In this document: positions 1 through 47,234 of the stretch, piece after piece
Layout: every line of letters starts with the position of its first letter
Numbering within the stretch: position 1 is the first letter of the stretch
IMG/VR virus record: IMGVR_UViG_3300030390_002035
Span: 1 to 47,234 of that record
Origin: a virus
Reading direction: 5' to 3' (one strand)
Length of the DNA stretch: 47,234 nucleotides
Translations under genes and position numbers: made by a program
Notes under the pieces: model-generated
What the model saw: only the letters and a program-made list of their open reading frames with translations
Databases searched by the model: none
Told to the model about the DNA's origin: nothing

Positions 1-1079
1 TTTCAGCAAAATTAGAAGAAATGGACCGAGACGTTGAAGAAGGATACAGTAAAAAGTATGAAGAAGACGACGTTAAAGAAGAAATGGATCCTAAAGATGA
101 TATGAAAGAAGAGAAAGAAGATATGGATGAAGCTAAAGAAGAGCTTGACGAGATTAACCTAGACGAGTTACTTGCTGAACTTGAATTGGATGAAGACAAA
201 CGTACAGATGCTGAACAAGAAGGCTATAAGGACGGATTCGAAGACGCTAAAGACGACATCGAAAAAGAACTTAAAGGCATGAAAGTTTCAGAGGATGCTC
301 GTACAGACGCTGAAGAAGAAGGCTACAAAGATGGTATGGAGGACGAAAAAGAGAACTTGAAAGAGGACGAACGTACTGATGCTGAGGAAGAAGGCTATTT
401 GGATGGCGAAAAAGACGAGAAAGAAGACATGGACGACGAGGATATTGACCTTGAAGATATGTCAGAAGACGACTTAAAAGGATTCATCGAGGATGTTATT
501 AAAGATTTAGTAGCAGACGGAACAATTGAAGCAGGTGATGAAGCAATGGAAGATGAAGAAGATATTGTAGATATGGACGACATGGATGACATGGAAGATA
601 TGGATGTTGAAGTAGAATTAGATGAGGAAAAAGAATACATGACCAAAAAAGAGAAATCTGAAGGTGATGATAGACGCTCAGATGATAAAATTGAAGCAGA
701 AACAGAAAAAATGCGAAAAATGGAAGAAAATCTTAAATCTGCTATTGATTCAGTAAATGAATTAAAATCAGAACTTAATGAAGTAAATCTATTAAACGCT
801 AAACTTCTTTACACTAACAAGGTTTTTAAATCTAAAAACTTATCTGAAGACAAAAAAGTTAGAGTGCTTAAAGCATTTGACAAAGCGTCATCAGTAAAAG
901 AAGCAAAAGTTATTTTTGATACATTAAACGAAGGTTTAGTATCAAAACCACAAGCAAATGTAAGACCAAAAGGTGTTGCATCAAAAGCAACTGGAACAAT
1001 AACTGAAGCTAAAAAACAACCAATAATTGAATCAAACGACGTTTACAACAGAATGCGTAAACTAGCTGGTTTAATTTAA
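1..1079 (+). CDS. Prohead core scaffold protein, gp22-like (5' partial)
   Basis: This is very likely the internal scaffold around which the T4-type prohead shell assembles. The frame is open to the window edge (codons before the ATG at 21 read S-A-K-L-E-E), so the gene probably starts upstream and that ATG is internal. The N-terminal two thirds is extremely acidic (Glu/Asp/Lys) and carries three copies of RTDAEEEGYKDG. The C-terminal third is a predicted coiled coil (about residues 225-275) followed by a tail ending VYNRMRKLAGLI, a typical ending of T4-like core proteins. An I-T-E|A site near bases 1002-1010 fits the gp21 prohead protease consensus. It lies directly ahead of the capsid gene, as gp22 does in T4 relatives. 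The low-complexity sequence limits certainty. Confidence 0.72.
   Translation, partial: SAKLEEMDRDVEEGYSKKYEEDDVKEEMDPKDDMKEEKEDMDEAKEELDEINLDELLAELELDEDKRTDAEQEGYKDGFEDAKDDIEKELKGMKVSEDARTDAEEEGYKDGMEDEKENLKEDERTDAEEEGYLDGEKDEKEDMDDEDIDLEDMSEDDLKGFIEDVIKDLVADGTIEAGDEAMEDEEDIVDMDDMDDMEDMDVEVELDEEKEYMTKKEKSEGDDRRSDDKIEAETEKMRKMEENLKSAIDSVNELKSELNEVNLLNAKLLYTNKVFKSKNLSEDKKVRVLKAFDKASSVKEAKVIFDTLNEGLVSKPQANVRPKGVASKATGTITEAKKQPIIESNDVYNRMRKLAGLI
201..407 (+). repeat. Three RTDAEEEGYKDG repeats in the scaffold gene
   Basis: Near-identical 12-residue units start at 201, 300 and 372 (RTDAEQEGYKDG, RTDAEEEGYKDG, RTDAEEEGYLDG), separated by acidic linkers of unequal length (unit starts 99 and 72 bases apart). 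They look like short internal duplications in an acidic helical protein. Confidence 0.85.
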
Positions 1080-1115
1080 AATTAAAAATTAATTAACCCT
1101 AAAAACTTAAAAAAA

Positions 1116-2822
1116 ATGAGCTTAAATACTCTTTTAGAAAGCGCAAACCCATATCAGTCTTTACAGTCTGATGCGGCTAGATTAGCTAGCAAATGGGAAA
1201 AAACAGGTTTATTAGAAGGTATGAAAGGATCCCACAAAAATAACATGGGAATTATTCTTGAAAACCAAGCTAAACAACTTGTAGTAGAATCTTCACAAAC
1301 AGGTGGAGGTGCTGCATCTTCAGGTACATTTCAGTCACAAACTGGTGTAAATGTAGGTGGACAATGGGCAGGAGTTGCTTTACCATTAGTACGTAAAGTA
1401 TTCGGTCAAATTGCTGCACAAGAATTTGTATCTGTACAACCAATGAATTTACCTTCTGGTCTTGTATTCTTTTTAGATTTCCAATATGGAAACGCTAAAA
1501 CACCTTTCGGTGCTGGCGGTTCATTATATGGTGACAAAGGTGCAGGTGATAATCCTTTTGGAAACACTAACACAGGTGGACTTTATGGATCAGGTAGATT
1601 TGGATATTCTATCCAAAATACTCAGTCTTTAGTAGCAATGACAGGATTAGCATCACAAACTGCTACATGGTCAGATGTAAACTTTAACTCAGTTTATTCT
1701 GCATCAGTTGTAGGTGAACAATATTGGGCTGTACAAGTACCAACTGGTTCATTAGCATTTGCTGATGTTGACGGTGTAAAAGGATTTAATTTATTTACTG
1801 GATCTCTTACAGCTGCAGTAATTACAGGATCTAATGGACAGGTACCAGGAAGCCAAGTATCAGAATTTACTTCTTATGATGGAGGTGCAAATGTACAATT
1901 TATTGTTACAAAATCACTTTTCGCAGAAGATGGTGGTGCTGGTTCAGGATCTGCTTGGATAAACTACCAATTACAACCAACTGATCAATTCAGAGGTGAC
2001 TTTGAAGCTGGAAATGAAAAACCAAACCTATATAACACAGGTGAAGACTGTTGTCCAGACCAAGTTATTCCAGAAATCAACATTCAGATGCAATCATCTG
2101 CAATCGTTGCTAAAACTAGAAAACTGAAAGCTGTATGGACGCCAGAATTTGCACAGGATTTAAATGCATACCATGCATTAGATGCTGAAGCTGAATTAAC
2201 TTCTATTCTTAGTGAGTATATTTCATTAGAAATTGACTTAGAAATTCTTTCTATGTTAATTGATGGAGCTGCTGCTGGAACAGAAAACTGGTCAGCTGTA
2301 AATAACCAATCTATATCTGGTACAGGAAATGGTACTATTTCAGATCTTGGATTTTACAACTCTCAAGGACAATGGTTCCAAACATTAGGAACTAAAATCC
2401 AAAAATTGAGTAATATTATACACCAGAAAACTCTTAGAGGTGGTGCTAACTTTATGGTTGTTTCTCCAACTGTAGCAACTATCCTAGAATCTATTCCAGG
2501 ATTTGCTGCTGACACAGATGGTGATGCTGCTAAAATGAGCTATGCATTTGGTGTACAAAAAGTTGGTGCTTTAAATAGCCGCCAAAAAGTATACAAAAAC
2601 CCTTATATGACTGCTAACCAAATCCTATTAGGATATAGAGGTACACAGTTCTTAGAAAGTGGTGCTGTATTTGCTCCTTACATTCCGTTAATTATGACTC
2701 CTCTTGTATACGATCCAGATACGTTCGTACCAAGAAAAGGTCTATTAACTAGATATGCTAAGAAAATGGTTCGTCCAGAATTTTACGGATTAATCAACGT
2801 AGCAGGTTTAAATACTCTATAA
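1116..2822 (+). CDS. Major capsid protein, gp23-like
   Basis: This is the 568-aa main shell protein of the head. The N-terminus has the gp23 pattern: a helical propeptide (residues 1 to about 58, including KWEKTGLLEG and ILENQAKQ), then a Gly-rich stretch, then ALPLVRKVFGQIAAQEFVSVQPMNLPSG, which matches the T4 gp23 region around VQPMNSPTG (quoted in parts: VRKVFGQIAA and VSVQPMNLPSG). T4 gp23 is cut by the gp21 protease after a [L/I]xE site; candidate sites here are LVVE|S at 58/59 or LLE|G at 34/35. Length is close to gp23 (521 aa) with extra loops in the middle. The start follows an A-rich leader without Shine-Dalgarno. It lies after the scaffold gene and before a strong terminator. Confidence 0.93.
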   Translation: MSLNTLLESANPYQSLQSDAARLASKWEKTGLLEGMKGSHKNNMGIILENQAKQLVVESSQTGGGAASSGTFQSQTGVNVGGQWAGVALPLVRKVFGQIAAQEFVSVQPMNLPSGLVFFLDFQYGNAKTPFGAGGSLYGDKGAGDNPFGNTNTGGLYGSGRFGYSIQNTQSLVAMTGLASQTATWSDVNFNSVYSASVVGEQYWAVQVPTGSLAFADVDGVKGFNLFTGSLTAAVITGSNGQVPGSQVSEFTSYDGGANVQFIVTKSLFAEDGGAGSGSAWINYQLQPTDQFRGDFEAGNEKPNLYNTGEDCCPDQVIPEINIQMQSSAIVAKTRKLKAVWTPEFAQDLNAYHALDAEAELTSILSEYISLEIDLEILSMLIDGAAAGTENWSAVNNQSISGTGNGTISDLGFYNSQGQWFQTLGTKIQKLSNIIHQKTLRGGANFMVVSPTVATILESIPGFAADTDGDAAKMSYAFGVQKVGALNSRQKVYKNPYMTANQILLGYRGTQFLESGAVFAPYIPLIMTPLVYDPDTFVPRKGLLTRYAKKMVRPEFYGLINVAGLNTL

Positions 2823-2850
2823 TTAGATATTTAACTTTTCTTAATAAATT

Positions 2851-2876
2851 AACCCGGCTTTATGCCGGGTTTTTTT
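2851..2876 (+). terminator. Intrinsic terminator after the capsid gene
   Basis: A perfect 8-bp GC-rich stem AACCCGGC / GCCGGGTT with loop TTTAT is followed by a run of T. It lies 28 bases after the capsid stop codon and should end the head transcript. Confidence 0.9.
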
Positions 2877-2884
2877 ATGTTTTT

Positions 2885-2900
2885 TATATGTATAATAAAA
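2885..2900 (+). promoter_or_regulatory. Putative late promoter, G variant
   Basis: TATATGTATAATAAAA matches the recurrent late motif TAT(T/G)TATAAnAAAA. It sits right after the capsid terminator and about 120 bases before phoH, leaving an AT-rich leader (2901-3018) in which I see no other gene. Confidence 0.55.
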
Positions 2901-3018
2901 TGAGTTATACCAAAACTATATTTATCTCATTATATAGCTATATCAATAATTTACTGTTTTTTAACGTATTTACAACGGTTGCATTCACTGATAACCTAAC
3001 CCCTAATTTAAAGAATTT

Positions 3019-3756
3019 ATGGCAAGTAAACACCATACGGACGATGTATATCGTCCTAAGAGAGTTCCTAAAAACCCAATTAAGTTTAAACTCCAACTTA
3101 ATGAAGAACAAAAAGAAGCTAAAAAATCTATCCTCGAAAACACCATCACCCTCTTAGGTGGAAGTGCAGGTAGTGGAAAGACATTATTAGCATGTAATGT
3201 TGCATTAGATGGTTTATTAAGAAGGCAATATGATAAAATTATAATAACCAGACCTACTGTATCAAAAGAAGAAATAGGATTTTTACCTGGTGACTTAAGA
3301 GAAAAAATGGATCCTTGGGTTCAACCTATTTATCAAAATTTCTTTGCTTTACATGATAAAACTAAAATTGAAAAATTAGTTAATGATGGTAAAATAGAAA
3401 TTGTACCCGTATCATTTATGAGAGGTAGAACATTTATGGACTCAATGATTATTGTTGATGAAGCACAAAATGTTACTCATGAACAAATGGAGATGATTAC
3501 ATCTCGTATTGGTTTAAGGAGTAAAATGGTAATATGTGGTGATGCTCAACAAACAGATTTAAAGAAAAAATCTGATTCTGGTTTTAAATTTTTATATACT
3601 GCTGCTAGAAAAATTAAAAATTTAGAAGCAATTACTTTAAATACTAACCATAGAAATGAAATAGTTGAGGATTTACTTGAATACTATAATGAAGCTGTTG
3701 ATAAAGGAGTAAGTATTACTACTTCTGGATCATATATTTATAACAGTAAGAATTAG
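3019..3756 (+). CDS. phoH: PhoH-like P-loop ATPase
   Basis: This 245-aa protein belongs to the PhoH family, related to the ATPase core of superfamily 1 helicases. Walker A GGSAGSGKT lies at residues 47-55 and Walker B MIIVDEAQN at about 143-151. Further family motifs are visible: ITRPTVSKEEIGFLPGD, then GDAQQTDL and the C-terminal NTNHRNEIV. Phage phoH genes are common in marine T4-like viruses, but the role is not settled; RNA metabolism or stress response has been proposed. The length fits the phage type, which lacks the extra domains of some bacterial PhoH proteins. The start follows AATTT without a Shine-Dalgarno sequence. Late-type motifs overlap and follow its 3' end. Confidence 0.92.
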   Translation: MASKHHTDDVYRPKRVPKNPIKFKLQLNEEQKEAKKSILENTITLLGGSAGSGKTLLACNVALDGLLRRQYDKIIITRPTVSKEEIGFLPGDLREKMDPWVQPIYQNFFALHDKTKIEKLVNDGKIEIVPVSFMRGRTFMDSMIIVDEAQNVTHEQMEMITSRIGLRSKMVICGDAQQTDLKKKSDSGFKFLYTAARKIKNLEAITLNTNHRNEIVEDLLEYYNEAVDKGVSITTSGSYIYNSKN

Positions 3757-3760
3757 CATC

Positions 3761-3776
3761 ATATTTATAACAAAAT
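3761..3776 (+). promoter_or_regulatory. Putative late promoter
   Basis: ATATTTATAACAAAAT is a perfect match to the late motif, 22 bases before the next start codon. A second copy of the core (TATTTATAAC, 3735-3744) lies 27 bases upstream within the last codons of phoH. Confidence 0.7.
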
Positions 3777-3782
3777 AGAATT

Positions 3783-4325
3783 ATGGCATTATGTACCACA
3801 ACAGGTTCATTAGAAGTTTTTATACGTGAAAGTATAACTTTACCTAACGGCAATGAAGAAGTAGCTACAAATAGTATAAAAATTGCTAATGTAAACCAAT
3901 TAGTAAGAAGAATAGATACAATATCATCTAAGTGGGAAGATACAGGAGTAGAAATTTTAAGATTTGTTGATAATGAATCTTCTCAAGTAGCAGGATCGTT
4001 TGTTAGGGATACAGTAAAATATTTAAGATTTACTAATTTAGATTGTACTAACTATCTTTCTTTATATTTAATACAAGAAAGCCCAGATGCTCAATCACCT
4101 AATACAGGTAATGTAGGGTCAGGAGATGAAGGTGTATTTAAAATAGATCCAGGTAAATCAATGATGTTATCAAATGCACAATTTGAAAGTAGTAATTATT
4201 ATGATTATGTAGTAGAAGGATATGTTGATTTACAATATTTTTCATCATTTGCATCATTATATAGTATAAAAGCAAAAGCAAACGCAGCAGATGTTAGAAT
4301 AGAGTACCTTGTAGGTTCTTCTTAA
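3783..4325 (+). CDS. Hypothetical virion-type protein
   Basis: I do not recognise this 180-aa protein. It has no signal peptide or membrane segment and is rich in predicted beta strands (for example SLEVFIRESITL, VEILRFVD, YLRFTNLDCTNYLSLYLIQ, YYDYVVEGYVDLQYF). This is the pattern of a structural or decoration protein rather than an enzyme. Its own late-type promoter, and its position between phoH and a small fibre-like gene just ahead of the neck genes, also point to a virion part. Decoration of the capsid, or a small neck or fibre component, are both possible. Confidence 0.75.
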   Translation: MALCTTTGSLEVFIRESITLPNGNEEVATNSIKIANVNQLVRRIDTISSKWEDTGVEILRFVDNESSQVAGSFVRDTVKYLRFTNLDCTNYLSLYLIQESPDAQSPNTGNVGSGDEGVFKIDPGKSMMLSNAQFESSNYYDYVVEGYVDLQYFSSFASLYSIKAKANAADVRIEYLVGSS

Positions 4326-4340
4326 TATTTATAACAAAAT
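4324..4340 (+). promoter_or_regulatory. Putative late promoter
   Basis: AATATTTATAACAAAAT overlaps the stop codon of the previous gene and lies about 30 bases before the ATG at 4355, as with the other late motifs. Confidence 0.68.
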
Positions 4341-4354
4341 AAATTAAATAAAAA

Positions 4355-4636
4355 ATGGCATTAACTTATAGAACAGGCTCAGGTGGTAAAGGCTCAGCTT
4401 TAACAATTAACGAATTAGATAATAATTTTAGACATTTTACAGGATCACATTCTGTAACTGGATCTTTTGAAGTAACTGGTAGTGTTACAATAACTGGATC
4501 CTTATATCAAACAGGATCAGTACTTTTTAATGGTTTACCAACAACTGAACCCTTAGTAACTGGTTCATTATGGCTATCAGGTAGTGGTGCAGGTAATGCT
4601 TCAGGATCTAAATATTTAATGGTTTTTAACGGATAA
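4355..4636 (+). CDS. Small fibre-like protein with TGS repeats
   Basis: This 93-aa protein begins with LTINELDNNFRHFTGS, a segment I associate with marine phage tail-fibre proteins. Short beta-strand repeats ending in TGS follow (SVTGSFEVTGSVTITGS, then YQTGSV, VTGSLW), and it ends in GSKYLMVFNG. The spacing of TGS is about 6 residues at first and then irregular, as expected for a short trimeric beta-spiral or stacked-strand shaft. It has no enzymatic motif. It is transcribed from its own late-type motif and closed by a strong terminator, so it forms a single-gene unit. It is probably a small fibre, whisker or spike component; the exact role is unknown. Confidence 0.75.
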   Translation: MALTYRTGSGGKGSALTINELDNNFRHFTGSHSVTGSFEVTGSVTITGSLYQTGSVLFNGLPTTEPLVTGSLWLSGSGAGNASGSKYLMVFNG

Positions 4637-4663
4637 AAATCAACATAAATAAAAAAAAATATT

Positions 4664-4689
4664 AGACCTCAATTTGAGGTCTTTTTTTT
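4664..4689 (+). terminator. Intrinsic terminator
   Basis: The 8-bp stem AGACCTCA / TGAGGTCT with a 3-base loop is followed by 8 T. It separates the small fibre gene from the neck genes and is followed at once by a late promoter motif. Confidence 0.88.
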
Positions 4690-4690
4690 C

Positions 4691-4706
4691 ATATTTATAA
4701 TAAAAC
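4691..4706 (+). promoter_or_regulatory. Putative late promoter for the neck genes
   Basis: ATATTTATAATAAAAC lies directly after the terminator and 26 bases ahead of the ATG at 4717. It probably drives the three neck genes, which have no internal gaps. Confidence 0.7.
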
Positions 4707-4716
4707 TAATTAGATT

Positions 4717-5889
4717 ATGAATATTCCTATTTACGATGGTAATCCTTTATGGAACCCAAATGCAACCGCTTTTGGATTTTACAATAATGATATTGAATTT
4801 CAAGTTGATTGTTTAAAAGTAGCTAAATTTGTAACAACACGTTTAGGTTACCCCTTAATGGATGTTGAATTACAAACATCTTCTATATACACCGCTTTTG
4901 AAGAAGCTATTACAATTTATGGTAATGAACTATATGCTTACTTAATTCGAGAAAATGTATTAGACCTTACAGGTTTACCTTATGCTAATTTAGATTTAAC
5001 TGAAACTATAATCTCACCAAATTTTGAAACAATTATTAGGCTCTCAGAACAATATGGAGAAGAAGCAGGAGTTGGAGGTAATGTTGAATGGTATAAAGGA
5101 TCAATCCCTTTAAAATCCAATGTTCAAGATTATGATTTAAAAGTTTGGGCTAAAGACCAGGGAATAACAGGTAGTATAGAAATTAAAAGAGTATTTTTTC
5201 AAGAACCAGTACCAGCCTCAGCTAGGTATTTAGCTCCATTTGATGGGTTTGGGTTTGGTGGTGTAGCAGCAGCAGGATTAATGGAAATGGGTGGATTTGG
5301 AGGATCAATGGGCTTTTTAATGATGCCATTAAATTATGATATGCAGGTTATCCAATCAATTGAAATGAATCAAATGGTTAGAATGTCTAATTATAGTTTT
5401 GAAATTCACAATAATGTAATTAGGATATTCCCTATACCAGGACCATATGAACATGAAAATCTAGATGGAAGTTGTGGTAACTTATGGTTTGAATATATAA
5501 AAAGACAAGATAGAATAGAAAGCTCAATAGAATGTGCTGAAGGATTAATTACTAATGTATCTAATATGCCTTACCAAAACCCAATTTATTCTTTAATAAA
5601 TTCAGTTGGTAGACAATGGATATTTGAAATGACATTAGCTATATGTAAAGAAATTTTAGGGTATGTACGTGGTAAATATAGTACAGTTCCTATACCAAAT
5701 GCTGAAATGACATTAAATCAAGCAGATTTATTAGGAGCAGCAACAGCAGAAAAAACAGCTTTATTAGAAAGATTAAGAGCATATTTTGATGAAACTTCAC
5801 GTGCTAATATGTTAGAAAGAAAAGTAAGAGAAGCTGACGCAGTATTAAGAGAATTGGATCAAGTTCCAAGAGTAATTTATATAGGATAA
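4717..5889 (+). CDS. Neck protein, gp13-like
   Basis: This 390-aa protein is probably the head-completion or neck protein equivalent to T4 gp13, which sits under the portal and with gp14 forms the site where the tail joins. Evidence is mainly the order: three adjacent genes of this type and size are followed by gp15-like, as in marine T4 relatives. Its N-terminus (FYNNDIEFQVDCLKVAKFV and then LGYPLMDVELQTSSIYTAF) is a helical pattern typical of neck or connector proteins. An unusual Gly/Ala/Met-rich insert (about residues 185-205) is probably a loop. It is longer than T4 gp13 (309 aa). It ends one base before the next gene. Confidence 0.72.
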   Translation: MNIPIYDGNPLWNPNATAFGFYNNDIEFQVDCLKVAKFVTTRLGYPLMDVELQTSSIYTAFEEAITIYGNELYAYLIRENVLDLTGLPYANLDLTETIISPNFETIIRLSEQYGEEAGVGGNVEWYKGSIPLKSNVQDYDLKVWAKDQGITGSIEIKRVFFQEPVPASARYLAPFDGFGFGGVAAAGLMEMGGFGGSMGFLMMPLNYDMQVIQSIEMNQMVRMSNYSFEIHNNVIRIFPIPGPYEHENLDGSCGNLWFEYIKRQDRIESSIECAEGLITNVSNMPYQNPIYSLINSVGRQWIFEMTLAICKEILGYVRGKYSTVPIPNAEMTLNQADLLGAATAEKTALLERLRAYFDETSRANMLERKVREADAVLRELDQVPRVIYIG

Positions 5890-5890
5890 T

Positions 5891-6421
5891 ATGGCAATGT
5901 TTGCAAGACAGAGAGATGTTTCTCTGGTAAGACACTTAAATAGAGAAGTTATGGGTAATGTTATTACCCAACAAGCAGCTTTTTATCAATTTAAATTAGA
6001 AGAAACTAAAGTAAACATATACGGTGAAGCAGCAGCAGAAAAATTTTACAATGGTCCTTTTTTATTTAATTGTTTAATTGATAGAGGGGATCAAGAATAT
6101 CCTGAAAATGCTGAAGGTATACAGTTTGAACAATCTATTAATTTTTATTTTTTAAGAGATGATTTATTTGATGCAAATGTAGTTCCTGATGTTGGTGATA
6201 TAATTTTATATCAAGAGGGATATTATGGGGTACAAAGTACAGTTGCAAATCAGTATTGGAGTGGTAAAAATCCAGATTATCCAAATAATGATTCAGATGG
6301 TACACCAAACCCACTAAATCCAAATTTACAATTATTTGGTACTAATTTATCAATAATAGTATCAACTTATTACATTTCTGCAGACAAACCTGCTATTTCA
6401 CCTTTTAAAGAAAGATTTTAA
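5891..6421 (+). CDS. Neck protein, gp14-like
   Basis: This 176-aa protein is probably the second neck protein (T4 gp14, 256 aa), which completes the head-tail connector. The segment VPDVGDIILYQEGYYGVQS resembles the gp14 region EPKEGDLIYFPMDNSLFEI in position and pattern (read in parts: GDIILYQ against GDLIYFP). The N-terminal part KLEETKVNIYGEAAAEKFYNG matches the ETKxxxYGEA pattern of cyanophage gp14-type proteins. It is shorter than T4 gp14. Its stop codon shares a base with the next start (TAATG), so translation of the next gene is probably coupled. Confidence 0.7.
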   Translation: MAMFARQRDVSLVRHLNREVMGNVITQQAAFYQFKLEETKVNIYGEAAAEKFYNGPFLFNCLIDRGDQEYPENAEGIQFEQSINFYFLRDDLFDANVVPDVGDIILYQEGYYGVQSTVANQYWSGKNPDYPNNDSDGTPNPLNPNLQLFGTNLSIIVSTYYISADKPAISPFKERF

Positions 6422-7344
6422 TGGCTATAAGAAAACCTATACCAAAGACACAAAAAGAACTTAGTATTGACCAACAGCAGCCTTCTTCTGCAAGATATGG
6501 TAATCCTAATATACCTTTAAATTCTAATGAAAATGAAAATGGTGTTGATTTTAACAGATCAGAAAAAATGTCTTGGAAAGGGGATAATACAAAACCCTTT
6601 TCAATTGGTTTACAAGATTTAGATGAAGCGGTATTTTTTTATTTTCAAAATGTTATTAAACCCTTTGTATATCAAAATGGTGAAAGAAGAGAAGTACCTA
6701 TAATATATGGTGATCCTGAAAGGTGGAAATCATTTCAACGTGATGGGTATTATAGAGATAAAAAAGGTTCTATTATGTTGCCTATTATAGTAGTCAAAAG
6801 AGATACTATAACAAAAGATAGAACTGTATATAATAAATTAGATGCTAATAGTCCTAATTTATATGGTACGTTTCAACGAGCATATAATCCTAAAAATTTC
6901 TATAATAATTTTGCAGCTATAAACAATAAAATCCCAGCAAAACAATTTTATGCAGTAGCAGTTCCTGATTTTGTAAATTTAGAATATAGTGTAATAATTC
7001 AAACTTATTACATGGAACAATTAAATAAAATAATTGAAGCCTGTGAATATTCATCTGATGCTTATTGGGGTAATCCTGAAAGATTTAAATTTAGAGCTTT
7101 TATAGATAGCTTTTCAACAGAAACTTCTTTAACAAATGGTAGAGATAGGTTGGTAAAAGGAACATTTAACATAAGATTAAGAGGATATATAATTCCTGAT
7201 ACTATACAAAAAGATCTATCATCAATTACAAAGTTTAATACAAAATCTAAATTTATTATTAGAACTGAAACAACACATAATGAGGAATTATTTGAAACTA
7301 ATGTAACTAAAACTCCAGACGGTAGAACTAGGGAAGACTTTTAA
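6421..7344 (+). CDS. Tail completion / sheath stabiliser, gp15-like
   Basis: This 307-aa protein probably caps the tail tube and sheath at the head-proximal end, as T4 gp15 (272 aa) does. The architecture agrees: REVPIIYGDPERWKSF parallels gp15 VPITYASKEHFM; PIIVVKRDTI follows; SVIIQTYYMEQLNKIIEACEY parallels the gp15 strand-helix pair ending in QIVEQILPYF; and then comes a beta segment closing with LRGYIIPD. The N-terminal 40 residues are low-complexity and polar. It is the last of the neck trio and is followed by a weak late motif that begins the fibre region. Confidence 0.78.
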   Translation: MAIRKPIPKTQKELSIDQQQPSSARYGNPNIPLNSNENENGVDFNRSEKMSWKGDNTKPFSIGLQDLDEAVFFYFQNVIKPFVYQNGERREVPIIYGDPERWKSFQRDGYYRDKKGSIMLPIIVVKRDTITKDRTVYNKLDANSPNLYGTFQRAYNPKNFYNNFAAINNKIPAKQFYAVAVPDFVNLEYSVIIQTYYMEQLNKIIEACEYSSDAYWGNPERFKFRAFIDSFSTETSLTNGRDRLVKGTFNIRLRGYIIPDTIQKDLSSITKFNTKSKFIIRTETTHNEELFETNVTKTPDGRTREDF

Positions 7345-7362
7345 ACTAAAAGATAATTTAAT

Positions 7363-7377
7363 GATATTTATGACACG
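7363..7377 (+). promoter_or_regulatory. Weak late-type promoter motif
   Basis: GATATTTATGACACG is a degenerate copy of the late motif (TATTTATGA for TATTTATAA), 45 bases before the first fibre gene. It may be a weak promoter. Confidence 0.35.
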
Positions 7378-7408
7378 AAGCATAGTAAAAAAATAAAAAA
7401 ATAAAAAA

Positions 7409-8962
7409 ATGGCTAGTAATGTAAGATTTGTTGATTCTCTAAAAGTAGGATCCTACCAAACAATAGTTGAAGGAGGTGCTTCAGGATCTGGAGGAACATC
7501 AGGAACAAGCGGAACATCAGGTACAAACGGTACTTCAGGTACAAATGGTACTTCAGGCACAAATGGTTCTTCAGGTACAAGTGGTTCTTCAGGTACAAGT
7601 GGTACTTCAGGAGCAATTGGTTCTAGTGGAACTTCAGGAACAAATGGTACTTCAGGAACAAATGGTACTTCAGGTTCATCAGGAATAAGCGGTTCAAGTG
7701 GTACTTCAGGTAGCTCAGGTTCATCAGGTACAAGTGGTTCCTCAGGCTCAAGTGGTGCTAATGGCGATCTTTATAGAACAACTTCAACAACATCTTTTAC
7801 ATTAGGAGTTTCTGGAACTCTTACCGTAGGTACTGGTTTAGCATATTCTGTTGCTCAATCTATAATCATTGTATTTGATACATCTAACTTCCAAGAATGT
7901 GAAGTTACAACATATAATAGTGCAACTGGGGCTTTAGCGTTTCAAACACCAACAAGAACAGTAGGTTCAGGTACGTATTCTACATGGAACATTAATTTAG
8001 ATGGAGCATCAGGTGGTGATGGTTCTTCAGGTACTTCAGGAACAAATGGTACTTCAGGTTCATCAGGAACTTCGGGTGCAGATGGTACTTCAGGTTCATC
8101 AGGAACTTCTGGTGCAGATACTAGTACTTATACTAATGCAACATCAACTCCTATAAATTTTCCAAGTGATGATGATCCTAATATACCTTCAGGGACAACA
8201 TTTTCAAATAAAACATTTCCAGAAATGATGAATTTAATGTTGTACCCAACATTAAATCCTACTTTATCTAACCCATCAAATGGTTTTTCCCTATCAACAT
8301 CAGGCTTACAAATAATAGGTATTACAATAGGTACTTTAACTTTAAGTGCAACTTTTAGTAAAGGAACCATTAGCCCAGCTTATGGAACAAATGGGTTTAG
8401 AAGTGGTAATCCAAATCAATATAATTATGGCGGAACGGGAGTGTCAAATCAAATAAGTACGGCATTATCTAATTCTACCTCAACTTCTAATTATGTAGTT
8501 GTACAAGGAAATCAGTCATGGACAGGAGCGGTTCAATTTGATGAAGGTCCACAACCATTAGATAGTAAAGGTGGTAATTTTAGTTCTCCATTATCTGCAG
8601 GAACTACTAGTACAATAACAAGAACAATAAATGGAGTTTATCCAGTATTTGGTACAACAGTAAATCTTAGTACATCTACACAATTTTCATTACAAACAAT
8701 GACTACACTTATTCAAGCATCTTTAGTAACAGAATCTGGAGGTGGAGGTTTAAAACAATATATAGAAGTTCCAAATGCCTGGTCAACTATTACAGGTTTA
8801 CAACAATTTAATACATTAAGTAATGTTTATGATACTATTTTATTAAGTTCATTCACTACATCTTCAGTAACAAAAACAATAGAAGGTCAATCCGTTAATT
8901 ATACTAGATATACTCATAATGGAGGGACAATAGGAGCAAGAATATTAAGATTTTTAACATAA
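7409..8962 (+). CDS. Tail fibre with Gly-X-Y Ser/Thr triplets
   Basis: This 517-aa fibre-type protein has a short N-terminal anchor (residues 1-25, VRFVDSLKVGSYQTIVEG), then about 30 Gly-Thr-Ser / Gly-Ser-Ser / Gly-Thr-Asn triplets (to about residue 120). A compact domain of about 75 residues (LYRTTSTTSFTLGVSG to WNINLDG) comes next, then a second shorter triplet block and a C-terminal beta-rich domain of about 280 residues (TPINFPSDDDPNIPSG onward) ending GGTIGARILRFLT. Gly at every third position is collagen-like, but the blocks contain no proline. The layout anchor-shaft-head suggests a fibre that binds the host surface. It is 4 bases ahead of the next gene. Confidence 0.82.
   Translation: MASNVRFVDSLKVGSYQTIVEGGASGSGGTSGTSGTSGTNGTSGTNGTSGTNGSSGTSGSSGTSGTSGAIGSSGTSGTNGTSGTNGTSGSSGISGSSGTSGSSGSSGTSGSSGSSGANGDLYRTTSTTSFTLGVSGTLTVGTGLAYSVAQSIIIVFDTSNFQECEVTTYNSATGALAFQTPTRTVGSGTYSTWNINLDGASGGDGSSGTSGTNGTSGSSGTSGADGTSGSSGTSGADTSTYTNATSTPINFPSDDDPNIPSGTTFSNKTFPEMMNLMLYPTLNPTLSNPSNGFSLSTSGLQIIGITIGTLTLSATFSKGTISPAYGTNGFRSGNPNQYNYGGTGVSNQISTALSNSTSTSNYVVVQGNQSWTGAVQFDEGPQPLDSKGGNFSSPLSAGTTSTITRTINGVYPVFGTTVNLSTSTQFSLQTMTTLIQASLVTESGGGGLKQYIEVPNAWSTITGLQQFNTLSNVYDTILLSSFTTSSVTKTIEGQSVNYTRYTHNGGTIGARILRFLT
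7484..8120 (+). repeat. Gly-X-Y triplet blocks (two, with linker domain)
   Basis: Two runs of nine-base units encoding Gly-(Thr/Ser)-(Ser/Asn), about 7484-7765 and 8001-8120, flank a non-repetitive domain. Codons within units vary (GGA/GGT, ACA/ACT, TCA/AGT/AGC), so selection acts on the protein more than on an exact DNA repeat. Confidence 0.85.
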
Positions 8963-8966
8963 AATT

Positions 8967-9566
8967 ATGGCAAGAGTAAAAGGAACATTAGGTATATCAG
9001 CAAATTTCGAACCACAAATAGCAGCAGCATTTGATGCTCGTGCTAATGTACCTACAAAAGCAGACTTAATTCTTGCTTCTACTTGGGTAGCATTAGATTC
9101 GGGAACTTACGTTTATAAAGGTATGACTGTTACCGTCTCTGAGGATTCAACGGCATCTAACAATGGTATTTATGTTTTATTAGATACTGCTAAACTAACT
9201 ACTGCTGATTTTTCAGGTTGGTTATTTGTAGGATCTGGTGGTGGAAGTAGTGTTGATATTTTAAATAATGTTGATAATTATGTTCTTACAGCTACAGGTA
9301 ATAGCAATCAAGTTGAAGGAAATGCCCAATTAGTTTTTGATGGTAATAATTTAGGTATAGGAGCAACATCAACTGGACCTAGACTTGAAATTAATGATAA
9401 TAATACCGGTAGGGATTTATTATTAATAAAGAATACTGATAGTCAAGGTATAAAAGTAACAAGCGCAGGTGTATTAGAATTAATAGAATTTTCAACTCTA
9501 CCAGCAACACCTGTAGAAGGTGGAATAGTTTATTCTTCTAGTGCCTTTTATGTAGGTTTAGGATAA
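8967..9566 (+). CDS. Fibre-associated structural protein
   Basis: This 199-aa protein lies between two triplet fibres. Its N-terminal half (FDARANVPTKADLI, then GTYVYKGMTVTVSEDSTASNNGIYVL) looks like a small beta domain seen in phage fibre tips. The second half contains a module, NNVDNYVLTATGNSNQVEGNAQLVFDGNNL, described here as VLTATG...FDGNNL, which is shared with the 1804-aa fibre (VLTATG...FDGSTL). The end, FSTLPATPVEGGIVYSSSAFYVGLG, is a common fibre tail segment. It has no triplet repeats. It is probably a fibre subunit or adaptor for its neighbours; function is inferred from context and the shared module. Confidence 0.72.
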   Translation: MARVKGTLGISANFEPQIAAAFDARANVPTKADLILASTWVALDSGTYVYKGMTVTVSEDSTASNNGIYVLLDTAKLTTADFSGWLFVGSGGGSSVDILNNVDNYVLTATGNSNQVEGNAQLVFDGNNLGIGATSTGPRLEINDNNTGRDLLLIKNTDSQGIKVTSAGVLELIEFSTLPATPVEGGIVYSSSAFYVGLG

Positions 9567-9570
9567 AGTA

Positions 9571-9590
9571 ATATATGTATAATAAAATAA
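9571..9590 (+). promoter_or_regulatory. Putative late promoter, G variant
   Basis: ATATATGTATAATAAAATAA matches TATGTATAAnAAAA and lies 33 bases before the ATG at 9604. Confidence 0.58.
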
Positions 9591-9603
9591 AAAATTAGTA
9601 TAA

Positions 9604-10731
9604 ATGGCAAATTGGAAAAAAGTAATAGTTAGTGGATCAATCGCAGATTTAGCGGGGTTAGAACTTAGTAACTTAGTATCACAACCAACCGAGGGAACAG
9701 TATTAACTATTAACCCATCAGGTGTAGTTGGTACAAAAGAAGGTGCATCAGGAACTTCAGGATCAGATGGTACATCTGGTTCTTCTGGTAGTTCAGGAAC
9801 ATCGGGTTCAGATGGTTCTTCAGGAACTTCAGGTTCTTCAGGATCTAGTGGTACAAACGGAACTTCAGGTACAAACGGAACTTCAGGTACAAACGGAACA
9901 TCTGGTTCAAGTGGAACATCTGGTTCAAGTGGTTCTTCAGGAACTTCAGGTTCTTCAGGAACATCAGGTTCAGATGGTTCATCTGGAACAAGCGGTTCTT
10001 CAGGGTCTAGTGGTTCTGATGGTTCTTCAGGAACATCCGGTTCTTCAGGTTCTTCAGGTACAAGCGGTTCAGATGGAACTTCAGGTTCTTCAGGATCTAG
10101 TGGTTCAGACGGTTCATCAGGTACATCTGGCTCAAGTGGTTCTTCAGGAACTAGCGGTTCAGATGGTTCTTCAGGAACAAGTGGTTCATCAGGTTCTAGT
10201 GGTACTTCAGGTGTAATTAATGTTGCAACTTCTGGAAACAATAGAGTAATTACTGATATTGATGGTGATAATGCTAAAGCTGAAGAAAATTTAGTTTTTG
10301 TTAGTGATGGTGGAAGAGTTGCAGGAACTGGGTTAATGACAGTAACTGGTGATGTTGTTATATCTAATGATTTAACAGTACAAGGTACAGCATCTTTTCA
10401 AAATTCAGAAAATTTATTAATAAAAGATAGATTTATATTATTAGCTTCTGGTTCAACATCTGTAGGAGATGGTGGTATTGTTGTACAACAAACAGAACAA
10501 GATTATGGTGATGCATTTGCATTCGATGGTTTATCAACTGAAAGATGGGGTATTACATCATCTTTTCATGCTAGTGGTTCTTCATTTACTCCTGATGCTT
10601 TTATGGCAACAGTAATAGATGGAGCAGGAATTGGAACTGGTTCAAATGATCCTGATACTACACCTGCAAGATATGATAAAAAAGGAAATATATTTGTAGC
10701 TAATAATGAAGAAATTTATATTTATTCTTAA
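9604..10731 (+). CDS. Tail fibre with Gly-X-Y Ser/Thr triplets
   Basis: This 375-aa fibre has an N-terminal domain (MANWKKVIVSGSIADLAGLE, about 48 residues) closely similar to that of the 1804-aa fibre (MPNWKKVIISGSNAELNDLK), so both probably attach at the same kind of site. About 52 triplets (Gly-Thr-Ser, Gly-Ser-Ser, Gly-Ser-Asp, Gly-Thr-Asn) follow to about residue 203. The C-terminal domain has strands such as GDVVISNDLTVQGTASF, a segment LLIKDRFILLASGST, and an aromatic-rich end. No proline occurs in the shaft. It is probably a host-contact or accessory fibre. Confidence 0.82.
   Translation: MANWKKVIVSGSIADLAGLELSNLVSQPTEGTVLTINPSGVVGTKEGASGTSGSDGTSGSSGSSGTSGSDGSSGTSGSSGSSGTNGTSGTNGTSGTNGTSGSSGTSGSSGSSGTSGSSGTSGSDGSSGTSGSSGSSGSDGSSGTSGSSGSSGTSGSDGTSGSSGSSGSDGSSGTSGSSGSSGTSGSDGSSGTSGSSGSSGTSGVINVATSGNNRVITDIDGDNAKAEENLVFVSDGGRVAGTGLMTVTGDVVISNDLTVQGTASFQNSENLLIKDRFILLASGSTSVGDGGIVVQQTEQDYGDAFAFDGLSTERWGITSSFHASGSSFTPDAFMATVIDGAGIGTGSNDPDTTPARYDKKGNIFVANNEEIYIYS
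9745..10212 (+). repeat. Gly-X-Y triplet block
   Basis: About 52 nine-base units encode Gly followed by Ser/Thr and Ser/Asp/Asn. The reverse strand is open here only because the repeat avoids stop codons. Confidence 0.85.
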
Positions 10732-10770
10732 TAATTAAAATAATTGTTTTATAAAATATTAAAAAGGTTT

Positions 10771-10974
10771 ATGGGATTTAATACTAAAAATATAGTAGTA
10801 GGAGGACAGACTAAAAAATCTGATCCTCCTACAATTAATGTAGAATTAACAGACAAAGAATTACAATTTTTACTTGTAACTATTAAAAATGGTTTATTTA
10901 AAGGTGAGTATGTGGAAATGTGTTATAATACTACCTTAAAATTGCAAGAAAAGTTTCAAGAATTAAATAAATAA
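10771..10974 (+). CDS. Small conserved phage protein
   Basis: This is a 67-aa protein if the ATG at 10771 is used; a TTG at 10744 is in frame, but the ATG follows AAAAAGGTTT and is the better start. The sequence INVELTDKELQFLLVTIKNG and then FKGEYVEMCYNTTLKLQEKF reads as two amphipathic helices. Small proteins of this pattern (ELxFLLxxIKxxxFKGxxVE...KLQ) are familiar from marine T4-like phages, but I know no function. It lies between two fibre genes with a second small ORF right after it; a chaperone or minor structural role is possible. Confidence 0.68.
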   Translation: MGFNTKNIVVGGQTKKSDPPTINVELTDKELQFLLVTIKNGLFKGEYVEMCYNTTLKLQEKFQELNK

Positions 10975-10980
10975 TAAGTT

Positions 10981-11160
10981 ATGTCATATAATTTAACTAA
11001 TCTTTCATTAAGAGAATTACGTGCTCTTAGAAAGTCTACTGATTATATTCCAATTACAGGTATTGATGCTATTTTTATTGGTACAATACAAGTAAAATTA
11101 AATCAGAAAATAGAAAGCATAGAAAGTACAGAAAAACTACATCAGGAAGATAATTCTTAA
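10981..11160 (+). CDS. Small hypothetical protein (59 aa)
   Basis: An ATG at 10981 opens a frame of 59 codons to the TAA at 11158-11160 (N-terminus MSYNLTNLSLRELRALRKST). It starts 6 bases after the preceding small gene and ends in the late motif ahead of the giant fibre, so it fits neatly into the array. It is predicted helical, with a charged coiled-coil-like C-terminus (KLNQKIESIESTEKLHQED). No domain is recognised. Confidence 0.6.
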   Translation: MSYNLTNLSLRELRALRKSTDYIPITGIDAIFIGTIQVKLNQKIESIESTEKLHQEDNS

Positions 11161-11174
11161 TATTTATAACAAAT
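11159..11174 (+). promoter_or_regulatory. Putative late promoter of the giant fibre
   Basis: AATATTTATAACAAAT is a clear late motif. It is unusual in standing 73 bases from the start codon, leaving a leader. Confidence 0.65.
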
Positions 11175-11232
11175 ATTACGGCCCGTGAGGGAAGTGGTCT
11201 GAATAATCAGTAGCCAACCTAATAGAATTGAT
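11175..11232 (+). promoter_or_regulatory. GC-rich structured leader of the giant fibre
   Basis: This 58-base 5' leader is far richer in G and C than other leaders here. It can form CCC-GTGA-GGG (11182-11191) and TGG-T-CTGA-ATAA-TCAG-TAG-CCA (11195-11216). It may control translation or stability of the fibre mRNA; this is inference. Confidence 0.35.
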
Positions 11233-14200
11233 ATGCCAAATTGGAAAAAAGTAATAATCAGTGGTTCTAATGCAGAATTAAATGATTTAAAATTAACAGG
11301 TCTTTCAACCCAAGGATCTGAAAATACAACACTCGTAATTAATAGTAGTGGTGAAATAGGTACAAGAGAAAATGCTGCTTCATCAGGAACAAGCGGCTCT
11401 TCTGGCTCATCAGGTTCAGATGGTTCATCAGGAACAAGTGGCTCTTCAGGTACTTCAGGTTCAAGCGGTTCAAGCGGTTCAGACGGTTCCTCTGGTACTT
11501 CAGGCTCAAGTGGTTCAGATGGTTCATCTGGAACAAGTGGCTCATCTGGAACAAGTGGCTCTTCTGGCTCATCAGGTTCAGATGGTTCATCAGGAACATC
11601 TGGTTCAAGTGGTAATGATGGTTCTTCAGGAACAAGTGGTTCAGATGGTTCATCGGGAACAAGTGGCTCTTCAGGAACATCAGGAATTTCTGGTTCTTCA
11701 GGAACATCTGGTTCAAGTGGTAATGATGGTTCCTCTGGCACTTCAGGCTCATCAGGTACAAGTGGTATAGATGGTACTTCTGGAACAAGTGGCTCATCAG
11801 GAACTTCAGGAACAAGTGGCTCTTCAGGTACAAGTGGTAATTCAGGCTCTTCAGGAACAAGCGGTTCTTCGGGATCAGATGGTTCTTCAGGAACATCTGG
11901 CTCAAGTGGTTCAGATGGTTCTTCAGGAACTTCAGGTTCTTCAGGTACAAGCGGTGCTGATGGTTCATCAGGTACATCTGGCTCAAGTGGTTCAGATGGT
12001 TCTTCAGGAACAAGTGGTTCATCTGGTACAAGCGGTGCTGATGGTTCATCAGGTACATCTGGCTCAAGTGGTTCAGATGGTTCATCAGGTACATCTGGCT
12101 CAAGTGGTTCAGATGGTTCTTCAGGTACTTCAGGTTCCGATGGTTCATCAGGAACAAGCGGTTCTTCGGGATCAGATGGTTCTTCAGGAACATCTGGCTC
12201 AAGTGGTTCAGATGGTTCTTCAGGTACTTCAGGCTCAAGTGGTTCAGATGGTTCATCAGGAACTTCAGGTTCTTCAGGTACAAGCGGTGCTGATGGTTCA
12301 TCAGGTACATCTGGCTCAAGTGGTTCAGATGGTTCTTCAGGTACTTCAGGTTCCGATGGTTCATCAGGAACAAGCGGTTCTTCAGGTAATAGTGGTACTT
12401 CAGGTTCAAGTGGAACAAGTGGCTCAGACGGGTCTTCTGGTACAAGTGGCTCATCTGGTTTATCTGGAACAAGCGGTTCTTCAGGTAATTCAGGCTCATC
12501 AGGAACAAGTGGTTCAGATGGTTCATCAGGAACAAGTGGTTCAGATGGTTCATCGGGAACAAGTGGATCATCAGGTGTTTCAGGTACAAGTGGCTCATCA
12601 GGTAATTCAGGTTCATCAGGAACATCAGGTAATTCAGGTTCTTCGGGAACTAGTGGTTCAGACGGTTCATCGGGAACAAGTGGCTCATCAGGAACTTCAG
12701 GTGTAAGTGGCTCTTCAGGAACTAGTGGTTCAGATGGTTCATCTGGAACAAGTGGTTCATCAGGAACTAGTGGTAATTCAGGTTCATCAGGAACAAGCGG
12801 TTCAGATGGTTCATCAGGAACAAGTGGTTCTTCAGGTTCATCTGGTACAAGCGGTTCTAGTGGTACTTCAGGAAATTCTGGTTCTTCAGGTAGTTCAGGT
12901 TCTTCAGGAACAAGTGGCTCTTCAGGAACAAGTGGTAACTCAGGATCAAGTGGTTCATCAGGATCAAGTGGCTCATCAGGTTCATCAGGACAAGATGGTA
13001 ATTTTGGTGGTGCTACTTTCAACTATACATTTGAATCTAATACTAATATTGGTCAAGACCCGGGTGCTGGAGATATAAGATTAAATAACTCAACACAAAA
13101 TGCCGCTACTATATCTGCTATAAGTCAGACAACAGAAGATGGTGATGATATACAATCTTTTTTAGAAAGTATTGATGCATCTACATCCGCGGTAAAAGGC
13201 CATATGAGACTAGCAGATAAATTTGCAGCAGAAAATTTTATATTATTTGCTATTTCAAATTTAACAGATCAAGGTACATATTGGACAATAAATATAAGTG
13301 AAGAAGCATCATCTGCTGCCTCACCTTTTAGTGCTAATGAAGAAATAATTGCTTCTTTTGCTTTAGTCGGAGATAGAGGAGATGATGGATCATCAGGATC
13401 ATCAGGTTCCTCAGGTTCATCTGGTAGTTCAGGTTCAAGCGGTTCCTCAGGCTCTTCAGGCTCATCAGGTTCATCTGGAACAAGTGGCTCTTCCGGAACA
13501 TCTGGTAACTCAGGTTCATCAGGAACATCAGGTAATTCAGGTTCTTCGGGAACTAGTGGTTCATCAGGTTCATCTGGAACAAGCGGTTCTTCAGGAACAT
13601 CAGGAGTTTCAGGTAGTTCAGGAACAAGTGGGTCATCAGGTACAAGTGGGAATTCAGGTTCTTCAGGTACAAGTGGAAATTCAGGTTCTTCAGGAACATC
13701 CGGCTCATCAGGAACAAGTGGTTCTTCAGGTTCATCTGGTACAAGCGGTTCTAGTGGTACTTCAGGTAACTCAGGCTCTTCGGGTTCAAGTGGCTCTTCT
13801 GGTAATTCGGGTTCAAGTGGTTCTTCAGGTTCTTCGGGAACATCAGGTTCATCTGGAACAAGCGGTTCTTCAGGAACATCTGGTAACTCAGGTTCTTCAG
13901 GTACAAGCGGTAATTCAGGTTCATCTGGAACAAGTGGGTCATCAGGAACATCTGGTAACTCAGGTTCTTCAGGTACAAGTGGTAATTCAGGTTCGTCAGG
14001 AACAAGTGGTTCTTCAGGTAACTCAGGTTCTTCTGGTTCAAGTGGAAGTTCAGGTAACTCAGGTTCTTCAGGTACAAGTGGTACTTCAGGTTCATCAGGA
14101 ACAAGTGGCTCATCAGGTACATCAGGTAACTCAGGTTCTTCTGGTTCAAGTGGAAGTTCAGGTAACTCAGGTTCTTCAGGTAGTTCAGGTTCATCAGGAA

Positions 14201-16647
14201 CAAGCGGCTCTTCAGGAACAAGCGGAACTTCAGGTTCAAGTGGAACAAGCGGTAATTCAGGTAGTTCTGGTTCATCGGGTTCTAGTGGTAATTCAGGTTC
14301 ATCAGGAACAAGTGGTTCTTCAGGAGCAAGTGGTTCATCAGGAACAAGCGGCTCATCAGGTACATCAGGTAACTCAGGTTCTTCTGGTTCAAGTGGAAGT
14401 TCAGGTAACTCAGGTTCATCAGGTACATCAGGGTCTTCAGGTAATTCAGGTTCATCAGGAACAAGTGGCTCATCAGGTACATCAGGTAACTCAGGTTCTT
14501 CTGGTTCAAGTGGCTCAAGTGGCTCAAGTGGCTCATCAGGTTCAAGTGGTACAACATCAATTACAAATAATGTTAATGATAGAGTATTAACAGCTACTGG
14601 GACATCTACAATTAATGGTGAAGCATGTTTAACATTTGATGGTAGTACACTTACAGCACAAAATTCACGTATAGACTTTGGAAAGGACAATATACAATTA
14701 GGTACATTAAGTTCTATATTAGGTGGAGAACTTAATAAAGTAATTCTGGGCGCTAGCCATACTACAATAGGAGGTGGTTTTAAAAATACAGCATCAAATT
14801 CAAGTACAGATTGTGCTTTTATAGGAGGAGGATGTGGTAATAAAGTATGTAATGCTTATAATGTAGTAGTAGGTGGTCAAAATAATAAAGCTGCAAGTAA
14901 TTATGCAGCTGTAGTCGGTGGTGCTAATAACTCAAGTATAGCATGTCATGGATTTATAGGAGCAGGTTCTGGTAATACTCTTAGTCTTGGTTGTGCAACA
15001 TCATTACTTGGAGGCTGTAGTAACACAATTGATGGTAGTGTTAACTGCTCAGTTTTATTAGGAGGTAAAGAAAATTGCATGTTTGATGGTGGTGGTTTGC
15101 CTGCTTCTTGTACCCATTATGCTTTTATAGGTACTGGTTGTAAAAATCAAATAAATACAGCAAGTTTTCAAGCTTGTTTTTCAACAATATTAAATGGATC
15201 CCATAATGAAAATCACTGTAATTTTTCTTTTATAGGAGGAGGAACAAAAAATACTTCATCTACAAGTTTTAGTGCAATTTTAGGTGGAGAACGAAATTCA
15301 ATAACAACTGAAGGGTGTGGAAAATGTTGTACTGGAAACAATTTTATTGGGGTAGGATTTCAAAATAGCATTCAGGGTGAACATCATGGAGGTGCAATTC
15401 TTAGTGGTATCTTTAATTGTATTACTGGTTCTATGGGTACTTGTGTTAATGTTATACCTTGTAATAATACAATAGTATCTGGTCAAAGTAATACTATCCG
15501 AGTTACTCAAAGAACCAACCATAATGTTATTGGTGGAGGTAGGCTTAATGTTATATGTTCTATTGGGGCTTGTGATAATAACGAATATATCTCCCCAGGA
15601 AATAATACAATAGGAGGAGGTAATGGCAATAAGATTTTTGTTTGCTCTAGAGCAGCATTTGGTACTCAAGGGGCTGCAGGAGGTAATGTTATTAATGGAG
15701 GTTTATCTAATAAAATTTGCTGTGCTAGTCACAGTCTTATAGCTGGGGGTGGTGTTAATTGCATAATATGCTGTGGATGGAACAATAATATAGGAGGTGG
15801 TCAATATAATATAATATGTAACCAAGCGGGTAGTTCTATTCTTGGAGGCTGTTCTAATACAATTTGTGCAGTTGGGGCTATACAAGATCAACATCATACT
15901 AATACTATTGTAGGTGGGAATTCAAATTCAATAGGAGCTGGTGATGGTTGTGCAATCCAAAACACAGTTGGAGGTGGTTCAGGTAATAAAATTTGTTGTT
16001 GTGGTGTTGCTAATTTTGTAGCAGGATGTAATAATTGTTTAGGTGCTGGTAGTAGTACTAATAATTCACGATTTTCAGCAGTATTTGGGTGTAATAATAA
16101 AACTTGTGCAGACCATAATTTAATGGCAGGGTATAATAATACTATAGCATCGAGTTATGATAGAACAGCTATTTTAGGTACTTATGGTAAAACTGCAACT
16201 GCAAACGATCAATTAATGGTTTGCTGTATTTGTGCTTTTGGATCTTTAAGTAAAGCTTCTGGTACATTTACAATTGATCATCCAAACCCAAGTAAAACAG
16301 AAACACATCATTTAAAGCATAGTTTTGTTGAATCACCAACAGCTGGGGATAATGTATATAGATGGGAAGTTGATATTGATGATACACTTCAAGGTGAAAT
16401 AATCCTCCCAGAATATTACAGATATTTAAATGAAAACTCTCAAGTATGGATTAATCCTGTAAATAATTTAGGTAGAGCATTTGGTATAGTAAATATTAGT
16501 GCAACAAAAGTAAAAATAACAACATCAGATCCTGGGAAATTTAATATATTAGTTATTGGAACTAGAAAAGATAAAGCAGCAGTTGAAGCTTGGAAAGGTG
16601 TTGAAGTTAAAAAAACAAAAGAAGAAAAACTTAATTATAAAGGTTAA
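11233..16647 (+). CDS. Giant tail fibre, 1804 aa
   Basis: This is the largest gene in the window. In order: N-terminal attachment domain (residues 1-48, NWKKVIISGS) shared with the fibre at 9604; a shaft of about 180 Gly-X-Y triplets; a non-repetitive domain of about 125 residues (GATFNYTFESNTNIGQDPGA onward); a second shaft of about 130 triplets; a module VLTATG...CLTFDGSTL; a solenoid of about 27 copies of (I/V/L)xGGxxN(x)I, similar to YadA-type trimeric beta-roll heads and holding about 40 cysteines; and a C-terminal domain starting SGTFTIDHPNPSKTETHHL, a type found at the end of marine phage structural proteins. It is probably the main receptor-binding or long tail fibre. The shafts contain no proline. 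Confidence 0.88.
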   Translation: MPNWKKVIISGSNAELNDLKLTGLSTQGSENTTLVINSSGEIGTRENAASSGTSGSSGSSGSDGSSGTSGSSGTSGSSGSSGSDGSSGTSGSSGSDGSSGTSGSSGTSGSSGSSGSDGSSGTSGSSGNDGSSGTSGSDGSSGTSGSSGTSGISGSSGTSGSSGNDGSSGTSGSSGTSGIDGTSGTSGSSGTSGTSGSSGTSGNSGSSGTSGSSGSDGSSGTSGSSGSDGSSGTSGSSGTSGADGSSGTSGSSGSDGSSGTSGSSGTSGADGSSGTSGSSGSDGSSGTSGSSGSDGSSGTSGSDGSSGTSGSSGSDGSSGTSGSSGSDGSSGTSGSSGSDGSSGTSGSSGTSGADGSSGTSGSSGSDGSSGTSGSDGSSGTSGSSGNSGTSGSSGTSGSDGSSGTSGSSGLSGTSGSSGNSGSSGTSGSDGSSGTSGSDGSSGTSGSSGVSGTSGSSGNSGSSGTSGNSGSSGTSGSDGSSGTSGSSGTSGVSGSSGTSGSDGSSGTSGSSGTSGNSGSSGTSGSDGSSGTSGSSGSSGTSGSSGTSGNSGSSGSSGSSGTSGSSGTSGNSGSSGSSGSSGSSGSSGQDGNFGGATFNYTFESNTNIGQDPGAGDIRLNNSTQNAATISAISQTTEDGDDIQSFLESIDASTSAVKGHMRLADKFAAENFILFAISNLTDQGTYWTINISEEASSAASPFSANEEIIASFALVGDRGDDGSSGSSGSSGSSGSSGSSGSSGSSGSSGSSGTSGSSGTSGNSGSSGTSGNSGSSGTSGSSGSSGTSGSSGTSGVSGSSGTSGSSGTSGNSGSSGTSGNSGSSGTSGSSGTSGSSGSSGTSGSSGTSGNSGSSGSSGSSGNSGSSGSSGSSGTSGSSGTSGSSGTSGNSGSSGTSGNSGSSGTSGSSGTSGNSGSSGTSGNSGSSGTSGSSGNSGSSGSSGSSGNSGSSGTSGTSGSSGTSGSSGTSGNSGSSGSSGSSGNSGSSGSSGSSGTSGSSGTSGTSGSSGTSGNSGSSGSSGSSGNSGSSGTSGSSGASGSSGTSGSSGTSGNSGSSGSSGSSGNSGSSGTSGSSGNSGSSGTSGSSGTSGNSGSSGSSGSSGSSGSSGSSGTTSITNNVNDRVLTATGTSTINGEACLTFDGSTLTAQNSRIDFGKDNIQLGTLSSILGGELNKVILGASHTTIGGGFKNTASNSSTDCAFIGGGCGNKVCNAYNVVVGGQNNKAASNYAAVVGGANNSSIACHGFIGAGSGNTLSLGCATSLLGGCSNTIDGSVNCSVLLGGKENCMFDGGGLPASCTHYAFIGTGCKNQINTASFQACFSTILNGSHNENHCNFSFIGGGTKNTSSTSFSAILGGERNSITTEGCGKCCTGNNFIGVGFQNSIQGEHHGGAILSGIFNCITGSMGTCVNVIPCNNTIVSGQSNTIRVTQRTNHNVIGGGRLNVICSIGACDNNEYISPGNNTIGGGNGNKIFVCSRAAFGTQGAAGGNVINGGLSNKICCASHSLIAGGGVNCIICCGWNNNIGGGQYNIICNQAGSSILGGCSNTICAVGAIQDQHHTNTIVGGNSNSIGAGDGCAIQNTVGGGSGNKICCCGVANFVAGCNNCLGAGSSTNNSRFSAVFGCNNKTCADHNLMAGYNNTIASSYDRTAILGTYGKTATANDQLMVCCICAFGSLSKASGTFTIDHPNPSKTETHHLKHSFVESPTAGDNVYRWEVDIDDTLQGEIILPEYYRYLNENSQVWINPVNNLGRAFGIVNISATKVKITTSDPGKFNILVIGTRKDKAAVEAWKGVEVKKTKEEKLNYKG
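11380..12999 (+). repeat. Giant fibre shaft 1, about 180 Gly-X-Y triplets
   Basis: About 1.6 kb of nine-base units encode Gly-Ser-Ser, Gly-Thr-Ser, Gly-Ser-Asp, Gly-Ala-Asp, Gly-Asn-Ser and similar. Longer supra-units recur nearly identically (for example the stretch with GADGSSGTSGSSGSDGSSG at several places), consistent with recombinational expansion. Confidence 0.9.
13369..14550 (+). repeat. Giant fibre shaft 2, about 130 Gly-X-Y triplets
   Basis: This is the second run of nine-base units. It differs in composition from shaft 1: Gly-Asn-Ser is common and Gly-Ser-Asp is absent after the first triplets, so the two shafts have evolved separately. Confidence 0.9.
14716..16200 (+). repeat. 27-copy cysteine-rich solenoid repeats
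   Basis: About 27 degenerate units of 15-25 residues have the core (I/V/L/F)(I/L/V)xGGxxNxI, for example ILGGELNKV, TIGGGFKNT, FIGGGCGNKV and TVGGGSGNKI. By hand count about 40 Cys fall in this region, several as CC or CCC. Confidence 0.8.
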
Positions 16648-16650
16648 TTT

Positions 16651-16668
16651 AATATTTATAGTAAAATA
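16651..16668 (+). promoter_or_regulatory. Putative late promoter
   Basis: AATATTTATAGTAAAATA is a late motif with one change (AGT for AAC/AAT), about 20 bases before the ATG at 16672. Confidence 0.6.
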
Positions 16669-16671
16669 CAA

Positions 16672-16980
16672 ATGACACATACTTGGAAAATTTACGATCT
16701 TAAAAGAACAATTTCAACTGGAGTAGTTACTGAAGTAACATATGCTTGCGAGTCAGAAGATAGTGGGTATCCATCTAGAAGTATTGGATCCTTTAATATT
16801 TCTGGTAATCCTACTGACGCTGGATTTATTAATTATGAAGAATTAACAGAAGCTAATATTTTAGGGTGGTTAGATGCTAATGTTAATAAACAAACTTTTG
16901 AAGATAAAAATTCATTAAAAATTCAAAGTATAATTGATAGTATTGCTGCCCAAACAGAAAAAAATGGTACTCCTTGGTAA
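16672..16980 (+). CDS. Conserved phage hypothetical protein (102 aa)
   Basis: The protein begins MTHTWKIYDLKRTISTGVVTEVTY and continues with a beta-rich domain (ACESEDSGYPSRSIGSFNIS) and a helical C-terminus (EANILGWLDANVNKQTFEDK, then KIQSIIDSIAAQ). Small proteins starting THTWKI are common in marine myoviruses beside fibre genes; the function is not known to me. With its own late-type motif and its place at the end of the fibre region it may be a small virion or fibre-assembly protein. It ends in a possible hairpin and is the last gene before the sugar module. Confidence 0.72.
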   Translation: MTHTWKIYDLKRTISTGVVTEVTYACESEDSGYPSRSIGSFNISGNPTDAGFINYEELTEANILGWLDANVNKQTFEDKNSLKIQSIIDSIAAQTEKNGTPW

Positions 16981-16995
16981 TATAGTTAGGAGTAC
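16967..16995 (+). terminator. Possible weak terminator or stabilising hairpin
   Basis: GTACTCCT (16967-16974) pairs perfectly with AGGAGTAC (16988-16995) across a 13-base loop containing the stop codon. Only a short TTAAATTAGTTT follows, so termination may be weak. It divides the fibre region from the sugar module. Confidence 0.4.
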
Positions 16996-17000
16996 TTAAA

Positions 17001-17040
17001 TTAGTTTCGTATATTAGTTCTAACATAAAAATAGTTATAA
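17001..17040 (+). promoter_or_regulatory. Putative non-late promoter of the sugar module
   Basis: TTAGTTTCGTATATTAG (17001-17017), with downstream AGTTATAA just before the ATG, is shared almost base for base with the region ahead of the SSB gene, and its core TTTCGTATATT with the region ahead of the DNA polymerase. TATATTAG resembles a Bacteroidota -7 element (TAnnTTTG). It is probably an early or middle promoter. Confidence 0.5.
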
Positions 17041-17919
17041 ATGAATATTATATTTCAAATAGATGGTGGTTTAGGTAAAAACATTCTAGCTACAGCTATA
17101 ATTAAAGTTATTAAAAAAAGATACAAAAACTCTAATTTAATAATAGTAACAGGATTCCCGGATGTATTTTTAAATAATCCGGATGTTTTTGAGGTTTATA
17201 AACTTGAACAAATACATGGTTTTTATCTTAAATTTATTAAAGATCAAAAATGTAAAGTATTTGTAACAGACCCATATAGAACTTCTGATTTTATATTAGA
17301 TAAACCTATATCTTTATTAAAAACTTGGTGTGAATTATATGGATTAAGATATAATAATGAACAACCCCAAATATATCTTACCCAACCAGAAATAGATTAT
17401 TTTACCCCTTATTATAAAACAGAAAAACCTATATTAGCAATACAACCAAATGGTGGTCCTGCTGGTTTAAACTACCAATATTCTTGGACTAGAGATATCC
17501 CTGAACCTACTATACTAGAATTAATAGAACATTATAAAAATGATTATACTATAATTCATATAAAAAGAGAAGATCAAAAAATGTATCCTGATACAATGCA
17601 AGCATTAGATGGGTTTAGAAGTATAGCTATATTATTACAAATGTCAGATAAAAGATTACTTATTGATTCTTTTGCCCAACATCTGTCAGCTGCTCTAAAC
17701 AAAAAGTCTACAGTATGTTGGCCAAATACTAAACCAGAAATATTTGGTTATAAATTACATGATAATATTAAAGCAAACCCAATTACAGGTACTCCAAATC
17801 TTACAAATGCTATGTATGGGCCTTATAATTTTTCAGAAGAAATATCTACAATCCCTTATAAAGATTTAAAAGATATATTTAATACAGATAAAATTATTAC
17901 TTCAATAAATAACCAATAA
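17041..17919 (+). CDS. Glycosyltransferase family 9-like protein
   Basis: This 292-aa protein resembles heptosyltransferase-type (GT9, GT-B fold) enzymes that transfer a sugar from a nucleotide donor. The N-terminus IIFQIDGGLGKNILATAII is the first Rossmann strand and helix of the family. NLIIVTGFPDVFLNNPDV matches the usual 'predicted position' strand. The second domain begins LAIQPNGGPAG and contains the conserved order of RDIP, HIKREDQ and LIDSFAQHLSAALNKKSTV, where GT9 members have the donor-site DSGxxHLAAAL pattern. Here DSFAQHLSAAL replaces it, so the active site is slightly altered. It is the first gene of a coupled module; its stop shares a base with the next start (TAATG). Confidence 0.75.
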   Translation: MNIIFQIDGGLGKNILATAIIKVIKKRYKNSNLIIVTGFPDVFLNNPDVFEVYKLEQIHGFYLKFIKDQKCKVFVTDPYRTSDFILDKPISLLKTWCELYGLRYNNEQPQIYLTQPEIDYFTPYYKTEKPILAIQPNGGPAGLNYQYSWTRDIPEPTILELIEHYKNDYTIIHIKREDQKMYPDTMQALDGFRSIAILLQMSDKRLLIDSFAQHLSAALNKKSTVCWPNTKPEIFGYKLHDNIKANPITGTPNLTNAMYGPYNFSEEISTIPYKDLKDIFNTDKIITSINNQ

Positions 17920-18350
17920 TGGTATACTGGTTTACAGGTCAACCCTCTCATGGTAAGACCGTTTTAGCAAATTTACTTCAACAAGAATTAGGTAACATAC
18001 CTTATAGGATAGATGGGGATGATATGAGAGATTTATTTTCTAATAAAGATTATTCAATTAAAGGTAGAGTAGAAAATGTAGGAACAGCACAACGTATTGC
18101 TCATTATCTACATAATCAAGGTAATGATGTTATTGTATCTTTAGTATCCCCTTACTTAGATCAAAGAGAAGATTTTAAAACTCTTCTTGGTAAAAATATA
18201 AAAGAAATTTATGTACATACATCAGAACCAAGAGAACGTGACCATTGGAAAGCTATTGCGTATATTGGTCCCCAAGAAAATTATATTAATATAGATACTA
18301 CAGATGATACACCTGAAGAATCTTTGAAAAAAATCTTAAATCAAATATGA
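17919..18350 (+). CDS. Adenylylsulfate kinase-like P-loop kinase
   Basis: This 143-aa protein has Walker A GQPSHGKT at residues 7-14 and the APS-kinase-type IDGDDMRDLF at 31-40. Then come RVENVGTAQRIAHYL and VIVSLVSPYLDQREDF, which match the conserved VRRxAEIAxLL and ALISPxxxxR parts. CysC phosphorylates adenylylsulfate to PAPS, the sulfate donor. It is shorter than bacterial CysC (about 180-200 aa), losing the C-terminal part, so another small phosphoryl acceptor cannot be excluded. Next to a nucleotidylyltransferase, a DUF2061-like gene and glycosyltransferases, it most likely serves to activate or modify a surface sugar. The next gene overlaps it by 4 bases (ATGA). Confidence 0.8.
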   Translation: MVYWFTGQPSHGKTVLANLLQQELGNIPYRIDGDDMRDLFSNKDYSIKGRVENVGTAQRIAHYLHNQGNDVIVSLVSPYLDQREDFKTLLGKNIKEIYVHTSEPRERDHWKAIAYIGPQENYINIDTTDDTPEESLKKILNQI

Positions 18351-18703
18351 GTAAAAAGTATTCAATGTTTATCGGTCGTTGGCAACCTTGGCACCAAGGA
18401 CATCGTTGGTTAATTGACCAACGTTTAAATGACGGGAAAAACGTATTAATCTGTATTCGAGATGTAGAACCAAATGAAAAACAACCTTGGACCGCTGATG
18501 AAGTAATGTTAAATTTATCTACAGAACTAAAAGATTTACTTAATGAAGGTAAAATTAAAATAATTAAAATACCAGATGTTGAATCTATTAATTATGGTAG
18601 AGGTGTAGGATATGAAGTAATAGAACATATTCCACCTGAAGATATAAAAGAAATATCTGCTACTAAAATTAGATCTAAAATGAGAAAAGATGGTAAGTTA
18701 TAA
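18347..18703 (+). CDS. Cytidylyl/adenylyltransferase-like protein
   Basis: This 118-aa enzyme of the nucleotidylyltransferase superfamily has the N-terminal MFIGRWQPWHQGHRWLI with the HxGH nucleotide-binding motif (H16-H19). The C-terminal ISATKIRS at 103-110 is the family's ISxTxIR motif. Such enzymes form CDP- or ADP-linked products (glycerol, ethanolamine, heptose, NMN). The substrate cannot be told from sequence; in a sugar module an activated sugar or alditol donor is likely. It overlaps the kinase gene by 4 bases and the next gene by 14 bases, so the four genes from 17041 form one translational unit. Confidence 0.8.
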   Translation: MSKKYSMFIGRWQPWHQGHRWLIDQRLNDGKNVLICIRDVEPNEKQPWTADEVMLNLSTELKDLLNEGKIKIIKIPDVESINYGRGVGYEVIEHIPPEDIKEISATKIRSKMRKDGKL

Positions 18704-18908
18704 AAGACATATTGCAAAAACAATATCATGGAGAATAGTAGGATCAATCGATACAATTATAATATCAGGATTAATAACTGGTTCTTGGGAAGCAGGTTTA
18801 ACTATAGGAGGAATAGAAATTATTTCTAAAATGGTATTATACTTCCTTCATGAAAGACTTTGGTATAAATTTAGTAAATTTGGGGTAAATGGGAAAACAA
18901 AAAATTAA
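18690..18908 (+). CDS. DUF2061-like small membrane protein
   Basis: This 72-aa protein has the DUF2061 pattern: KRHIAKTISWRIVGSIDTIII, then GLITGSWEAGLTIGGIEI and ISKMVLYFLHERLWYK. Two hydrophobic segments (about residues 16-30 and 33-52) suggest an inner-membrane hairpin. DUF2061 genes in bacteria often adjoin cysC-type sulfate-activation genes, and here the APS-kinase-like gene is two genes away. The function is not established; a membrane scaffold or transporter element for the modification pathway is possible. It overlaps both neighbours, by 14 and 20 bases. Confidence 0.85.
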   Translation: MVSYKRHIAKTISWRIVGSIDTIIISGLITGSWEAGLTIGGIEIISKMVLYFLHERLWYKFSKFGVNGKTKN

Positions 18909-21189
18909 AGTATATGCACATGGTTCATATATAGGTCCTACAGGATATAATAACCATACAAGAGAATTTTTTAGGGGGTTATCTAAACTTAATCCTATAA
19001 AAGTAAAAAATTTTACTATTGGTAAATCTTGGGAAGGTTATAATGATGAATGTCATAATAAAGAACAATATATAGATGATATAGATAAAAAATTGTTAGT
19101 AGAACAATCTTTATGGGAAGGTGGGTTTGGAAACATACTTACTTCTAAACCTATATATAAAAATCATCCTAATATTTTTAAACATGATGTTAATATTATA
19201 TTAGCAGAAGTAGATCATCACTTTTTTTATCAAAAATATGATGGTCCTAAAATAGCATACACCGTATGGGAAACAACAAGATATCCAAAATCTTTTTATG
19301 ATAGACTAGAATTATGTGATCAAATATGGGTTGCTTCTAATTGGCAAAGAAATTGTAGTATAGAACAAGGGATGGATCCTAACAAAGTTAAAGTAATTCC
19401 TGAAGCTGTTAATAGTAGTATTTTTTACCCTAATAGTAAATCTACACTCCCTGAATATGAAGATAATAGATTTAAATTTTTAATATTTGGTAGATGGGAT
19501 TATCGAAAATCAACCAAAGAAATAATATCAGCATTTTTACAAGAATTTGATAAGAATGAACCTGTAGATTTAGTATTATCTGTTGATAATGTTTTTGCTA
19601 AAGATGGTTTTAAAAGTACAGAAGAAAGATTAAAGCATTATAATTTAGAAGACCCCAGATTAAAAATAAAACATTTCCCTACTAGAGAAGAATATATTAA
19701 ATATTTACAAAAAGGTCATATATTTTTATCTTGTGCAAGAGCAGAAGGATGGAATTTACCTCTAATTGAAGCTATGGCTTGTGGTACTCCTTCTATTTAT
19801 TCTAATTGTAGTGCACAATTGGAATTTGCTGAGGGAAAAGGACTCCCAGTAAAAATTAAAGGAACAACCCCAGCTATAGGTGGAGAATATGTCCCATATT
19901 CACAATCTGAATTATCTGGGGAATTTTACGAACCTGACTTTGAGGATTTAAAAAAAGTAATGAGAGATGCCTATGTAAATTATAAAAAGTATAAAAAAAT
20001 AGCATTAAAAGAATCTAAAGAAATATCTAAACAGTTTACTTGGGAAAATGCTGCTAAAATAGCAAATAAAGAAATAACTAATTTTGTTAATAATTTACCA
20101 CCCAACAGAATTGAACTAAATTTTGATAAAGGACCTAAAGTAGAAATAGTAGGTTCTCAACTTAAAGAATATAAAGTAGAATTTATTAATGGGTTTAATA
20201 ACCAAATAGAACACTCAGCTACTATTAAAAATGGTATGTGGACTAAATGTAGTAAAGAATATTATATTCCTTGGATAATTAAAATAGATGGTGAAATAGT
20301 ACATAAATTTAATGTAGAAGGTAAAAAAGTTAAAATTAGTTTTGATTCCAAATCCGTAGGTGATACTTTAGCCTGGATGCCTCATGTGTTAGAGTTTCAA
20401 AAAATCTATAATTGTAGAGTATGTGTTAGTTCATTTCATAATGAATGGTTTAAAAAATTAGAAGTATACAAAGATATTAAATTTATAAAACCAGATACTT
20501 CTTATAAGGCATACGTTCAATATAAAATAGGATGGTTTAAAACTAATGGAAAATGGGATAATGGTTTAAAAAATCCTATTCAAGCTAATACAATTCCTTT
20601 AATAAAATCAATAACAGATATTTTAAATGTTCCTTATAGGGAATTAAATCATGGTATAGACTTTAAACCTAGTAAAAGACCAATAAAAGAAAAATACATA
20701 TGTATTGGTCCAAGGTCAACAGCAGGAATTAAAGAATGGCCCTATGAAAATTGGAAAGAATTAGCTACTAAATTAAGTAAAAAGGGATATAAAATAGTTA
20801 ATTTATCTTATGAAGGATTTGAAGGTAAAAATATTATAAATAAAAAAGAATTAGATTGGCCTAATACATGGAATTACATGCACCATGCAGAAGTATTTAT
20901 AGGATTAGGATCTGGTTTATCTTGGGTAAATTGGGCATTAAATAAACATACTATAATGATAAATAATTTTATCCCTTATGGTTATGAATTTACTAATAAT
21001 TTAACTAAAATAGAAAACCACTCAGTAAATAATAATATATGGTCAAACCCTCATTATGTGTTTGATGCTGGAGATTGGGATTGGGATCCAGAATATCAAG
21101 GCACAGAAAAACAACATATAGCTCAAAAGTCAATAACTGTTAAACAAGTTTATACTAGTGTAATAGATTATTTAAAAAATAAAAAATAA
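18889..21189 (+). CDS. Bifunctional glycosyltransferase: GT4 plus TibC-like O-heptosyltransferase
   Basis: This 766-aa protein has two glycosyltransferase units. Residues 1 to about 400 are GT4-like (GT-B): PEAVNSSIFYP, FKFLIFGRWDYRKSTKEII, and EGWNLPLIEAMACGTPSI near 286-303 with the EX7E-type pattern. From about 480 the sequence changes to a pattern I recognise from autotransporter strand-loop-strand O-heptosyltransferases (TibC/AAH): SFDSKSVGDTLAWMPHV, the VCVSSFHNEWF strand, ICIGPRSTAGIKEWPYENW, and GLGSGLSWVNWALNKHTIM near 672-690. TibC enzymes put heptose on Ser of repeat adhesins. Fusion of both units suggests sequential sugar additions. The target could be the phage's own Ser-rich fibres or host glycans. 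Confidence 0.82.
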   Translation: MGKQKIKVYAHGSYIGPTGYNNHTREFFRGLSKLNPIKVKNFTIGKSWEGYNDECHNKEQYIDDIDKKLLVEQSLWEGGFGNILTSKPIYKNHPNIFKHDVNIILAEVDHHFFYQKYDGPKIAYTVWETTRYPKSFYDRLELCDQIWVASNWQRNCSIEQGMDPNKVKVIPEAVNSSIFYPNSKSTLPEYEDNRFKFLIFGRWDYRKSTKEIISAFLQEFDKNEPVDLVLSVDNVFAKDGFKSTEERLKHYNLEDPRLKIKHFPTREEYIKYLQKGHIFLSCARAEGWNLPLIEAMACGTPSIYSNCSAQLEFAEGKGLPVKIKGTTPAIGGEYVPYSQSELSGEFYEPDFEDLKKVMRDAYVNYKKYKKIALKESKEISKQFTWENAAKIANKEITNFVNNLPPNRIELNFDKGPKVEIVGSQLKEYKVEFINGFNNQIEHSATIKNGMWTKCSKEYYIPWIIKIDGEIVHKFNVEGKKVKISFDSKSVGDTLAWMPHVLEFQKIYNCRVCVSSFHNEWFKKLEVYKDIKFIKPDTSYKAYVQYKIGWFKTNGKWDNGLKNPIQANTIPLIKSITDILNVPYRELNHGIDFKPSKRPIKEKYICIGPRSTAGIKEWPYENWKELATKLSKKGYKIVNLSYEGFEGKNIINKKELDWPNTWNYMHHAEVFIGLGSGLSWVNWALNKHTIMINNFIPYGYEFTNNLTKIENHSVNNNIWSNPHYVFDAGDWDWDPEYQGTEKQHIAQKSITVKQVYTSVIDYLKNKK

Positions 21190-21201
21190 AATTTTTACTT
21201 A

Positions 21202-22641
21202 ATGGATAAAAAATTTGTTTGGATAACAGGAGGAGATCAAAATTATTTATTAATGATTGAGGTGCTTGCTAAAAGTTTATTAAAATATTCTAAATATAAA
21301 CTTATAGTGTATGGTTTTAATTGTGATTCTAATATTAATCTTCCTAATGTTATTAATAAAAGAATTAATTATTTTCCTAAACACCTAAAAGAACCAAACA
21401 ATAAAGAACCAGATTTAATTAATAAAGATTATTCTGTTTATTTTGCTAAATATTTAGCTAATTTAGATTCTTTAAACGAAAACTTTGATAAATTTGCTTG
21501 GATAGATGGGGATGCTTTTGTTACTGAACATATAGATAAATCATTAAAGTATTTAAATAAATTAGAAGATTATCCTTTATTTATGAAGTATTTTCATAAT
21601 AATATTTCAAATTGGAAAATACATAATAATATAAGATTAGAAGGTGAATATGGATCAGAATTAACAGGTGTATATAATCATATTCCAAGAAACCCAAATA
21701 ATAAAATTATAGCAACGGGGTTTTATTTTTACGATGTAAATAGTAAAGATTTTTTTAATAAATGTCTTAGTTGGAATCACTATTTAAATAGTTACAATAT
21801 AAAAATTTATGTAGACGATAATGCATTCTCAGAAGAAAGAGTAGCAAATTGTGTATTATGGGAAGAAAATAAAACATTAGACTTACCTATTACGTGGAAT
21901 AATTATTATAGTTCTAAAGACGAAACTTTAGTTAATTCTTATTTTTTAAAACAGGGTTTTGATGTAATGTACGATAAAAATACACTTGAACCCTATTTTG
22001 TACATGGTCCCGATCCTTCAATTTTAGCTAAAAGTTCAACAGTGCTAAACCGTGCATTTAATGATTATACATCAACAAAATTAATGATAGTAGCTCACCC
22101 TGATGATGAAATAATATTTGGGAGTACAGAATTAATTAAATATGGTTCTGAATATAAAGTACTTTGTCTTACTAATAAGTCAAATAAAATTAGAAGTAAA
22201 GAGTTTGAAAAAGTAATGAAAGAGTTAAATATTAATTCTTGGGAAATACTTGATTATGAAGATACATTAATGCCAACCCAAAATTTTAATTTAAAAGACA
22301 TAATTAACTGTAAAGATTGGAAAAAAATAGTAACTCATAATCCTATTGGTGAATATGGTCACCCACAACATAAATTAGCCTTTGATGCTGTTAAAAATGA
22401 AACTCATAACTTTTATATTTTTAATAAATCATTAAAAAAAATAGACCAAAATTATTTGGACACTAAAAACCAGCTACTTAAATTGTATGAGTCAGAACAA
22501 GAAATGTTTAACCAAATTAAAACCAAAAATGGGGATTGGTTTAAAAGTAATTCTGATACTAATTATATTGAATACGAATCAATTGTTAAATATGATGTAA
22601 ATAAAGATATTACACCTTATATAGCTTGTTATGACAAATAA
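21202..22641 (+). CDS. Glycosyltransferase fused to PIG-L family deacetylase
   Basis: This 479-aa fusion has residues 1 to about 280 as a GT-A/GT8-like domain: FVWITGGDQNYLLMIEVLAKSLL at the start, DxD-type IDGDAF at 101-106, and FVHGPDPS near the end. Residues about 290-479 are a PIG-L/LmbE-type zinc de-N-acetylase: KLMIVAHPDDEIIFG with AHPDDE at 298-303, and HNPIGEYGHPQHKLAF with the third zinc ligand in GHPQH at 386-390. PIG-L enzymes remove acetyl from GlcNAc-type sugars. The fusion suggests that an N-acetyl sugar is transferred and then deacetylated, or that its acceptor is. It starts 12 bases after the previous gene and overlaps the next by 11. Confidence 0.84.
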   Translation: MDKKFVWITGGDQNYLLMIEVLAKSLLKYSKYKLIVYGFNCDSNINLPNVINKRINYFPKHLKEPNNKEPDLINKDYSVYFAKYLANLDSLNENFDKFAWIDGDAFVTEHIDKSLKYLNKLEDYPLFMKYFHNNISNWKIHNNIRLEGEYGSELTGVYNHIPRNPNNKIIATGFYFYDVNSKDFFNKCLSWNHYLNSYNIKIYVDDNAFSEERVANCVLWEENKTLDLPITWNNYYSSKDETLVNSYFLKQGFDVMYDKNTLEPYFVHGPDPSILAKSSTVLNRAFNDYTSTKLMIVAHPDDEIIFGSTELIKYGSEYKVLCLTNKSNKIRSKEFEKVMKELNINSWEILDYEDTLMPTQNFNLKDIINCKDWKKIVTHNPIGEYGHPQHKLAFDAVKNETHNFYIFNKSLKKIDQNYLDTKNQLLKLYESEQEMFNQIKTKNGDWFKSNSDTNYIEYESIVKYDVNKDITPYIACYDK

Positions 22642-23602
22642 AAATTTAATAATAATCCAGTGTCATTGTAATACAGAAGAAAAAATTTCTGTTTTAGAAA
22701 AAAATATAAAAATTTTAAAAAATCAAAAATTTAAAATTTTAGTAGTATCTCATATTCCTGTAAATCAAACCATTCAAGATAAAGTTGATTATTTTATTTA
22801 TGATAAAAGTAATCCAATATTACATTGGCCTGATAGAGGTATGATACATTGGATGAAAATAGATTTTGACAAAACATATAAAGCTATTAATGTTCTTTTT
22901 GATTTTGGTTGGACTTCTTTAAACCAAATTTTACTAGCAGGTAATTTAGGTTTATCTTTAGACTTTGATTATTACACTTTTATTAATTATGATATTCAAA
23001 TTACAGATAATATAATAGGGGCAATACAAAAACCAGTACCTTTATTAAGTAGTAAAGTTGTAGATAATAGGGTAAAAAATAATTTTAGATTCCCTAGTTT
23101 ATTATTTAATATATTCAGTAAAAAAAATTTACAAAGAGTCTTACCTTTATTTTCTAAAGAAAAATATATAAAGGGTTATTATAATAAAGAAGGTAAAACT
23201 ATACTTTATAGGGATGCAGAAGAATATTTTGGTGATATTATTAAAAATTTTCATTATGTAACTTTTAAAGACGAAATACAGGATTTAATTAAATTTGAAG
23301 AACCTGATATGTTAAATTGTAGTAAACATGATGATTTTAAAATTTTAATACAAAATGATACAACTCATTCTACTGTACACCCTTTACCTCACAGTTCTAA
23401 AGCTTTAATATATAACAATAAATCTAAAGGATTTGATTTTGTAGTTAATGATACAGTTATAAACATAAAAGATAAAAAAAAATTAATATATTTACCTAAA
23501 ATAAAAAAGATAGGATATACATACAAAAATAATTTTGTTAATCTAATAGAAGAATATAAAAGTTCAAATTATGTTAATATAAATTACGAAGAATTATGGT
23601 AG
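22631..23602 (+). CDS. Glycosyltransferase-like protein
   Basis: This 323-aa protein begins with a Rossmann-like strand-helix (NLIIIQCHCNTEEKISVLEKNI, LKNQKFKILVVSHIPV) and has YYTFINYDIQITDNII at about 116-131, where GT-A transferases carry the DxD region. The canonical DxD is replaced by NYDIQ. LFDFGWTSLNQILLAGNLGL is a helix often seen near the donor site in such proteins. It belongs to a poorly described glycosyltransferase-like group of marine phages; activity is not certain. It closes the sugar module, overlaps the PIG-L fusion by 11 bases, and is followed by a late promoter motif. Confidence 0.62.
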   Translation: MTNKNLIIIQCHCNTEEKISVLEKNIKILKNQKFKILVVSHIPVNQTIQDKVDYFIYDKSNPILHWPDRGMIHWMKIDFDKTYKAINVLFDFGWTSLNQILLAGNLGLSLDFDYYTFINYDIQITDNIIGAIQKPVPLLSSKVVDNRVKNNFRFPSLLFNIFSKKNLQRVLPLFSKEKYIKGYYNKEGKTILYRDAEEYFGDIIKNFHYVTFKDEIQDLIKFEEPDMLNCSKHDDFKILIQNDTTHSTVHPLPHSSKALIYNNKSKGFDFVVNDTVINIKDKKKLIYLPKIKKIGYTYKNNFVNLIEEYKSSNYVNINYEELW

Positions 23603-23616
23603 TTAAAAACAATTAT

Positions 23617-23634
23617 TAATATTTATAAACAAAA
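23617..23634 (+). promoter_or_regulatory. Putative late promoter
   Basis: TAATATTTATAAACAAAA stands about 20 bases before the ATG at 23640 and marks the return to structural genes. Confidence 0.65.
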
Positions 23635-23639
23635 ATAAA

Positions 23640-23894
23640 ATGAGTAAAACAATTAAGTTATCAAAAGAAGAACTAAAAGTTCTTAGAGGTTATCAACAGG
23701 ATCAAAATCAAATTACTTTTAGTTTAGGTAATGTTGATATTCAAAAAGCAATATTAGAAGGACAAAGAAGTTCAATTTTAGATGGGTTAGCAGATTTACA
23801 AGAAAAATCTAATAAAACTGCTAAGGAATTACAAGATAAGTATGGTGATGGAAACATTGACTTAGAAACTGGAGAATTTACTTTGGTAAAATAG
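23640..23894 (+). CDS. Small coiled-coil phage protein
   Basis: This 84-aa protein is mainly helical: KTIKLSKEELKVLRGYQQDQ, then IQKAILEGQRSSILDGLADL and EKSNKTAKELQDKYGDGNID. It ends with a short strand, IDLETGEFTLVK. The pattern helix-helix-YGDGxIDLxTGEF is common in small proteins of marine T4-like phages. No function is known to me. It has its own late-type motif directly ahead of the sheath unit, so a minor tail or assembly role is possible. Confidence 0.72.
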   Translation: MSKTIKLSKEELKVLRGYQQDQNQITFSLGNVDIQKAILEGQRSSILDGLADLQEKSNKTAKELQDKYGDGNIDLETGEFTLVK

Positions 23895-23912
23895 TTTTTT
23901 GAAAGAGTTTCT

Positions 23913-23929
23913 AATATTTATAATAAAAC
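23913..23929 (+). promoter_or_regulatory. Putative late promoter of the sheath gene
   Basis: TAATATTTATAATAAAA lies about 38 bases before the sheath start codon and is one of the closest matches to consensus. Confidence 0.7.
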
Positions 23930-23951
23930 AATATTAAAATAACAAAATAAA

Positions 23952-26282
23952 ATGGCAGAAACATTAATATCTCCAGGTGTATTAGCAAGAGAAAACGACC
24001 AATCCTTTGTTACTTCGCAACCCGTTGAAAGAGGTGCGGCACTTATAGGCCCTACAGCTTTAGGTCCCGTAGAAAGACCAACTTTAATTAGTTCTTTTAG
24101 TTCATACCAAGCAATTTTTGGTGGAGCTTTACAAAGTGGATCTAATGAATATACTTATCTTACTTCTATAGCTGCAAACCAATATTTTCAAAATGGTGGT
24201 AATTCTTTATTAATAACAAGAGTAGCTTCTGGGTCAAGTGCAAATTGGAGTTCTGCAACTTCAACTACAATTCAAAATAATGTAGAATCAACAACTTCTG
24301 GTTTAGTAGGTAGTATATTTAGTGGATTACAACCAAACCAAGGTAGTGGTTCAGCAGCCCCAGCAACATATTCTAATGTAGCTTTAATAACAGGTACAGG
24401 AGCAGGATCTGGTGCTACAGCAACTGTAACAACTAGTAATTCAAATGGGATATTAATTAAAACTACTACTTTAGCAATTGCAGGCAGTGCACCAACAACT
24501 ACTTTAAATGCTACTACAGCAGCTCAAGCTATTACTACAGCAGCAGGAACAGGAGCAACAGTAACAATAACATCAGCAGGTCTTGATATTACAACAATAA
24601 CAGTAGTTCTTGAAGGAACTTTATATGTACCCGAAGAAACAGTTACAATAACAGCAGCAACATTAACTGCCCTTACAACATTAGGGACAGTAACAGGAGA
24701 TCTAACCTTTACTATTGGTCAAGCTAATGTATTAACAGAAATATCTGCTGTACAAATAGTACAAGATGGAACTGATTACGCATCAGGAAATACATTAAGT
24801 ATAGCAGCAGGAGACGTTGGTACCCCAGCTGTAGCTCCAACATTTATCTTAACAGATGCAATGATAGAAAACAATCCAGCATTTGAATTAGAAACAATTT
24901 CCGAAGGTACTGTAATGAATAATACATTCCCATTTGGATCAGATACTTCAGGTGCTCAGATAGCAGGTGGAGCATTAGTTAGTGGATCTGCTGAAAATTT
25001 AAGATGGCAAATTACAAGTGTTAATACTTCTTCAGGGGTATTTTCATTAGCAATTAGACGTGGTAATGATGATACAAATCGTCCTGTAGTATTAGAAACT
25101 TTTAATAATGTTTCATTAGACCCCTTTGCTCCAAATTATATTTCAAGAGCAATTGGTGATATTTCAACTAATTTAGTAACAGAAGGAGTAGATACTTTTT
25201 TACAAGAATCAGGATCTTTCCCACAAATTTCTAGTTATGTTAGAGTAAAATCAGTAAATTCACCTACTCCACGTTATTTTGAAAATAATGGTGTAGCAAA
25301 AAATGAATTTACAAGTTCTTTACCTCAAGCAGGATCAGGTTCATTTGATGGAGCAGTTGGTTCAAACATTCCAGTAGGTAGAGCTGCTAATTTTTACCAA
25401 AATATTAGTGTTACTGATTCACAAGGATTAGTAGGAACTGATTATACTAATGCAATTGCATTAATGGCAAATCAAGATGACTACCAATACAATGTAATAT
25501 CAGTACCAGGTTTAACAAACCAAACACATGCAGCACAAATTACTAGCTTGATGAATACTTCAATTTCTCGTGGTGATAGTATTGCTGTAATTGATTTAGT
25601 AACATATAATCAACCGATAAATACTGTAGTAAACCAAGCAGGTGGGATTGATAATAGCTATACGGCAGCATATTGGCCTTGGTTACAAACAATTGATCCA
25701 AACTCAGCACAATTAGTTTACATACCAGCATCAACATTTATACCAGGTGTATACGCGTTTACAGATGCTTCAAGTGATCCATGGTTCGCACCAGCAGGTA
25801 TTACTAGAGGAGGAATGGGACAAGTTGTTAGAGCTGAAAGAAAATTAACATCTACAAATAGAGATACTTTATATGAAGCTAATATAAACCCAATTGCAAC
25901 ATTCCCACAACAAGGAGTTGTAGTATTTGGTCAGAAAACGCTACAAAAAGCAGCATCTGCATTAGATAGAGTAAATGTACGTAGATTATTAATTACACTT
26001 AAGGATTTTATTTCTCAAATTGCTGATAATTTAGTATTTGAACAAAATACAATTGCAACAAGACAAAACTTTTTAACACAAGTTAACCCTTATTTAGAAT
26101 CAGTACAACAAAGACAGGGATTATTTGCTTTTAAAGTAGTAATGGATGAAAATAATAATACACCAGATGTGATAGATAGAAATGAGTTAATAGGACAGAT
26201 TTTCTTACAACCAACTAGAACAGCTGAATTTATATTATTAGATTTCAATGTATTACCAACTGGAGCAACTTTCCCAGCATAA
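23952..26282 (+). CDS. Tail sheath protein, gp18-like
   Basis: This 776-aa contractile sheath subunit wraps the tail tube and drives injection. The N-terminus SPGVLARENDQSFVTSQPVE and the following ERGAALIGPTALGPVERPTL, then FGGALQSGSNEYTYLTSIAA and NSLLITRV, are the classic start of gp18-type sheaths. The C-terminus (FPQQGVVVFGQKTLQKAASA, LDRVNVRRLLITLKDFI, FLQPTRTAEFILLDFNVLPTG) is the conserved inner domain that forms the sheath mesh. It is longer than T4 gp18 (659 aa): an Ala/Thr-rich insert of about 180 residues (about 131-310) sits where outer, variable domains of sheath proteins usually lie. Confidence 0.95.
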   Translation: MAETLISPGVLARENDQSFVTSQPVERGAALIGPTALGPVERPTLISSFSSYQAIFGGALQSGSNEYTYLTSIAANQYFQNGGNSLLITRVASGSSANWSSATSTTIQNNVESTTSGLVGSIFSGLQPNQGSGSAAPATYSNVALITGTGAGSGATATVTTSNSNGILIKTTTLAIAGSAPTTTLNATTAAQAITTAAGTGATVTITSAGLDITTITVVLEGTLYVPEETVTITAATLTALTTLGTVTGDLTFTIGQANVLTEISAVQIVQDGTDYASGNTLSIAAGDVGTPAVAPTFILTDAMIENNPAFELETISEGTVMNNTFPFGSDTSGAQIAGGALVSGSAENLRWQITSVNTSSGVFSLAIRRGNDDTNRPVVLETFNNVSLDPFAPNYISRAIGDISTNLVTEGVDTFLQESGSFPQISSYVRVKSVNSPTPRYFENNGVAKNEFTSSLPQAGSGSFDGAVGSNIPVGRAANFYQNISVTDSQGLVGTDYTNAIALMANQDDYQYNVISVPGLTNQTHAAQITSLMNTSISRGDSIAVIDLVTYNQPINTVVNQAGGIDNSYTAAYWPWLQTIDPNSAQLVYIPASTFIPGVYAFTDASSDPWFAPAGITRGGMGQVVRAERKLTSTNRDTLYEANINPIATFPQQGVVVFGQKTLQKAASALDRVNVRRLLITLKDFISQIADNLVFEQNTIATRQNFLTQVNPYLESVQQRQGLFAFKVVMDENNNTPDVIDRNELIGQIFLQPTRTAEFILLDFNVLPTGATFPA

Positions 26283-26296
26283 AAAGAAAAAAGATA

Positions 26297-26313
26297 AATA
26301 TTTATAATAAAAT
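26297..26313 (+). promoter_or_regulatory. Putative late promoter of the tail tube gene
   Basis: AATATTTATAATAAAAT lies 27 bases before the ATG at 26325. Confidence 0.7.
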
Positions 26314-26324
26314 AAGATAATAAA

Positions 26325-26813
26325 ATGGCAGTATTAAACCCAAACGAAATATTTTTCACAGCATTTGAGCCAAAACAAAAGAATAGATTTATTGCTTTTG
26401 TAGATGGATTCCCAGCATATATTATGAAGGGAGTTGGAGCTGTAACCGTATCACAAGGAACAGTACCTTTAAATCATATTAACGTTCAACGTTTTGTAAA
26501 AGGTAAAACAACTTGGGGAACTATTCAGTTCACATTATTTGATCCAATTACTCCATCTGGTGCACAATCAGTAATGGAATGGGTTAGACTACATCATGAA
26601 TCAGTAACTGGTAGAGATGGTTATAGTGATTTCTATAAGAAAGATCTTACAATCAATGTACTAGGACCTGTAGGTGATATTGTATCAGAATGGATCATCA
26701 AAGGAGCAATGATTACAGAAGCTTCATTTGGAGATTTTGGATGGGATCAAGAAAATGCTGCTCAAGAAATTACAATGACAGTTCAACCAGATTACTGTGT
26801 ATTAAATTTCTAA
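26325..26813 (+). CDS. Tail tube protein, gp19-like
   Basis: This 162-aa protein is the subunit of the inner tail tube through which DNA passes; T4 gp19 is 163 aa. Typical strands are NRFIAFVDGFPAYIMKGV near the start, GKTTWGTIQFTLFDPITPSG in the middle, and the C-terminal WIIKGAMITEASFGDFGWDQ and ITMTVQPDYCVLNF. The order sheath then tube is as in T4. A strong terminator follows, so the abundant tube message can end here. Confidence 0.95.
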   Translation: MAVLNPNEIFFTAFEPKQKNRFIAFVDGFPAYIMKGVGAVTVSQGTVPLNHINVQRFVKGKTTWGTIQFTLFDPITPSGAQSVMEWVRLHHESVTGRDGYSDFYKKDLTINVLGPVGDIVSEWIIKGAMITEASFGDFGWDQENAAQEITMTVQPDYCVLNF

Positions 26814-26843
26814 AAATTTTACCCACCCCTAATTTGAAAAATT

Positions 26844-26869
26844 GCTTGGCTTTGCCAAGCTTTTTTTTT
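26844..26869 (+). terminator. Intrinsic terminator after the tail tube gene
   Basis: The perfect 7-bp stem GCTTGGC / GCCAAGC with loop TTT is followed by 9 T. Confidence 0.9.
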
Positions 26870-26873
26870 ATAT

Positions 26874-26894
26874 TAATATGTATAACTGATAAAA
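26874..26894 (+). promoter_or_regulatory. Possible late promoter, degenerate G variant
   Basis: TAATATGTATAACTGATAAAA resembles the G variant of the late motif but has an extra TG before the A run. It lies about 25 bases before the ATG at 26919, directly after a terminator. Confidence 0.42.
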
Positions 26895-26918
26895 ACGTTT
26901 TAATTAAATAAAGATTAT

Positions 26919-27662
26919 ATGAGTGAATTTAAATTCCCAACGGAAGAAATAGAACTACCATCTAAAGGTTTAGTATATTCAAAAGACAATCCCCTATCAA
27001 GTGGTAAAGTAGAAATTAAATATATGACTGCTAAGGAAGAAGATATTTTATCTAACCAAGCATATATTGAAAATGGTACAGTATTAGATAAACTTTTAGA
27101 TTCTGTAATAGTTTCTAAATTTAATACTAAAGACCTTATTATAGGAGATAAAAATGCAATCTTAATTGCAACTCGTATACTAGGATATGGGTCAGATTAT
27201 AAAGTAGCAATTAATGGTAAAGTACAAGAAATTGATTTATCAGAGTTAGAAAATAAACCATTTGATGAGTCTACAATGCTAGAAGGTAAAAATGAATTTG
27301 CCTTTACTTTGCCTCATAGTAACACTAAAGTTACTTATAAAATTTTAGATGGACATGATGAGAAAAAAATTGAAAGAGAATTAAAAGGACTTAAAAAATT
27401 AAATAAAAATGCTTCTCCCGAAGCATCTACTAGATTAAAATATACATTAACTTCTGTCAATGGAGAAACTGAAGCAAAAGACATCAGAGAATTTGTTGAT
27501 AATTATTTTTTAGCACGTGATGCTAGAGCATTTAGAGATCATTTAAGACAAACACAACCAGATGTAGATCTTAATGTAATTCTAGACAGCGGAGAGGAGG
27601 TAACCGTGCCCATTGGGCTTAGCTTTTTTTGGCCTGACTTCGGAGACGGCGCCTCAAATTAG
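26919..27662 (+). CDS. T4 gp26-type baseplate / tail-chaperone-like protein
   Basis: This 247-aa protein begins FPTEEIELPSKGLVYSKDNP and KVEIKYMTAKEEDILSNQAY, the pattern of the T4 base plate family (gp26 type): a Pro-Ser-Gly start, an MTAKEED motif, then a domain with ILGYGSDYKV. It ends IGLSFFWPDFGDGASN. Its position between tail tube and tape measure is that of tail-assembly chaperones (lambda G/T) in other phages. Its last 50 bases overlap a second ORF in the +1 frame, and a run of seven T at 27624-27630 lies in the overlap. I infer that most ribosomes stop at 27662 and a fraction shift into the second ORF. From about 27585 the codons become GC-rich, unlike the rest of the gene. Confidence 0.82.
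   Translation: MSEFKFPTEEIELPSKGLVYSKDNPLSSGKVEIKYMTAKEEDILSNQAYIENGTVLDKLLDSVIVSKFNTKDLIIGDKNAILIATRILGYGSDYKVAINGKVQEIDLSELENKPFDESTMLEGKNEFAFTLPHSNTKVTYKILDGHDEKKIERELKGLKKLNKNASPEASTRLKYTLTSVNGETEAKDIREFVDNYFLARDARAFRDHLRQTQPDVDLNVILDSGEEVTVPIGLSFFWPDFGDGASN
27591..27660 (+). other. Probable programmed ribosomal frameshift site (+1 or -2)
   Basis: Elements in order: GGAGAGGAGG (27591-27600), a Shine-Dalgarno-like run in a genome otherwise lacking them; the small hairpin GCCC-ATT-GGGC (27608-27618); the slip run TTTTTTT (27624-27630), read TTT TTT TGG in frame 0 and TTT GGC after a shift; then GC-rich DNA to 27655. The second ORF has no ATG near its start. Direction and efficiency cannot be told from sequence alone. 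Confidence 0.6.
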
Positions 27663-27924
27663 GTTAAGTATATTTAAACAAATCCATGAAATAGTTTTTC
27701 ATGGAAAAGGTGGATACGATTACGCTACTATATATCATATGCCGTTATGGCTTCGTAAATTTACATTTAAAGAAATAAATGATTATTATGAGGCAGAACA
27801 AGCAGCACTAAAAAAGGAACAAACAGGTGGAAAAACATCACTTATAGATTCAGAAGGTAAAATAAATACCCCTCAATTTAAACAAGCATCTAAAGCATAT
27901 GAGGGAAAGAGCAGCTACAAATAG
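27613..27924 (+). CDS. Tail-chaperone extension ORF, probably made by frameshift
   Basis: This ORF of up to 103 codons would begin with a TTG at 27613; its first ATG (27739) would remove the conserved core. That core, KQIHEIVFHGKGGYDYATIY and then HMPLWLRKFTFKEINDYYE, resembles the end of tail-assembly chaperone or T4-baseplate-family proteins ('MPxxLRxF'). A +1 or -2 slip at the seven T would fuse it to the upstream protein, giving about 334 residues. As a separate protein it could start at TTG, with AGGAGG 12 bases upstream, which I cannot exclude. The stop codon lies inside the stem of the following terminator. Confidence 0.72.
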   Translation: MGLAFFGLTSETAPQIRLSIFKQIHEIVFHGKGGYDYATIYHMPLWLRKFTFKEINDYYEAEQAALKKEQTGGKTSLIDSEGKINTPQFKQASKAYEGKSSYK

Positions 27925-27935
27925 CTGCTTTTTTT
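27911..27935 (+). terminator. Intrinsic terminator overlapping the stop codon
   Basis: The 7-bp stem GCAGCTA / TAGCTGC with loop CAAA is followed by 7 T. The TAG stop (27922-27924) is part of the 3' arm, so translating ribosomes could hinder folding and couple termination to translation. Confidence 0.85.
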
Positions 27936-27936
27936 C

Positions 27937-27952
27937 ATATTTATAATAAAAT
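27937..27952 (+). promoter_or_regulatory. Putative late promoter of the tape measure gene
   Basis: ATATTTATAATAAAAT follows the terminator at once and stands 25 bases before the ATG at 27962. Confidence 0.7.
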
Positions 27953-27961
27953 ACTCTTTAA

Positions 27962-30307
27962 ATGGCGGCTAACCCAGAATTAGAAAAAGGAAAAAAATTA
28001 TTAAAAGATCAAACTGATGAAGTTGGTTTTTTAGACAATGCCTTTAAGTCATTAGCTGCCACTATATCTACTACTTTAGAAGATGCTATTGACCAAATGA
28101 ATGGTCTAGATACAATCACTAAAAAAGTAGCACAATCATATCAAAAAGATATAGCAAATTCCATTAAAAAAACAACTTCAGGTTTAGAAGAAACAATTGC
28201 CCTTCAATTAAAAATTAAACAAGGTGTAAATGTTGAAGCTGATCTTAAGAAAAAAATGGATGCTCTTGAGGTTAGAAGAATAGCTACCCTTAAAAAAATT
28301 ATGATGGCTGGTAAAGAACTAGGCATTGATACTATGGAGTTAAAGGTTCAATTAAAGGAACAATATGATCTTGAGCTAAAGCTTCTTGGAGCTATGAAAA
28401 AACAAAATGCTGAAACTCAAAAAGCAAAACCTTTATTTCAACTACTTAAAGAAAATGCTGGAAGTATAGCAGATAAAATAGATAAATCCGGTACTTTATC
28501 TAAAGTATTAAAGGGAGGGATTGGTTCTGTTCTTACACCAATGAGGTTATTAGAATTAGCTATAGTCGGGGTATTTGATGCTATGACAGCAATAGATAAA
28601 CAAAATGGTAAATTAGCTAAAAATCTTAATATTAATGTATCAGAGGCAGCTGCTCTATCTAGTAAACTTTCAACAGCAGCAAATAATTCAGGTGAATTAT
28701 CAATTACCACCTTAGGATTAGGCGAAGCATTAATGGCTGCTAATGGTGAGTTAGGAATATTTAATACAACTATTGATGATAATTTAATATTATTTGAAAA
28801 ATTACATAAAACAGCAGGCCTAACTTATGGGGAATTAAAAGGTGTTAAATCTATTACAGATGCCACGGGTGGTGATTTAGAGAAAAATACTAAAGAAATA
28901 ATGGCTCAAGCCCGATTAACGGGGCAAAAGTTTGGAGTTGCTTTAAACGAAAAAGAAGTATTAAAAGATATTAGTAATGTATCTAAAGCTACTACATTAT
29001 CATTAGGTAAAAACCCGGGTCAAATTGCTAATGCAGTTGCAGCTACTAAAGCTTTAGGTATGGAAATGTCTAAAGTAGAAGGTATAGCTGATAGTTTACT
29101 TAATTTTGAATCATCAATCGAAAAAGAATTAGAAGCAGAATTACTATTAGGTAAAGACATTAATTTAGAAAAAGCAAGACAAGCAGCTTTAAACAATGAT
29201 ATAGCAGGTGTAGCAGAAGAAATAGCTAAACAAGCAGGTTCAGCAGCTGATTTTGGAAAAATGAATAGAATACAACAACAAGCATTGGCTGATGCTGTTG
29301 GGATGTCTAGAGAGGATTTAGCTAGTTCTTTATTTGTACAAGAACAAATTGGTAATCTTACAGGTGAAGAATATAAATTAAGAGAAAAACAAATTAAAGG
29401 ACTTCAAGCAGAAGGATTATCCCAAGATGAAATTAAAGCAAAATTAGGAAAACAAAGTATAGAGGATTTAAAAAATCAAAATAGTGTTCAAGAAAATTTA
29501 AATAAATCAGTTTCTAAAATGAAAGAGGTATTTATGAGCATAGCAGCCCCTTTAATGCAGATTATAACCCCAATAGTAGAATTATTAATACCTGCACTCC
29601 AATCTATTCAATTTATATTAGCTCCTGTTTTCGATACCTTTAAAGGTATTGCGGGTATATTAACAGGTAATATAGAAAGTTTAGGTACTATGGAAAAAAT
29701 AATGGGGGGTATTGGTATTGCAGCTTTAGCCTATTTAGGTGTAATTAAATCAATTGCTCTATACAAGGGTATTATGGCAGCGAGAGATGGAACTGCTTTA
29801 TTAACACAAACTGCAATTCTTGCTTTAGAAAAATCTAAAAAGAAGGGTATACTTTCAACCATAGGTGCTATGACAATACAGTTAGGGATCCAATTAGGGA
29901 TATTAAGTGCCTCTTTAGCATCTAACGCAGCAGTTACTTTTGGTATAGGTGTTGCTATTGCTGTAGCAGCTGCAGCTGCAGGTTATGCAGCAATAAAAGC
30001 TTTAACCGGTGATGACATAATGTCACCAGGATCAAATTCATCTGGATATGGTTCTAGAACATTATTTGGCCCAGAAGGTGCAATAGCATTAAACAATAAA
30101 GATACAGTTATAGCAGGTACAAATTTATTTAAAGGAAATGATGTAGTATCATCACCAGCAGGAGCAATTCAAATGCCAGATAACTCAGAAGCAAAAAGAA
30201 CAAATCAATTATTACAATCACTCATTAATAGACCTGAACCTAAAGTACAAATGGATTCAATTGAAGTTGGTACCGTAGCAGGAATGAGTGCATTCTCTAT
30301 ACAATAA
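27962..30307 (+). CDS. Tape measure protein
   Basis: This 781-aa protein probably sets tail length and sits inside the tube. The N-terminal half is helical and coiled-coil-like (for example KKVAQSYQKDIANSIKKTTS and QLKEQYDLELKLLGAMKKQN). The C-terminal half has the hydrophobic segments typical of tape measures: about 520-556 (SIAAPLMQIITPIVELLIPA), 583-605 (GIGIAALAYLGVIKSIALYK) and 655-683 (TFGIGVAIAVAAAAAGYAAI). It ends in a Gly-rich tail with GPEGAIALNNKDTVIAGTNL, a segment familiar from tape measures of marine phages. Position right after the chaperone-like pair supports the call. The T4 equivalent gp29 is 590 aa. Confidence 0.85.
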   Translation: MAANPELEKGKKLLKDQTDEVGFLDNAFKSLAATISTTLEDAIDQMNGLDTITKKVAQSYQKDIANSIKKTTSGLEETIALQLKIKQGVNVEADLKKKMDALEVRRIATLKKIMMAGKELGIDTMELKVQLKEQYDLELKLLGAMKKQNAETQKAKPLFQLLKENAGSIADKIDKSGTLSKVLKGGIGSVLTPMRLLELAIVGVFDAMTAIDKQNGKLAKNLNINVSEAAALSSKLSTAANNSGELSITTLGLGEALMAANGELGIFNTTIDDNLILFEKLHKTAGLTYGELKGVKSITDATGGDLEKNTKEIMAQARLTGQKFGVALNEKEVLKDISNVSKATTLSLGKNPGQIANAVAATKALGMEMSKVEGIADSLLNFESSIEKELEAELLLGKDINLEKARQAALNNDIAGVAEEIAKQAGSAADFGKMNRIQQQALADAVGMSREDLASSLFVQEQIGNLTGEEYKLREKQIKGLQAEGLSQDEIKAKLGKQSIEDLKNQNSVQENLNKSVSKMKEVFMSIAAPLMQIITPIVELLIPALQSIQFILAPVFDTFKGIAGILTGNIESLGTMEKIMGGIGIAALAYLGVIKSIALYKGIMAARDGTALLTQTAILALEKSKKKGILSTIGAMTIQLGIQLGILSASLASNAAVTFGIGVAIAVAAAAAGYAAIKALTGDDIMSPGSNSSGYGSRTLFGPEGAIALNNKDTVIAGTNLFKGNDVVSSPAGAIQMPDNSEAKRTNQLLQSLINRPEPKVQMDSIEVGTVAGMSAFSIQ

Positions 30308-30308
30308 T

Positions 30309-30324
30309 AATATTTATAACAAAA
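30309..30324 (+). promoter_or_regulatory. Putative late promoter of the baseplate genes
   Basis: AATATTTATAACAAAA overlaps the region just after the tape measure stop and lies about 40 bases before the ATG at 30350. It is the last clear late motif before the replication region. Confidence 0.68.
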
Positions 30325-30349
30325 CGTTTAACCATTAAAAATCAAAATT

Positions 30350-30538
30350 ATGCCTTTATTAAACAAATTTGAAAATCAGGGAAGTACATTAACTCCACTA
30401 AGAGGAGAACAACCTTCTGCTCCTTTAAAAGGAAATGGAGTAATCCCTATTAATAATACATTTGAAGCTGGTACTTACCAAGATTATGTAGTTGATACCC
30501 CAAGAGCATCAGATGTAACAGGTAATGTAGGTAACTAA
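30350..30538 (+). CDS. Small hypothetical protein (62 aa)
   Basis: This short, polar protein (MPLLNKFENQGSTLTPLRGE, then a linker and GTYQDYVVDTPRASDVTGNV) has no recognisable domain. It is preceded by a late motif and ends 2 bases before the TTG start of the next gene, so its translation may be needed to deliver ribosomes to that weak start. It may be a small baseplate linker or a leader-type coupling ORF. Confidence 0.6.
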   Translation: MPLLNKFENQGSTLTPLRGEQPSAPLKGNGVIPINNTFEAGTYQDYVVDTPRASDVTGNVGN

Positions 30539-30540
30539 AA

Positions 30541-32712
30541 TTGCCTAGATTATTAAATATAAAAACAGACCTTTCTTCTTATAAAACAGCCCAATATGGA
30601 TATGATAGAAGAGGAGCAGGGCCTCGCAATACTAATGCGAGTGGCCAACCCTATGAATTAGAAAACCTTCCAACACGAAAATTTGATGAAAGTGATTTTG
30701 AAAGTAGTGTACAAAATCGACAATTTACAGATTTTATATTAAGGGGAGGTCAATTATTACCTGAAACTATTGCCACAGATGTTTCAAGATTAACAAAAAT
30801 GTTTAAGGATTTAAAATCTCCAAACGGGCTTTTATTTACAGCTAAACAAAATGTTTTATCAAAAAGTGGAGTTAATGTTTTAGCTGTTAGTAATAGTGAT
30901 GAAAATTCTAAAAATAGAAGAGCTTTAAATAATGGCCTTTATTTACCAACTTCAACTTTAGCACAAGCAGCAGTTAATCCTTTAGGAGGACACTTACTTA
31001 AACAAGGAACAGACCCAACAGCATCTACAGGACCAGATGGAGGTATATTTGGTGGTATATTAAATAATCTTTTTAATTTAGATATTCAAGATCCTTTAAG
31101 AAATCCTACTTATTTTTCTACCGTAGCTTATAATGAAAGAAAAGGTCTAAATGAACCAACTAGTAGATTAATTAGGTTTGCTAATATTAATGTAAATCAA
31201 AATACTAAGGGTGAAAATGAATTATATAATTATTCTGGAGGACCTAATTCTGTTTTAGGAGTAGGTAGAACTAGCATAAAAATGCCAAATGACCAAAGAA
31301 CAGGGTTAAATAATACAGTATTAAGAGATAGTAAATTTTTTACTACTGGGAAAACTTTAAATACTAATTTTGGTTTTAATTATAGTGTATTTAAAGGAGG
31401 TGTTACAAATCCAAATTTTGAAACTTTTAGAGGAGGTACTTATTTTGGAGATATATACAATTCTGGTTCTAAAACTGTAACAGGAAAATATTCATCTTTT
31501 ACAAATACCCCTTTACAAAATCTTTTAGGAACCAAAAATCTTACATTTAAAACTGTTAATGATAAAATAAATGGGGCTCAAATAAGCTTAGTAGGTCAAA
31601 GTGTTTATCAAAATGGCTTCGAAAATAATTCCAGCGTTAAAGGTTTAGGTACAACTACAGATTATTCCACCATAATGGGTTTAGGTACAGAGAATGTAGT
31701 TACCGATAATAATTTATATAATAGCCCTACAACCCAAGATTTTAGAACAAAAACTCCTGCTTCAGGATCTACAAAAAGTTTAGATTATACTTTAAGTACA
31801 AATCGATATGAAGGTAGAGTTAATTTAGGAGAGGCTGGGAAGAGAAATACTTCTACAAGTTATGTAGTAGGTAATTCAACAGCATTAGATAAAATAAATG
31901 CCCTAACTTTATATCAATCTGAAAATGTGTCTAACAGTAAAGAAAGACCAGTAAATGATTTATGTAAATTTAGAATTGGAGTTATTTCTAATGATGATCC
32001 AAATAAAAAAACCTATATCCATTTTAGAGCTTTTATAGATAATATGAGTGATGACTACACAGCAGAGTGGGGAGCCCAAAAATTTGCAGGTAGAGCGGAA
32101 AATTTGTATAATTATAAAGGATTTGATAGAAAATTTAATTTAAGTTGGACGGTAGCAGCTCAATCAAAACAAGAGTTAATCCCAATGTATCAAAAATTAA
32201 ATTATCTAGCATCGGTATGTGCTCCTGATTATTCAGATAATGGATATATGAGAGGTAATTTAATAGAATTAACAGTTGGTGGATACCTTGTTAACCAGGT
32301 TGGAATAATGACAGGAATTAATTATACTGTACCTATGGAATCACCATGGGAAATAGCAATACCTGATACTCAACTTGTAAATTCAACAGGAGTTTTAAGT
32401 GATCCAAGTGTTAAAGAATTACCATTTATGATAAAAGTATCAGGATTTAGCTTTATACCAATTCATGATTTTGTACCTAATGTACAGAAAAATGATTACT
32501 TTGAAACTAACCAAGAGGGTAAAGGTGTATTAGGTGATTTATCTAAATTTGGTGATGAAAAATATATTGCATTGTCTAATGGGATTAGTGGTGATAGTTA
32601 TATTAATTCACAAAAATTAAAAGATAATGAAAATGCAGTTGCATTTTTAACTTCGAAGGAAGGGCAAGAACTTTTCACTAATGCATTTTCAAATCTATCA
32701 AATATTGTTTAA
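30541..32712 (+). CDS. Baseplate / tail-tube-type protein (gp48/gp54-like), TTG start
   Basis: This 723-aa structural protein is read from TTG at 30541: an in-frame stop lies at 30532 and the first in-frame ATG is near codon 88. The N-terminal two thirds is Asn/Gly/Thr-rich and probably forms loops or fibre-like parts. The C-terminal third is conserved: IHFRAFIDNMSDDYTAEWGA, FAGRAENLYNYKGFDRKFNL, LIPMYQKLNYLASVCAPDYS and PMESPWEIAIPD. This pattern belongs to tube-fold proteins at the baseplate centre, such as gp48 and gp54, which initiate the tube. Which of the two it replaces cannot be said. Confidence 0.7.
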   Translation: MPRLLNIKTDLSSYKTAQYGYDRRGAGPRNTNASGQPYELENLPTRKFDESDFESSVQNRQFTDFILRGGQLLPETIATDVSRLTKMFKDLKSPNGLLFTAKQNVLSKSGVNVLAVSNSDENSKNRRALNNGLYLPTSTLAQAAVNPLGGHLLKQGTDPTASTGPDGGIFGGILNNLFNLDIQDPLRNPTYFSTVAYNERKGLNEPTSRLIRFANINVNQNTKGENELYNYSGGPNSVLGVGRTSIKMPNDQRTGLNNTVLRDSKFFTTGKTLNTNFGFNYSVFKGGVTNPNFETFRGGTYFGDIYNSGSKTVTGKYSSFTNTPLQNLLGTKNLTFKTVNDKINGAQISLVGQSVYQNGFENNSSVKGLGTTTDYSTIMGLGTENVVTDNNLYNSPTTQDFRTKTPASGSTKSLDYTLSTNRYEGRVNLGEAGKRNTSTSYVVGNSTALDKINALTLYQSENVSNSKERPVNDLCKFRIGVISNDDPNKKTYIHFRAFIDNMSDDYTAEWGAQKFAGRAENLYNYKGFDRKFNLSWTVAAQSKQELIPMYQKLNYLASVCAPDYSDNGYMRGNLIELTVGGYLVNQVGIMTGINYTVPMESPWEIAIPDTQLVNSTGVLSDPSVKELPFMIKVSGFSFIPIHDFVPNVQKNDYFETNQEGKGVLGDLSKFGDEKYIALSNGISGDSYINSQKLKDNENAVAFLTSKEGQELFTNAFSNLSNIV

Positions 32713-32714
32713 TT

Positions 32715-33020
32715 ATGGGTAGATATACTAATATAACGAATGAACAAACACCAAAAGGGAAACAGTATAAATCAACAGTTAAATATCCAGATATCCCTTT
32801 AAGTTTTAATGATACTTATGCCTATACTGATGAAGGGGATAGATTTGATATTTTAGCTCAAACCTACTATAATAACCCTCAATTATGGTGGGTTATTTCT
32901 ATAGCAAACCCTCAATTTAATCAAAATTCTATATATCCACCTTTAGGAGTACAAATTAGAATTCCTTTTAATATAAGTGCAATACTTCTTCAATATGATA
33001 AATTAAATGAATACAATTAG
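32715..33020 (+). CDS. Baseplate wedge protein, gp53-like (LysM type)
   Basis: This 101-aa protein carries the segment DEGDRFDILAQTYYNNPQLWWVISIANP (seen here as GDRFDILAQTYYNNP and LWWVISIANP), which is a LysM-like fold found in T4 gp53 and in tail proteins of many contractile phages. The C-terminus (YPPLGVQIRIPFNISAILLQ) supplies the final strand of that fold. It is shorter than T4 gp53 (196 aa), so only the core domain is present. The neighbouring baseplate genes, with 2-base gaps on both sides, support the assignment. Confidence 0.8.
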   Translation: MGRYTNITNEQTPKGKQYKSTVKYPDIPLSFNDTYAYTDEGDRFDILAQTYYNNPQLWWVISIANPQFNQNSIYPPLGVQIRIPFNISAILLQYDKLNEYN

Positions 33021-33022
33021 TT

Positions 33023-36000
33023 ATGACTGGAAATATAATAGGGGAACCAATTACAGAGGAAATAGATAACCAAATAAAATTTAGACAACAAATTCATGGA
33101 GCAGGATATATTCCTGGTACTCAAAACTTACAAAGAACCCCTGAAGTTCAAAATTATTTAAACAATAGAAATGCTTGGATAAAAATGGCATCTGGAGTAA
33201 GTTTATCTGGTTCAGTAGCAGTAGAAAAAATTAAAGGAATTTCATCTGATGAAGGAGGTTATCTTACAGACACAGAAATAGCAAACATACAAGGAACGGG
33301 TTTAGCGGAAAGAATAATTTTATTTAACTCTACCCAAAAATATGATAAAACTACTAAATCTTATGATAAAAGAAGTGGCGCAAGAACAAATAATTCTTTT
33401 ACAGATAGTATAGATAAAATGTATGGTGGTTTAGGTAGTAACCAAAGAGGATTACAACCTGTACCTGGTATAACAGGTATATCTATAGAATGTTTAAATA
33501 GAGGTTCTATTAGAAAGGCAACAGTTAATTTAAAAGCATATAATAAATTTCAATTTGGTTTAATCGAATTACTTTACTTAAGATTAGGATATTTAATGAT
33601 GTTGGAGTGGGGATGGGATAAATACATAGAGAAAATTGAACCAGGTAAAAACGCAATTTCACCTCCAATAGTAACGATTAACGATATGGGATCTACTATT
33701 ATTGAAAATCAATGGTTTAATGGTAATAATTACAGTCAAACAGATATGTTAAATTTAACATTAGCTTATCAAGATAAGTATAAAGGTAATTATGGAGGGT
33801 TTTTTGGTAAAGTTTCTAATTTCCAATGGAAATTAAATTCTGATAACACGTACGATATTACCGTTAACCTAATTACTTTAGGATCAGTAATAGAATCTTT
33901 AAATATAAAAATACCAGAATTTAACATTGAGAAACTTGAACTTTTACAACGTAAAGAAGACCTTGGTAAAGAAATAGGATTAGAATCTATTAAAGAAGTA
34001 GAAGAATCTGATAATGTTATTTTAACTAATATAGGATCAGATAGATTAAATCAATGGCTTAGTACTACTATTATAAATTTTGGGGCACTTAAAACTAAAA
34101 CTACTGCTGATGAAACAAAAGATTATATATTTGGGAGAGATTTAGTTGGAGTTGATGTAGGTGGAAAATCATATAGGACAACATGGATAGATAATATTCC
34201 AAAAGAAAGTCAATACTTTGTAAGATTTGGAGCTTTTTTAACAATTCTCCAAAAATTAGCAATTGTAAATGTTATAAATGGTTCATCAACTTCTGATAGA
34301 GAATTAGTATTCGAACAAGACACAGAATCAGTTAGGTGTAATTACCAAATGAATTTAGTTCCTTTAAATGCTAATAAAGTTATATTTAGTCCTCTTATGG
34401 AACAAGATTTTGTAGATGCAATTAACAAAGATGTTGAAAAAACACCCCTTCAATCTTTTAAAAATCAGATAGCAGAATTTGCTACTAAAAAAGATGATGT
34501 AGTTTATGGTAAACTTTTAAATTGTTACTTAAATTTAACTTTTATACAACAAGCATTTTTGGATGCTACAAATTCTGAAGAAGAAGTTGGATTATTTGAA
34601 TTTCTTCAAGAAATTTGTAAGGGTATAAATGAATCAACAGGTAATTGTACTAATTTAGAAGTAATAATAAAAAAAGATAAAACTATTGTTATTATAGATC
34701 AAAACCAAATAAAAGGAGGAGATAAGTTAATTGCAGGATTTAAAGAAACTACCCCAATAAACATTTATGGTTATAATCCTAATGGTAGTAGCTCTTTTGT
34801 TAAAAATTTTGATTTTAAGACTAAAATAACCCCAAATTTAGCAAATATGGTAACTATTGGGGCTACAGCATCTGATGATAAGGGTATAAACGCTATACCT
34901 TTTAAAAAATGGAACCAAGGGTTAAGTAATAGATTTGGACTTTCTCAACAGTATGATCAAAAACCAACAGCAGAAGAAAAATCAAAAGAAAAAGATGAAA
35001 CCATCAAAAAAGCTTTTGCAAGTGATGTTAAAGATGGTACGGCAGGATATAATAGTGGTGTAGGTTATTATTGGGAGTTTGCGGACATTGAAATTAAAGG
35101 TATATGGGCAGAGGGGGTATCTTGGGTCTCTAATAGAGGCAGAGATTCAGTTAACCAAGAATTATTATCAATAGCTTTAAATAAATACAAAGATGCACTA
35201 GTTAATTATGATAATGACTGGGAAACAGGAAATCCTGAATCTAAAATATATAAAAATAGTGTAGAAGCTGAAAATAATTATTTAGTATATCTTACAAAAG
35301 CATTTGGAGGAGATTCAGGATATAAAATTGGGCAGAGATATATGAAAAATAATCATGGGGACCCTGAATATACTTTTAAAACAAAGAAAATCAAAACAAC
35401 GAGGAAAGATGGTTTATACTTTAAGTGGGATAATAATGATTTTATCCAACAAGGTAAAAATTCTTTTAAAAAATATATGTCAAATATTAATAAAGAAGAA
35501 GCATTAGCTTCTATACCTATAATATCGGGGGCAGGTTTTATACCTTTAGAATTAGGTATAACAATGGAAGGTTTAACTGGAATAAGAATTTATAATAGAT
35601 TAAACATTAATACTAAATTTCTTCCAAGTTCTTACCCAAAAAATCTAAAATTTATAATTAAAGGAGTAAACCATAAAATATCTAATAATATATGGGATAC
35701 AAATCTTAGTACAATATCTATCCCGGTATCTGGAGAATCCTCAACTAAAAAGGAAGCGTCAAGAGCTGAAGAAGCTGCTACAGCAGTAAACAGCTCGGTA
35801 TCTTATGCTAGTTATAGTGTTAAACGTATTACTAATGCACAACAAAAAAATAATATTCAAGTAGTAGCTACTTATTTAAAAGAAGCAGGTGTAACCAGAG
35901 ATGGAGCTAAAGGCCTTATTGGTAATCTTTTAGGTGAATCAACACTAGACCCCGCAATAGTAGAAAGAGTAAGAGCGGATGCGGGATATACAACTTCTAG

Positions 36001-36376
36001 TGAAATAGGTGGAAAAGGAGGTTTTGGTATAGCTCAATGGACAGGGCAAAGACCAGGTGGGCGTAGGAAACAACTTGAAGCTGCTGCTGGTGGGAATTTA
36101 GCTAAAAGAAATAGTTTAGATTTCCAATCAGAGTTTCTTATAAAGGAATTAAAAAATAAATATTTTAGTGTTTTTCAACAATTAAAATCAAGTAATAGTA
36201 TTGAAAAAAGTACTATAATTGTTTTAGAAAAATTTGAAGTACCTGGGTCTTATATAACATTTAAGGAAAACCCAAGTTCATTTGTTGCAGAACAAAAATA
36301 TAATGCCACCAAAAATAAAAGAATAGCTTTAGCACTTCGAGCAGGAGAAGATGTAGACAAAATTTATAACGCATAA
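33023..36376 (+). CDS. Baseplate hub protein with C-terminal tail lysozyme
   Basis: This 1117-aa protein joins hub and cell-wall-cutting functions. The N-terminal part (to about 320) has the pattern ISIECLNRGSIRKATVNLKA, FGLIELLYLRLGYLMMLEWG and VSNFQWKLNSDNTYDITVNL, typical of gp27-type hub proteins of marine phages. Residues about 940-1117 form a lysozyme-like domain of the phage tail lysozyme type: KGLIGNLLGESTLDPAIVE (probable catalytic Glu about 972), then KGGFGIAQWTGQRPGGRRKQ and FLIKELKNKY. In T4, gp5 and gp27 are separate proteins; here one chain probably pierces the outer membrane and cuts peptidoglycan. It starts 2 bases after gp53-like. Confidence 0.82.
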   Translation: MTGNIIGEPITEEIDNQIKFRQQIHGAGYIPGTQNLQRTPEVQNYLNNRNAWIKMASGVSLSGSVAVEKIKGISSDEGGYLTDTEIANIQGTGLAERIILFNSTQKYDKTTKSYDKRSGARTNNSFTDSIDKMYGGLGSNQRGLQPVPGITGISIECLNRGSIRKATVNLKAYNKFQFGLIELLYLRLGYLMMLEWGWDKYIEKIEPGKNAISPPIVTINDMGSTIIENQWFNGNNYSQTDMLNLTLAYQDKYKGNYGGFFGKVSNFQWKLNSDNTYDITVNLITLGSVIESLNIKIPEFNIEKLELLQRKEDLGKEIGLESIKEVEESDNVILTNIGSDRLNQWLSTTIINFGALKTKTTADETKDYIFGRDLVGVDVGGKSYRTTWIDNIPKESQYFVRFGAFLTILQKLAIVNVINGSSTSDRELVFEQDTESVRCNYQMNLVPLNANKVIFSPLMEQDFVDAINKDVEKTPLQSFKNQIAEFATKKDDVVYGKLLNCYLNLTFIQQAFLDATNSEEEVGLFEFLQEICKGINESTGNCTNLEVIIKKDKTIVIIDQNQIKGGDKLIAGFKETTPINIYGYNPNGSSSFVKNFDFKTKITPNLANMVTIGATASDDKGINAIPFKKWNQGLSNRFGLSQQYDQKPTAEEKSKEKDETIKKAFASDVKDGTAGYNSGVGYYWEFADIEIKGIWAEGVSWVSNRGRDSVNQELLSIALNKYKDALVNYDNDWETGNPESKIYKNSVEAENNYLVYLTKAFGGDSGYKIGQRYMKNNHGDPEYTFKTKKIKTTRKDGLYFKWDNNDFIQQGKNSFKKYMSNINKEEALASIPIISGAGFIPLELGITMEGLTGIRIYNRLNINTKFLPSSYPKNLKFIIKGVNHKISNNIWDTNLSTISIPVSGESSTKKEASRAEEAATAVNSSVSYASYSVKRITNAQQKNNIQVVATYLKEAGVTRDGAKGLIGNLLGESTLDPAIVERVRADAGYTTSSEIGGKGGFGIAQWTGQRPGGRRKQLEAAAGGNLAKRNSLDFQSEFLIKELKNKYFSVFQQLKSSNSIEKSTIIVLEKFEVPGSYITFKENPSSFVAEQKYNATKNKRIALALRAGEDVDKIYNA

Positions 36377-36384
36377 AGTAAGAT

Positions 36385-37227
36385 ATGTATTACCCAAAAT
36401 CTCAAATAAAAACTGATTTATATACTAGCGGAGAAGAATTTATAACTTCTAATGATGGAATTGCTTATCAAGGTTATTATTTTTCTACATCAGATAATTT
36501 GTATTACACAGGAAGAAACCCCAATGATAAACCTAATTATCCTTTATCAATTATACCAAATTCACTAAGTCTTTTAAATAAAACAAATATTGAAGTTTCC
36601 GATATAGATTCTTATTATAATTACCCTTTAGAGTATAGTTTAGCCTTATCACAAAATACACCAAGTTTAAATACACCCCCATCTCTCCCTATTCAAACTA
36701 TAATTTTACCAACTGAAGAAGAGTATAAAATAACAGAATATCAACGATATTTTGTTAAAAAAGTAAATGAAATTATTTATATAGAAATTTCTCAAAAAGA
36801 ATATAAAAAGTATACAAGTCAAGACATAGATGTTAGTTATCAATTATACACCCCCTTTACTTTACCTTGGGTTATATCAGGTAATAGAAATGAAGTTTCA
36901 AATATAAATAAAAAAACAATACAAAGAATATCTTCTAATTTAATATTACCTGGTTTTAATTCTTATTTTAAAGGAAGATATGACCAATATTTTAAATACA
37001 CTCCAGGAGAAAATTTAAAAACTGATGGTAGTGAATTTTTAATTGAAAAATCAAACAAACCTTATATTGGTCTATACCATATCCACCCTAAAAAAGGCCC
37101 AATGGTAGGAGCTCAACATATAAATACCCCACATAATTATCTAATTCCAATTAGTGGATCAAACCAACAATATAAGGTTAATAAAATAGAAACTCAAAGT
37201 AGTAATAGAATAAGTGGAGGTTACTAA
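36385..37227 (+). CDS. Conserved hypothetical baseplate-region protein
   Basis: I do not recognise this 280-aa protein by name. The N-terminus (GEEFITSNDGIAYQGYYFST, then YTGRNPNDKPN) is a beta-rich pattern found in proteins of this position in marine T4-like phages. Near the C-terminus it has GLYHIHPKKGPMVGAQHINT followed by PHNYLIPI: four His in a short span, resembling a metal site, but the full JAMM motif (HxHP...S..D) is not complete. It is the last gene of the structural region and lies 8 bases after the hub gene. It could be a baseplate spike or tip component or an assembly factor. Confidence 0.72.
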   Translation: MYYPKSQIKTDLYTSGEEFITSNDGIAYQGYYFSTSDNLYYTGRNPNDKPNYPLSIIPNSLSLLNKTNIEVSDIDSYYNYPLEYSLALSQNTPSLNTPPSLPIQTIILPTEEEYKITEYQRYFVKKVNEIIYIEISQKEYKKYTSQDIDVSYQLYTPFTLPWVISGNRNEVSNINKKTIQRISSNLILPGFNSYFKGRYDQYFKYTPGENLKTDGSEFLIEKSNKPYIGLYHIHPKKGPMVGAQHINTPHNYLIPISGSNQQYKVNKIETQSSNRISGGY

Positions 37228-37229
37228 AT

Positions 37230-37244
37230 AATTTCGTATATTGG
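37230..37244 (+). promoter_or_regulatory. Putative non-late promoter of the polymerase gene
   Basis: AATTTCGTATATTGG shares the core TTTCGTATATT with the element at 17001 and lies 17 bases before the ATG at 37261. It marks the change from structural to replication genes. Confidence 0.48.
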
Positions 37245-37260
37245 AGTAAAATAAAGGTAT

Positions 37261-38532
37261 ATGTACTGGCTTGTAGAAAACGAGGAACAGTTAAATGTTT
37301 TAATAAATAGTGGTTATAAAGAGGCTTTCATTGAGGTAATACCTTATAATGACACAATACACCCTGTACAAAACCACGTTAGTTTAGTGTATATTAGACC
37401 GATTAATGCGAGTAAAGGTTTTATGGTATGTATAACGCATAGTGAATGTTTAAATGTATTAAATACGCGTATAAACGGGTTAATATCGAAGTTTGATATA
37501 TTATATTGCCGCGATAAAAAAGAAATATTACATTATTTTCCAAACAAAACTCTTTATGACATAAATACACCACCTAATCCGTATATACGACCTACAACAC
37601 CTACACATGATTTATTTTATAGACAACACAAAGATAACCCAGAATTAAACTTGATTATACCGATTGTTAAACATTATGAATTGTGTGAAAATATTTTTAA
37701 AGATCTAAAAACAAATATTAACAATAAAAAAACAAAATATGATGAATTCTTTAACAGTCGAGTATCCGTGGTATTCAACGCCATCGAGAGAAGTGGCATA
37801 CGCATACACAATGAAACCTTCAGTGAATACTTCCACGCAGTTGACGGTGAATACGTCAACACTCAGTTCAACTTAAAAACAACAACAACAAGACCCTCAA
37901 ATAAATTTAATAATGTAAATTATGCCGCACTTAATAAAGAAAATGGTTGTAGAAAAAGTTTTCTACCACGTAATAATAGGTTTGTGGAAATTGATATCTC
38001 TGCTTACCATCCTAGCTTGTCTGCTCGTCTTATTGATTATGACTTTGCCGGCGTTGATATTCACAAGCATTTTGCTTCCCTATATAGAGTGGATTACAAA
38101 AAATCGAAAGAACTTACCTTCAAGCAGCTCTATGGAGGCGTTTTTGAAAATTACAAGGGCCTGGAATTCTTTCAAAAAATCGAGAAATACGTAGGAGAAC
38201 TTTGGGATAAGTTCCAAAGCGATGGGTTTGTAGAATGTAAGGTTTCTGGATATAGGTATAAAAAGGAAAACTTAGATAATATGAATCCGCAAAAGTTATT
38301 TAATTACATTTTACAAAATTTAGAAACGTCTACAAATGTGTTGATATTGTGGGATATACTTTGTATATTAAGAAAATATAAGACACAACTAGTATTATAC
38401 ACATATGATTCGTTTTTATTGGATGTAGATGATGAAGAAGTTAAGGTTTTAGAAGAAGTTAGAGAAGTATTTAAAAAATATAAATTAAACATAAAAGAAA
38501 TAGAAGGTTATGACTACAATTTTACAGAATAA
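37261..38532 (+). CDS. Compact family A DNA polymerase
   Basis: This 423-aa protein has the three polymerase motifs of the PolA family: motif A EIDISAYHPSLSARL (about 243-257, catalytic Asp 245), motif B KSKELTFKQLYGG (about 281-293, standing for the usual RxxxK...F..YG), and motif C YTYDSFLLDV (Asp 383, where PolA usually has HDE). TTTTRPSNKFNNVNYAAL before motif A matches the TGRLSS...N.QN part. The family is usually over 550 aa; here there is no recognisable 3'-5' exonuclease, only about 170 residues of unclear sequence. It is probably the replicative polymerase, since no family B gp43 is seen in the window. Codon use is GC-richer within about 37740-38230. Confidence 0.78.
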   Translation: MYWLVENEEQLNVLINSGYKEAFIEVIPYNDTIHPVQNHVSLVYIRPINASKGFMVCITHSECLNVLNTRINGLISKFDILYCRDKKEILHYFPNKTLYDINTPPNPYIRPTTPTHDLFYRQHKDNPELNLIIPIVKHYELCENIFKDLKTNINNKKTKYDEFFNSRVSVVFNAIERSGIRIHNETFSEYFHAVDGEYVNTQFNLKTTTTRPSNKFNNVNYAALNKENGCRKSFLPRNNRFVEIDISAYHPSLSARLIDYDFAGVDIHKHFASLYRVDYKKSKELTFKQLYGGVFENYKGLEFFQKIEKYVGELWDKFQSDGFVECKVSGYRYKKENLDNMNPQKLFNYILQNLETSTNVLILWDILCILRKYKTQLVLYTYDSFLLDVDDEEVKVLEEVREVFKKYKLNIKEIEGYDYNFTE

Positions 38533-38977
38533 TTCCAATATGTATAATATAGAATATGATGTTGTATCTGACATCAAAATATTAGGAGATTTGAATAATA
38601 AACTTTTTTGCACATTCACTGATTTAGATGGGTTAGATGCACTTATTGAAGATATAAAAAGTAAATATGATATTATTTACAATAAACTATTTGTATTAGA
38701 AATTGTAGGTAAAGATGAATATGTAATTACATATAATGTTGACCAAACAAATCTAAACTCAATCCCAGATAATACTATTTTAGTACATAGAAAAAAAGAA
38801 TCTAATACTTTATACACGATTAATGCTCTAAATGAACTTATCAAAAAGCTTAATGGTGGTGTTGTTGATACAAGCTATAAAATAGATTGGCAACATTATA
38901 GAAATTGTGTTTTACTTACCCAACACAATGATTTAAATCAATTGAATACAAAAATTTACAAGATTATTGAACTATAG
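38510..38977 (+). CDS. Hypothetical protein in the replication region
   Basis: I do not recognise this protein of 155 aa (or 145 aa if it starts at the in-frame ATG at 38540, which avoids the 23-base overlap with the polymerase gene). It is an alpha/beta mixture: YDVVSDIKILGDLNNKLFCT, LDALIEDIKSKYDIIYNKLF, VLEIVGKDEYVITYNVDQ, INALNELIKKLNGGV. It has no membrane segment or known active site. Its place right after the polymerase suggests a replication accessory role, but nothing in the sequence proves it. Confidence 0.68.
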   Translation: MTTILQNNSNMYNIEYDVVSDIKILGDLNNKLFCTFTDLDGLDALIEDIKSKYDIIYNKLFVLEIVGKDEYVITYNVDQTNLNSIPDNTILVHRKKESNTLYTINALNELIKKLNGGVVDTSYKIDWQHYRNCVLLTQHNDLNQLNTKIYKIIEL

Positions 38978-38993
38978 TTTGGCTCCCCAAATA

Positions 38994-39030
38994 TTAGTTC
39001 GTATATTTAGTTACATATAAACAGTTATAA
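38994..39030 (+). promoter_or_regulatory. Putative non-late promoter of the SSB gene
   Basis: TTAGTTCGTATATTTAG followed by ACATATAAACAGTTATAA aligns along its whole length with 17001-17040. TTTGG at 38978-38982 lies about 19 bases before TATATTTAG (39002-39010), similar to a Bacteroidota TTG / TAnnTTTG promoter. Confidence 0.52.
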
Positions 39031-39048
39031 TTAAAATTAGTTACATTT

Positions 39049-39879
39049 ATGGATTTATCAAAACTTAAACAGAAATTGGATACCCTCCAATCAAAACCAC
39101 AGGGTGGTCAAAAGACCGATTACTCATTAATTTATTGGAAACCTACAATAGGTAAACAACAAATTAGAATTGTACCATCAGCGTATGATGCCTCAAACCC
39201 ATTTGCAGAACTTAAGTTCTACTATGGTATTACAAACAAGGTTATGATTTCACCTACAAATTTTGGTGATAAAGACCCAATTGCTTTATTTGCAGGAAAA
39301 TTACGTGAGGGTGAATACAATAAAGAAAATTATGTACTTGCTAAAAAGTTAGATGCTAAAAACCGTATTTTTGTTCCCGTTGTAGTACGTGGAGAAGAAG
39401 ATAAAGGTGTTAGATTATGGCAATTTGGAAAATTAGTATATGAAGAATTATTAGCTCTTGCAGTTGATGATGAAATTGGAGATTATACTGATATTGTAGG
39501 TGGAAGAGATCTTACAGTAGAAACAGTAGGACCAGAAGCAACAGGTACTCCTTATAACAAATCATCAGTTAGAGTAAGATTAAAAACATCACCACTTAGT
39601 GAAGATGCTGCATTAGTAGAAAAATGGACAAACGAACAACCAAACCCTAAAGGAGATTTATTTAAGCGTTATTCATTTGATGAAATGAAAATAGCATTAG
39701 AAAAATGGCTATCACCAGAAGATGATGATAGCGAAGAAGTAGATGCAGCTCCTGCAACAACACAATCCTCTACTAATTTTAGTTTAGATACTTCAAAAGC
39801 TAAACAAAGTAAAGTAGATCAGTTTGATTCTTTATTTGATAGTAAAGATAGTAGTAATGGTGATGATCTTCCTTTCTAA
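39049..39879 (+). CDS. Single-stranded DNA-binding protein, gp32-like
   Basis: This 276-aa protein has the three-part gp32 plan. The N-terminal basic segment (MDLSKLKQKLDTLQSK) is for cooperativity. The OB-fold core has YWKPTIGKQQIRIVPSAYDA, FAELKFYYGI, NRIFVPVVVRGEEDKGVRLW, and YTDIVGGRDLTVETVG. The acidic C-terminal tail ends DSSNGDDLPF and recruits other replication proteins. T4 gp32 binds zinc through one His and three Cys; this protein has no Cys at all, so the zinc site is missing. It is the first of a tightly packed replication-recombination run and ends 2 bases before uvsX. Confidence 0.92.
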   Translation: MDLSKLKQKLDTLQSKPQGGQKTDYSLIYWKPTIGKQQIRIVPSAYDASNPFAELKFYYGITNKVMISPTNFGDKDPIALFAGKLREGEYNKENYVLAKKLDAKNRIFVPVVVRGEEDKGVRLWQFGKLVYEELLALAVDDEIGDYTDIVGGRDLTVETVGPEATGTPYNKSSVRVRLKTSPLSEDAALVEKWTNEQPNPKGDLFKRYSFDEMKIALEKWLSPEDDDSEEVDAAPATTQSSTNFSLDTSKAKQSKVDQFDSLFDSKDSSNGDDLPF

Positions 39880-39881
39880 GT

Positions 39882-40955
39882 ATGGCGAAAAAAATATCAA
39901 AGTCTCTCTCGGCAGCAGTGTCTGCCGAGATTAAGAGCAAATTTGATCTAAATAAATTTAAATCATCTAAAGGTTTAAATAAAAATGTCAAATTTAAGGA
40001 CCAACAATGGATACCACTATCCCCTGCTTTTCAAAAAGTAGCAGGAGTACCTGGTATACCAATGGGACACATTTCATTACTTAGAGGCCACTCAGATACA
40101 GGTAAAACTACAGCATTATTGGAAGCAGCAGTTTCTGCACAAAATATGGGATTACTTCCTGTATTTATTATTACTGAAATGAAATGGAATTGGGAACATG
40201 CCGCTCAAATGGGATTAGAAGTTAATTTAATCAAAGATGATGAAGGTAATGTTGTTGATTACGAAGGGAATTTTATTTATGTTGATAGAGAAACTTTACA
40301 TACTATTGAAGATGTAGCTTCCTTTATTATGGATTTGCAGAATGAGCAGAAAAAAGGCAATTTACCTTATGATTTAGCATTTTTCTGGGATTCTATTGGT
40401 TCTATCCCTTGTGCAATGTCAGTTGAAAAACTGAAAAATAATAATGAATGGAATGCGGGAGCAATGTCAACACAATTTGGTAATACAGTTAATCAAAGTA
40501 TTGTAATGTCTCGTAAGGAATCAGCACCATATACTAATACATTAATTGCAGTTAATAAAGTTTGGACAGCAAAAGCTGAATCCCCTATGGGTCAGCCAAA
40601 AATGATGAACAAAGGTGGAATGGCAATGTGGTATGATGCTACATTTGTAGTTACATTTGGAAACATATCAAATGCTGGAACATCTAAAATTAAAGCAATT
40701 AAAGGTGGTATGCAAGTAGAATGGGGTAAAAGAACAAATTTACAAATTGATAAAAACCACGTTAATGGTATGCAGTCAAGAGGTAAAATTGTTATGACAA
40801 ACCATGGTTTTATCGAAGATACAGATAAAGATAAAAATAACTACAAGAAAGAACACGCTGATGAATGGTCTAAAATCCTAGGAGGAGGAACATTTAAAAT
40901 TGTAGAAGATAATGAAGATGTAACCCCTGTACTTTACGACGTACAAGACTTATAA
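39882..40955 (+). CDS. uvsX: UvsX/RecA-like recombinase
   Basis: This 357-aa RecA-family protein promotes strand exchange in recombination-dependent replication. Walker A GHSDTGKT lies at 69-76. YDLAFFWDSIGSIPCAMSVE contains the Walker B region. NKGGMAMWYDATFVVTFGN and KGGMQVEWGKRTNLQIDKNH match the DNA-binding loop and later core of UvsX. The length is near T4 UvsX (391 aa). It follows gp32-like with a 2-base gap and precedes a 5' nuclease. A perfect 9-bp GC-rich hairpin lies within the first 50 bases of the coding region, using codons uncommon in this genome. Confidence 0.94.
   Translation: MAKKISKSLSAAVSAEIKSKFDLNKFKSSKGLNKNVKFKDQQWIPLSPAFQKVAGVPGIPMGHISLLRGHSDTGKTTALLEAAVSAQNMGLLPVFIITEMKWNWEHAAQMGLEVNLIKDDEGNVVDYEGNFIYVDRETLHTIEDVASFIMDLQNEQKKGNLPYDLAFFWDSIGSIPCAMSVEKLKNNNEWNAGAMSTQFGNTVNQSIVMSRKESAPYTNTLIAVNKVWTAKAESPMGQPKMMNKGGMAMWYDATFVVTFGNISNAGTSKIKAIKGGMQVEWGKRTNLQIDKNHVNGMQSRGKIVMTNHGFIEDTDKDKNNYKKEHADEWSKILGGGTFKIVEDNEDVTPVLYDVQDL
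39907..39930 (+). promoter_or_regulatory. Strong hairpin in the 5' coding region of uvsX
   Basis: TCTCGGCAG / CTGCCGAGA form a perfect 9-bp stem with loop CAGTGT, 25 bases inside uvsX. There is no T run, so it is not a terminator. It may reduce translation or block an RNase; the role is unproven. Confidence 0.6.
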
Positions 40956-40963
40956 ACACAATC

Positions 40964-42001
40964 ATGAAGCACAAAGAACTATTTAACTTGCTGGACAGTG
41001 TCCAGGAAGATCAGGAAGAATCTACTCCAAATAAACACGATAGAGTATTAATCTTAGATGGCTTAAATTTATTTTTTAGGAATTTTGCTATGATGAATAT
41101 GGTTAATCCTGATGGTATTCATATTGGGGGATTAGGTGGATTTTTTCGTTCTTTGGGTGCAATGATTAGACAAACAAACCCTACATCTGTTTATGTAGTA
41201 TTCGACGGAGCAGGTTCAACGGTAAACCGTAAGAACTTGCTTTCCGAATACAAGGGAACAAGAAATTTACAACGTATTACTAATTGGGAAGCATTTGATA
41301 ATATTGAGGAAGAACATGACTCAAAAATTGACCAAATAGTGCGTATAATCCAATATTTAAAGCTATTACCTGTTAAAACCACTATACTTGATAAAGTTGA
41401 AGCTGATGATATTATAGCAGTATTAGCTGAAAAGTTAGTAGAAAAACACGATTCAACTTGTTTTATTGTATCTAGTGATAAGGATTTCCTACAACTAGTA
41501 ACTGATAAAATTATTGTGTATAGACCAATGGAAAAAGAATATTATACCCCAAAGGTAGTAGAAGAAAAATTTGGTTTATTACCTCATAACTTTATTTTAC
41601 ACAAAACATTATTGGGTGACAATTCAGATAATATTAAAGGTATTAAGGGTTTAGGTGCTAAAGGTATATTTAAAAAATTTCCTGAATTAAAAACAGAAGA
41701 ATTAACACTTCAAGATATTTTCGATATATCTGCTAGGAAATTTAAAGAACACGTTGTATATTCACGTATAGTTCAGGAACAAGATAGGATTGAAACTAAT
41801 TATAAAGTTATGGATTTAAGTGTTCCAATGATTGATGATAAAGGAAAAGAACATATAGATAATTTAATAGTAGAAGATTTTCCTGATTTTAATCCTGATA
41901 TGTTTGTTCAATTTTATAATGAGGATAAATTAGGAGGAATGATTAGGAATTTAGAAACATGGTTAAAAGATATATTTGCTCTATTTCCAACATACAAATA
42001 A
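40964..42001 (+). CDS. 5'-3' exonuclease / RNase H (FEN-type)
   Basis: This 345-aa flap-endonuclease family protein is like T4 RNase H (305 aa), which removes RNA primers from lagging-strand fragments. Metal-binding motifs are present: VLILDGLNLFFRNF (about 28-41), YVVFDGAGS, KVEADDIIAVLAE (about 144-156), CFIVSSDKDFLQLV and GDNSDNIKGIKGLG (218-231, a helix-hairpin-helix start). All the acidic positions expected of this family appear intact. It lies between uvsX and the helicase gene. A small perfect hairpin (40991-41005) lies near its start, as in uvsX. Confidence 0.92.
   Translation: MKHKELFNLLDSVQEDQEESTPNKHDRVLILDGLNLFFRNFAMMNMVNPDGIHIGGLGGFFRSLGAMIRQTNPTSVYVVFDGAGSTVNRKNLLSEYKGTRNLQRITNWEAFDNIEEEHDSKIDQIVRIIQYLKLLPVKTTILDKVEADDIIAVLAEKLVEKHDSTCFIVSSDKDFLQLVTDKIIVYRPMEKEYYTPKVVEEKFGLLPHNFILHKTLLGDNSDNIKGIKGLGAKGIFKKFPELKTEELTLQDIFDISARKFKEHVVYSRIVQEQDRIETNYKVMDLSVPMIDDKGKEHIDNLIVEDFPDFNPDMFVQFYNEDKLGGMIRNLETWLKDIFALFPTYK
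40991..41005 (+). promoter_or_regulatory. Small hairpin in the 5' coding region of the nuclease gene
   Basis: CTGGAC-AGT-GTCCAG, a 6-bp perfect stem 27 bases inside the gene. It shares CAGTGTC with the uvsX hairpin and stands at the same distance from its start codon. Confidence 0.4.
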
Positions 42002-42021
42002 TAAAAATAAAAAGGTTATAA

Positions 42022-43395
42022 ATGACGCTAAATTCAATAAACCAATACGGACATGAATTTCAAATAAAGGTTTTATCATCTTTATTAACTCATAAGGAGT
42101 TTTTAGTTAATATACATGATATTATTTCTGATGAATATTTTGAAAATCCTGCTCAAAAATGGGCTATTAAGGAAGTTTTAAGGTATTATGACAAATATCA
42201 TACTACCCCTTCATTAGATATTTTAAAGGTAGAATTATTAAAAGTAGATAATGAAGTTTTACAATTATCTATTAAAGAACAACTTAAATTAGCATATGTA
42301 ACCTCTGATGATGATTTAGAGTATGTACAGGAAGAATTTACAAATTTTTGTAAAAACCAACAATTAAAAAAAGCCTTAATGTCTTCTGTTGATATGTTAA
42401 AAGCAGGAGATTTTGATGGTATTCGTTTTTTAGTTGATAACGCTTTAAAAGCAGGACAAGATAAAAACATAGGACATGAATACGTTAAAGATATTGAATC
42501 AAGGTATAGAGAAAATTCAAGAGAAACTGTTCCTACCCCTTGGCCTAAAATTAATCAATTATTACAAGGTGGACTTGGAAATGGAGATTTTGGTCTCATA
42601 TTTGGTAATCCAGGAGGTGGTAAATCTTGGTCATTAGTAGCTATAGGAGGACATGCAGTTAGATTAGGGTATAATGTACTTCATTATACTTTAGAGTTAG
42701 GTGAAGAATATGTTGGGAAAAGATATGATGCTTTCTTTACTAAGATACCAGTTAATAAAGTAGATTCACATAGAGATAAAATTGAAGAACTCATACCTCA
42801 GCTACCAGGTCAATTAATTATTAAAGAATATCCAACAGGTAGGGCATCAGTCTCAACTATTGAGTCACATATTGCGAAAAGCACAAGTATGGGGGTTAAA
42901 CCAGATTTGGTAATTATTGATTATGTAGATTTACTTTCATCAAGAAAAACAAATCGTGAACGTAAAGATGAAATTGATGATATTTATACAAGTACTAAGG
43001 GATTAGCTAGACAACTTAATATACCAATTTGGTCAGTTTCACAAGTTAATCGTGCAGGAGCTCAGGATAAAGTTATCCAGGGAGATAAAGCAGCAGGATC
43101 ATATGATAAAATTATGATAACTGATTTTTGTATGTCTTTATCTCGTAAAAAAGAAGACAAAGTTAATAATACAGGAAGATTTCATTTAATGAAAAACCGA
43201 TATGGTATGGATGGAATTACTTTTGGATTAGAAGCTGATACTTCTACTGGTCATTTTACTGTTAAAGATGAATATATTGAAGGTGAAGAATCTGAAAATT
43301 TTGAACCTTCTTCAAAATCAAATAAATTTGATACTGATGTAGACACCTTTGATAAACAATTATTACGAAAGAAATTTTTTGAATTAAACCCTTAA
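42022..43395 (+). CDS. Replicative DNA helicase, gp41/DnaB-like
   Basis: This 457-aa hexameric helicase unwinds the fork ahead of the polymerase. The N-terminal domain (to about 130, HEFQIKVLSSLLTHKEFLVN and YFENPAQKWAIKEVLRYYDK) matches DnaB-type helicases. The RecA-like core has FGLIFGNPGGGKSWSLVAIG with Walker A about 195-202, NVLHYTLELGEEYVGKRYDA, PDLVIIDYVDLL (Walker B, Asp 300), PIWSVSQVNRAGAQ (motif 3), and KNRYGMDG near the end. The size equals T4 gp41 (475 aa). It starts after a short A-rich gap, with GTTATAA directly before its ATG. Confidence 0.93.
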   Translation: MTLNSINQYGHEFQIKVLSSLLTHKEFLVNIHDIISDEYFENPAQKWAIKEVLRYYDKYHTTPSLDILKVELLKVDNEVLQLSIKEQLKLAYVTSDDDLEYVQEEFTNFCKNQQLKKALMSSVDMLKAGDFDGIRFLVDNALKAGQDKNIGHEYVKDIESRYRENSRETVPTPWPKINQLLQGGLGNGDFGLIFGNPGGGKSWSLVAIGGHAVRLGYNVLHYTLELGEEYVGKRYDAFFTKIPVNKVDSHRDKIEELIPQLPGQLIIKEYPTGRASVSTIESHIAKSTSMGVKPDLVIIDYVDLLSSRKTNRERKDEIDDIYTSTKGLARQLNIPIWSVSQVNRAGAQDKVIQGDKAAGSYDKIMITDFCMSLSRKKEDKVNNTGRFHLMKNRYGMDGITFGLEADTSTGHFTVKDEYIEGEESENFEPSSKSNKFDTDVDTFDKQLLRKKFFELNP

Positions 43396-43405
43396 ATAAA
43401 AATAA

Positions 43406-44392
43406 ATGGCAAAAACATCATTACTACAAGAAAGAATAGTTTATAAACCTTTCGAATACCAACAAGCATCAGATTATTGGTTAAAACAACAACAAGCACA
43501 TTGGTTACATACAGAAGTACCTATGATGTCTGATGTTAATGATTGGAAACAGAATTTATCAGAAACAGAAAAAAATATAATTGGTACTATATTAAAGGGT
43601 TTTGCTCAAACTGAAACTGTAGTAAATGATTATTGGTCAACATTAGTTACTAAATGGTTTAGAAAACCAGAAGTAATTAAAATGGCGGTTACATTTGGTG
43701 CATTTGAAACAATCCACGCAGAAGCCTATTCTTTATTAAATGAGGAATTAGGTTTAGATAATTTTAGTGAGTTTTTAGAAGACGAAGCAACAATGGCTAA
43801 AATAGAGGCATTAACCACTGTAAGAGATTCTCATGATGGTACTCCTAACTGGCATGAAAGAGCTAAATCATTAGCAATTTTTTCTGCGTTTACAGAAGGT
43901 GTAAATTTATTTTCTTCATTTGCTGTTTTATTATCATTTAAACTAGATAACAAACTTAAAGGAGTAGGTCAAATTGTAGAATGGAGCATTAGAGATGAAT
44001 CCTTACACTCAGAAGCAGGATGTTGGTTATTTACAACATTATTAAAAGAGCACCCTGAATTTGATACCCCAGAATTAAAAGCAGATATCGAAGAAGCGGC
44101 ACATTTATCTTTAAAATTAGAATTAGATTTTATAGATAAAGTATATGAAATGGGAGATTTAAAAGGTTGTCCTAAATATGATTTAGTATCATTTATTAAA
44201 CATAGGGTAAACACTAAAATGGGTGATTTAGGATATGGACCCATTGTAAATGGTATTGATAAAGAAGCAGTACAAAGAATGAAATGGTTTGATAGCTTAT
44301 CAGCTGGAAAACAACATACAGACTTTTTCGCAAATAGAGTAACAAATTATAGTAAAGGTGTTCAAAATTGGGATGCTGGATCATTATTTTAA
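43406..44392 (+). CDS. nrdB: Ribonucleotide reductase class I, small subunit
   Basis: This 328-aa protein is NrdB, which houses the dimetal cofactor and radical that reduce ribonucleotides together with NrdA. The metal ligands can be placed by spacing with E. coli: E70 (in AQTETVVNDYW) for D84, E101 and H104 (in FETIHAEAYSLL) for E115 and H118, E164 for E204, and E198 and H201 (in IRDESLHSEAG) for E238 and H241. The radical Tyr is present (Y108, equal to Y122). The first ligand is Glu instead of Asp. It precedes nrdA with a 3-base gap, the reverse of the usual bacterial order. Confidence 0.95.
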   Translation: MAKTSLLQERIVYKPFEYQQASDYWLKQQQAHWLHTEVPMMSDVNDWKQNLSETEKNIIGTILKGFAQTETVVNDYWSTLVTKWFRKPEVIKMAVTFGAFETIHAEAYSLLNEELGLDNFSEFLEDEATMAKIEALTTVRDSHDGTPNWHERAKSLAIFSAFTEGVNLFSSFAVLLSFKLDNKLKGVGQIVEWSIRDESLHSEAGCWLFTTLLKEHPEFDTPELKADIEEAAHLSLKLELDFIDKVYEMGDLKGCPKYDLVSFIKHRVNTKMGDLGYGPIVNGIDKEAVQRMKWFDSLSAGKQHTDFFANRVTNYSKGVQNWDAGSLF

Positions 44393-44395
44393 AAT

Positions 44396-46111
44396 ATGGA
44401 AAATAACGCACTACAAGTAGATTATAGTAATTGGGAAGCTGGAAAGCAATACCCAGAATGGATGGATGAAATTTCTTTAGCAACTATTAGCAAAGGATAT
44501 TTACTTCCAGGAGAAAATGTAAGAACAGCATATAAAAGAGTATCAAATGCTGCAGCAAATAGACTTAAAAAACCAGAATTATCCAATAAATTTTTTAAAA
44601 TAATGTGGAATGGTTGGTTGGGTTTAGCCTCACCAGTATTATCAAACATGGGAACTGATAGAGGATTACCTATTTCATGTTTTGGTATTGATACGCCTGA
44701 TTCAATACGTGGAATCGGTTTAACTAACGCAGAACTAATGAAGTTAACAGCATCCGGTGGTGGTGTAGGTATTTCTTTATCTCGTATTAGAGAACGTGGA
44801 GAAGGAATAACAGGAAACGGTAAAAGTGAAGGTGTAGTACCATGGGCTAAAATATATGATTCTGCAATAATTGCTACTAATCAAGGAAATGTTAGAAGAG
44901 GAGCAGCATCTGTTAATTTAGATATAAACCATGGTGATATAGATGAATTTTTACAAATTCGTAGACCAAAGGGTGACCCAAATAGACAGTGCTTAAATCT
45001 ACACCAATGCGTAGTTGTAGATGATGCCTTTATGAGAAAATTAGAAGCTAGAGACCCAGAAGCTATGAATAGATGGGCTACTATTCTTAAAGCAAGAATG
45101 GAAACTGGTGAGCCTTATATAATGTATAAGGATAATGTTAATAAAGACAATCCTATAGCATATAGATTAAATAATTTAGAAGTAACAATGACTAATATTT
45201 GTTCGGAAATTACTTTATTTACAGATGAAGAACATAGTTTTATTTGTTGTTTATCTTCTATGAATTTAGCTAAATATGATGAGTGGAAAGATACTGATTC
45301 TGTTGAATTAGCAACTTGGTTTTTAGATGGTGTAATGCAAGAATTTATTGATAAATCATCTGGTAGAGAATCACTAAAAAGAACACATAATCATGCTCGA
45401 AAAGGTAGAGCATTAGGTTTAGGTGTAATGGGTTGGCATTCATTTTTACAACAAAAGGGTTTACCATTTAATTCAATAGCCTCTACAGCACATACTCATA
45501 ATATTTTTAATGATATTAGGGGTAAAGCAGAAAGAGCATCTATGAGTTTAGCAGCGGAATATGGAGAACCAGTTTGGTGTAGAGGGACAGGTATGAGAAA
45601 TACTCATTTACTAGCAGTAGCACCTACAGTTTCAAACTCAGTAATAACTGGTGGTATATCTGCTGGTATTGAACCTTTACCAGCAAATGTTTATACTTTT
45701 AATGGAGCTAAGGGTACTTTTATTAGAAAAAATAAAGTATTACAATCTTTATTACAAGAAAAAGGAGAAGATAAAAATAAATGGTGGGATCAAATGTTAG
45801 GTGATGGAGGATCAGCACAAAATCTACCAGATAGTATATTAACCCCTGATGAAAAAGAATTATTTTTAACATTTTCAGAAATAAATCAACTAGAACTTGT
45901 GCGTCAGGCTGCATTAAGACAGCGTTATATTGACCAAACTCAATCTCTGAATCTTTCATTTGATCCCAATGATTCACCAAAATGGATAAATCAAGTGCAT
46001 ATGGAAGCATGGAAACTTGGGATAAAAACATTATATTACCTAAGAACTGATAGTGTGATAAAAGGTGATTTAGGTTCAAGAATGTCAGATTGTGTATCTT
46101 GTGATGGGTAG
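44396..46111 (+). CDS. nrdA: Ribonucleotide reductase class I, large subunit (short form)
   Basis: This 571-aa catalytic subunit is smaller than E. coli NrdA (761 aa) because the N-terminal ATP-cone is missing, so dATP inhibition through that domain should not occur. Key parts are intact: PISCFGIDT (C95, reductant Cys), TNICSEITLF (C269 and E271, radical Cys and base), ICCLSSMNLAKY (the partner Cys), KTLYYLRTDSV (the Tyr pair of the radical path), and the C-terminal CVSC pair (566-569) that is reduced by thioredoxin or glutaredoxin. With nrdB it raises the dNTP supply for phage replication. I see no intron or intein. Confidence 0.95.
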   Translation: MENNALQVDYSNWEAGKQYPEWMDEISLATISKGYLLPGENVRTAYKRVSNAAANRLKKPELSNKFFKIMWNGWLGLASPVLSNMGTDRGLPISCFGIDTPDSIRGIGLTNAELMKLTASGGGVGISLSRIRERGEGITGNGKSEGVVPWAKIYDSAIIATNQGNVRRGAASVNLDINHGDIDEFLQIRRPKGDPNRQCLNLHQCVVVDDAFMRKLEARDPEAMNRWATILKARMETGEPYIMYKDNVNKDNPIAYRLNNLEVTMTNICSEITLFTDEEHSFICCLSSMNLAKYDEWKDTDSVELATWFLDGVMQEFIDKSSGRESLKRTHNHARKGRALGLGVMGWHSFLQQKGLPFNSIASTAHTHNIFNDIRGKAERASMSLAAEYGEPVWCRGTGMRNTHLLAVAPTVSNSVITGGISAGIEPLPANVYTFNGAKGTFIRKNKVLQSLLQEKGEDKNKWWDQMLGDGGSAQNLPDSILTPDEKELFLTFSEINQLELVRQAALRQRYIDQTQSLNLSFDPNDSPKWINQVHMEAWKLGIKTLYYLRTDSVIKGDLGSRMSDCVSCDG

Positions 46112-46178
46112 TCATATGTATTAATGTTATTCTACATAGTTGTTAGTTACATTTTGTTTAACTAAAATCAAATATTTT

Positions 46179-46409
46179 ATGGAAATTTTAACTAAGATTG
46201 GCTCTTGGGCCAACAAACTGACTGAGATAGGCATTTCAGTTATTGCACTCGGAGTAGTACTTGAAGTACTATTTGGCGGAGTTGGTATCCCCTTTTGGAA
46301 GGATATATCTGTAGTAGATAATATTATGGGAATACTTGGTAATCTAGATGGAAAAGGCTTATTAGGTCTAGTAGGTGCATTTGTACTAATTCATATACTA
46401 AAAAAATAG
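46179..46409 (+). CDS. Small two-helix membrane protein, holin candidate
   Basis: This is a 76-aa protein if the ATG at 46179 is used; a TTG at 46140 is in frame but unlikely. The first hydrophobic segment (about 16-36, IGISVIALGVVLEVLFGGVG) and the second (about 59-75, GLLGLVGAFVLIHIL) suggest two membrane spans, with a KK end. Small proteins beginning MEILTKIGxWANKLTEIG are common in marine phages. Size and two spans are as in class II holins, but no lysis gene is next to it, so the lysis role is a guess. It is closed by a strong terminator. Confidence 0.72.
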   Translation: MEILTKIGSWANKLTEIGISVIALGVVLEVLFGGVGIPFWKDISVVDNIMGILGNLDGKGLLGLVGAFVLIHILKK

Positions 46410-46435
46410 TATAAAAGATTACAAAGAAGATTAAG

Positions 46436-46462
46436 AAGGGTGCATGAGCACCCTTTTTTTTT
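46436..46462 (+). terminator. Intrinsic terminator
   Basis: The perfect 8-bp stem AAGGGTGC / GCACCCTT with loop ATGA is followed by 7 further T. It ends the replication and nucleotide-metabolism run. Confidence 0.9.
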
Positions 46463-46476
46463 ATATTTATAAGCAA
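46463..46476 (+). promoter_or_regulatory. Putative late promoter
   Basis: ATATTTATAAGCAA follows the terminator and resembles the late motif (AAGC for AAnA). It stands 68 bases before the secreted-protein gene. TACAAATATAGTTAT downstream resembles part of the other promoter class, so the start point is unclear. Confidence 0.5.
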
Positions 46477-46530
46477 ATGAGGTTGTTACAAATATAGTTA
46501 TCTACATACATAATTGTTAAATTAAACTAT

Positions 46531-47234
46531 ATGAAAAACATAATATTATTTTTATTCACACTTACATTCTTAACACCTTCTTACGGACAAGAAGAAGAAA
46601 AAAAGAATATATTTAAATCACTTTACACTGATTTTTTAAAGTACGGAACAGTATACGGAGCAGGTGATGTTTCAAACTCAATTGAAGCAGCCGAACCATC
46701 GTATTTTTTAAGAACAAACCAAGATGGTAGTATTTACTCTATTCCAGATGTAGTTAATAATACAGAAGTATTTCCATTTGACTATAGATATGGATTTGGT
46801 ATTAGAAAATTAGCTAGATTTAACTATGAAAGAAAACCTAAAAACTTTTATGATGGTACTGAAGAACAATTAGTATTTGGGGCACCTACATCAGCAGTTA
46901 CAGGATTAGAATACCAATTTCATTTTGAAAAAGAAAGATGGAGAGGGAGAGATTTTACTAATTATAATTTCTTTTTAAAACATACTGGAAAGCATCATAT
47001 TGTAAAAATACAAGCTAGAGAAGTAGGTAAAATTAATTTAAATTATAATTCAGCTGAAGTAAGAGGTAGATTACCAATTGGAGAAAAATTTAGTATATCA
47101 GCAGGTGCTATAGTAAGAGGCCATGAAAGAGCATATGGTTATAATCCAGTAGAAATATGGTTAAATGCAACTGAAGTATTCATGGACCAAGATGGTAATC
47201 CAATTATAGGCCAAGATGGAAATCCGATAGAATT
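46531..47234 (+). CDS. Secreted or outer-membrane-type phage protein (3' partial)
   Basis: The frame is open from the ATG at 46531 to the window end (234 codons). The N-terminus MKNIILFLFTLTFLTPSYGQ is a clear signal peptide with a likely cut after YG or GQ, of the type common in Bacteroidota. The mature part begins EEEKKNIFKSLYTDFLKYGT and is rich in alternating strands (YGFGIRKLARFNYERKP, SAVTGLEYQFHFEKERW, IGEKFSISAGAIVRGHERAY), as in outer-membrane barrels or proteins attached to them. The end shows DQDGNPIIGQDGNPI, a small duplication. It could act in lysis, superinfection exclusion or envelope remodelling. Confidence 0.75.
   Translation, partial: MKNIILFLFTLTFLTPSYGQEEEKKNIFKSLYTDFLKYGTVYGAGDVSNSIEAAEPSYFLRTNQDGSIYSIPDVVNNTEVFPFDYRYGFGIRKLARFNYERKPKNFYDGTEEQLVFGAPTSAVTGLEYQFHFEKERWRGRDFTNYNFFLKHTGKHHIVKIQAREVGKINLNYNSAEVRGRLPIGEKFSISAGAIVRGHERAYGYNPVEIWLNATEVFMDQDGNPIIGQDGNPIE

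Follow-up and report, generated by a model that had tools for sequence, protein, structure and literature searches.

Mycobacteriophage virions are glycosylated by phage-coded glycosyltransferases (GTs), a case of phage enzymes that modify the particle of the phage itself; the GT families and virion proteins involved there are different ones, and we know of no TibC-type domain or triplet fibre in that system. Collagen-like proteins may likewise be glycosylated, as in Bacillus BclA, where O-glycans decorate Ser and Thr of the Gly-X-Y shaft, although this is a protein of the bacterial exosporium, modified by enzymes different from those described here. The GTs of Maravista also suggest capsid glycosylation (PMC11256854). 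A known enzyme of the type considered below is TibC, a dodecamer that modifies Ser in proteins with regular beta-helix or beta-solenoid repeats, requires an iron finger for assembly and activity, and contacts adenine through Arg286; mutation of any of its four Cys, as well as R286A, abolishes activity or most of it (PMC4358343). In jumbo cyanophages, GTs, SDR epimerases, HIGH nucleotidyltransferases and methyltransferases are found together in single clusters, which a 2021 review interprets as surface modification (PMC7824862). Among open-licence papers we found none on TibC-type enzymes in phages.

Here we analyze a stretch of 47,234 nucleotides (the window) taken from the 62-kb record of a T4-like phage, a virus of bacteria. 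Among annotated phages, Flavobacterium phage immuto (53.6%) and Microcystis phage Mel-JY01 have the tail sheaths closest to its own. Like TibC/AAH (BAHT, TIGR04414), the window's enzyme has the same fold with an N-terminal barrel, the catalytic base and three of the four donor-binding residues, and its acceptor is likewise presumed to be Ser in a surface protein rich in repeats. In contrast to TibC/AAH, it is fused to a GT4 domain, shows an apparently shorter thumb and neither iron finger nor Arg286, matches TIGR04414 (E 6.9e-52) with 176.6 bits, under the curated cut-off of 200, and has as predicted acceptor the triplet shaft of a phage fibre instead of beta-helix repeats, its donor probably not being ADP-heptose. 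The gene content resembles that of the jumbo cyanophage clusters, but the core is a protein-type TibC domain that sits between fibres and sheath and tracks Ser/Thr triplets. From sequence comparison and structural models we consider it probable that the phage O-glycosylates its own Ser/Thr-rich collagen-like fibres by means of the cassette 17041-23602.

Organization of the locus

The genes and motif surrounding the module are the following.

7409..8962, plus strand: fibre 1, 517 aa with 46 Gly-X-Y triplets, Ser/Thr-rich, candidate acceptor
9604..10731, plus strand: fibre 2, 375 aa with 53 triplets and a MANWKKVIVSGS tag at the N-terminus
11233..16647, plus strand: fibre 3, 1804 aa, main candidate acceptor, Collagen PF01391 E 2.7e-125
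16672..16980, plus strand: DUF7936 protein, 102 aa, E 1.2e-21, between fibre and module
17006..17015, plus strand: TTCGTATATT promoter-like motif preceding the module, also present before 37261 and 39049
23640..23894, plus strand: p84, conserved 84-aa protein that in relatives bounds the module before the tail sheath
23952..26282, plus strand: tail sheath, 776 aa, anchor for locus retrieval, with a Ser/Thr-rich insertion as alternative acceptor

The gene order is thus fibre 3, DUF7936 gene, module, p84 and tail sheath. Fibre 3 is built of the tag, 181 triplets, a spacer, 132 triplets, a Gly/Asn/Cys-rich repeat domain (about 1120-1650) and a C-terminal domain, and the PF01391 score of the fibre is 408.6 bits against a cut-off of 27.2, the gathering score being exceeded by long Gly-X-Y runs. 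Over the three fibre ORFs there are 412 Gly-X-Y triplets, 394 of which contain Ser or Thr, and 86% of all X/Y residues are one or the other (Ser 572, Thr 139). The original prediction had counted Ser/Thr-rich triplets across three fibres and its description proves accurate, except that the span it assigned to the system, 11233-23602, takes in the third fibre only, with fibres 1 and 2 lying upstream. The enzyme run downstream of the fibres is coupled, as had been proposed, with seven genes that overlap or nearly touch. It comprises:

17041..17919, plus strand: putative GT-B/GT9-like glycosyltransferase, 292 aa, PHROG_8954 E 1.7e-5, conserved in relatives
17919..18350, plus strand: APS-kinase-family kinase, 143 aa, PF01583 E 9e-16, 58.6 bits against a gathering score of 21.1
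18347..18703, plus strand: small HIGH-superfamily nucleotidylyltransferase, 118 aa, CTP_transf_like E 1e-5, NMNAT-like
18690..18908, plus strand: DUF2061 membrane protein, 72 aa, PF09834 E 7.8e-22
18889..20064, plus strand: GT4 half of a 766-aa fusion, Pfam E 2.4e-10, PHROG_2170 E 1e-29
20065..21189, plus strand: TibC/BAHT-type domain of the fusion, residues 393-766 of the 18889 gene, without iron finger and Arg286
21202..22641, plus strand: putative glycosyltransferase (N half, DGD motif) fused to a PIG-L deacetylase, PIG-L E 1.3e-12
22631..23602, plus strand: GT-A-fold protein, likely a glycosyltransferase, 323 aa, model pLDDT 89.8, Z up to 15.3

Module and fibres stand under different promoter motifs, also in agreement with the original prediction. 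AATATTTATA occurs 7 times (0.74 expected), always directly upstream of structural or late-type genes, fibre 3 included, whereas TTCGTATATT occurs 3 times in the window (0.05 expected), its other two copies preceding 37261 and the ssDNA-binding-type gene 39049. The early-type promoter of the module supports the idea that the enzymes would be made before their fibre substrate. In the relatives checked, TTCGTATATT was not found before the first module gene, and an Rfam search of the region found no RNA family.

The TibC-type domain

Between residues 393-766 of the 18889 gene and TibC (4rap/4rb4), phmmer gives an E of 2.2e-25, and the gene matches Glyco_transf_9 with an E of 2e-7. The structure predicted for the domain has a mean pLDDT of 91.7 and its fold superimposes on TibC, N-terminal beta-barrel included, along 349 residues (model 14-374 on TibC 22-391) at 2.1 A and with a Z of 37.8, as compared with a Z of about 20 for plain GT9 enzymes against the same model. 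The relationship with TibC originally proposed for this gene is hence upheld by both sequence and fold. On the TIGR04414 profile, nine of ten phage relatives score 207-358 bits and the remaining one 193.

To survey the residues that define function, taken from the TibC paper (PMC4358343), we aligned 139 phage domains, some of which come from contigs that overlap or are almost identical. Asp110, Lys230 and Trp305 do not vary, and position 226 is Thr or Ser; the window's domain retains Asp110, Thr226, Lys230 and Trp305. Arg286, which is present in 25/139 domains, is replaced by Thr in the window, and the thumb, in BAHT enzymes a beta-hairpin with a hydrophobic tip, lacks about 13 residues compared with most of the phage relatives that have Arg286. 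The iron-finger cysteines behave in an all-or-none manner, with all four found in 129 of the domains and none in the other 10, to which the window belongs, showing N, I, D and A in place of Cys 339, 342, 358 and 370. The gene itself is intact and was found in several related contigs at 74-96% identity. Judging from sequence and model, the domain is a true but diverged TibC/BAHT homologue, TibC-like at the active site, and falls outside the strict BAHT class because it lacks both the iron finger and Arg286.

The other genes of the cassette

Concerning the remaining GT genes, the GT9-like character attributed to the 17041 gene extends to motifs (LIDSFAQH..AAL in the alignment) and weak matches only. 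For the 21202 gene, described earlier as GT plus PIG-L, the PIG-L part is matched and the GT half shows a DGD motif and no database match. The 22631 gene has no family match either, but its confident model with a GT-A-like fold agrees with the GT-like assignment it had been given. PDB profile searches for these three proteins (for 21202, its N half) returned no matches. The partners of the TibC domain vary among loci and include GT4, PIG-L, FkbM- or other methyltransferases and SDR genes, and in one locus (L009) a GT4 gene stands next to the TibC domain without being fused to it. Such turnover is as expected for a varied glycan built on a constant first step.

The APS-kinase, nucleotidylyltransferase and DUF2061 genes form a trio; the original prediction was that the phage may build an activated sugar. 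The kinase matches APS kinase structures with an E of 4e-15 and aligns with APS kinases at the P-loop, DGD and SPY..R motifs, scoring 59.2 bits on TIGR00455, below the equivalog cut-off of 138.7. The nucleotidylyltransferase is closest to NMN adenylyltransferases; its identity as an ATP sulfurylase found no support. In 13 of the 14 flavobacterial loci read, DUF2061 lies inside sulfate-assimilation operons (cysQ-DUF2061-cysC-cysD or cysH-cysD), the cys names being a reading of the flanking translations. Moreover, the trio adjoins a Pfam sulfotransferase in two phage loci without TibC domain (L028, L091), and a gene with a sulfotransferase motif in a third locus (L102). Because of the cys operons and of the sulfotransferase next to the trio in TibC-less loci, sugar activation was dropped as first choice, and the trio probably serves sulfate activation. 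The 62-kb record that holds the window showed no sulfotransferase, and among open-licence papers we found none on a phage APS kinase with a sulfotransferase.

Co-occurrence with Ser/Thr triplet fibres

Contigs of at least 30 kb were chosen solely for nine consecutive Gly-[ST]-[ST] codon triplets. A TibC domain is present in 30/67 of these Ser/Thr-triplet contigs and in 0/42 Gly-Pro-X-triplet contigs (p 2e-8), counts that are not final since nearly all contigs are incomplete; most of the 37 Ser/Thr-triplet contigs that do not show the domain are fragments. In a few of the 67 contigs coding triplets are short or not clearly present, which biases the count against the association. With contigs of at least 100 kb the proportions become 11/15 and 0/10. 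The association spans more than one lineage, since several contigs have no related sheath or belong to jumbo phages of up to 548 kb, and the two loci, whose co-occurrence in other phages had been put forward as a check, do indeed go together in unrelated phages.

The Gly-Pro-X set possibly derives from a different host phylum than the Ser/Thr set. To lessen the host confound, a lineage-matched comparison used 120 loci with one tagged fibre family (M-[AP]-x-W-K-K), where the TibC domain is found in 2/5 loci with Ser/Thr triplets and 0/115 without (p 0.0014), another of the five (G079) having the domain farther off on its contig. When loci were retrieved by the sheath alone, with at least 7 kb of upstream sequence, the domain was present in all five that have Ser/Thr triplets locally and in 7 of the 18 that do not (p 0.04). 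In the 21 contigs where the distance between enzyme and triplets was measured, its median is 8.6 kb, compared with 24 kb for random placement (p 0.0015). Among 50,697 GenBank phage records, the TibC domain occurs in three distinct genomes only. Two of them, LR756501 and Mel-JY01, the latter a phage isolate, carry Ser/Thr triplets at most 5 kb from the domain, and none were present in the 49 kb read of LR756504.

It should be noted that the original prediction would be weakened by a module common in phages without Ser/Thr triplet fibres, and this is partly seen. TibC domains stand beside Gly-Pro-Gln fibres in four loci (L011, L158, L162, L164) and occur without a collagen fibre nearby in others, many of them fragments (L134-L139, L104, L114). 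Three contigs without a local fibre do nevertheless carry Ser/Thr triplets elsewhere: about 30 kb from the enzyme gene in L004 and L005, and close to it on the opposite strand in L169, a case missed by the per-locus triplet counts, which cover the plus strand only. On others, such as the 53.7-kb contig of L135, no Ser/Thr triplets were found. In some phages the acceptor may be other than the triplet shaft.

Donor sugar and origin of the domain

The original prediction assigned a heptosyl activity to the domain. Heptose as the transferred sugar is doubtful because Arg286 is lost and no HldE-type domain scores over cut-off in the sampled records: the ADP-heptose nucleotidyltransferase domain gave no match over cut-off in 20 phage records, nor did the HldE kinase domain in 41 Flavobacteriaceae. 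ADP-heptose is thus probably not the donor, and as Arg286 is gone in most phage domains a different nucleotide sugar seems likely.

Bacteroidota were sampled as the host phylum, the phage's host being itself inferred. TIGR04414 scores over cut-off in 1/296 Bacteroidota genomes, and the single matching contig bears a phage tail sheath, which speaks against a host origin of the TibC domain. Within this 296-genome sample the family looks phage-borne and not recently acquired from a host. The scan of genome contigs yielded only two phage-like contigs, in MAGs.

Proposed function and alternative explanations

In the mechanism that we propose, the TibC-type domain (20065-21189) would most likely start the glycan in the cytoplasm, placing a first sugar, taken from an activated donor, on Ser of fibre chains just synthesized. 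Lengthening or trimming could then fall to the GT4 half, the GT/PIG-L protein and the GT-A protein, and the trio would most likely provide activated sulfate with which the glycan is decorated further. The fibre acceptor, the Ser site, the order of steps, the sulfation and the benefit, be it stiffness, protease resistance or masking, are all inferred. If true, a class of protein glycosyltransferases known from bacterial adhesins would extend to viral particles, the stability or protection of proline-poor Gly-Ser-Ser/Gly-Thr-Ser fibres would be explained, and many anonymous phage glycosyltransferase clusters would gain a definite substrate. As the enzyme tracks such fibres across very different phages, glycosylation of a phage's own fibres by enzymes of this class may be widespread. 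A wider reading is tentative, and its parts are taken jointly: a phage-only TibC branch, shared by T4-like and jumbo phages and absent over cut-off from the sampled host-phylum genomes, would build sulfated mucin-like glycans on collagen-like shafts, the window's own branch having shed the iron finger and taken a new donor.

Glycosylation of the fibre shaft and the alternatives weighed here are not fully exclusive of each other. The cassette could instead remodel host-surface glycans (capsule or LPS), for example against rival phages, its nearness to the fibres reflecting a cargo hot spot in the late cluster. Polysaccharide clusters commonly contain GT4, SDR, methyltransferase and PIG-L genes, the promoter before the module is of replication type, and the surface modification suggested for jumbo cyanophages (PMC7824862) would be a precedent. 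Yet the core that is conserved has a TibC-type fold, of a class that modifies proteins, and host-surface remodelling would not predict that the enzyme tracks Ser/Thr but not Gly-Pro-X triplets across lineages, so that we judge this explanation unlikely.

Alternatively, the acceptor might be a different virion protein or lie elsewhere on the fibre, with the Gly/Asn/Cys repeats of fibre 3 and the Ser/Thr insertion of the sheath as examples. This would agree with the regular beta-solenoid repeats on which TibC acts (PMC4358343), with the presence of the enzyme in phages with Gly-Pro-Gln fibres, and with two loci (L014, L015) where the enzyme accompanies GGGxxN-type repeats and the stretch seen holds no triplets. 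Nevertheless, the strong association is confined to the Ser/Thr triplet, many TibC loci have no GGGxxN repeats, and in an informal comparison sheath length was variable with no evident tie to the enzyme; such an acceptor in place of the triplet shaft appears quite improbable. That the TibC-type domain of the window's branch is inactive or merely structural, as the mutants of TibC might suggest for a protein devoid of both iron finger and Arg286 (PMC4358343), is very improbable, considering that the four other residues are kept, that the gene is intact and conserved in related contigs, and that Arg286 is missing from most phage relatives as well.

With the iron finger either complete (129 domains) or wholly lost (10), the phage domains offer a natural experiment on the purpose of this motif.

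N-terminal tag and leader of the fibre genes

Fibres 2 and 3 of the window (9604-10731 and 11233-16647, plus strand) and many relatives share an N-terminal tag, M-[AP]-x-W-K-K-[VI]-[IV]-x-S-G-S, which opens triplet-bearing and triplet-free fibre genes alike and may be an attachment peptide. A conserved leader lies 5' of WKK-tagged fibre genes, in the window and in four of the compared loci:

Window, 11179-11232: conserved leader (GGCCCGnnAGGGAAGTGG...)
L003, 2989: conserved leader
L101, 2706: conserved leader
L051, 7653: conserved leader
L242, 4039: conserved leader

No Rfam family matched this leader and its folding energy is unexceptional; in three relatives it forms two hairpins, the second stem showing changes on both sides.

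Triplet fibres and TibC-type glycosyltransferase domains in other loci

A further Ser/Thr triplet fibre is found in the Microcystis phage isolate Mel-JY01:

L019 (PP395634.1), 2-3052: 1016-aa frame of the Ser/Thr triplet fibre, open where the record starts

The PP395634.1 annotation misses it, calling an antisense gene at 739-2298 instead. Triplet fibre frames can reach great length, with 4184 aa on the contig of L172 (G017) and 2745 aa on that of L126 (G015), and both contigs also carry TibC-domain genes. Two bacterial MAG contigs (L174 and L175) look like binned phage DNA, since on both the TibC domain occurs together with a phage tail sheath. In L308, another phage, the domain has none of the four iron-finger Cys, a loss that, judged from sequence, is apparently independent of that in the window's branch. 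On contig G131, an HldC/TagD-type nucleotidyltransferase (81415-81783) immediately follows the TibC-domain gene, and is a possible candidate for its donor-making partner.

Tail sheath insertion and putative 7-deazaguanine genes

The window's tail sheath (23952-26282, plus strand) contains a Ser/Thr-rich insertion of ~200 residues, at about residues 107-310. This insertion is variable, being present in some sheaths (750-790 aa) and absent from others (570-600 aa).

Locus L453 (G000, 47235-62142) contains, as read by eye:

5601-6392, 7581-8366 and 8493-9188: QueC-, QueE- and FolE-like genes

These putative assignments suggest 7-deazaguanine synthesis, and possibly DNA modification.

Follow-up and report, generated by a model that had tools for sequence, protein, structure and literature searches.

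A conserved junction in T4-related phages probably joins short and long tail chaperones by programmed +1 frameshifting

The DNA analysed here is a window of 47,234 nucleotides within a virus record of 62,142 bases (IMG/VR record IMGVR_UViG_3300030390_002035), and includes a series of tail genes. The tail sheath gene (23952–26282) lies 5′ of the gene for the tail tube protein (26325–26813, plus strand; phrog_4542 tail tube, E = 2e-24), which is followed on the same strand by two overlapping open reading frames (ORFs). ORF1 (26919–27662) has an ATG start, encodes 247 amino acids and is a putative short tail assembly chaperone (TAC-N/gpG-like) of the T4 gp26/gp51 family. ORF2 has no start of its own and is open from 27604 to its stop codon at 27922–27924, in the +1 frame relative to ORF1. 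Directly 3′ of the pair lies, again on the plus strand, the probable tape measure gene (27962–30307, 781 amino acids), assigned by its position and length and by the annotation of relatives: Flavobacterium phage immuto and Listeria phage LIS04 have an annotated tape measure gene in the matching position. Pfam and PHROG matches back the gene order from tail sheath over tail tube to ORF1/ORF2. Two terminator-like sites on the plus strand, both identified by consensus match only, are found between the tail tube gene and ORF1 (26844–26869) and at the end of ORF2 (27903–27936); since they bracket ORF1 and ORF2, the pair looks like a single unit. Elsewhere in the window, positions 11233–16647 contain a very long ORF (1804 amino acids) and, in other frames and on the opposite strand (e.g., 11157–13022 and 13269–14690, both minus), several further long open frames, which suggests a repetitive or periodic composition of that region.

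The initial annotation had proposed that a programmed frameshift (+1 or −2) joins two tail-chaperone-like ORFs between tail tube and tape measure, the second ORF lying in the +1 frame, overlapping the first by 50 bases and lacking an ATG. These features are borne out by the window: the overlap is 50 nucleotides if counted from the TTG at 27613 and a few more if counted from the opening of the frame, there is no ATG in ORF2 ahead of its conserved domain, and the overlap contains the run TTTTTTT at 27624–27630. The 3′ end of ORF1 reads ...GTG CCC ATT GGG CTT AGC TTT TTT TGG CCT GAC TTC..., in which TTT TTT TGG (27624–27632, plus strand) is the putative shift site, with a core that is invariant in relatives apart from the variants given below; the base directly 5′ of the T run is a C (27623). 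The P-site codon TTT 27627–27629 would slip to TTT 27628–27630, whereby T27630 is passed over, and the part of ORF2 read thereafter (27631–27924, plus strand; 97 amino acids, beginning GLTSETAPQIR) would form the C-terminal extension of a long chaperone (TAC-NC/T-like domain).

ORF1 matches phrog_150 (E = 9e-9), which T4 gp26 and gp51 match at 7e-71 and 3e-84, respectively. Against PF12322 it scores below the gathering cut-off, whereas its relatives from Bacillus phage SP-15, Streptococcus phage GXN1 and Rhodothermus phage RM378 pass it. From these profile matches (phrog_150, PF12322) ORF1 can be assigned to the T4 gp26/gp51 family. The structures of the ORF1 and ORF2 products were predicted apart; the AlphaFold model of ORF1 is confident (pLDDT 89) and the model of ORF2 is helical and of moderate confidence. 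For residues 1–92 of ORF1 the top two matches among solved structures were YqbN (Z = 5.5) and the HK97 tail assembly chaperone 2ob9 (Z = 4.7), which are modest scores at values where caution is advised; as modelled, the N-terminal domain is similar to this HK97 protein. A Foldseek search with the ORF1 model returned no PDB entry at E under 0.001, and a sequence search of solved structures returned no match. Among viral predicted structures, ORF1 was matched by T4-like baseplate hub assembly proteins and by the hub subunit of SP-15.

Unfused ORF1 products that match phrog_150 to their end stop at profile position about 235 (233 in the case of Microcystis phage Mel-JY01), whereas gp51 continues to 280. 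The fused Mel-JY01 product aligns to position 274 of 282 and thereby enters the extension of phrog_150 that only gp51 has, the gain being only 2 bits. Profiles of ORF1 and ORF2 gave no significant match to the single T4 gp26 and gp51 sequences, ORF2 being too diverged from gp51. It appears probable that the products of ORF1 and ORF2 function as chaperones. In the cultured relatives examined, ORF2 is systematically mis-annotated or missed: it is annotated from an internal start in immuto and SP-15, as a separate overlapping gene in Mel-JY01, and not at all in LIS04. Loci in which ORF2 falls into an annotation gap are L082 (4151–4261), L083 (4001–4237), L086 (3312–3431) and L271 (2230–2459).

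The relation between the two frames is highly conserved. A first search of IMG/VR yielded 80 loci, in all of which ORF2 is in the +1 frame. Wider searches, each with at least 600 rows, were made with an alignment of ORF2 and, independently, with ORF1 of Mel-JY01; because the latter used ORF1 alone, the frame of ORF2 played no part in the selection of its matches. Among the matches listed, ORF2 is in the +1 frame in 242 of 242 loci when profiles of both domains are used, and no in-frame fusion of the two ORFs, which would have pointed to a simple indel in the window, was found in any relative. With relatives added and identical junctions removed, the +1 relation holds for 208 of the 210 distinct junctions among the matches listed, the two exceptions being L261 and L266. 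As judged from these comparisons, the arrangement is far beyond chance. A plain indel or sequencing error had been considered as well and is excluded by the 208 concordant junctions.

The site itself is no less conserved. Among the matches listed, 182 of 190 distinct junctions read TTT TTT TGG CCT, three CTT TTT TGG, two TTT CTT TGG and two TTT TTT TAC, the remaining one being that of the jumbo-phage L084; the core TTTTTTTGGCCT is present in 182 of the 190. In a Winogradskyella-associated contig the site reads TTT TTT TTC CCT. In 44 of these 190 junctions the ORF2 frame opens only 8 nucleotides 5′ of TGG and in 107 the ORF1 stop follows 12 nucleotides downstream, which confines the shift to about 20 nucleotides. 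No ATG, GTG or TTG precedes the ORF2 domain in 47 of the 190, so that ORF2 is unable to start alone there. The check for conservation at synonymous sites that the initial annotation had suggested gave a clear result: in 61 independent pairs, substitutions 5′ of the site fall predominantly on codon position 3 of ORF1 (506 versus 224 and 115) and those 3′ of it on position 3 of the +1 frame (456 versus 160 and 85), the frame thus changing at the T run, and the 12-nucleotide core shows zero substitutions. From the first post-slip codon on, G and L are invariant in the ORF2 domain. The GC-rich codons after the site, which had been read as a sign of selection on the RNA, are instead accounted for by the amino acids that the +1 frame specifies (Gly-Leu-Thr-Pro): GGCCTGAC(GCC) is kept after the T run because this frame encodes Gly-Leu-Thr(-Pro), and an explanation at the RNA level is needless. 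Frame relation, site and constraint on the site are evident from the comparison of these sequences. The apparent +1 shift seems to be shared by many T4-related phages, most of them phages of marine Bacteroidota. Relatives of the ORF pair were also found on contigs (L273–L276) that had been binned to genomes of Flavobacteriaceae, Flavobacteriales and Winogradskyella, which hints at marine Bacteroidota as hosts.

The reading that we favour, with a probability of roughly 0.87, is that a programmed +1 ribosomal frameshift yields a short and a long tail chaperone in this T4-related phage. It would be the ribosome rather than another process that shifts, and in a product ratio that we infer most ribosomes would read ORF1 to its stop and produce the short chaperone. 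In some ribosomes at AGC UUU UUU UGG, the A site would hold UGG while peptidyl-tRNA-Phe is paired with the second UUU; this tRNA would re-pair on the UUU one base downstream, so that GGC would be decoded in place of UGG and ORF2 translated, giving a long chaperone of 334 amino acids (...PIGLSFF-GLTSETAPQIR...). By analogy with gpG/gpGT of phage lambda, the short form may coat the tape measure protein and the extension may recruit tail tube subunits. The predicted +1 junction peptide is SFFGLTSETAPQIR with two Phe, that of a −2 shift SFFFGLTSETAPQIR with three; for the product of phage immuto a +1 shift predicts the tryptic peptide FFPEDGPDGGVDIPIGVSFLGLTPEYR, and a −2 shift the same peptide but with SFLFGL.

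The same frame would be entered, with one extra Phe, if the ribosome slipped by −2 on the T run as in phage Mu. The run of seven Ts allows such a slip, which would need the same Ts, so that the main clade by itself leaves +1 versus −2 undecided. Throughout this clade the codon 5′ of the P site ends in TT, as a −2 shift needs: it is TTT or CTT and in 0 of 105 clusters TTC, although TTC makes up 20% of the Phe codons in ORF1 (p about 5e-11 assuming independent clusters, which they are not fully). A bare P-site model of +1 slippage requires neither the upstream TTT/CTT nor the C or G that precedes the T run in 92% of the 105 clusters (as against a GC3 background of about 20% in ORF1), and neither coding nor simple re-pairing accounts for this C or G. 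The TTT CTT variant does not speak decisively against −2, since UUC would let tRNA-Leu re-pair; it was therefore dropped as proof, and the clade with TTC TTT TGG is the better test.

It is the more distant relatives that favour +1 and settle the direction as far as sequence allows. In L251–L260 and L262–L265 the junction reads GG(C/T) TTC TTT TGG CCT, the T run is just four long and the frame of ORF2 is again +1; re-pairing is possible there only for a +1 slip on UUU_U, whereas for −2 the tRNA-Phe would have to pair with UCU; in nine of these loci (L251–L259) a TAG shuts the ORF2 frame directly 5′ of the site. The sites of GXN1 (TTC TTT CGT) and L084 (AAC TTT CTA) permit +1 (UUU to UUC) but not −2, a slip at TTT_CTA being the only one possible in L084. 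Also the sites in SP-15 (TTT TTT CAC), LIS04 (TTT TTT AGT, with the preceding TTT_T serving) and RM378 (TTT TTT TGG AAT) fit a +1 shift; in GXN1, SP-15, LIS04 and RM378, ORF2 was assigned from frame and position, without a profile match. The conserved cassette thus has a P site able to re-pair at +1, namely YTT followed by T or, in distant relatives, by C, and an A-site codon that is TGG, TAC or TTC across relatives. We therefore consider a −2 shift unlikely.

Still less probable are two explanations that dispense with a ribosomal shift. If RNA polymerase slipped on the T run, the result would be mixed mRNAs, one U shorter or two longer, that are translated normally. The phage is AT-rich and has a run of seven Ts, and loss of one T would give the product of a +1 shift, but such a run is short for known polymerase slippage and the relation of the ORFs persists where the run is interrupted to TTTCTTT (L081, L082) or has just four Ts (the L251 group). 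Equally improbable is that ORF2 is an independent gene that is translated by coupled or internal initiation, e.g., at TTG 27613, without any fusion. Such a start could be pictured in the window, where a GGAGG lies 12 nucleotides 5′ of this TTG, and three relatives (L261, L266 and L088) indeed have an ATG-started ORF2. Against it stand the many relatives with a stop in the ORF2 frame just 5′ of the T run, the junctions noted above that lack a start before the domain, the constraint in the +1 frame, which begins right at GGC, and the finding that the slip motif is gone where ORF2 has an ATG. Both the site and the joining of the two ORFs, as initially proposed, are thus strongly supported by the relatives, which of the two directions favour +1.

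Stimulators of the putative +1 shift are less uniform than the site, and their not being universal is a point against this reading. The Shine-Dalgarno-like element GGAGAGGAGG (27591–27600, plus strand), about 26 nucleotides 5′ of the P-site codon, and the small hairpin GCCC-ATT-GGGC (27608–27618, plus strand), likewise 5′ of the site, are both located where the initial annotation had them. In many relatives GAG GAG GTN has a raised GC3 and suppressed synonymous change, but the element is absent from several loci, e.g., L053 and L056. Compared with synonymous shuffles, the hairpin region has excess stability in about half of the 105 clusters, versus 3–9% for control stretches, which is a moderate signal; the hairpin region of the window itself is not stronger than dinucleotide shuffles. 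Nor are the 70 nucleotides 3′ of the site in the window more stable than shuffles, as would be expected of a downstream stimulatory structure. GGAGG and hairpin may have an accessory role, the hairpin not a universal one, and one might conjecture that looping out of the hairpin brings the Shine-Dalgarno sequence nearer to the ribosome. The cassette looks minimal, consisting of UUU_U plus a short context.

Other states of the junction provide natural controls. In L261 (TTC TTG TAT CCT) and L266 (TTC CTT TGG CCA), ORF2 has its own ATG just past the ORF1 stop and is in the other frame. A good separate start, which would have spoken against a shift, was found only in these two and in L088, whose downstream ORF is ATG-started too, and in all three the slip motif is decayed or absent. 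In a tree of 50 sequences L261 and L266 group with L082 and L081, which have the TTT CTT variants (support 100/98); deep placements in this tree are on long branches and were not relied on. The state in L261 and L266 reads as a stepwise decay of the motif after an ATG had made the shift needless. Agrobacterium phage Atu_ph07 and L250 have T_TTT_TTC, a classical −1 motif, and a downstream ORF that lies in the −1 frame, their protein family being the same as that of ORF1, and in T4 itself gp26 and gp51 are separate genes on opposite strands. The −1 arrangement was seen at L272 (1501–2286) and L250 (2001–3104), the direction of the shift varying within one protein family. It is somewhat probable that the gp26/gp51 family of T4-like phages contains an undescribed, widespread +1 cassette (UUU_U in a C/G-T7-GGCC context) besides −1, two-gene and ATG-restart states, that the direction of the shift has switched within the family, and that its loss was stepwise (TTT TTT T to TTT CTT T to TTC CTT TGG CCA plus ATG).

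Frameshifting in tail chaperone genes is general in long-tailed phages, shifts of −1, −2 and +1 being on record and T4 being excepted (PMC5009743). The junction described here resembles that of lambda gpG/gpGT (Xu, Hendrix and Duda, 2004; PMC5009743) in its position between tail tube and tape measure, in the shift near the end of ORF1 and in the startless ORF2; it differs in that the shift would be +1 rather than −1, that ORF1 is of the T4 gp26/gp51 family and that UUU_U takes the place of a tandem −1 heptamer. With T4 gp26/gp51 it shares phrog_150 and PF12322, gp51 being a protein like the short form plus a C-terminal extension, but two opposite-strand genes in T4 stand against one gene with a +1 shift here. 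According to papers citing Vladimirov et al. (2022, Virology 566:9), some T4-like phages use two genes instead (PRFect, PMC10274946) and poly-T −1 signals are attributed to T4-like phages (PMC12846349). The −1 poly-T sites, e.g., GTTTTT in the tail chaperone genes of Vandenendeviridae (PMC12846349) and those of Atu_ph07 and L250, are similarly T-rich and also lie where the short chaperone ORF ends, for Atu_ph07 and L250 even within the same protein family, but work in the opposite direction, with T_TTT_TTC and a downstream ORF in the −1 frame.

Mechanistically, the closest parallels are bacterial RF2 (CUU_UGA_C) and yeast Ty1 (CUU_AGG_C), where a P-site YUU re-pairs one base on; CUU_UGG_C is among the variants found here, and the overlapping +1 codon is GGC as in Ty1. 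Weak E-site pairing favours the +1 shift at RF2 (PMC5009743). The present slip would work like those of RF2 and Ty1, yet the site is not an RF2 cassette: the A site holds no stop codon, there is no Shine-Dalgarno sequence at 3 nucleotides, the similar element being about 26 nucleotides upstream, and the gene concerns phage structural assembly rather than autoregulation or Gag-Pol. Shifts of +1 in phage structural genes are very likely in the tail chaperone gene of the haloarchaeal myovirus HSTV-2, thus in the same kind of gene, and occur at CCC_U in coat and tail genes of Listeria phage PSA (PMC5009743); both sites differ from UUU_U.

The initial annotation knew of no described case in T4-like phages. 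For −1 this has to be amended in view of the poly-T signals ascribed to Vladimirov et al. (2022) by PMC12846349; for +1 it stands, in that our literature search, which covered Vladimirov et al. (2022) through citing papers, found no +1 shifting in the gp26/gp51 family. Tail chaperone frameshifting itself is known, and what looks new is a conserved +1 class in this family. T4 is the named exception to tail chaperone frameshifting, but relatives of T4 do appear to carry a shift, and in the rarer +1 direction. Since −1, +1, separate-gene and ATG-restart states occur within one protein family, gain, reversal and loss of frameshift signals become directly testable, and the minimal-looking cassette would be useful for the study of +1 slippage in bacteria, above all in Bacteroidota.
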